Below are positions 1-30,309 of a DNA stretch of 30,309 bases, piece after piece (position 1 is the stretch's first letter; each line of letters opens with the position of its first letter). This stretch comes from a virus, in the IMG/VR virus record IMGVR_UViG_3300030108_003061, positions 1 to 30,309 of that record. One strand, written 5' to 3'. The notes beneath the pieces were generated by a model, which worked only from the letters and a program-made list of their open reading frames with translations, searched no databases and had not been told where the DNA came from. The position numbers and the translations under genes are program-made.

Positions 1-311
1 CTTTCTGTCATAATGTTCGCCCATGTACCATGACCAAAGCGTTGATCCACTAAAACAGATACGTTATATAACTCTTCCGCTGCCAATTTAGCGTCTATAA
101 TTTCATTAGCTACTGTTTTAACACCAAATTGATCGGCTAAAGACATTCCATCTTTTTTTGATCTTTTTTTATCTAGTTGTTGTTTTCCATCTAAAAGATC
201 ATCAATAGAACCAGCTATTTCAGAAATATCCTTACAAGTGTTGATATTCTCCTTAATGAAATCCACGCTTTTTTTAACAAGCTGGATGCCAGTTACAATA
301 TCGCCTAGCAA
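1..311 (-). CDS. Uncharacterised phage protein, 3' end cut by window
   Basis: An open frame of about 103 codons runs off the left edge, so the C-terminus is missing. It begins with MLGDIVTGIQLVKKSVDF and is a charged, helical-looking soluble protein ending in view at FGHGTWANIMTE. I chose a TTG start because AAAAGG lies about 8 bases upstream and no in-frame ATG sits closer; the portal stop codon is in the same frame only 12 bases before it. Position right after the portal gene suggests a virion or assembly role, but no motif confirms this. I do not recognise a named family; similar proteins next to portals are, as I recall, common in uncultured marine phages. Confidence 0.75.
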   Translation of the reverse strand, partial: MLGDIVTGIQLVKKSVDFIKENINTCKDISEIAGSIDDLLDGKQQLDKKRSKKDGMSLADQFGVKTVANEIIDAKLAAEELYNVSVLVDQRFGHGTWANIMTE

Positions 312-323
312 TGTATTTACCTT

Positions 324-2765
324 TTATGAACGCCTAGTTGAATTTAAAGCAGCTATATCCCTCTGAGTTTGTATCCTCTCCTCTGCTATTCTTGTTTTAT
401 CATCTAATGCTTCCTTAGAAACATTAATTCTTTCTTTTTCTAATTCAGAATCCTGTTGCTGTCTTGATCTTTCCATATCTTGTCTTTGCTCAAATTCTTT
501 ACTCTTTCTTTCTAAATCAGCACCTTTCAATGATAATTCTTGTTTTCTAATTGAAACAAGAGGATCTTCTTGATTTTGAGGTGTAATTGTTTGTGCATAT
601 TGCTCTACCATTTGAGCAACTAATTTAGAAGCTACCATATCAATTTGAATTTTCATCTGTTGTTGCATATTTGGATTTTGTTGCATAGCAGCTTGGTTTT
701 GTGGTGGCATAGATGCCATAACTTGCTCTTGAGCTTTTTGTTCAGCCAATATACCTATATGCTCTTGTATATGACCTTGCAACATTCCAACAACATTTGC
801 ATTAGCTTGAACAGCTGGTGTGGTTAACATAGCTAAATGTGCTTGAATATGTGCTTGATGATCTTGTGGTGGAAAAGCCTGTAATGGTTGACCTAACAAC
901 GCATTCTGGTTTTCTTTAGCTGCATTCAAAGGCATAGGCTGTGGAGGTGGGGGTAATATAGCATCAATATTTGAAACTCCTAATGCTTCATACATATTTC
1001 TGTAAGCTGCATATAACCCTTGTGGGCCGCCATGTATTTGTGGATTAGATTGAACTAATTGTAATTGTGTTTGTGCTAATGTCACCCTTTGTGACATAGA
1101 GAATATATTTGGATCACTTACAGGCAATATATCAATTTTAGAGTCAAAATCCTGTATCTTTGACATAGGATTAGTACCCATGCTCATATATGGATAAGGC
1201 TTTGGATCATTAGCAAATATGTTTGCCAATAACCTAAATTCTATCTTTTGAGAATAATGTAATCTTTTATGGATTGCAGACATAACTTTTGTTCCACGTT
1301 CCATAATAGCCATTGTAGTTCCTACAGGTGTTTCTCCACCCATCTCTCCTACCTTCATATCAGCCATAGAGGCGAATCTTCTACCTGCATCAACCAAAGT
1401 ACCCATTAAATTAAATAGGGTGCCTGAAGGCTCTTTAAATGGCAGTGGCATCAAAGAACTTCGTATATCACCACTTGCAACATCAATATCTCTAAATTCA
1501 CCCGGTTGTAACGCACTATCTTCATCTCTAATTCTAGCACCTCTTGATTTAAAACCAGCGGGTAAATTAGATAATGTACCTGAATCAATTAATTGTCTTA
1601 ATATAGATGTAGATGCTTGAGCTAAACCACCTATCATATGTGTTAATCCCAAACCATAGAAACCAAGACCGGGCATAAACTTAAAATGAACAAAATAGTC
1701 TTTTTTTCTTTTTAATGGATCTTGCTCTGCATAATTCCTACGTATAGCCAATATCTCATTGGTATCTTCTAAAATAGTAACAACATAGGGTAATTTTAAT
1801 CCTGTAGGCTCACCATCCTCACCCATATCTTCAAAACCTTCAATATCTAGATCAGTATGAACCTCATAAATCGTTAGTTCTTTTGATGCAGATGAAGGTT
1901 GAATACCCTGTATTTCATTAACAGTTTCACTAATTTCATCATATTTTGTTTCATAACCAGAATCAGGTAGGTCTATCTGCTTATAAAAACCATTTAACTG
2001 CATTTTAAGGACTTCATTAGAGTCCATTTTAATAACATGAGTTATTCTAGGACTTGTTAGTAAATCAGTAGCTGAATAAGGTACAACTAAGTCCTCTGCA
2101 TGAATAAACTTACTTACTGCACGTTGTAATAAAGGATCAGAATAAACTTTTTTAAATGTAGACCCTACAATCGGTAAATAAAATAACATTTGATCCAGTT
2201 CTGGATCATATTCTTCCATTTCATACGTAATTTGGTAGTTCATATACTCTTTTATACGTTCTGCCTGTCTTTCTAACTCTGGATTAGATGTTCCTAGTAT
2301 ATGAGTTCTAACCGGCCCACCCGCGGGCAACATTTCTCTATAAGCTTGTGCTTGAAACTGCGTTACAGCTTCAGCTAATAATGGATGAATAACACCAGAA
2401 GCACCCTCAAAAGGCTGTGCTCTCTCTTCATAGTTCATCCCTAATAATTCTAGACCTTTTTTATAAGATTCTTCCCAATCTTTTCTTGATGCTGTGTCAT
2501 CATCAATATCACTAACTAACTCTGATGCAATGCCAGTTAATACGCTATCATCCATAGCTTCTGCAATATTACCATCAAAAGGAATATTTATTTCTAATGT
2601 TTCTTCTTGAATTTCTCCAACAATAGCACTGCCATCTTCCAGTTCTGTAACATTTGGCGTTATATTCGCTTCATTCACATCAACCATAGCTTCTGTGAGT
2701 TCTTTAGAAGGAACATTAATGTTTTCTGGTAGACCACCGGGGCCGGTTTGAGGTTCTATTGCCAT
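324..2765 (-). CDS. Portal protein (head-tail connector)
   Basis: At 813 residues this fits the large portals of podovirus-like phages. Portals form the dodecameric ring at one capsid vertex through which DNA is packaged and ejected. Support comes from the motif around residues 105-150 (GMNYEERAQPFEGAS, then a stretch with FQAQAYREMLPAGG), which I recognise from portals of uncultured marine phages, from the long mixed alpha/beta body, and from the gene order terminase, small protein, portal. The C-terminal 200 residues are rich in Gln, Met and Pro and then become a charged coiled coil (QELSLKGADLERKSKEFEQR region), as in P22-type barrels; the exact portal subfamily is inferred. ATG start with TAAGGAG about 8 bases upstream. 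A long inverted repeat lies in the leader just before the gene. Confidence 0.85.
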   Translation of the reverse strand: MAIEPQTGPGGLPENINVPSKELTEAMVDVNEANITPNVTELEDGSAIVGEIQEETLEINIPFDGNIAEAMDDSVLTGIASELVSDIDDDTASRKDWEESYKKGLELLGMNYEERAQPFEGASGVIHPLLAEAVTQFQAQAYREMLPAGGPVRTHILGTSNPELERQAERIKEYMNYQITYEMEEYDPELDQMLFYLPIVGSTFKKVYSDPLLQRAVSKFIHAEDLVVPYSATDLLTSPRITHVIKMDSNEVLKMQLNGFYKQIDLPDSGYETKYDEISETVNEIQGIQPSSASKELTIYEVHTDLDIEGFEDMGEDGEPTGLKLPYVVTILEDTNEILAIRRNYAEQDPLKRKKDYFVHFKFMPGLGFYGLGLTHMIGGLAQASTSILRQLIDSGTLSNLPAGFKSRGARIRDEDSALQPGEFRDIDVASGDIRSSLMPLPFKEPSGTLFNLMGTLVDAGRRFASMADMKVGEMGGETPVGTTMAIMERGTKVMSAIHKRLHYSQKIEFRLLANIFANDPKPYPYMSMGTNPMSKIQDFDSKIDILPVSDPNIFSMSQRVTLAQTQLQLVQSNPQIHGGPQGLYAAYRNMYEALGVSNIDAILPPPPQPMPLNAAKENQNALLGQPLQAFPPQDHQAHIQAHLAMLTTPAVQANANVVGMLQGHIQEHIGILAEQKAQEQVMASMPPQNQAAMQQNPNMQQQMKIQIDMVASKLVAQMVEQYAQTITPQNQEDPLVSIRKQELSLKGADLERKSKEFEQRQDMERSRQQQDSELEKERINVSKEALDDKTRIAEERIQTQRDIAALNSTRRS

Positions 2766-2878
2766 AATTTTATCTCCTTAGTGAGGTAGGGGCGGCTCAA
2801 CTGTGGTAGGGAGGGAAATATCCACAGGAACTACTTTGCAAAAGACCCCTACCTCAACTTTATATTCTAAACAAAACA
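2766..2878 (-). other. Portal leader with long-range inverted repeat
   Basis: This 113-base gap between the EF-hand gene and the portal holds a perfect 10-bp inverted repeat, GAGGTAGGGG at 2783-2792 and CCCCTACCTC at 2846-2855, in otherwise AT-rich DNA. Read as minus-strand RNA it would close a stem just upstream of the portal ribosome-binding site. There is no U-tract, so it is not a classical terminator; an RNA processing, attenuation or stability element is possible. Confidence 0.5.
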
Positions 2879-3307
2879 TTATCTAACACCAACAAATTTA
2901 GTTCCTCTAAGGGCAGCTCCTCCACCTCTTGATGTCGTAGTTGTTTTTTTCTTAGCTACTCTTTTTTTAGGTTTTGCTTTTACTTCACCACCTTTTTTAA
3001 ATTTTTGAGGTCTTTCCTTCATTTCCCCAATCATTCTTTTAATTCTCTGTCTATCTGCATTAGAAAGAGTTTTGCCAGACTCACCTAAAAAATCCATTAT
3101 ATTCATTGGTGCATTTTTCATACTGCCGATTATTTGCCTAATCATTTCTCTGTCTTTATCAGAAATGGTTTTGCCAGCTTCACCTAAAATAGCTTGAGCT
3201 ATATCAGTAGCTCCACCCTGTTCCATTTTTCTTAGCATTTTAAAATCTTCACCAGATATTTTACCATCTTTATTTTTATCTAATTTCTTTTGATTACCTT
3301 TTAACAT
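2879..3307 (-). CDS. Small EF-hand protein with basic tail, between terminase and portal
   Basis: This 142-residue protein starts with one canonical EF-hand loop, DKNKDGKISGED at residues 10-21 followed by Phe22, with Asp10, Asn12, Asp14 and Asp21 in the calcium-ligand positions. Two copies of a 17-residue repeat follow: ILGEAGKTISDKDREMI near 40-56 and FLGESGKTLSNADRQRI near 73-89. The last 40 residues are Lys/Arg-rich and end in RGGGAALRGTKFVGVR, a tail I recall from uncultured marine phages. The ATG at 3307 is chosen over an upstream ATG inside the terminase gene because AAGGAG sits 8 bases before it and the terminase stop lies only 10 bases upstream. A minor virion or assembly protein is plausible from position; the basic tail could bind DNA. 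Function is unknown. Confidence 0.75.
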   Translation of the reverse strand: MLKGNQKKLDKNKDGKISGEDFKMLRKMEQGGATDIAQAILGEAGKTISDKDREMIRQIIGSMKNAPMNIMDFLGESGKTLSNADRQRIKRMIGEMKERPQKFKKGGEVKAKPKKRVAKKKTTTTSRGGGAALRGTKFVGVR

Positions 3308-3317
3308 ATTATTCTCC

Positions 3318-4793
3318 TTAATAATATTCAAATTTTGAACGATATATTCGTTCCTCTTCTTCATAGTCATCAGGTGTTACAATAAAACCACCTTGTCTAA
3401 AACGCAGTATAGCTTGTGTCATACTATCTGCCAAGTCATCATGTTCACCATTAGGAAAAGATGCACATTCCTCTACAACTTCCTCTGCAAAATTACTATC
3501 GGGTCTATACACCATACCACTTTCAAACACAGGAGCACAAGCATTCATTCTAGTAAATTTATCAGAACCTCTACTTGGCGTAAATGGTGTAACAGCAATA
3601 CCCATACGAATTAACTCTTGTGTTAAAGGTGTACCAGTAGCTTTTTGCTCAATTAAAATCATATCAGGTTGATAAATTTCTTCTAATTCCTGTGCTTTTT
3701 GTTTTAATTGTGGAAAATCCCACCTACCTCTTACAGCATCCAGTAAAATAATACATTCACCCTCACCATCTTCAGGCTCAAATATACCCCATGTTGTAAT
3801 CGCACTATAATCAGCACGATCTGATTTGCTAAAGGCTGTATCATAACTTTGTATCACATAAGAACAAGTGGGTGGGTCATCACTTTCCCAGATCTTCCAC
3901 CATTCTCGTTTAATAATAGCACCTTCTTCTGCTGTAGGATTCTGCATATACTGTGCATTCCATTTAGGAATAGGAATAGATGCTTTTACACCCTCTAATT
4001 CATCTAAACTCCAAAATTCAGGCCATAAAGGTTTACCAGATGGCATAATAGCTGGGAACTCTACAACTTCCCACTTATCAGCACTCATTTCTGTCTGTTT
4101 ATGCAATACTTTCGCAGTTAAATCCCTAATACTCCAACGAGTCATTACAATAATTAATGAACCACCGGGCTGAAGTCGTTGCCTTGGGCCGGAAGTATAC
4201 CACTCATAGATATTATCTAAAGCAGTTGAACTCAAGGCATCTTGTTCAGATACTGGATCGTCAATAATGCAAAGGTCAGCCCCACGCCCAGCAAGAGCAC
4301 CACCGACACCCACAGCATAATACTCGCCACCACTGGAAGTAGACCATCTGCCAGAAGCTTTTGCATCCGCAGCGAGTCGAACTTCGGGGAATATCTCTCT
4401 AAATTCTCCTGAATCAATAAGATTCTTTACCTTTCTTCCAAACCCCACAGCCAATTCTGCTGTATGCGTTGCTTGAATAATTTTCTTAGTGGGATCCCTC
4501 CCCATAAGCCAAGCTGGGAATAAGTAAGAAGCAAACTCTGATTTAGTGTGTCTTGGTGGCATATTAATGATAAGTCTTTTGATTTTACCATCTGCTACAT
4601 CCTGTAATTTTTGTGCGTAAATTTTGTGATGACTACCTTGTATGAAATTAGGCCAAACAAACTTAACAAAATCCAAAAAACTTTTTTCTCTCTGGTGCCT
4701 AGAGTCAAGCGTATTTAAACGATCAACTAAAGGAGCTATCTTTGCTAGTTCTTCGTCTGTGAAATATTGGCTGAAATCCTCAATTTTGTTCAT
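3318..4793 (-). CDS. terL: Terminase large subunit (packaging ATPase-nuclease)
   Basis: The large terminase powers DNA translocation into the procapsid and cuts the concatemer. The 491 residues show a variant Walker A, PPRHTKS, at 79-85; Walker B LCIIDDP at 174-180; the coupling motif MTRW at 217-220; and an RNase H-fold nuclease domain with acidic residues at Asp318 (SYDTAFS), Glu382 (LIEQKATG) and Asp452/453 (HDDLADS). This order is standard for the family. The ATG overlaps the stop of the preceding 1596-aa gene as TAATG, which implies translational coupling, since no clear ribosome-binding site is seen. The likely small subunit lies about 8 kb away, with accessory genes in between. Confidence 0.96.
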   Translation of the reverse strand: MNKIEDFSQYFTDEELAKIAPLVDRLNTLDSRHQREKSFLDFVKFVWPNFIQGSHHKIYAQKLQDVADGKIKRLIINMPPRHTKSEFASYLFPAWLMGRDPTKKIIQATHTAELAVGFGRKVKNLIDSGEFREIFPEVRLAADAKASGRWSTSSGGEYYAVGVGGALAGRGADLCIIDDPVSEQDALSSTALDNIYEWYTSGPRQRLQPGGSLIIVMTRWSIRDLTAKVLHKQTEMSADKWEVVEFPAIMPSGKPLWPEFWSLDELEGVKASIPIPKWNAQYMQNPTAEEGAIIKREWWKIWESDDPPTCSYVIQSYDTAFSKSDRADYSAITTWGIFEPEDGEGECIILLDAVRGRWDFPQLKQKAQELEEIYQPDMILIEQKATGTPLTQELIRMGIAVTPFTPSRGSDKFTRMNACAPVFESGMVYRPDSNFAEEVVEECASFPNGEHDDLADSMTQAILRFRQGGFIVTPDDYEEEERIYRSKFEYY

Positions 4794-7700
4794 TACATCA
4801 TTGATGCTAGAAAGGTATCAATTGCTTTATTCATTCCAGCTGTCACTTCCCCACCTTCGTTCATTTTAATAGATGCAGTTAAAGTTGACATATCTTTAAC
4901 TTTAGGAGTTTTAGAAAGAGGTCTTTTATCTATGTCCATAGCAAGAAATTTACTAATAACATCTCCATTACTAGGCATACCACCCATATTCATATTTGCA
5001 GTATCTGTTTGTTGATCAGGAACCTTAAAAGTTTCTAATTCACTTATGGGTTTACCTGAATCTCTAAAAGGACTATCTTCTTTAGGATTTAAGAAGATGA
5101 TAGGCATACCAAGGTGATCTCTCTGACTGTTGTTAGAACCTCCACCTGAGGGAGGTAAGTTTGTTCCTGCAAAAGGGTTGTCTCCCTGCTCACCCGGTAA
5201 AAATGGAGGTAGTTGTTGATTGTCATTTGGTGGTAAATTATTAACACCCTCTACTCCTTGCTCACCCGGTAAAAAAGGAGGTGGTTGTTGACCCAAGGGT
5301 ATAGGATCCATGTTAAATAAAGTTCCGGGGTCTGGTTCACCGGGGTCTGGTGGAGTTCCGGGGTCTGGTATTGGTTCATCTGGTATTGGTTCAATGGGTC
5401 TCTGCCCTCGTGCTTCGTTTACAAATCCTTTTTCTTGCACTAAAGGATTATACTCTCCTTTGTAAATTTGAAGAGCCTCTCCGGCGGATACTTTACCATC
5501 ATTATTAATATCATAATTAGGATTGTAATCCATAAGACCCACATTCATACTTAAAGCCTGTTTAGCCAGTGCTTCAAAATCAGGCGTTTCATAAGTCGGT
5601 ACTTCTGAACTACCATCACCTTCACCAGTGCCTGTATCACCTGGATCTGGTGTTACTATAGGCATTGGGATGTTAGTATCATCTTCAAAAGGATTTTCAT
5701 TATCTCTAATCGTCATATCGCTTGCATCAGGAAATGAAAAATCTGTAAACATATCTGGGTTATAAACAACACTAGATTCTATCGGTGAAAAAGTTCCCAT
5801 ACCCTCTGATGATACAGGTGAATCAACAACAGTTCTAGCAATAATATCTTCCATTGGCTCGGTATTAGTATACAAATCTTTGAAGTTAAATAGTGTTTTT
5901 GGTGTTGTTTCATCACCCCCATTGTCATCACTGTCATCACCATCTCCAGTAGAGTCATCATCAACAGAGTCATCTACAGAACTATCACCACCATTATTAT
6001 CAAAAACATTAGATTCAGTTATTTGATCAAAAGTATTGCCAAAAAGATTACTGGTATTACCCTCGGAATCTTGTCCAGTTAAATATTCATTTAAAGTATT
6101 CGTTAAGTCAGTACCACTTAAATTTACGGAACCATCTTTTTTATTGAAAAATCCTGAAGGATCGAAATCAATATCTTCATAATTTATTTTACCAGTAAGA
6201 TAATCTAAAATTTGTTTATAATTAGGTAATTTATCTTGTTGAGAATACAAAAATTGGTTTAAACCTCCTGAACTTTCAACAGCATTGAAAAAAGGTTCAA
6301 GATTAATTTGATTTGAAGCAGGATTTGTAAATTCAAGACCACCTATGTTAAAAGAATCTCCAGTTAAATGATTTTGTATAGATTCTTCACTTACTACTCC
6401 ATCTTCGTTTTTTTCAAAAGGGTCTTCGTCACTATCTGTAGCAACATATCCTGTTTCTGTTTTTGTCAAAGCAGGTTGTACAAAATTTGCGCCGGATCCA
6501 GTTATATTTCCAATTCTATTACCTTCCTCATCAACAGAATAATATTGACTTAATGCTTCGTTTCCACGAACTATATTATAAGATCCTACAGGTATACTCT
6601 CTCCTGTTCCAGAAACATCTACAAAAGTTTGACCATTAGGTGCTGTGTAAAAAATATCATTATCAGACTTATCATCTTTTTTTTGTTCTATAGCCATAGC
6701 TTCTGTTGTTTCAGGGTCATAACCTAAAACACCTGACACATCATATTTACTAGGATCATCTACCTGAAAACGCACATTTTCACCATTTCTGTCTTTTGAA
6801 ATACCACTTACAAGCTGTAAATCACTTAAACTTTTACCATAATATCCCGGCCCTAAACCTTCAAATTCCTTATCGTCATAATCATAATTAAAAACTCTAC
6901 CTGTTTCTGGGTCTTTAAAATATAATCTTTCAACTGTGCCCGTAGCTCCACCAAGATCTTTAATAACATCTTGAATTGTTTGATAACCTTGGCCTTGACC
7001 TTGACTACCAATATAACTAAAAACTTTCATAGGTTCATCTTCAACTTCTGTGGCAGTTTCATTAACTAAACTTTCTGGTGGTAAATTACTTCCTGCAAAA
7101 GGACTATCTCCTTGTTGACCCGGTAAAAACGCGGGTGCTTGTTGACTATCACCACCTTGAGCTTCCATATTTTCATATTTATCTACAATAGCCTTTACTT
7201 CTGCTTGATAATCGGGGTTATTGCCATCAACCACTCCATTTACAGCATATTTATTCATAACAGCCATAATTTCGTTAATTCTATCTGGATTTACAATACC
7301 ACCTAAATTATAACCTTGTAAATTTTGAAATTTATTTTGAAAGAATGAACCTAAACTATTCCCAAAAGGACTACTCGCAAAGGTATTAATATCATTTGGC
7401 TTAACATCACTTGTTCTTACAAAATTCTGAAAAGGGTTAAAAACAGTAGATTCATTGATGAATTGTGAATCATTAGGATTGTAAACACCAAACTGTCTTG
7501 TACCTGTTGGTACACCACCAAAACCGATTTGTGGCATTGATCCAAGTCCTGTGTTTTGATTCTGAAAAGAAACATCAGGAAAAGTAGATTTTGTTAGTTG
7601 ATCAACTTGCTGTGTAAATTCATCTAACTTTTTTTTTATATCACTATCATTCTCTTGCATATAACTTCTGTGAATTTGTTTCGTTAAAGGATATAATAGA

Positions 7701-9583
7701 CGTTGAATATTATCACCACTACTCATACCCATATTCTGCATCATTCCCAAATTAGAAGCGTTAATCGCACCACCTTGGTTTTTGTTAACGATCTGTCTAC
7801 CCCTCTCAAGTTTAGCAATAGCGTCTGTCACAGAACCACCATTGCTAAGACCTAATAATTCCTTAACTTCAGGAGTAAAAACATAACGTGGTGCTCCTGT
7901 AACACCCATTGCTGATTCTATAGGACTCATACCTTCAGGTGGTTTCTTTATATTAAGTCTAATCTGTGCATCCATAAAAGGGTTTTTTATTATTAAATTC
8001 TTTAATTCATCATAAAAATCTTTTTGTAATCCAAATTTCCTACCCATCACATTATCACTCACACGTTCTTTAGGCTGTGGTGGCATTGTGCCCAATAGAC
8101 TAGATCTTGTTGCTTCATTCATAAATTCAGGTGATTGTTGTATTATCTCTAAAGCTTTAAGTAATTGAGAAACATCTTCATCATTAGCTTTAGCTTCTCT
8201 AAATGTACTAAACATTTCTTGCAATTTTTGTTGAGGATTAGCTGATTCAGCTATTATTGCTTTCAATTTCTCAACCATAGGATTACCACCTTCGGTCATG
8301 CCTAAAATTCTTGGTCTATAAATTCCTAAATCACCCATTAAACCACGAATTTTACCTACTATATTTTCTCTATTGTTCAAACTTTCATTTAATTCTTTAA
8401 TCCTACTAGCTAAATTAGATGCTTCTTCTTTAACATTTCCAATATTTCTCAAACCTGATTGATATAAACTTTCAATTTTCTCACCAAGACCCATTGGCTT
8501 TACACCCTCTGTAAGACCTTCGGGTAGATTAGGTTGATCTCCAGAAACATTAGTTAATTTTTCTAATCGATCTTGTATTACGTCTACAATATTACCTTCT
8601 TCTACAATAGGAGCCATATTATTTTTAAGTAAATCTTGCATCTGAAAAGAATCTGGATAAGCTCCAACATCTTCATACTTCATTTTTTCAAGATCTGTTA
8701 TAATTTGTTCAATGTTTGAAGTTGGAGCTTTACTTTGATCTGCTTCCATCTGTCTTTGCTGTGCCATCATTTCTAATAATTTTTCTGGCCCAGCTCTTTC
8801 TGAAACATCTCTTCGATAATTTTCTCTTTCTATCTCTTTCTTAATTTGTTCTAGCCGATTTGCAAAAGCTTCACTGTCTTTGTTAGCTCCTTGAACATCA
8901 AACTCATTACCAAATTTAGGCGTATCTCTTCGACTTTGCTGTGCTTGCCTTAGTAAATCTGCTACAGAATCACGCTTTCTCATTGCAGATGTAGGTGCTG
9001 TTTCCCCTTGAGCTTGGATTTCTAATAATCTTTCTGGCCCAGCCCTTCTTAAAACATCTCTTCTATAACCTTCTTTCATAGCATCAGGTATATTAGTGAC
9101 ATTTGCTTTTTCTGTTTGTGTTTGACCTTCTATAGGTTCATTTTCATATCTGGTCGTATAAATTTCATCTACACCATCACCATTTCTATCAAATGGAAAT
9201 GTCTTTAAACCTTTAGCTCTAGCTTCTGCAAAAGCTCTTTCAAAAGCTCCTAGGGAACCTGAACCCCCTTGCTGACCCCCTCCACCACGAAAAAGACCAC
9301 CAATTCCTTTTAATAAATTCTGTATAAACCCTACAAGACCACCTTCATTCATGTGCATAGGCATAGGAGGTATCATAGATTGGTTCTGAATATTACTCAA
9401 CATCATGCTAAAGTTACTTCTCGCCATAGGATCCGTATTTAACATGGATCCTAACCCCTTGCCCATAGGACTTGGTGGCATTGGTGGCATTGGAGCACCC
9501 ATTGGAGGAGCCATAGGAGGAGGTGCCCCCAAGGGAGGAGGAGCACCAGTTTGAGGAGGTGTAGGAGGAATAGGAGGAATCAT
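4793..9583 (-). CDS. Giant repeat-containing structural protein (1596 aa), function unknown
   Basis: A very large protein of the virion block. Residues 1-50 are almost all Pro, Met, Gly and Ala. Scattered through it are short Asn/x-Gly-Gly motifs, for example HMNEGGLV, MTEGGNPM, LSNGGSVT, YNLGGIVN, MNMGGMPS and KMNEGGEV. Two calcium-loop-like stretches occur, DRNGDGVDEIYT at about 132-143 and DINNDGKVSAGEA near 1360. A segment FLPGEQG-(D)NPFAG-(T)NLPP occurs in three versions, and YRRDVxxRAGPExLLE in two. An acidic low-complexity stretch of Asp, Ser and Gly lies near residue 1210-1240. No enzymatic motif is seen. Such proteins next to terminase are, to my knowledge, typical of uncultured marine phages. 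The start has AGGA about 8 bases upstream. Confidence 0.8.
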   Translation of the reverse strand: MIPPIPPTPPQTGAPPPLGAPPPMAPPMGAPMPPMPPSPMGKGLGSMLNTDPMARSNFSMMLSNIQNQSMIPPMPMHMNEGGLVGFIQNLLKGIGGLFRGGGGQQGGSGSLGAFERAFAEARAKGLKTFPFDRNGDGVDEIYTTRYENEPIEGQTQTEKANVTNIPDAMKEGYRRDVLRRAGPERLLEIQAQGETAPTSAMRKRDSVADLLRQAQQSRRDTPKFGNEFDVQGANKDSEAFANRLEQIKKEIERENYRRDVSERAGPEKLLEMMAQQRQMEADQSKAPTSNIEQIITDLEKMKYEDVGAYPDSFQMQDLLKNNMAPIVEEGNIVDVIQDRLEKLTNVSGDQPNLPEGLTEGVKPMGLGEKIESLYQSGLRNIGNVKEEASNLASRIKELNESLNNRENIVGKIRGLMGDLGIYRPRILGMTEGGNPMVEKLKAIIAESANPQQKLQEMFSTFREAKANDEDVSQLLKALEIIQQSPEFMNEATRSSLLGTMPPQPKERVSDNVMGRKFGLQKDFYDELKNLIIKNPFMDAQIRLNIKKPPEGMSPIESAMGVTGAPRYVFTPEVKELLGLSNGGSVTDAIAKLERGRQIVNKNQGGAINASNLGMMQNMGMSSGDNIQRLLYPLTKQIHRSYMQENDSDIKKKLDEFTQQVDQLTKSTFPDVSFQNQNTGLGSMPQIGFGGVPTGTRQFGVYNPNDSQFINESTVFNPFQNFVRTSDVKPNDINTFASSPFGNSLGSFFQNKFQNLQGYNLGGIVNPDRINEIMAVMNKYAVNGVVDGNNPDYQAEVKAIVDKYENMEAQGGDSQQAPAFLPGQQGDSPFAGSNLPPESLVNETATEVEDEPMKVFSYIGSQGQGQGYQTIQDVIKDLGGATGTVERLYFKDPETGRVFNYDYDDKEFEGLGPGYYGKSLSDLQLVSGISKDRNGENVRFQVDDPSKYDVSGVLGYDPETTEAMAIEQKKDDKSDNDIFYTAPNGQTFVDVSGTGESIPVGSYNIVRGNEALSQYYSVDEEGNRIGNITGSGANFVQPALTKTETGYVATDSDEDPFEKNEDGVVSEESIQNHLTGDSFNIGGLEFTNPASNQINLEPFFNAVESSGGLNQFLYSQQDKLPNYKQILDYLTGKINYEDIDFDPSGFFNKKDGSVNLSGTDLTNTLNEYLTGQDSEGNTSNLFGNTFDQITESNVFDNNGGDSSVDDSVDDDSTGDGDDSDDNGGDETTPKTLFNFKDLYTNTEPMEDIIARTVVDSPVSSEGMGTFSPIESSVVYNPDMFTDFSFPDASDMTIRDNENPFEDDTNIPMPIVTPDPGDTGTGEGDGSSEVPTYETPDFEALAKQALSMNVGLMDYNPNYDINNDGKVSAGEALQIYKGEYNPLVQEKGFVNEARGQRPIEPIPDEPIPDPGTPPDPGEPDPGTLFNMDPIPLGQQPPPFLPGEQGVEGVNNLPPNDNQQLPPFLPGEQGDNPFAGTNLPPSGGGSNNSQRDHLGMPIIFLNPKEDSPFRDSGKPISELETFKVPDQQTDTANMNMGGMPSNGDVISKFLAMDIDKRPLSKTPKVKDMSTLTASIKMNEGGEVTAGMNKAIDTFLASMM

Positions 9584-9629
9584 ACAATCAATCCTTTTTT
9601 TACAAAAATTGATTTATCTTAGTATAAAA

Positions 9630-9992
9630 TTAAAATTTTGACAACACATTATCTAATTCTTGCTTAGATTGTTTCAAAATTTTTTCCAAACGAGCCGAAT
9701 CTACGCTACCAATCCCTATAATTTTATCAATTTCGTTCCTCAAAGCCTTCATTCTAGTCAAATCAAAGGGAGAAAAGTCCATTTCTGGCTTTTCGCCACT
9801 GGAAATAGCTGTTAAATGCTCAATCGCAAGCTCAATAGCAATAGGAACCTTCTTTTGATTGGAAATATAGAAGCTATACATCCTTAAACTAATCCCTAAA
9901 AGGTCTGCCATCTTCTCTTGCGTAATATTTAACAGGTTTCTAGCCTTTTCAATCGCAGAACCATCCATTTTGCTATAAGAATGTCGTTTCAT
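9630..9992 (-). CDS. XRE-like helix-turn-helix transcriptional regulator
   Basis: The 120-residue protein carries a Cro/CI-type helix-turn-helix near residues 23-50: ITQEKMADLLGISLRMYSFY followed by a basic turn and a hydrophobic helix (IAIELAIEHL). The C-terminal 45 residues look helical (DLTRMKALRNEIDKIIG...) and may dimerise. I chose the ATG at 9992 rather than one 33 bases upstream because it overlaps the stop of the preceding small gene as TAATG, a coupling used repeatedly in this genome. It is the obvious candidate reader of the TGTAATCATTACA-type palindromes described separately; a degenerate copy lies in the promoter of its own operon, which would allow autoregulation. That link is inference. 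DNA-binding fold: confident; repressor versus activator: unknown. Confidence 0.8.
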   Translation of the reverse strand: MKRHSYSKMDGSAIEKARNLLNITQEKMADLLGISLRMYSFYISNQKKVPIAIELAIEHLTAISSGEKPEMDFSPFDLTRMKALRNEIDKIIGIGSVDSARLEKILKQSKQELDNVLSKF

Positions 9993-10186
9993 TACGTATC
10001 TTCTTTCAAAATTATCTCCTGACATAGTGGTTTTATGTGATAAACACTAGGATTTCTAAACAAAATGTTCGCTTGTCTTACAGCAACAGCTAAACAAGTG
10101 TTGGAATTATCGTGAAACTCCCAGTTTCTAGACACAACCATGCAACTTTCGGCATAAACACTCGAACAAATCAGTATAATAGGCAT
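9992..10186 (-). CDS. Small, possibly exported protein co-transcribed with the HTH regulator
   Basis: A 64-residue protein beginning MPIILICSSVYAESC. The hydrophobic start followed by VYA-ES looks like a short signal peptide with cleavage after Ala; an extended form from TTG at 10207 adds MLIKGMW and would give a lysine in the n-region. AAGGG lies 7 bases before the chosen ATG. Three cysteines remain after the predicted cleavage site. Its stop overlaps the ATG of the HTH gene (TAATG), so the two are probably translated together. I do not recognise a family. The predicted -10 box ends only about 12 bases before the ATG, so the message may be nearly leaderless and the start is uncertain. Confidence 0.55.
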   Translation of the reverse strand: MPIILICSSVYAESCMVVSRNWEFHDNSNTCLAVAVRQANILFRNPSVYHIKPLCQEIILKEDT

Positions 10187-10197
10187 CCACATACCCT

Positions 10198-10226
10198 TAA
10201 TTAGCAATCATTTCACATTTTGTCAA
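10198..10226 (-). promoter_or_regulatory. Promoter of the exported-protein/HTH operon, with operator-like spacer
   Basis: TTGACA (minus strand, 10221-10226), a 17-base spacer and TAATTA (10198-10203) form a good sigma70-type promoter. The spacer, read on the plus strand, contains GCAATCATTTCA, a degenerate copy of the TGTAATCATTACA palindrome, so the adjacent HTH protein could repress its own operon. The leader is very short. Confidence 0.6.
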
Positions 10227-10428
10227 ATATTTTGTGATTGTTTGTGGAAAACTTGGTAAAACCTACTGCCTCGCTTGCTTGCATATTGGGGGGCTGCCCC
10301 CTAACCCAAAAACCCGACCGAGAAACCTGCCAGATTCTTAGGGTACCTGCAACTACCTGTGAACAATTGTTCGGACTGTAGCCCCGCTCATTATTGAGCA
10401 TTGCCCTATCAAGGTGTAATCATTGCAT
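10227..10428 (-). other. GC-richer non-coding stretch with hairpins, possible structured RNA
   Basis: About 200 bases between the amidoligase terminator and the next promoter. It is clearly less AT-rich than its flanks and holds short perfect hairpins, GCTCA-ATAA-TGAGC near 10387-10400 and GGGGG-CTG-CCCCC near 10289-10302, plus a full CCGAACAATTGTTC palindrome at 10361-10374 and an operator-like TGTAATCATTGCA at 10415-10427. A 62-codon open frame on the minus strand exists but has no ribosome-binding site and an unconvincing composition. A small RNA or regulatory region is possible; there is no tRNA. Confidence 0.3.
10415..10427. promoter_or_regulatory. Operator-like palindrome, copy 1
   Basis: TGTAATCATTGCA differs by one base from the perfect palindrome TGTAATCATTACA found at 17684. 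It sits immediately beyond the amidoligase terminator. No convincing promoter overlaps it, unlike the other copies. Confidence 0.45.
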
Positions 10429-10453
10429 AAAAAAAGGGGCGTTCGCCCCTTTT
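10429..10453 (-). terminator. Intrinsic terminator after the amidoligase gene
   Basis: On the minus strand the stem AAAAGGGGC / GCCCCTTTT closes a GAAC loop and runs into seven T residues, 23 bases past the amidoligase stop. It is a textbook Rho-independent terminator and ends the 12562-10477 transcript. Confidence 0.9.
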
Positions 10454-10476
10454 CTGTGATTTATGTATGATCTATG

Positions 10477-11748
10477 TCATGTTCTATGAGTTAGCTTATG
10501 TACAGTATCATAATCTAACCCAGAAAAAATAGATGCTAAGCCAATTTCATCATCTGATTTTAAAGCTAATGTATTGCCACTATTTACAATAGTTTTCTTT
10601 TGCCAAATATCATTTATCCCATAACCATTTAAATCATAAGCACCATTAGAAGCACCATATGGGTTGTCGTAGCATTGCTGATTATGAGTAGTAATAGCAG
10701 ACTGACCATTGATACCCATAGCTTGCAATCTTTGTCTTAACTCGGATATTTTACGTCTTACACTATTTGGTGTATTGAAACCACAATTTCGCATGATTAA
10801 CTCAGTAGTGATATTTTTATGAGTAAATAAAAGCTCATATAATGGCTTACCTTTATCATTGGCTCTAGCGTTGGGGAATAATTGATCGGGCGTTAAAGCT
10901 TCAATATCATCAAATACAATAGTAGGACTATTTCTAGTCTCAATTCTATTAACCATAGTATGATTAATCATATTAGTAATTAGCTTTACCCATCTAAAAA
11001 TTTTGAATTGATTTATCTGACCGTGATGCTGTCTAAATTCAATTGTATTCTTTGTATCAATAGGCAAACAATTAATAGCATAAAATTTATTATTATTATG
11101 AAATTCAGATAAGCCATCATAAGTAGTTGTTCTTTTCAATATTTCTTTCCAATTAGGATTTACACTTTCTGGATACTTGCAGAAATGGTTATTAATGCCA
11201 TTACGACTAGGGGCTACAATCTTTTCAACTTCTGAAATATCATCATAATATCTAATAATAAAATCCTGAATTGCTAAGATAGGTAACCTTTTATTACTAT
11301 CTAATAGATCCAGAACAATTGCTTTATTATTCTCAGCGTTATTTCTATACCAATTTTGCTGAGATATTGTATTAAAAGTTTGTGGATTAACATCGTCTTT
11401 TAATGGGTTTAATGAAACGTGAACGTGTAAACCCGTACAAGTGCAAACTTCAGCGTTGATAGCTTTCAAAGCGTTTCTTACATTAGTTAAAAGATTAAAT
11501 CCTTTACAATCCAAGTTATCCTTTTCATAAACTTGTGGTGAAATATTAATTTCGCAAACAAGATGATTTGAATTATCTTCGCATCTAGTATGATCATACG
11601 TAACAAATACTTCTGGAATATTGATAGCGTCTATCAATGGTCGCATTAAACGTCTACTAATCATTTTTCCATTTGGCAAAGTGTTATTTGGTACGATAAA
11701 TTCAATTTCAATTGATGTTGCTAGGTTTAAGTTTCTATTGTAAGTCAT
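10477..11748 (-). CDS. Amidoligase_2-family COOH-NH2 ligase with C-terminal winged-helix-like segment
   Basis: The 423-residue protein matches the glutamine-synthetase-like amidoligases (Amidoligase_2) predicted to form amide bonds between a carboxylate and an amine using ATP. Visible family marks are SIEIEFI at 12-18, CEINISP at 65-71, CTGLHVHVS at 104-112, KFYAINCL at 221-228 and TIEFRQHHGQIN at 235-246, where Glu and His residues would bind metal-ATP. Residues 311-345 (KNITTELIMR..., SVRRKISELRQRL) look like an added winged helix. The last 80 residues are polar and unassigned. AAGGAAG lies 8 bases before the ATG. Its substrate is unknown. A GGCT-fold protein, the usual partner of such ligases, is encoded 2 kb away on the same strand. 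Confidence 0.8.
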   Translation of the reverse strand: MTYNRNLNLATSIEIEFIVPNNTLPNGKMISRRLMRPLIDAINIPEVFVTYDHTRCEDNSNHLVCEINISPQVYEKDNLDCKGFNLLTNVRNALKAINAEVCTCTGLHVHVSLNPLKDDVNPQTFNTISQQNWYRNNAENNKAIVLDLLDSNKRLPILAIQDFIIRYYDDISEVEKIVAPSRNGINNHFCKYPESVNPNWKEILKRTTTYDGLSEFHNNNKFYAINCLPIDTKNTIEFRQHHGQINQFKIFRWVKLITNMINHTMVNRIETRNSPTIVFDDIEALTPDQLFPNARANDKGKPLYELLFTHKNITTELIMRNCGFNTPNSVRRKISELRQRLQAMGINGQSAITTHNQQCYDNPYGASNGAYDLNGYGINDIWQKKTIVNSGNTLALKSDDEIGLASIFSGLDYDTVHKLTHRT

Positions 11749-12179
11749 TGTTTTTGCTTCCTTTTTTATTTCGCTAATTTATTACAGGGGCATCCCTTAA
11801 CTAGAATAATACCAGAAAATACCATATACACAAGGCCTTTTTTAACAATTGTTCAATTTTTTTTTATTATATAGAACAAGGTCTTTTTTTTAGATAAAAA
11901 AACAATCAAAAAAAAACGGGAATAAACAGGAAAAAAAACGGGAATAACTCGAACAATTGTTCGGTTTTATTCAATTTCATTTTTTCTAATTTTTTCTTTT
12001 AAAAAAAATCTAGTTTTTTTCTTTTGAATTTTTCTGAGTTTTTTTTGCCAATTTTTCGAAGTAGAAAAAATTTTGCTTTTTTTTATTTTGAGCATTTTTT
12101 TTGTGTGGTGGTTTTTTTGTTGTGGGGTTCGGATTGAGTGAAGCCCGATCCCGAACCCGAACCCCGATTAGTATCCCGA
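11749..12179. other. AT-rich intergenic region with A/T tracts and repeats
   Basis: No convincing gene. Near the amidoligase start lies an ATGGTA-type element (11806-11825, minus orientation, ATGGTATTTTCTGGTATTAT). There are two CCGAACAATTGTTCGG-type sites, at 11844-11854 and 11950-11964, a duplicated ACGGGAATAA, and long A/T runs from 11860 to 12115. At 12124-12132 and 12157-12165 a perfect 9-bp inverted repeat GGGGTTCGG/CCGAACCCC forms a hairpin 14 bases past the 27-residue gene; it lacks a U-tract. The loop and flank hold tandem CCCGA units. Confidence 0.5.
11806..11825 (-). promoter_or_regulatory. ATGGTA direct-repeat element upstream of the amidoligase
   Basis: On the minus strand ATGGTATTTTCTGGTATTAT repeats the [A/C]TGGTAT core at a 10-base step. 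In the better copies (12584, 14572, 14883) the -10 box overlaps this element; here TATTTT occupies the same place but the -35 box is poor. It lies about 60 bases before the gene. Confidence 0.45.
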
Positions 12180-12263
12180 TTACATAGCGAACCCGATTAC
12201 TAATATTGCGTAGATAAGTGCCATTAAGGCAATACTTTGAACGAATGCAAAGAAATATAACAT
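12180..12263 (-). CDS. 27-residue hydrophobic membrane peptide
   Basis: The peptide is almost entirely hydrophobic (MLYFFAFVQSIALMALIYAI then LVIGFAM), enough for one membrane span with no charged residue. The ATG overlaps the stop of the upstream 99-residue gene as TAATG, and AAGGTGG sits 6 bases before it, so it has both coupling and its own ribosome-binding site. Those two signals are why I call it despite its size. Function unknown; a small holin-like, toxin-like or membrane-modulating peptide are possibilities without direct evidence. A similar 26-residue membrane peptide ends the plus-strand operon at 16063. Confidence 0.6.
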   Translation of the reverse strand: MLYFFAFVQSIALMALIYAILVIGFAM

Positions 12264-12562
12264 TATAGCCACCTTTGCTTAATAGCGTATCCATCACCAT
12301 AAAGTTCATGTGACAAGTTATAAACTAGAGCAAAACCCATATCCATATTACAACCCGATATACCTACAGAGTTTGTTTTGTCTTTGTATGTGTACCCAAG
12401 CAGTTTGGCTATATTATAAGATTGATTTAATAAATCTTCGCCCGATTTTACTATCACGCTAATGTGTCGATACATTCCAGAAGCTGATACTTGTCTGGTT
12501 ATTGTGTGGACAGTATCGCCCTTTTTGATTTGGTTTTTTAAAACTTCTTTTATTTCATCCAT
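12263..12562 (-). CDS. Conserved hypothetical protein (SASGM / GCNMDMGF type)
   Basis: A 99-residue soluble protein. The motifs VSASGMYRHISV near 25-36, the KLLGY segment near 54-58 and SGCNMDMGFALVYNLSHELY near 69-88 are ones I recall from small uncharacterised proteins in many phages and plasmids. None has a known function that I can name. AAGGAG lies 8 bases before the ATG and a strong promoter lies just upstream. The gene is coupled by TAATG to the 27-residue membrane peptide, and the amidoligase lies downstream with its own likely promoter. Confidence 0.75.
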   Translation of the reverse strand: MDEIKEVLKNQIKKGDTVHTITRQVSASGMYRHISVIVKSGEDLLNQSYNIAKLLGYTYKDKTNSVGISGCNMDMGFALVYNLSHELYGDGYAIKQRWL

Positions 12563-12583
12563 TAGTTTTCTCCTTTATTTCGC

Positions 12584-12621
12584 TAATACCATAAATTACC
12601 ATATATATTATATAGTGTCAA
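12584..12621 (-). promoter_or_regulatory. Promoter with ATGGTA direct repeat (99-residue gene)
   Basis: TTGACA at 12616-12621, a 17-base spacer and TAATTT at 12593-12598, all on the minus strand. The -10 region is embedded in ATGGTAATTTATGGTATTA (12602 down to 12584), the same repeat found at the two plus-strand promoters at 14553 and 14864. Confidence 0.75.
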
Positions 12622-12944
12622 ACACTTTTTCTACAAAAAATAAAAAAATAAAAACCGAACAATTGTGCGTGTTATGTGTGTGGAGGGATTTCAATTAGAG
12701 GCTCAGCTGGGGAGGAACCACCAGCGAACCTCCCTCCCCCCGAACAATTGTGCGAGTTTTCAACACTGGCATGACAATGGCAACAACGGGAAACTCCACT
12801 AACTTTGGAGAACTGGAGGCAAGCCACAATCCCGAACAATTGTGCGTGTTTTAAAGTCCGAAGCCCGACTTCTTACCCCGATCACCCTCATTTGAAGCCT
12901 TTTTCTACGCCCCTCATAGAAAAAACCGAGTTAATCCCGAACAT
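12622..12944. other. Non-coding gap after the small terminase gene
   Basis: This stretch holds the three iteron-like repeats and a GC-rich hairpin at 12710-12734. Short minus-strand frames of 18 and 30 codons occur (starting near 12941 and 12890) but lack ribosome-binding sites. I see no supported gene here. Confidence 0.5.
12655..12846. repeat. Three iteron-like CCGAACAATTGTGCG repeats
   Basis: Identical CCGAACAATTGTGCG cores start at 12655, 12740 and 12832, all in the same orientation, each followed by (T/A)G and a T-rich stretch. They differ from the other palindromic copies by GTGCG in place of GTTCG. They lie in the non-coding gap after the small terminase gene together with a GGGAGG/CCTCCC inverted repeat (12710-12734). 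An origin, packaging or protein-binding role is possible. Confidence 0.6.
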
Positions 12945-13454
12945 TTACTGGACTGTATTATCCTCTACTATCAGAATAGGCTCTTTCTCTTCTGGCGTTA
13001 CATCCTTCATCCGTTCCTGTGCAATCTTCATAAAATCGCCAAGTTTCTCTAACAATTGTTCACGATTCATATTATCAATATTTTCGTGCTGAACATGGCT
13101 TTTGTTCACCAGTAGTCCAGTGGCCTTTAATCTTAGCTCTTCAGCCCGAATTGCATCCCCGAATTTGTTGAGTGATAATGCTTTATCCCGAATGTGCTGT
13201 AGATCCCGAACAGATTTAGCCACAGTGACCCCGAATTTACTTTCTAGATCCTGTCGCATCTCTTCGAGGCGTTCTTGGATGATAGGTCTATTTAAAAGCC
13301 TTACGGCATCAACTGTTGGATTGGCGTACCCACAAGCTCTCGCTGATGCAGTTTGTGTCATATCTTTATGCACATAGTTATCAAGGAAGTCTTGTTGTTG
13401 TTTTGTTATTCTTCTGTTGTTGCCATGTGTTGACTTTTCTCCGAACTTTGGCAT
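12945..13454 (-). CDS. terS: Terminase small subunit (Terminase_2-like)
   Basis: Small terminases recognise the packaging site on DNA and regulate the large subunit. The 169-residue protein shows the Terminase_2 pattern after a basic N-terminus: ITKQQQDFLDNYVHKDMTQT near 16-35, then ASARACGYANPTVDAVRLL and PIIQERLEEM, i.e. the helix-turn-helix with its Ala/Gly-Tyr core, followed by an oligomerisation coiled coil and an acidic tail. ATG 13454 is preferred over one 39 bases upstream because GTAGGAG lies 10 bases before it. The intervening bases AATTGTTCGG are themselves a half site of the genome-wide repeat. The gene is about 8 kb from the large subunit. Packaging sites often lie in or near this gene. 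Confidence 0.8.
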   Translation of the reverse strand: MPKFGEKSTHGNNRRITKQQQDFLDNYVHKDMTQTASARACGYANPTVDAVRLLNRPIIQERLEEMRQDLESKFGVTVAKSVRDLQHIRDKALSLNKFGDAIRAEELRLKATGLLVNKSHVQHENIDNMNREQLLEKLGDFMKIAQERMKDVTPEEKEPILIVEDNTVQ

Positions 13455-13493
13455 CCGAACAATTCTCCTACTTTGTTGCCTCCCAAAAAACAT

Positions 13494-13779
13494 AGACTAT
13501 GAACTGCTGTAAATCAAGTGGGTTGATTAGGTGGTGTGGTGGGGTTAGTACACCCCACACCATACCCCTGTAAGGGGTGTAGTACACTGTAGTAAATAGT
13601 TTGTTTAAAATCAATAACTTACAGCAAAAACTTAACTATAGTATGCCCTAAACTGTACAACTGTAGTAACCGAACAATTCCCTTATAAATAAGGTGTTTG
13701 CGAACTACAGTGTGCCGAACTACAGTGTACTGTAGTTTGTAGTTGTAGTTCATCCGAACAATTTATCGGGTTTTATGGC
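13494..13779. repeat. Repeat-rich non-coding region (ACTACAGT and CCGAACAATT units)
   Basis: No gene is seen. The 8-mer ACTACAGT or its complement occurs at 13586, 13660, 13704, 13719 and 13729, with a near-copy ACTATAGT at 13635. At 13701 and 13716 the 13-mer CGAACTACAGTGT is repeated in tandem with a 15-base step, and 13718-13737 has 9-bp inverted arms. A hairpin ACCCCT-GTA-AGGGGT lies at 13564-13578. CCGAACAATT occurs at 13670 and 13754. The arrangement resembles a replication origin or a packaging or regulatory locus. Confidence 0.6.
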
Positions 13780-13821
13780 AAAAAAAGACCCCAGTAAGAT
13801 ATGGATAAAAACTTACTGGGG
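13780..13821 (-). terminator. Intrinsic terminator after the GGCT-like gene
   Basis: Perfect 10-bp arms CCCCAGTAAG (13789-13798) and CTTACTGGGG (13812-13821). On the minus strand the stem is followed by TC and seven Ts (13780-13786), so it ends transcripts from the gene at 13862-14368. Confidence 0.9.
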
Positions 13822-13861
13822 TTGAGTTGTACCTTTAATAAAGGTATGGAGAAAACCATGA

Positions 13862-14368
13862 TTATGATGTTTTAGGATACCACCATTTACCTTTTCTGTC
13901 ACCAAGTTTATCTGGAGCATAGTTTTTTATCACAGTTTCATTATTAGTAGCATGATCCCGAGCCTTTTCCAAGAACGATAAGCTAAGTCCGAAATCACGA
14001 TAGCCTTCATCAATCGTATGATAATAAAAGCTTGATGGTCTACGAATGGAATCATAATTCATCTGATAGGTCATAAATGGTTTATCTTCTGAATAGTATT
14101 GCATACCAATATATATACGATCATATAGACCATTATCAACACCCTCGTAATGATCTAGTGATTCGATACACCGATCCGTAAGATGCCACATACCTACAGG
14201 TATAGCGTTGCCCTTTTCATATTCTATGTCAGCGACCCCACGAAAGACTAGCTTATAATCTGGCAGATAGAATCCACCCATAGGAATAGCATCTGGGCAA
14301 CGAGATGACATCTGGCTAACATTTAAGTTAGAACCATACGCCAAGTATAATGTATGATGTTTTTGCAT
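13862..14368 (-). CDS. Gamma-glutamylcyclotransferase-like (AIG2/GGCT fold) protein
   Basis: The GGCT fold cyclises and releases gamma-glutamyl groups as pyroglutamate (5-oxoproline). The 168 residues show the glycine loop LAYGSNL at 9-15, SRCPDA near 22-27, and LDHYEGVDNGLYDR near 71-84, in which Glu75 is the expected catalytic acid. Length is normal for the family. AAGGAGGG lies a few bases before the ATG, and the gene has its own promoter, an operator-like site and a terminator. It is monocistronic. The amidoligase gene at 10477-11748 is a natural partner: ligase and cyclotransferase pairs protect and deprotect amines in butirosin synthesis (BtrJ/BtrG). Whether the phage enzyme acts on a peptide, a protein, a polyamine or a metabolite cannot be read from sequence. 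Confidence 0.85.
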   Translation of the reverse strand: MQKHHTLYLAYGSNLNVSQMSSRCPDAIPMGGFYLPDYKLVFRGVADIEYEKGNAIPVGMWHLTDRCIESLDHYEGVDNGLYDRIYIGMQYYSEDKPFMTYQMNYDSIRRPSSFYYHTIDEGYRDFGLSLSFLEKARDHATNNETVIKNYAPDKLGDRKGKWWYPKTS

Positions 14369-14509
14369 AATGCCCTCCTTTTTGCTAAAATTGAATTACC
14401 TTTTCGATAGTTTTATTTTTAATTGGCTTCTAGATCTCGGCATGCAACTGTTTTAATCTAGTAACTTAGCTTACCCTTATATTAGCCTTTGTAAGTACCA
14501 ATAACAATG

Positions 14510-14538
14510 AATATATATGCAATCATTACATATGTCAA
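14510..14538 (-). promoter_or_regulatory. Promoter of the GGCT-like gene with operator in the spacer
   Basis: TTGACA (14533-14538), 17-base spacer, TATATT (14510-14515) on the minus strand. The spacer holds TGCAATCATTACA (14518-14530), one base from the perfect TGTAATCATTACA palindrome, a classic place for a repressor to block RNA polymerase. Confidence 0.75.
14518..14530. promoter_or_regulatory. Operator-like palindrome, copy 2
   Basis: TGCAATCATTACA between the -35 and -10 boxes of the GGCT promoter; see copies at 10415 and 17684 and the degenerate one at 10203. Confidence 0.6.
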
Positions 14539-14552
14539 GTAATTATTAACTG

Positions 14553-14590
14553 TTGACAAACTATTTATTATATGGTATTATATGGTATAA
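14553..14590 (+). promoter_or_regulatory. First promoter of the plus-strand operon with ATGGTA direct repeat
   Basis: TTGACA (14553-14558), 17-base spacer, TATTAT (14576-14581). The -10 overlaps ATGGTATTATATGGTATAA (14572-14590), two ATGGTA units 10 bases apart. It is divergent from the GGCT promoter. Confidence 0.8.
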
Positions 14591-14608
14591 ATAATAATGG
14601 AGAAAAAA

Positions 14609-14863
14609 ATGAAAGCACATGACTTTTTGAAAAATTATCTTGAAGATCTTGAATACTTAGCATCTTGTGGCTTAGATTCAATTAATCATTCAACAAATGG
14701 AACACCAGTATTTAAAAACAAACAAGAGTTTGAAAAATACATTTCAACTTTAAAAAAATGTATAGGTGTCGAGGATCACGAATATTGGGATACAGAAAGT
14801 CCAGATTGGAGAAAAGATATAAAAGCTGAAAATGAATATTGGGAAAAGAAAGAAAATAAATAA
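14609..14863 (+). CDS. Hypothetical acidic protein, first gene of the plus-strand operon
   Basis: An 84-residue charged protein, MKAHDFLKNYLEDLEYLASC onward, predicted soluble and helical, with an aromatic/acidic C-terminal part (EYWDTESPDWRKD, then NEYWEKKENK). I chose the ATG at 14609 rather than 14597 because GGAG lies 6 bases before it and the layout then matches the next gene exactly. I recognise no family. It is transcribed from a strong early-type promoter and followed at once by a second, near-identical promoter. Confidence 0.7.
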   Translation: MKAHDFLKNYLEDLEYLASCGLDSINHSTNGTPVFKNKQEFEKYISTLKKCIGVEDHEYWDTESPDWRKDIKAENEYWEKKENK

Positions 14864-14901
14864 TTGACGTTCTATTTACTATATGGTAATTTATGGTATA
14901 A
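14864..14901 (+). promoter_or_regulatory. Second, duplicated promoter of the plus-strand operon
   Basis: TTGACG (14864-14869), 17-base spacer and TAATTT (14887-14892), starting directly after the stop of the first gene. The element ATGGTAATTTATGGTATAA (14883-14901) and the following ATAATAATAAGGAG leader closely match those of the first promoter, so the segment looks duplicated. Confidence 0.8.
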
Positions 14902-14922
14902 ATAATAATAAGGAGAAAAATA

Positions 14923-15144
14923 ATGAAAGGATATAATTCAGTTTGTCATTTACCCTCTTTTTCAATTGATCATCCAGAAGAAGATCCAATGTATGAAGAT
15001 GGGTATTGGAGTGTACACAAAGTACGAGCCAGAATAAAAGAAGTATTCAATGATCTGGAATCAATGAATGATAAAGAACTTATGAAAGCATTAGAATTTG
15101 ATGACACAGTATCTGAACCATTAAATATAATAGGAGAAAACTAA
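14923..15144 (+). CDS. Hypothetical protein, paralogue of the 15882 gene
   Basis: A 73-residue acidic protein (MKGYNSVCHLPSFSIDH...). It shares a pattern with the 59-residue protein at 15882-16061: [ND][ST]VC near the start, a following SF-x-x-H stretch, then a helix ending in D[LM].xM[NT]DxEL and a closing [ED]F[DG][DE]TV. The two are probably diverged duplicates within one operon. AAGGAG lies 8 bases before the ATG, and its stop overlaps the next ATG as TAATG. Function unknown. Confidence 0.75.
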   Translation: MKGYNSVCHLPSFSIDHPEEDPMYEDGYWSVHKVRARIKEVFNDLESMNDKELMKALEFDDTVSEPLNIIGEN

Positions 15145-15317
15145 TGAGTAACGTACATAACGATATAATAAGAGATAGCCTTCATAATGAACTTATGAGT
15201 GATAGAGTTGAGGATTTGATTGACTATGTGAGGGATTCAAATCCAAAAGATTATGCAATACTTGAAAAGATTATTTGCAAAGCTATCGTACACAAAATGG
15301 AAAACATGGGAGATTAA
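15144..15317 (+). CDS. Small hypothetical protein (57 aa)
   Basis: MSNVHNDIIRDSLHNELMSD followed by a charged helical stretch and ending in HKMENMGD. It begins within TAATG of the previous stop, has AGGAG about 8 bases upstream, and ends in another TAATG with the next gene. Codons are consistent with its neighbours. No family is recognised. Confidence 0.65.
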   Translation: MSNVHNDIIRDSLHNELMSDRVEDLIDYVRDSNPKDYAILEKIICKAIVHKMENMGD

Positions 15318-15478
15318 TGATGATTAGTGATGAAAAGTTAAATAATTTATTAACAGAGGAAGTTATGGATTATTGGATAGGATACGAACACAAACAAGCT
15401 AGGATAAATCTTAGGGATGAATGTAAGTATGACCCAAAATTATTAAAAAGTGTGTTAGATCATTGGGAGAGTAGATAA
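15317..15478 (+). CDS. Small hypothetical protein (53 aa)
   Basis: MMISDEKLNNLLTEEVMDYW followed by a Lys/Arg/Glu-rich helix ending in LDHWESR. I start it at 15317, where ATG overlaps the preceding stop (TAATG); a longer frame from 15275 would overlap the previous gene by 43 bases without a ribosome-binding site. It ends in TAATG with the following gene. Helical and soluble by appearance; no family recognised. Confidence 0.65.
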   Translation: MMISDEKLNNLLTEEVMDYWIGYEHKQARINLRDECKYDPKLLKSVLDHWESR

Positions 15479-15882
15479 TGATTAGTACAAACAAACTAAC
15501 AACGATTTATAACTTATGGGGTGAGAGGGAGCAACTTCACCCCTTAGAATGTGCCGAAGCTATGGTTTATGACGCTAGACTAAGCGAAAAGCAAAAGAGT
15601 TGGATACATAGATTTATAAAAATTTGGCAATATGCTGACTTAAAAGAATACGAACTAAAAGATTTGTTCGACTTTACTTATAGAGGTCGAGATTATCATT
15701 ACGATATGTATCATTTGATAGAAGATGAAGAATATTATATTCAGCAATCCATATGGAAAGATATTAATAATAGAAGTATGTTTTTGTATAAAGTCATTGC
15801 CAGAGAGATTGATGGCGATTGGCACACTAACTTACTTGATGCTATGCGTGAAGTTATTAAACTAAAGAAAAGGTTAGACTAA
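15478..15882 (+). CDS. Hypothetical protein (134 aa) of the plus-strand operon
   Basis: The largest product of this operon, rich in Tyr, Trp, Asp and Lys (for example FDFTYRGRDYHYDMYHLIED). No signal peptide or membrane span is seen and no catalytic motif stands out. It is bracketed by TAATG couplings on both sides. Small acidic, aromatic-rich early proteins in phages are often takeover or counter-defence factors, but nothing here proves that. Confidence 0.7.
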   Translation: MISTNKLTTIYNLWGEREQLHPLECAEAMVYDARLSEKQKSWIHRFIKIWQYADLKEYELKDLFDFTYRGRDYHYDMYHLIEDEEYYIQQSIWKDINNRSMFLYKVIAREIDGDWHTNLLDAMREVIKLKKRLD

Positions 15883-16061
15883 TGAGTAAATTTGATACAG
15901 TTTGTGCATTAAGCTTTACATTTCTACATGACATCAAAAAGCCTAATGACATTAGGAACGTAGATAAGATTAAAGATGCGATTTTAGATAAAGTTAGAGA
16001 TATGACTGATGAAGAAATTATATACCAAATTGATTTTGGCGAAACAGTTTATAATACATAG
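15882..16061 (+). CDS. Small hypothetical protein (59 aa), paralogue of the 14923 gene
   Basis: MSKFDTVCALSFTFLHDIKK onward, ending with MTDEEIIYQIDFGETVYNT. It shares the VC start, SF-x-x-H and D[LM]..[NT]DxE..F[DG][DE]TV pattern with the 14923-15144 protein, lacking an acidic insert of about ten residues. TAATG overlap with the previous gene; the stop is one base from the next ATG. Function unknown. Confidence 0.65.
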   Translation: MSKFDTVCALSFTFLHDIKKPNDIRNVDKIKDAILDKVRDMTDEEIIYQIDFGETVYNT

Positions 16062-16062
16062 A

Positions 16063-16143
16063 ATGGAAATATTCTTTGGCATAATATTATTCTTGGCAGT
16101 GACTTTTTTAGTCACTGCTTTAGTTTACATTTTTTTTGAGTAA
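16063..16143 (+). CDS. 26-residue single-span membrane peptide
   Basis: The sequence MEIFFGIILFLAVTFLVTAL then VYIFFE is one hydrophobic span flanked by glutamates. The ATG lies one base after the previous stop (TAGAATG) and relies on coupling, since no ribosome-binding site is visible. It closes the operon just as the 27-residue peptide at 12180 follows its neighbour. Function unknown; real expression is not certain. Confidence 0.45.
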   Translation: MEIFFGIILFLAVTFLVTALVYIFFE

Positions 16144-16176
16144 AACACGAACAATTGTTTGGTGCCTCCTAAAAAA

Positions 16177-16833
16177 TTAAATTCCTAAAATTAATTGAGA
16201 TTGTACAGATTCGCCAGAATCATACCTTTTTGTATCGCCCTTTGGATAAGGCATAACCCGATAATTAATGCACTTAGTCAGTAGCTTCTTATCTTTCTTA
16301 TTCCCGATTATAAAGATGTATCTATGCTTTTGTGGTCGTTCTACCACTTCATATTTATCTGGATTGTTCTGTCTTTCTTCTAGTGTTGATTGCTCTGTTA
16401 TCGTCTTAGAATGCAGATTAGAACCCCGAATCCTCCATTCTGTTCGCTTTGCACTCATACCTGTGTAAATAAAGTTTGTAGCTTGATAAACGTAGCCTAC
16501 ATGACCCTTACTCGTATCGGCATACGAAACAACGATCTTAGGCTTTTCTAGTAGCTTTAATGATTGTGATATAAGATAAGATGATTGATTCCTGTGATTG
16601 TCTTGCAAGCACAAACGATTTAACTCTATAACCTTATCCTTATGTTCTTCTCCACAAACCCCGATACAAAGGCTATGAGATGGTGGAATACCATAAGTAA
16701 CAACCCCGATAAGTGTTGATTCAAAAAATAAACCAAACGCATCTGTTATATTTGGGATACGCTTGGCATAATGTTTTTCTAATAACCAATTATAGGTTTC
16801 TTTAGATTTTATGGGTAAGACTTTTAATCCCAC
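16177..16833 (-). CDS. Mom-like adenine-modification protein (GNAT-type fold)
   Basis: A 218-residue protein whose central motif, VVSYADTSKGHVGYVYQATN at 101-120 followed by FIYTG, matches the Mom family. Mom of phage Mu converts DNA adenine to a carbamoylmethyl form and so protects DNA from restriction; family members are GNAT-like. Preceding residues (IELNRLCLQDN at 69-79, SYLISQSLKLL at 85-95) fit the same fold, and the C-terminus HRYIFIIG...YPKGD is a conserved-looking end. It starts with GTG; GGAG lies 7 bases before it and the start is inside the previous gene. Modification of this phage's DNA is inferred from the family, not shown. Confidence 0.75.
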   Translation of the reverse strand: MGLKVLPIKSKETYNWLLEKHYAKRIPNITDAFGLFFESTLIGVVTYGIPPSHSLCIGVCGEEHKDKVIELNRLCLQDNHRNQSSYLISQSLKLLEKPKIVVSYADTSKGHVGYVYQATNFIYTGMSAKRTEWRIRGSNLHSKTITEQSTLEERQNNPDKYEVVERPQKHRYIFIIGNKKDKKLLTKCINYRVMPYPKGDTKRYDSGESVQSQLILGI

Positions 16834-17156
16834 ATATGTTCTCCTTCTAGGATCAAAGCATTACCGACTAATGGCATATTAGCCATAGCACTTGCGATTG
16901 TGTTGCCTTTGAACCCATAGATCAAACCTTCCTCATTAACGAGTATCTGCTTAATTTCCTCACCTTTATCATAAAGTTTAGGAGAATGAACCATTTGCAC
17001 ATAACCCCCGACTATATCTTGTGCTTCATCTAAGCTAGGCTTGTGGTCTAAATCCCAATGAACTGTATAAATGACAGTTTCATCATCTTTCTTTTTCTTT
17101 AATTCATCTTTAAATTCAGATGCTTTTACAACTATATTAGTAAGTTTTGAGATCAT
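16824..17156 (-). CDS. DUF3846-family protein
   Basis: The 110-residue protein shows the DUF3846 pattern: DEAQDIVGGYVQMVHSP near 43-59, QILVNEEGLIYG near 70-81, N-x-x-A (NTIASAM) and GNALILEG at 97-104. DUF3846 proteins are common in phages and plasmids and often lie with anti-restriction genes; their biochemical role is not known to me. The ATG directly follows the stop of the 97-residue gene with GGGAG 7 bases upstream, and its end overlaps the start of the Mom-like gene by 10 bases. Confidence 0.75.
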   Translation of the reverse strand: MISKLTNIVVKASEFKDELKKKKDDETVIYTVHWDLDHKPSLDEAQDIVGGYVQMVHSPKLYDKGEEIKQILVNEEGLIYGFKGNTIASAMANMPLVGNALILEGEHMWD

Positions 17157-17450
17157 TTATCTACTCCCTTTATATTTCCAACCAAAAAAATTTGGCTTTG
17201 ATATAGGTTTTAATTTAAATTCTTCTTCTAAACTTTTTCCAGAAACATAGTAATTTTCACTTAACTTGGATAAATCACCGATTAAATGTTCGTATCCACC
17301 TTCATAATGTTTTTTATTTTCCTCACAGATATATTTAAATAATTCTTTATATCTGCCATTATGAATAGGTGTAGCTAATCGATTCCAAAACTCAAATGGT
17401 TTCTTAGGCCAATAAGCTCTTAAATTTTCCATGATGTGATTTCTATTCAT
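17157..17450 (-). CDS. Hypothetical protein (97 aa)
   Basis: MNRNHIMENLRAYWPKKPFE onward, with aromatic/basic content and a C-terminal FFGWKYKGSR. I start it at the ATG with GGAGG 6 bases upstream, which overlaps the end of the previous gene by 8 bases; a longer frame to 17513 would overlap much more and lacks a ribosome-binding site. No family recognised. It belongs to the four-gene operon ending in the Mom-like gene. Confidence 0.65.
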   Translation of the reverse strand: MNRNHIMENLRAYWPKKPFEFWNRLATPIHNGRYKELFKYICEENKKHYEGGYEHLIGDLSKLSENYYVSGKSLEEEFKLKPISKPNFFGWKYKGSR

Positions 17451-17661
17451 CATCAACCTCCATTTCATTAATAATACTTGGTCTACGTAGTGGATGTGGC
17501 AAAACATACTCAAATGATTTCCAACAACTACCTTCTACATATTCATCTTTGTGCAGTAATTTTGAAGCCATTTCGCATTGTGCTTCTGTTTCAAAACTAA
17601 AAACAGCTAATGTGCTATATAAAATAATTTGTTTACCAATTACAGCTCCTTCATATATCAT
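17443..17661 (-). CDS. Hypothetical protein (72 aa), first gene of the Mom-like operon
   Basis: MIYEGAVIGKQIILYSTLAV onward, soluble, ending in the acidic EMEVDDE. AGGAGG lies 5 bases before the ATG, the best ribosome-binding site of the operon. It follows a promoter whose downstream edge carries the perfect TGTAATCATTACA palindrome. No family recognised. Confidence 0.65.
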   Translation of the reverse strand: MIYEGAVIGKQIILYSTLAVFSFETEAQCEMASKLLHKDEYVEGSCWKSFEYVLPHPLRRPSIINEMEVDDE

Positions 17662-17683
17662 TATTACCTCCTGTTCGCTAATG

Positions 17684-17723
17684 TGTAATCATTACATAAT
17701 AACACAGGAAAAAATATAATCAA
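17684..17723 (-). promoter_or_regulatory. Promoter of the Mom-like operon with perfect palindromic operator
   Basis: TTGATT (17718-17723), 16-base spacer and TATTAT (17696-17701) on the minus strand. The perfect 13-bp palindrome TGTAATCATTACA occupies 17684-17696, touching the downstream edge of the -10 box, where a bound protein would block transcription. Confidence 0.6.
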
Positions 17724-17726
17724 TAC

Positions 17727-19913
17727 TTAATTGACATTATCTCTTGCAGTTGTGGGTATGTACTCACCTCTACTTAATGAACCACCTTCAACACCCAACC
17801 AAACCCTTCTGCCTTGTCCAGATAGATTATACTTGGCAATTCTGCCACTTCTTTGCAGATGCTGACAATAAGTATTAAGAGTAGATTGCTCCAGATTACG
17901 CAATACTTCAGGAGCATCTGGTTCTTCAAGCCGAACAATTATAGAGTTTGTATCGCCCATTTGTGTCAAAGCTCTGCCTTCCTCCTCACATTCACGAATC
18001 CAATTGTATAGCCTATCTACACGCATATCCATTTCAGAACCCGAATGTATTGACGATAATTGTTCGGATTTATCCTCTAGTAATCCTGTAAACATATCCC
18101 GAATGAAGTGCTTTATACCCCGATCAGCTGGGCCATTGGACTTCACAACTGCACCATCAAAGAACCTATTTCTATGGTATTCTAGGTTCATAGTGTCTGC
18201 CATTTTCTTACCGACTTTAGGACTTACACCCCATACTGCATAGGCAAAACGAACACCATCAACCAACGCTGACGTACCCCGAATAAGATTTCTTGCTTCT
18301 TCTGGTGTCTTTGGTGGCTCTGTGTCCTTGACTTTAGCCATATGATGACACAACAGGACTGTAGCACCTGTTTCCGAAGCAACTTTAGCCATTAAACTCA
18401 TCAGAGCAGCCCCTGCTGCGGGGTCTGCATTAACATCAGCATGAACAAAAGAAGCTAATGGATCAAATATAATGAGCTTCAGGTTTTTAATCTGCAATAA
18501 TTGTTCGTAATATTTATCGAACTCTTCTCCACTATGATAACTCTTGTCCGAACCTTGTTGCATAATAGGAAACACCCCACCATAATTAGGTAAAGGCACG
18601 ATCTTCATATCATGTTCATAGTTAAACCTATCGCCCGAAGGATCAAGCCTAGTTACCCTTCTGTGTATTTCAGCTTCATCATCCTCTGCTGTAAAGATTA
18701 CAGTATTCCCAAACTCATTAACAACACCACCGAAAGATGTTTGCATAGGTTTCCCCGAAGCTATCTTCATAGCTAGATCTAATGTCATCATACCTTTACC
18801 AGAATCACCCGCAGCTGCGAATAAAGCAGGCACTCCCAGAGGCATGATGTTACCAATCAAGAACTTTTGTTCGGGTGCATTGTGGTCAAAACGAGATACT
18901 AATAGCGAATCATCCAGTAGATTGACAGACTTCTGTGCCTTATGTGAAGCGTCATTTAAGAACTCCCGAACATTAAAGTTTTCTGATATGGCATCAAAAG
19001 CATCCCACTTCTCAGGTTTCCCGATTGGTGGCGTTAGCATAGTTACCGATTTAGCGTTAGCTTGCAAAGACAACTGTTGTACAAGCTCTGCAACCCTCTT
19101 TCCCGATTTGTCATGGTCAGGCCATATAATAACTTCTTTGCCATTGAGAGGCGAAAAATCGTAGTTAGGAGCTGAATTTTTAGATAACATCCCCGCCCCA
19201 CCCATATGACAGGTAGCAGTAAACCCCATTTGGTTAAGAGCATCTGCACACTTTTCACCTTCTACCCATATGATACGATCAGATGAAATGATGTTCGGTA
19301 TGTTATATAAAGGTCTAATCTCTGGCATTTTTGGTGTCGGATTGTTAGGTACATACTGCCTAAACTCCTTTTTAGGCTTACCATGTGTATCTGTTATGAT
19401 GTCACCATTAGCATCACGAACATTATATCTCCGAACAATTGCTATAGTTTCGCCATCAGCAGACAAATAAGTATGCTCACCATCATGGGGTGTATTGATG
19501 TCATATCGCTGTGTAAGTGCCTGATTAAATGGATTTGTTGGTGTATACCTCTCCGAATCCCGAACAATTACCTTATCCTCCCCTAGATATTGAGAGAAGT
19601 AATCCTTAACTTCTGGTAAGGTCATACCCCGACCCTCCATCATAATCTTTACAATACCACCTACACCTTCACCTCCATTAAAGTCTGTGCCTTGCATGAA
19701 GTGTGGGCCGGGTGTTATGTCTATTTTTAATGAACTTCCCTCTTCACCCCGAAGTGAACCCAACATAAATTGGGTGCCTCTGATTTTACCATTCGGGTAA
19801 GTTTGTTTTAAAACATCTACCTGTACTGAAACAGGAACGCTTTCACTAATTTTATTGACTAATTCTGTAGGTGTAATCCCATATTTAGTCTTGTCAAATG
19901 ATAGAACACGCAT
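17727..19913 (-). CDS. TOPRIM primase fused to RepA/RecA-type replicative helicase
   Basis: A bifunctional replication enzyme that primes and unwinds the fork. From the chosen ATG (728 aa) the TOPRIM domain shows WVEGEKCADAL near 216-226 and WPDHDKSGK near 264-272, giving the Glu and Asp-x-Asp metal ligands. The ATPase follows with Walker A GDSGKG near 369-374, TAEDDEAEIHRR near 408-419, Walker B LIIFDP near 480-485 and LLCHHMAKV near 520-528. The C-terminus (NLEQSTLNTYCQHLQRSGRI) resembles a winged helix. No zinc-binding primase domain is obvious. The frame stays open upstream to a TTG at 19994 that overlaps the preceding gene; I prefer the ATG, which has AAGG 9 bases before it, but a 27-residue extension is possible. 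Several CCCGA and CCGAACAATT motifs lie inside. Confidence 0.88.
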   Translation of the reverse strand: MRVLSFDKTKYGITPTELVNKISESVPVSVQVDVLKQTYPNGKIRGTQFMLGSLRGEEGSSLKIDITPGPHFMQGTDFNGGEGVGGIVKIMMEGRGMTLPEVKDYFSQYLGEDKVIVRDSERYTPTNPFNQALTQRYDINTPHDGEHTYLSADGETIAIVRRYNVRDANGDIITDTHGKPKKEFRQYVPNNPTPKMPEIRPLYNIPNIISSDRIIWVEGEKCADALNQMGFTATCHMGGAGMLSKNSAPNYDFSPLNGKEVIIWPDHDKSGKRVAELVQQLSLQANAKSVTMLTPPIGKPEKWDAFDAISENFNVREFLNDASHKAQKSVNLLDDSLLVSRFDHNAPEQKFLIGNIMPLGVPALFAAAGDSGKGMMTLDLAMKIASGKPMQTSFGGVVNEFGNTVIFTAEDDEAEIHRRVTRLDPSGDRFNYEHDMKIVPLPNYGGVFPIMQQGSDKSYHSGEEFDKYYEQLLQIKNLKLIIFDPLASFVHADVNADPAAGAALMSLMAKVASETGATVLLCHHMAKVKDTEPPKTPEEARNLIRGTSALVDGVRFAYAVWGVSPKVGKKMADTMNLEYHRNRFFDGAVVKSNGPADRGIKHFIRDMFTGLLEDKSEQLSSIHSGSEMDMRVDRLYNWIRECEEEGRALTQMGDTNSIIVRLEEPDAPEVLRNLEQSTLNTYCQHLQRSGRIAKYNLSGQGRRVWLGVEGGSLSRGEYIPTTARDNVN

Positions 19914-19981
19914 TATATTGTACCTTGTAACCTTTTTTACTTCATTGGGGTGATAACTCTTGCCTGTGTTGTCACCCTTTT

Positions 19982-20740
19982 TTATTGCCAACAAGTGTTT
20001 TGATATTCACACCATTTACAAGTCATGTAATCCCTAGTGTGTGCTATTCTCGGTAACATACTAGAAGATTGTACTGACATAATAATATCAGCTGCTCGAT
20101 CACTCATTTTTTGAGCTAAGTATTTATCGAACTTAACAAGCTCATAGTATATCTCACTTGTGTTTTTGTTTACCACTGTAAATAGAGCTGGGTTCTCTGT
20201 TAGCTCCATATAAGCCTGATAGACAGCCACTTGAGCTGCATATGTAGCATTTGTTTTAGCCATTCCATTTCTGCAAAACTCCCTAAATTTCTTATCATTT
20301 GCACTCTTACACTCCCATAACATAGGATATTTAAGATCAACAGAACCCGAACTACCACATATGACACCATCAATGTGCCCTCTGATTTTACCATCAGCTA
20401 TCGAAAATCCAAATTGTTCGCCATTTTTATCCTCCGTTCTTAAATCAAATCCACTCTGTCTTAACCAATCTGCCATTTGATCCTCTATTGAATGACCAAA
20501 TTGAAATATCCTAAGTGTTTGTGCTGAAAAATCTCTCTCTTCATCTATGTCTACTCCCATAAACCTGTATTGTATTTTTCTTGCACACTCTTCACCTAAA
20601 GAAGAACCACCTAAGTAATCTCTTCTTTTCTTTTGTTTATTAGCATTAACAATAGCTTTATCTACTGCCAATTCTATTTGATTAATCTCCTTAGAAGGGT
20701 ATCCCTGCTGATGGAGACTTACGACCTGTCCAACTTTCAT
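19982..20740 (-). CDS. Cas4/RecB-like PD-(D/E)XK nuclease with four-cysteine cluster
   Basis: The 252 residues show the nuclease core GHIDGV (Asp124), LWECKSA (Glu143, Lys145) and the QxxxY-type YAAQVAVYQ near 167-175. Cys52 in GEECARKIQ and the C-terminal trio Cys241, Cys244, Cys250 (TCKWCEYQNTC) match the Fe-S cluster spacing of Cas4/AddB-type exonucleases. It probably resects DNA ends for recombination-dependent replication with the Sak4-like protein. No Cas genes or repeats are nearby, so a CRISPR role is not implied. Its start overlaps the end of the preceding gene by about 50 bases. Confidence 0.88.
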   Translation of the reverse strand: MKVGQVVSLHQQGYPSKEINQIELAVDKAIVNANKQKKRRDYLGGSSLGEECARKIQYRFMGVDIDEERDFSAQTLRIFQFGHSIEDQMADWLRQSGFDLRTEDKNGEQFGFSIADGKIRGHIDGVICGSSGSVDLKYPMLWECKSANDKKFREFCRNGMAKTNATYAAQVAVYQAYMELTENPALFTVVNKNTSEIYYELVKFDKYLAQKMSDRAADIIMSVQSSSMLPRIAHTRDYMTCKWCEYQNTCWQ

Positions 20741-20945
20741 ATACTTCTTCTAACTCCTTAATTTGCTCGACATTTGCCCCATACTTTATATTACCAGATT
20801 CTTGTATGGTGTAAATCAAAGCCATAACTTCAACAGCAGTTAGGTCTTTTAATTGTTTTTCCCAACCGATATTTTTACAGGCTGAAGCAAAACTTTTTAT
20901 AGCATTTAAAGTTGGGCCGCCTTCTTCATATTCTATTTTTTCCAT
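20691..20945 (-). CDS. Hypothetical protein (84 aa) in the replication operon
   Basis: An acidic helical protein, MEKIEYEEGGPTLNAIKSFA onward, with LTAVEVMALIYTIQESG in the middle and ending in KSPSAGIPF. It starts in a TAATG overlap with the previous gene and overlaps the nuclease gene by about 50 bases at its end. No family recognised; the -IPF-type end loosely recalls tails that dock to SSB-like partners, but that is weak. Confidence 0.65.
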   Translation of the reverse strand: MEKIEYEEGGPTLNAIKSFASACKNIGWEKQLKDLTAVEVMALIYTIQESGNIKYGANVEQIKELEEVYESWTGRKSPSAGIPF

Positions 20946-21238
20946 TAGTGATACGTAACCTTCTTATGATTGTCTTGCACAGCTTCATGCAAGATCGTGA
21001 CTTCCATTTTAAGATCTTTGTTAATATAGACATTTGCATGACCATAAACGCAAACCCCACCCATTTCTGTTTCAAACTTTTTAATAACGTCATCAACATA
21101 TTTATTAAGATTATCTTTATCCACTTCCAACATAGTACAATTACGCTTTAGTTGATGTTCCCTAATACATTGATTTTTTTTCTGTTCATAAGGATTATAT
21201 AGTCCGATAATCATATTAACCATTACATTATTTTTCAT
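20945..21238 (-). CDS. Hypothetical protein (97 aa) in the replication operon
   Basis: MKNNVMVNMIIGLYNPYEQK onward, with a helical middle (LNKYVDDVIKKFETEM) and a C-terminal beta-rich part (GGVCVYGHANVYINKDLKME). ATG 21238 is chosen because AGGAG lies 6 bases upstream; the longer frame to 21277 lies deep inside the DUF6378 gene. It overlaps that gene by 11 bases and is coupled to the next by TAATG. No family recognised. Confidence 0.65.
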   Translation of the reverse strand: MKNNVMVNMIIGLYNPYEQKKNQCIREHQLKRNCTMLEVDKDNLNKYVDDVIKKFETEMGGVCVYGHANVYINKDLKMEVTILHEAVQDNHKKVTYH

Positions 21239-21491
21239 GTATTTCTCCTGCGATTGCTGAATATCCACAGATGTCAACCCATGAATCTTTTTTGGTTTCG
21301 TGCATTAATCTAGACATTTTTACTGCTATCATGCAAAGAATAACTTGCCTAACTGTTACTTCTTTTTCAAATATAACAGACCACATATCAGCTATTCTCT
21401 TATGATTGACATAAGCATCACCATAATCTTTCGCCCTGTCACCATTAACAAGTTGTTCGGCTTCCTTTAAAATATCTTCTCGCTTTGTCAT
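21228..21491 (-). CDS. DUF6378-family protein
   Basis: The 87-residue protein carries the family signature: LVNGDRAKDYGDAYVNHKRI near 14-33, then ADMWSVIF, CMIAVKMSRL and SWVDICGYSAIAGE near the end. This all-helical family is widespread in phages; as far as I know its role is undetermined. The start at 21491 overlaps the helicase stop region; an alternative ATG four codons earlier overlaps it further. Confidence 0.82.
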   Translation of the reverse strand: MTKREDILKEAEQLVNGDRAKDYGDAYVNHKRIADMWSVIFEKEVTVRQVILCMIAVKMSRLMHETKKDSWVDICGYSAIAGEIHEK

Positions 21492-21492
21492 A

Positions 21493-23160
21493 TTAGATCC
21501 CATTTACTTTAACCATATTATCTATGTCAGATTTATTCCACAAATAATTTAGCCAACAAGTTCCTTTATATTTATTCCAAGATAGATCAAAGAAATTTAC
21601 ATTCATGCCATATTTATTAAGTTGATTGATTTGCTTTTCAGATAACCCATGATTTAGCCATCTTTTTGATTTGTTAGCTGCACTTGACGTTTCTATCTGA
21701 CGTAGAAAATCATCAGCAGATGCCATACTTTGCTTTTTAGTTCCTATAGCTACAGTTCTTAATCTATCATTTCTTTTCTTAACTATTGCCATAGATGTAT
21801 CGCCCATAGTAGCAATCAAACCAAATCCTTCAAATCCAGATGCCATCATCATATTACCATTACCTACCATATCAACCCAACGAAAAGGTGAGTTCTGCAT
21901 AATATCTATTTCTGTCATCTCAAAATAAGATAGAGATTCATCACTTTTTTCAGCGTTAAATACATGACCACACATAGGGCATTCTTTTGTATTTAAAGGT
22001 AAAACAGAATGACATTTAGGGCAGTTCTTAGTAAGAGCTTCACTATCTCCATTCTTTTCCGTGCCATCTAAATTAATAGTTTCGTCTACAGAACCATGTA
22101 TAAGTATGCTTGTTCCAAAATCTAAAACTACACAATCTTTTTTAATAATATTTGGATAGATCTCTGGATCTATTGTTCTAAGACCTCTACCGATCATTTG
22201 CACCATTGTAGATTTATATGAACATGGTCTTGTGAGAACGATACAGGATACAGGTGGAGCATCAAAACCCTCTGTCAATACAGCTACATTAACAACAACC
22301 TGTATATCTCCAAATTCTAGTTCATGTAGAATATCCTTACGATCTTCTTTTGAAGTTTCTGATGTAACCATATTGGCTTTTATGCCCCTTGTTACAAACT
22401 CATGTAAAACATCTTGTGCATGAACGATTGTAGAGCAAAAAACAACTGTCTTTCTATCTTTTGCTTTATCCATCCATTCTTCTACAATTTTTTCATTAAT
22501 GACTTTCTTATTCATAATGCTCTCTACTTGAGACATATCAAAGTCATCAACTGTTATTCTTACGTCAGATAGCTCTTGCTGAACACCTACATCAATTACA
22601 AAGGCTTTTACAGGAACCAAAAACCCTTCACGAATAAGTGTTGCTACCTCTATCTGGTGACAACAATTATCGAATATATCTCTCAAACCCTTTTTATCAC
22701 CACGATTAGGTGTAGCAGTAAACCCTACAATCTCTGATTCGGGATTATCTAATCTAACTTTTTCTATAACTTTACGATACGTTCTTGCAACTGCATGATG
22801 ACTTTCATCAATCACCAACATATCGATAGGATGTAATTTGTTAAGATTGTTATCCCTAGATAGTGTTTGCACCATTGAAAAGATGACATTACCATCCCAA
22901 TCTTTGACAGTTCCATCTACAATAGACGTTTTAATCTTAGGATTAACTCTAAGAAACTTAGTATTATTCTGTGCAACTAATTCATCTCTATGTTGCAATA
23001 TTAAAACATTTTTATTCTTTTTAAATCTCTCTCCTACTAAAGCTGACAACATAATTGTTTTGCCAGCCCCTGTAGGTGCAACGACAATAGTATTCTTATA
23101 CTTGTCTAATGCTTGAGATGCTGATGATACAGCCACCTCTTGATATGGTCTTAACATCAT
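21493..23160 (-). CDS. SF2 DEAD/DEAH-type helicase with C-terminal zinc ribbon
   Basis: A 555-residue superfamily 2 helicase of the SSL2/RecQ-like phage type. Visible motifs in order are Walker A APTGAGKT at 28-35, DESHH at 118-122, TAT at 148-150, TEGFDAPP at 296-303 and QMIGRGLR at 321-328. A zinc ribbon CPKC...CPMC follows at about 380-397. The last 130 residues are a separate uncharacterised domain. It probably unwinds duplex DNA in replication or recombination. GAGG lies 6 bases before the ATG and a GC-rich hairpin (23182-23209) sits in the leader. Confidence 0.92.
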   Translation of the reverse strand: MMLRPYQEVAVSSASQALDKYKNTIVVAPTGAGKTIMLSALVGERFKKNKNVLILQHRDELVAQNNTKFLRVNPKIKTSIVDGTVKDWDGNVIFSMVQTLSRDNNLNKLHPIDMLVIDESHHAVARTYRKVIEKVRLDNPESEIVGFTATPNRGDKKGLRDIFDNCCHQIEVATLIREGFLVPVKAFVIDVGVQQELSDVRITVDDFDMSQVESIMNKKVINEKIVEEWMDKAKDRKTVVFCSTIVHAQDVLHEFVTRGIKANMVTSETSKEDRKDILHELEFGDIQVVVNVAVLTEGFDAPPVSCIVLTRPCSYKSTMVQMIGRGLRTIDPEIYPNIIKKDCVVLDFGTSILIHGSVDETINLDGTEKNGDSEALTKNCPKCHSVLPLNTKECPMCGHVFNAEKSDESLSYFEMTEIDIMQNSPFRWVDMVGNGNMMMASGFEGFGLIATMGDTSMAIVKKRNDRLRTVAIGTKKQSMASADDFLRQIETSSAANKSKRWLNHGLSEKQINQLNKYGMNVNFFDLSWNKYKGTCWLNYLWNKSDIDNMVKVNGI

Positions 23161-23247
23161 TTGTAACCTCTTTATTCTGGTGAGGAGGTTTAGGGCACCA
23201 CCCCTCCTCTCGGTGGCTTAGCAGGATCAAAGGTGTCCTTGCCCTTG
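23161..23247 (-). other. Helicase leader with GC-rich hairpin
   Basis: Between the DUF669-like gene and the helicase lies GAGGAGG (23182-23188) facing CCTCCTC (23203-23209) around a 14-base loop, a perfect 7-bp stem without a U-tract. It resembles the inverted repeat before the portal gene. Confidence 0.5.
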
Positions 23248-23871
23248 CTATTTCGCCCAATCAGGAACATTATTACCTTGCATAGGACTTGGAGCCGACA
23301 CACTTGCCTGTGTGTTATTTTGTGGCTGACTTGGTGCAGACACACTTCCACCAGCGATAGCACCACGAGCTATAAAATCCTTACTTTCAAAAGTAATTGG
23401 GTATTTCAATACATTTTTATCTGCATATCCATTTGTTCCCTCTTGTACTCCTATTTTGGCACAAAACTCTAATCCATTCAAATCTTCAACACCTGATAGA
23501 TTTCTTTTTGCCATAGCACTATCATCCATATCAGATGGTTTAAGATCATTAGCACTATCAACAATACCTTTAATTGTTCTCATACCAATCTCTTGAGCAT
23601 AAGGAACATTCCTTTCACTCATTTTATCACCATCAACAAAAATCTTATCCCAAAACTTTTGTTTGTCATATTGACCACCAATGATAGTATATTCTATTTC
23701 AAGCCATTTTGCTTTTGTACTAGCACTTGATTTAAACCATTGACCTTTACCGAACTGTGGTAATTCAAGATGACCACCTTGAAGTTTTAAAATTACACGA
23801 CAGACAGTATTATCAGGAATTAATTCAAATTCTCTTCTACCATCATCTTTTACATCATTTAAATTAAGCAT
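23248..23871 (-). CDS. DUF669-like, probable single-strand DNA-binding protein
   Basis: The 207-residue protein has the layout of DUF669 proteins: beta-rich core with KWLEIEYTIIGGQYDKQKFW near 54-73, VPYAQEIGMRTIKGIVDSA near 89-107, and a second strand set with FCAKIGVQEGTNGYADKN near 136-153. A disordered Gln/Ser/Pro-rich linker leads to the closing NVPDWAK. Such proteins probably bind ssDNA and pair with Sak4-like recombinases, whose gene ends 8 bases inside this one. GAAGAGG lies 6 bases before the ATG. Fold assignment is from pattern; binding activity is inferred. Confidence 0.7.
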   Translation of the reverse strand: MLNLNDVKDDGRREFELIPDNTVCRVILKLQGGHLELPQFGKGQWFKSSASTKAKWLEIEYTIIGGQYDKQKFWDKIFVDGDKMSERNVPYAQEIGMRTIKGIVDSANDLKPSDMDDSAMAKRNLSGVEDLNGLEFCAKIGVQEGTNGYADKNVLKYPITFESKDFIARGAIAGGSVSAPSQPQNNTQASVSAPSPMQGNNVPDWAK

Positions 23872-24730
23872 TGTTAACCTCTTCTTTCTTAACTTCTGAT
23901 TTAGGATCTACAAAATCTAACTTTCTTTCTTGTACAGATCCACCATTTAATTTTTTAAGTAAGTTACCCAAGTGTGGTTGTTCAAGTAAATCTAATCTAC
24001 CTGATCTATCCTTGGCTGGGTATCCCCACTCATTTAGTGTTTGACAAACAAACGCACGATAGGTCTTTTCATTACCTGTCATAATAGCCATAGTAATAAC
24101 TTCATCTACTATGCCCGGTAATTCTCTGCCTGTTTTAGACCCCTCGATTTGCAACTCGTAAATAGTTCTGGAATAATCATCTATTCTTTCATCCAGAATA
24201 CCTACAAAGATTACATTCTTATCTCTTATGTGCTGAAGGTGAGTCAACCAACTCATCATTTCCCTTCCGTGCATTCCATAAGCAGCTCTGGTATCAAGCT
24301 TACCTGATCTTTCTGATTTACATTCAGGTTGCTGAATACAATGTTGAAAGCACAATCGACCTGCCACAGTAATACTATCGACAAAAATCGTATCATACTT
24401 TGTTAATATACCATTTGGTTTACCAAATTGCTGAACAACATGATCATAATGTGCTTGGCTATAGGCATGATCTTCAGCTAATGAAGGATTGGCACCCCCT
24501 AGATAACAGGCAAAATCCCTACATTCTACCCATGTTCTAGGTCTGATAACATCAATAGGCCAACCTTCAATAGCTGCATCCCCTGCCTCCAAGTCCATAA
24601 ACAATGTTTTTTCTGAATCTAAGGTTCGAGCAAGTGTGGTTTTACCCACACCACTTTTACCCATGATTACAATTTTATGTCCTCTTTTTTCGGACATTCT
24701 TTCTTCAGCAGAAACTATTTGTAACCCCAT
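23864..24730 (-). CDS. Sak4-like RecA-fold recombinase (AAA_24)
   Basis: The 288-residue ATPase has Walker A GKSGVGKT at 24-31, Walker B TIFVDSI near 114-120, and the family-typical TLFMDLEAGDAAIEG near 42-56, where Asp/Glu-rich residues follow the first strand. It also has DTRAAYGMHGREMMSW near 146-161 and ILDERIDD near 178-185. Sak4 proteins anneal homologous single strands with help from an SSB, here presumably the DUF669-like product just downstream. AGGGAGGAG sits 5 bases before the ATG, which begins just after the preceding stop. Confidence 0.88.
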   Translation of the reverse strand: MGLQIVSAEERMSEKRGHKIVIMGKSGVGKTTLARTLDSEKTLFMDLEAGDAAIEGWPIDVIRPRTWVECRDFACYLGGANPSLAEDHAYSQAHYDHVVQQFGKPNGILTKYDTIFVDSITVAGRLCFQHCIQQPECKSERSGKLDTRAAYGMHGREMMSWLTHLQHIRDKNVIFVGILDERIDDYSRTIYELQIEGSKTGRELPGIVDEVITMAIMTGNEKTYRAFVCQTLNEWGYPAKDRSGRLDLLEQPHLGNLLKKLNGGSVQERKLDFVDPKSEVKKEEVNNA

Positions 24731-24732
24731 AA

Positions 24733-25191
24733 TTACTCCTCCCTATCTATAATAACACCACTTGTTTCAACAGTTCTTGCTCTTCTGAACACATCTTGCA
24801 ATTCTGGTGGTGCTTCTTTAAAACGACTTTCTGCAATCGTTAAAGTTTTTTTAATGTAATGACTTGCAAGATCATCCCTTATTTCATTTGAGATACGATC
24901 TAATTCATCTGTATCCCAAGTGACTCTTTTTTTAAGAACGACTTTAGTTTTACAATTATCTTTTGTAACACTTGTTGTTCCATAATCTTTACCTTCATTA
25001 AAAAGATTTTGTTTTGCATCATCATAAACAACACTTACAAGATAGTCATTAAGACCCTTCAAGTGAAACTTAATCAGATCCATTTTTGATTTAAGCTCTT
25101 CTCTTTCTTTAAATAAATCAGAAAGAGACTTTGATTCCTGTTGCGAATCATCACAAAAGAAACTCTTTGAGTATGAACTATAATATGACAT
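24733..25191 (-). CDS. Hypothetical protein (152 aa) upstream of the recombinase
   Basis: MSYYSSYSKSFFCDDSQQES onward, with a coiled-coil stretch (LFKEREELKSKMDLIKFHL) and a charged helical C-terminus. ATG 25191 is chosen because AGGGG lies 7 bases upstream and the promoter at 25232-25260 would start the message just before it; the frame extends to 25260 but that part overlaps the promoter. The position next to Sak4 suggests an accessory recombination role; no family recognised. Confidence 0.65.
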   Translation of the reverse strand: MSYYSSYSKSFFCDDSQQESKSLSDLFKEREELKSKMDLIKFHLKGLNDYLVSVVYDDAKQNLFNEGKDYGTTSVTKDNCKTKVVLKKRVTWDTDELDRISNEIRDDLASHYIKKTLTIAESRFKEAPPELQDVFRRARTVETSGVIIDREE

Positions 25192-25231
25192 GATTGCCCC
25201 TTGAGTTAAATTAATTAAGCTAATACCAAAC

Positions 25232-25260
25232 AATATGGTACTAAATGGTATATATGTCAA
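25232..25260 (-). promoter_or_regulatory. Promoter of the recombination genes, with ATGGTA repeat in spacer
   Basis: TTGACA (25255-25260), 17-base spacer and CATATT (25232-25237) on the minus strand. The spacer holds ATGGTACTAAATGGTATAT in plus orientation (25235-25253), two ATGGTA units 10 bases apart, with a further TTTGGTATTA on the minus strand just downstream. Confidence 0.7.
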
Positions 25261-25270
25261 GAGAAAAATA

Positions 25271-25657
25271 TTATTTTTTTTTGCTAAGATAAATATCTAT
25301 ATTAAATACAGCCTTCATAAGCTTCTTTTTTAGTTTAAATTCAGGGGTTTCAAAGCCTTTTGCATCTTCAACTACTTCTACATAATATTCATCATTAGTT
25401 ATAGTATGGTTTGATTCTTTTTTATATCTAAAGTCTGCAACGTATCTACATATTTTTACGTCATTAACAACAATATCATATGGAACCTGTAATTCTAAAT
25501 CTCTTATGAACATAGCTTTTTCCATAGCTTTTAGTTGACCATATCGTTCTGCTTCCCATTTAGAATCAAACTTAATATTATCAACAATTGTTTTCTTAGA
25601 TCCATATTTAGACCTTGACGAAAAGAACTTGGTATTATATGGTAGTTTTGATTTCAT
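25271..25657 (-). CDS. DUF1064-family PD-(D/E)XK endonuclease
   Basis: The 128-residue protein matches DUF1064: SKYGSKKTIVDNIKFDSKWE near 16-35 with Glu35, RYVADFRYKK with Asp75, VEVVEDAKGFETPEFKLKKK with Glu94/97 and Lys100. These fit a small PD-(D/E)XK nuclease, often proposed to act on recombination intermediates. The start is the only reasonable ATG but has no clear ribosome-binding site. It is divergent from the ribbon-helix-helix gene, and an ATGGTA-type site lies just inside its 5' end. Confidence 0.82.
   Translation of the reverse strand: MKSKLPYNTKFFSSRSKYGSKKTIVDNIKFDSKWEAERYGQLKAMEKAMFIRDLELQVPYDIVVNDVKICRYVADFRYKKESNHTITNDEYYVEVVEDAKGFETPEFKLKKKLMKAVFNIDIYLSKKK
25629..25645 (+). 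promoter_or_regulatory. ATGGTA-type element before the ribbon-helix-helix gene
   Basis: TTGGTATTATATGGTAG repeats the TGGTA core at 10 bases and overlaps the start of the DUF1064 gene. TTGACG lies at 25615-25620, but spacing to a -10 is imperfect. It is 32 bases before the small regulator gene. Confidence 0.45.
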
Positions 25658-25676
25658 TTATGGGAAGGATACATTA

Positions 25677-25874
25677 ATGCCAGATATAAGTAAATACAGA
25701 AGTATAGCTTTACCTTTAGACACTTATAATAAATTGTCAAAGATTTGTCAGGAAGAACATAGGGGTATGGGAAAACAAATGACTAAATTTATAGATGATT
25801 ATTACAAAACGATATTTAAAGAAGAAGAGGAAACTAAAAACGAACTAACTTCTAAAGGAGTTGGCTCTTTATAA
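25677..25874 (+). CDS. Small ribbon-helix-helix-like DNA-binding protein
   Basis: A 65-residue protein, MPDISKYRSIALPLDTYNKL onward. KYRSIALPLDTYNKLSKICQ reads as the beta strand and first helix of an Arc/CopG fold, and MGKQMTKFIDDYY as the second helix, followed by an acidic tail. ATG 25677 has GGGAAGG 8 bases upstream; the longer frame from 25629 has none. It is the only plus-strand gene in this half of the window. Its stop overlaps the tail of the 1000-residue virion gene by 6 bases, end to end. It is a candidate reader of the ATGGTA direct repeats, one of which precedes it. The fold is inferred by pattern. Confidence 0.65.
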   Translation: MPDISKYRSIALPLDTYNKLSKICQEEHRGMGKQMTKFIDDYYKTIFKEEEETKNELTSKGVGSL

Positions 25875-28871
25875 TAGGCCTGCACTACCTAACCCACCCA
25901 ACAAAGTATTAGCTACAGATGGATCTTTAGATGCTCTATCTCTTAATGAATCTTCTTGAGCTTTTTTTCTAATTCTTTCAATCAATCCTAATGGCTCTGT
26001 TCGTGTGGGTGCTACAGGTGGTGGTGATTGTATTAAATCAAACATATCCATTAAACTCATGTCAGAAGTAGGATCTGGTCTTGGAATATCAATATCAACA
26101 TCTGTTCCTAAATCTGTGCCAGCTCCTAATCTTGGTATAACTTGCTCTGTAGTCTTTCTAGTAGTGCTTAAACCTTGTCTAGATATTTCATCATTAATGG
26201 CAGTGTTAAGAGCCATAGATTTACTTTCAGCAGTTTTTTTACCTAAAGCTTCTTGAACATCTAAATATTTTGTTAAATTTTCTTTATTTGCTAAAAATTT
26301 TGACGTAAAGAAAAATCTTGTTAATTTAGCAAAATTCTTAATTGGATTTATACTTATATTAGCTGCAGCTATTGCACCTTCTTTTGTAAAATCATTTAGG
26401 AAGATTAAATCTTCAGCTAACTCATTTAATCCTTTTTGTCCTTTTTCTCCTAATATCTCTTTTATGATACCATTTTTTTGATACCTTTTTACTTGTTCAG
26501 AAAAAGCTCTAGCAGCAGATGTATCAGAAAAAATAGTATCATCAATAGGCTCTAGTATTCTCTCCATTGTTCTTTGCTTAATATCATTAAAAGCATCAGA
26601 TCCTTCACCAAAAAAGTCTTTTACAGCTTTTATCTCACTTCTTGTAATACTAGGACTACTTAATAAATCTACAGCTTCTTCAGCAGTAATTCCAGTTGAG
26701 TTAGGATCTCTTAATTTTTGTAAAACTTTAGATTTAAAAGCTTGTGTGGCATCAATATTTGCTTGATTAAGATTTTTAAAAGTTTGAACAATGTTATCTG
26801 AAGGACTTAATTTTATAATATTTTTTAAAATATCATCATCAAGTTTATTTAATCCATTAAAAGCAATAGCTTTAGATAACCTATCAACAGCATCAAAATT
26901 ATTACCAAATAAAGCTTTAGCTGTGGCATTTCCTTGTTTATCTAACCTTGTTATTTGATTACGAAAAATTGTTCCATTAAATTTTCCATATTCACCTCTA
27001 GATTTTGAAAGTGCATCATCTAAAAAAGTCCTTGCTAACATAGATCTTAAACCTTCAGCATCATCAGGTTTTACAGCTTCTAAAACTGCTGTTATTCTTC
27101 TTGGAGAATTTTTTTTAACAATTTGGTCATAAAATCTATCTATACTAAATTTTTCTCCTTGTTCAGAAGCTGCTCTTCTTACGTTATTAATTAATCCAAA
27201 TTCCTCTAATTCTTCAAATTTTTTAAGACCAGTTCGATAATGATCCATTGCTTCTTTTCTTTTTTTAATAGCTTCTTTAAAAATTGGTTCAGAAGTTTTT
27301 TTCATTCCTTTAATAGGAACTAATTCACCAGCATCTATCAAATCATCCATAGCTTGACGAAACATTTGTAATTCATTTCGTGTTGTAGGCCCTGCGGTAA
27401 AGTCGAACAATTCATCATTAATACTTTTTCTTGCTCTTGCTAATTTATAAAAAGATGTTTGATCTCCAAGATTACGAACAATTGCAACAATTCTTTTAGT
27501 TTGATCTTTTAAAACATCAGTAGTTCCAAATTGATCTTCTAAATCTTTTATTAAATTTTTTAGAGGTGTTGTATCAAATACTTCTAATTGACCACCAACA
27601 ACATCCTTACCCCCTATTTTAAAAGTTCCATCCACTTTAGCTAATAGTTCATCTATGGTTCTAAAAGCTGTAGCTGAATCCTCTGAGAAACTTTCAAAAG
27701 CACTAGTAATACTTCTTAATGCAGATTCATTTACATCCACACCTTCTTTAATACTTGTTTCAAGAATATCAATACTATCATCTATAGCTTTCAAAGTTGC
27801 ATCTTGAGCCGATTTTTGTATAGAAAAAATTTTATCTAATTTGTTATTAGCTACATTACTAATATTTTCAGCTGCTTCCTCTAAACTTTTACCCCCACCA
27901 AATTCATCAATTAATCTCTTTTTTTCATTTAAAGAAAAATTTACATTTTTTTCTAATCTTGCTTGAGATTTTGCTACTGTTTCAGCTACTTTCTGTGGAT
28001 AAGATATAAATTGTGGGGCACCAACAGCTTCAAAACTAGGTAATCCCTCTTTATCTATTATTCTTCTTCCTATAGCGACTTTTTTAGAACCTATTTCATC
28101 TGTTGGTTTAGTAACTTTGCCTAAAGCTCCTTTACCTAAACCTAATATACCACGACCAGCTCTTACTACTAAATCACCTATTACGCTTCCACCAGCACCT
28201 ATTGCTCCTTCTATAGCAACATCTTTAGCTACTTCTTTTCCTGTTTGTGTTTGTATACCAAGTAAAGATTCTATACCTTCTTCAATAGCCTGACCTAAAG
28301 CAGAACCACCACCACCTCCTAAAGCAGCCCCACCAATTGTGCCAGCCCCCGGTATGAATGAACCTGCTGTTCCACCAGCGATAGCACCTGCCGTACCCAA
28401 TATCGCTTCAGGTAGAATACCAGCTAAATCTGCCACATCACCAAAAGAAAATCCTTTATCCTCTATAACTAGATTTTTACCTATAGGATCCATTCCTCTT
28501 TTTCTTTGACCTTCTTCTGTCAAAGCTAATCTACCTTTACTATCGGTAGTAAATCCTTCCTTACCTACAAGCTTTGTTAATATAGCTTCCTTATCGCCTT
28601 GTGTTTCTCCAAAAGACAACATAGCTCTAAGTCCACTACCAGCACCTGTTTCGTAATCAAAATCAGCATCTTGGTCTTTTTCTTCTTTTTCTTTAACTAT
28701 ATCTTCTAAAGATTGACCGGGTTTATAGCCTTGAAAAGCTGTTGCTGTTAGTAAATCACTTATATCATCTGGTTTTTCTTCTAAAGCTTTTAAAATTTGT
28801 AATTCTGCTTTATCACTTAAATTACCAGATTCAAGTCTTTTTAATAATTGTAATTCTTGTTGTTCGTTCAT
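25869..28871 (-). CDS. Large virion protein, probable internal/ejection protein
   Basis: A 1000-residue protein. After a charged N-terminus, residues 140-250 are Gly/Ala-rich and hydrophobic (ILGTAGAIAGGTAGSFIPGA, then GGAALGGGGGSALGQ, later GRGILGLGKGALG), like channel- or membrane-inserting segments of podovirus ejection proteins. The rest, about 280-950, is long alpha-helical and Lys/Asp/Leu-rich. No enzyme motif is visible. The start overlaps the stop of the preceding gene as ATGA. The two form a pair at the edge of the virion block, which suits internal core proteins, but this is inference from composition and place. Confidence 0.75.
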   Translation of the reverse strand: MNEQQELQLLKRLESGNLSDKAELQILKALEEKPDDISDLLTATAFQGYKPGQSLEDIVKEKEEKDQDADFDYETGAGSGLRAMLSFGETQGDKEAILTKLVGKEGFTTDSKGRLALTEEGQRKRGMDPIGKNLVIEDKGFSFGDVADLAGILPEAILGTAGAIAGGTAGSFIPGAGTIGGAALGGGGGSALGQAIEEGIESLLGIQTQTGKEVAKDVAIEGAIGAGGSVIGDLVVRAGRGILGLGKGALGKVTKPTDEIGSKKVAIGRRIIDKEGLPSFEAVGAPQFISYPQKVAETVAKSQARLEKNVNFSLNEKKRLIDEFGGGKSLEEAAENISNVANNKLDKIFSIQKSAQDATLKAIDDSIDILETSIKEGVDVNESALRSITSAFESFSEDSATAFRTIDELLAKVDGTFKIGGKDVVGGQLEVFDTTPLKNLIKDLEDQFGTTDVLKDQTKRIVAIVRNLGDQTSFYKLARARKSINDELFDFTAGPTTRNELQMFRQAMDDLIDAGELVPIKGMKKTSEPIFKEAIKKRKEAMDHYRTGLKKFEELEEFGLINNVRRAASEQGEKFSIDRFYDQIVKKNSPRRITAVLEAVKPDDAEGLRSMLARTFLDDALSKSRGEYGKFNGTIFRNQITRLDKQGNATAKALFGNNFDAVDRLSKAIAFNGLNKLDDDILKNIIKLSPSDNIVQTFKNLNQANIDATQAFKSKVLQKLRDPNSTGITAEEAVDLLSSPSITRSEIKAVKDFFGEGSDAFNDIKQRTMERILEPIDDTIFSDTSAARAFSEQVKRYQKNGIIKEILGEKGQKGLNELAEDLIFLNDFTKEGAIAAANISINPIKNFAKLTRFFFTSKFLANKENLTKYLDVQEALGKKTAESKSMALNTAINDEISRQGLSTTRKTTEQVIPRLGAGTDLGTDVDIDIPRPDPTSDMSLMDMFDLIQSPPPVAPTRTEPLGLIERIRKKAQEDSLRDRASKDPSVANTLLGGLGSAGLL

Positions 28872-30309
28872 ATGTCTAGACCATATTTTTTTCTAAGACG
28901 TATTCGTTCCTCTTGCTCTTCAGGACTTAATGTTCCAAAGCTTCCATATAATGTTTTGGTTACATTTCTTTTCTGAAACCTATCTAACATTTCTAAACCA
29001 GCGAATATTTGTCTCTCTTTCTTTACAATTATATCATTAAAAAGTTGATTTACTTTTTCTACTAAAAGATCAGGATTATTAAAAATGGTTCTATCTCCAA
29101 CAATATCTGCAACAAGTTTACGATCAGCATCAGATATAGTTTTACCAGCTTCTCCTAATATTGCTTTAGCATTTTGAGCTTGTAATTTTCTCAAAAATAA
29201 TTGTAATTTTTCTGTTGGATTTGCTCCTTTTGATACATCAATACCAAAAGCACCCGCTAAAGATTCTGCTTTATCTAAAGCAAATCTAAATACAGTTGCA
29301 TCTTTAGCTAAACCTAAACCCTCTGCAAATTTACCTTTTGCTTTTTGAAGATCTTGTAAAGCGAGAGCAAAAGCCTTATATTGCTCTACACCATCTCCAA
29401 CCATTATTGGAGTGCCATCAGGATTTGTATTTACATTAGGATCATAAACACGAATATTAAATAATGAAGAACCTGCTTCATCATCACTTCCTATTAAATT
29501 AATATCTCTAGGATTTTTAGTTAAATAAAGGTCAGCAGCTTCTTTAGTTTCCATAGATTTACTTAAAACATCACGAAAATCACTAGCAGGTAGTAAAGCA
29601 TAGTTATTACTAAATTGTGGATCACTTTGAAGTTGTGCTAATTGACCATTTGAAAATGTCATCAGCCTACCATTACCATAATTATTTATGTAAGCAGATG
29701 TAGTCAAACCACCTTTTCCATCTGTGGGTACGACAAAATATTCTTTTGTTTCATTTAATTTTTTAGAAGCTGCTGCTGCTGTGGCTGCATCTTTTGCTTG
29801 AGCTTGCATGGCATATTTACCTGCAGCTATCATATTAGCCTTTGCTTCTTTTTGTGCCTCTTTTAATTCAGGCATAGCTTTCTGGGCAGATTCCCCTACT
29901 GCACCTAGTATCTTACCTACATTAAACCCTTTACCCGCTCTGTTTTGCATTAGACCAAGACCTAGAGCCATAAGAAAATTACTTTTATCAGGTTTACCTG
30001 ATATATCTACACCTGTAGCCTTTGCAAATTCTTTTTTATAAAAATCTAAATCTCTTGCTCCTCCAGTAACACCAGAACTTTTAGTTTGTTGACCACTAGA
30101 ATTTAAAAACTCTTTCATGGCACCAATAAAACCATCATTTACAGCTTTTTGCACATTTTCTGGAGTTGGAACAGTTCCTTGCAAAAGTGCTTCTTCTTTT
30201 GCTCTAAAATCTTCTTTTTCTTTTCCGAACAATTGTTCTTCTACTTGTGCTTCTTTTAACAAAGATTCTTCTGCTGATGCTTTTTCTTCGGTGGGTGTTG
30301 GTGGTCTAC
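28868..30309 (-). CDS. Virion-associated protein, 5' end cut by window
   Basis: The frame stays open to the right edge, so the N-terminus is missing; the first residues in view read RPPTPTEEKASAEESLLKEA. The protein is helical and Ala/Lys-rich (AMPELKEAQKEAKANMIAAG), with a possible beta-rich middle (YFVVPTDGKGGLTTSAYIN). Near the C-terminus it has AILGEAGKTISDADRKLVAD, closely matching the repeat of the EF-hand protein at 2879. It overlaps the 1000-residue gene by 4 bases. Likely a minor virion or internal protein; no named family recognised. An internal TTG at 30262 could be mistaken for the start. Confidence 0.75.
   Translation of the reverse strand, partial: RPPTPTEEKASAEESLLKEAQVEEQLFGKEKEDFRAKEEALLQGTVPTPENVQKAVNDGFIGAMKEFLNSSGQQTKSSGVTGGARDLDFYKKEFAKATGVDISGKPDKSNFLMALGLGLMQNRAGKGFNVGKILGAVGESAQKAMPELKEAQKEAKANMIAAGKYAMQAQAKDAATAAAASKKLNETKEYFVVPTDGKGGLTTSAYINNYGNGRLMTFSNGQLAQLQSDPQFSNNYALLPASDFRDVLSKSMETKEAADLYLTKNPRDINLIGSDDEAGSSLFNIRVYDPNVNTNPDGTPIMVGDGVEQYKAFALALQDLQKAKGKFAEGLGLAKDATVFRFALDKAESLAGAFGIDVSKGANPTEKLQLFLRKLQAQNAKAILGEAGKTISDADRKLVADIVGDRTIFNNPDLLVEKVNQLFNDIIVKKERQIFAGLEMLDRFQKRNVTKTLYGSFGTLSPEEQEERIRLRKKYGLDI

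Follow-up and report, generated by a model that had tools for sequence, protein, structure and literature searches.

The window analysed here, a stretch of 30,309 nucleotides (30.3 kb) out of a 30.8-kb viral contig, carries an operon of four minus-strand genes in the order 72-aa, 98-aa, DUF3846 and mom, which we infer to be transcribed together. The genes are as follows, given from the first to the last of the operon.
17443..17661, minus strand: 72-aa protein without clear family, opening the operon
17157..17453, minus strand: 98-aa protein, with a longer TTG reading from 17513
16824..17156, minus strand: DUF3846-like protein of 110 aa, whose stop overlaps the mom start
16177..16833, minus strand: mom, encoding a Mom-family DNA adenine modification enzyme of 218 aa, with a GTG start

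The GTG of mom is the earliest start codon downstream of the preceding in-frame stop. The frame is intact, with neither a stop nor a frameshift, and copies at 97-98% identity are present in three other contigs. The original prediction had recognised Mom by the stretch YADTSKGH...YQATNFIYTG, which is found in the translation as quoted, and a profile search for Mom similarity had been set beforehand as part of the test that could refute it. This search returned clear matches in Pfam, PHROG and PDB. The protein matched Pfam PF25680 at 1e-41 (143 bits, cut-off 27.1), with an alignment that covers profile positions 2-202 of 202, i.e. the full domain above the curated threshold. PHROG_1384, "Mom-like DNA modification protein", was matched at 1.8e-59. 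Mom of phage Mu (PDB 8bv8) was found at 1.7e-13 with the single sequence and at 2.2e-19 with a profile, and it was the sole solved structure at E < 0.001 in the sequence and profile searches. The AlphaFold2 model of the 218-aa protein (pLDDT 88) had 8bv8 as its top Foldseek match (E 3e-12, TM ~0.65-0.70), indicating a GNAT-type fold as in Mu Mom.

Conserved residues were examined across 71 aligned Mom sequences, Mu included. Every invariant position of this alignment is kept in the window Mom, among them H21, Y22, E70, R73, S85, D106, Y116, Q117, N120, H141, R171 and Y172. The Mu counterpart of S85 in the alignment is S124; the title of PDB entry 8bv8 describes S124A as an inactive mutant, and the deposited sequence has Ala at that position. 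As the protein belongs to the family by sequence, profile and fold, and keeps the invariant residues, an active Mom is likely, and we hold with high confidence that 16177-16833 encodes a Mom-family enzyme, probably a working one. Its enzymatic activity and a protection from restriction are predictions from its membership of the family.

Two other readings of the protein were weighed. The GNAT fold itself, the other GNAT acetyltransferase structures that rank after 8bv8 in the fold search, and the 'acetyltransferase' annotation of some Mom homologues would also suit an acetyltransferase whose substrate is protein or a small molecule, without DNA modification. This is very improbable, given that Mu Mom is alone among solved structures below the E-value threshold, that the Pfam score is far over its cut-off and that the Mom-invariant residues are kept. 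The second reading concerns chemistry. The window Mom is ~31% identical to Mu Mom and has ~37 fewer N-terminal residues, so that chemistry and specificity could differ, and a Mom-family enzyme adding a different N6 group or recognising a different target sequence would fit these figures; the putative catalytic positions are however identical to those of Mu Mom, and we regard such a departure as unlikely.

Mom homologues occur in at least 277 GenBank phage records and relatives in at least 505 IMG/VR stretches, so the window Mom belongs to an already known family, and among phages such a gene is nothing unusual. At L050 and L081, two Mom-family open reading frames neighbour each other within one contig. 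The relatives compared share a replication block of Holliday junction resolvase, Sak4, helicase, PD-(D/E)XK and primase genes. In the window and its closest relatives mom lies after a three-gene insert behind the primase; in L016-L019 and L023 it follows the primase immediately, as does a shorter match in L121. It is found 1.6 kb further along in L102, and 6 kb upstream, with another gene on either side, in L104. No mom was found in 23 further contigs that have the replication block and at least 3 kb behind the primase, nor was Mom found in the searched isolates with close terminases (HTVC027P, 023Pt_psg01 and DSL-LC04). The description of mom as accessory, made from the sequence of the window alone, is in line with this varying position and with its absence from many relatives that share the replication block. 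The comparison supports mom as an accessory gene of a marine phage whose slot is variable: among relatives it takes four or more positions or is absent. Maricaulis was considered as the host and set aside as too weak, its sole basis among bacterial genomes being a 5.8-kb contig binned as Maricaulis.

The DUF3846-like protein scores 25.3 bits against PF12957, just under the cut-off of 27.5, and nine of its nine aligned relatives match PF12957; its predicted structure was unusable (pLDDT 46). The 98-aa protein has no clear family, is present in the closest relatives only and gave zero matches among GenBank phages. The 72-aa protein is strongly divergent among relatives whose Mom is 97-98% identical, which suggests fast change or recombination at this spot. 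A comparison of the mom operon with known defence systems gave no match. The original prediction had set mom together with DUF3846 and two small unknown genes. The adjacency is real, but DUF3846 as a dedicated Mom partner was rejected, since it occurs in related contigs both with Mom and without a Mom that could be found.

Upstream of the operon we found a predicted promoter and an operator-like palindrome, the latter with near-copies elsewhere in the window. These features, together with a candidate regulator, are listed below.
17696..17723, minus strand: predicted promoter TTGATT-16-TATTAT, from a consensus scan (9 of 12 bases)
17684..17696, unstranded: palindromic operator-like site TGTAAT-N-ATTACA, TGTAATGATTACA, covering the end of the -10 and the likely transcription start
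14518..14530, unstranded: operator near-copy TGCAATCATTACA, within the -35/-10 spacer of a leftward promoter at 14538-14510
10415..10427, unstranded: operator near-copy TGTAATCATTGCA, flanked by the terminator of the amidoligase gene and the HTH-regulator operon
9630..10025, minus strand: HTH_3-type regulator (PF01381 8.3e-07; PHROG transcriptional regulator)

The consensus match at 17723-17696 is weak, and such matches are no commoner in the region than expected by chance. The palindrome overlaps the last base of the predicted -10. A perfect palindrome in the promoter was indeed part of the original prediction, and TGTAAT-N-ATTACA at 17684-17696 is kept in three related contigs (L002-L004), with a single mismatch in one. 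Between the window and L004 the palindrome differs at its central base only and the following leader at several; in L002 the upstream DNA differs, and the sequence it has in common with the window starts at about the palindrome. The near-copy at 14518..14530 adjoins a rightward promoter at 14553, and the leftward promoter around it lies upstream of a gamma-glutamyl cyclotransferase gene. L002 has a site at the corresponding position, and L178 one with 2 mismatches. Sites with at most one mismatch number four in the window against 0.3 expected, although these statistics are partly post hoc as the motif was derived from the window itself. Three of the four are intergenic, vs a 7% intergenic share of the window; the fourth lies within the primase gene.

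The recurrence of the site is read most simply as a small regulon of the phage with mom among its members, in which one regulator would act at TGTAATNATTACA and at two other control regions; on this sequence evidence we consider the case for it to be about evenly balanced. The HTH protein at 9630..10025 is a candidate for the regulator that binds the operator. The 6-1-6 core GTAATNATTAC presumably resembles Fur-family boxes, which would suit binding by a Fur/Zur-type metalloregulator of the host instead of the phage HTH protein. The palindrome is found, however, at three phage control regions, one of them beside the phage's own regulator operon, and we judge a host Fur/Zur protein to be distinctly unlikely.

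Several further genes of the window may be recorded here. A putative amidoligase (10477-11748, minus strand; PF12224 4.3e-06) and the gamma-glutamyl cyclotransferase-like protein (13862-14368, minus strand) lie in the same phage region. Three large proteins of 1596, 1000 and at least 464 aa (4793-9583, 25869-28871 and 28868-30262, minus strand) had no Pfam match, and PHROG returned nothing for them beyond a weak excisionase match of the 1000-aa protein over 50 residues. A 163-aa protein encoded between the terminase and portal genes (2879-3370, minus strand) showed weak EF-hand/dockerin-like matches below the cut-off.

The start of mom overlaps the end of the DUF3846 gene by ~10 bases, and both the overlap and the Shine-Dalgarno (SD) sequence are kept in L002-L004. 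A strong RNA structure is predicted at this position.
16814..16865, minus strand: RNA hairpin at the mom start, its loop carrying the SD AAGGAG and its stem base the GUG

The 101 nt around the GUG have a predicted folding energy of -24.9 kcal/mol (z -3.2), and none of 200 shuffled sequences folded as well. Among the 30 gene starts of the window the mom start ranks first for structure (-16.2 vs -8.6 for the second), and five of 743 control starts were as extreme after GC correction. The hairpin is conserved in L002-L004; the four closest sequences are near-identical, which leaves no room for covariation. A search of the region against Rfam gave no match. When the coding sequence around the start was recoded synonymously, 12% of the versions folded at least equally well, so coding accounts in part for the strength of the hairpin. 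In other phages, strong predicted stems also enclose the Mom starts at L104:6074-6796 (-17.8 kcal/mol) and L085:2980-3630 (-15.4 kcal/mol). Structuring as a general property of mom starts was set aside, the Mom starts as a whole showing no clear excess of structure (mean -0.29 SD, P 0.04).

The hairpin may be a by-product of the coding sequence, with mom simply translated by coupling to DUF3846. The recoding result points in this direction. So does the high frequency with which Mom genes overlap an upstream open reading frame at their start, seen in 33 of 59 distinct start regions. Set against it are the lead of this hairpin over the other window starts by a factor of two, the rarity of equally extreme control starts and a layout shared with the Mu structure, in which the loop holds the SD and the GUG lies at the stem. 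We place the by-product explanation just short of evenly balanced. That the hairpin serves as a lock on mom translation is put forward tentatively. Taken with the recurrent operator palindrome, the hairpin is suggestive of the tight timing of mom that had been proposed from the sequence.

The mechanism that we propose is as follows. A phage regulator at the operator would probably switch the operon of two small genes, DUF3846 and mom, and also act at the two other control regions. After infection the operator would be released and the operon transcribed. The hairpin at the mom GUG would probably limit Mom translation further, until ribosomes translating the overlapping end of DUF3846 open it and mom can be translated. 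Both the identity of the regulator and the way in which the hairpin is opened are derived from sequence features and are to be read as candidates. From what is known of the family, the GNAT-fold Mom would modify adenines of the phage DNA at N6 with a (methyl)carbamoyl-type group prior to packaging, and the modified adenines would block cutting of the DNA by host restriction enzymes. Restriction-site avoidance was considered as an indirect sign of such protection and set aside: the ratio of observed to expected 6-mer palindromes is 0.72 in contigs carrying mom and 0.65 in those without, with overlapping ranges and non-independent contigs.

Pelagibacter phages HTVC027P and HTVC023P have a terminase large subunit 55-61% identical to that of the window, and HTVC027P, unlike the window, lacks Mom; no primase match in either phage was among the matches listed. 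Mom-like proteins of PHROG_1384 from Listeria A511-type, Bacillus Riggi, Proteus PM87 and Acinetobacter JeffCo phages are of the same family as the window Mom, with 40-43% identity over 95-98% of the protein, whereas the phage groups and the mom neighbours are different.

Mom is among the best known anti-restriction DNA modifications, and phage Mu is the case in which its control has been elucidated in detail. The proteins of the window and of Mu are alike in fold, in the invariant residues including the S124 equivalent and in a conserved YPK, and both genes have a GUG start adjoining an RNA stem, a predicted one in the window. In Mu, untimely or high expression of mom results in cell death (PMC4461284), and the mom GUG sits in the stem of a translation-inhibition structure that is opened by Com (PMC6483171). 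We folded the Mu mom region in the same way and obtained the layout predicted for the window. In both cases an upstream gene overlaps mom; the overlap is ~10 bases in the window vs ~50 in Mu com/mom, and the upstream partner is DUF3846 in the window and Com in Mu. By sequence, no four-cysteine (CCCC) motif as in the Com zinc finger was found in the three upstream operon proteins, and no Dam GATC sites were found in the promoter region 17662-17760. With neither a Com-like protein encoded nor a GATC in its promoter, the operon does not have the control system of Mu as such. The likeness of the hairpins would be convergent, because in the alignment Mu Mom has its further N-terminal residues ahead of the point where the window Mom begins.

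The enzyme gene itself is ordinary, and its regulatory wrapping is the interesting part; the divergent Mom nonetheless offers a homologue for comparing chemistry and target specificity. More speculatively, and in our view less likely than not, mom may be held by a two-layer lock that evolved independently of Mu, consisting of a phage-wide operator and a Mu-like GUG hairpin, the latter being opened without Com, either through ribosomes that complete DUF3846 or through the DUF3846 protein. If so, hidden mom starts would be a recurrent answer to Mom toxicity. A Com-less mom with an operator and a predicted start hairpin in an unrelated marine phage would offer, beside that of Mu, a second system in which to study the taming of a toxic modifier.
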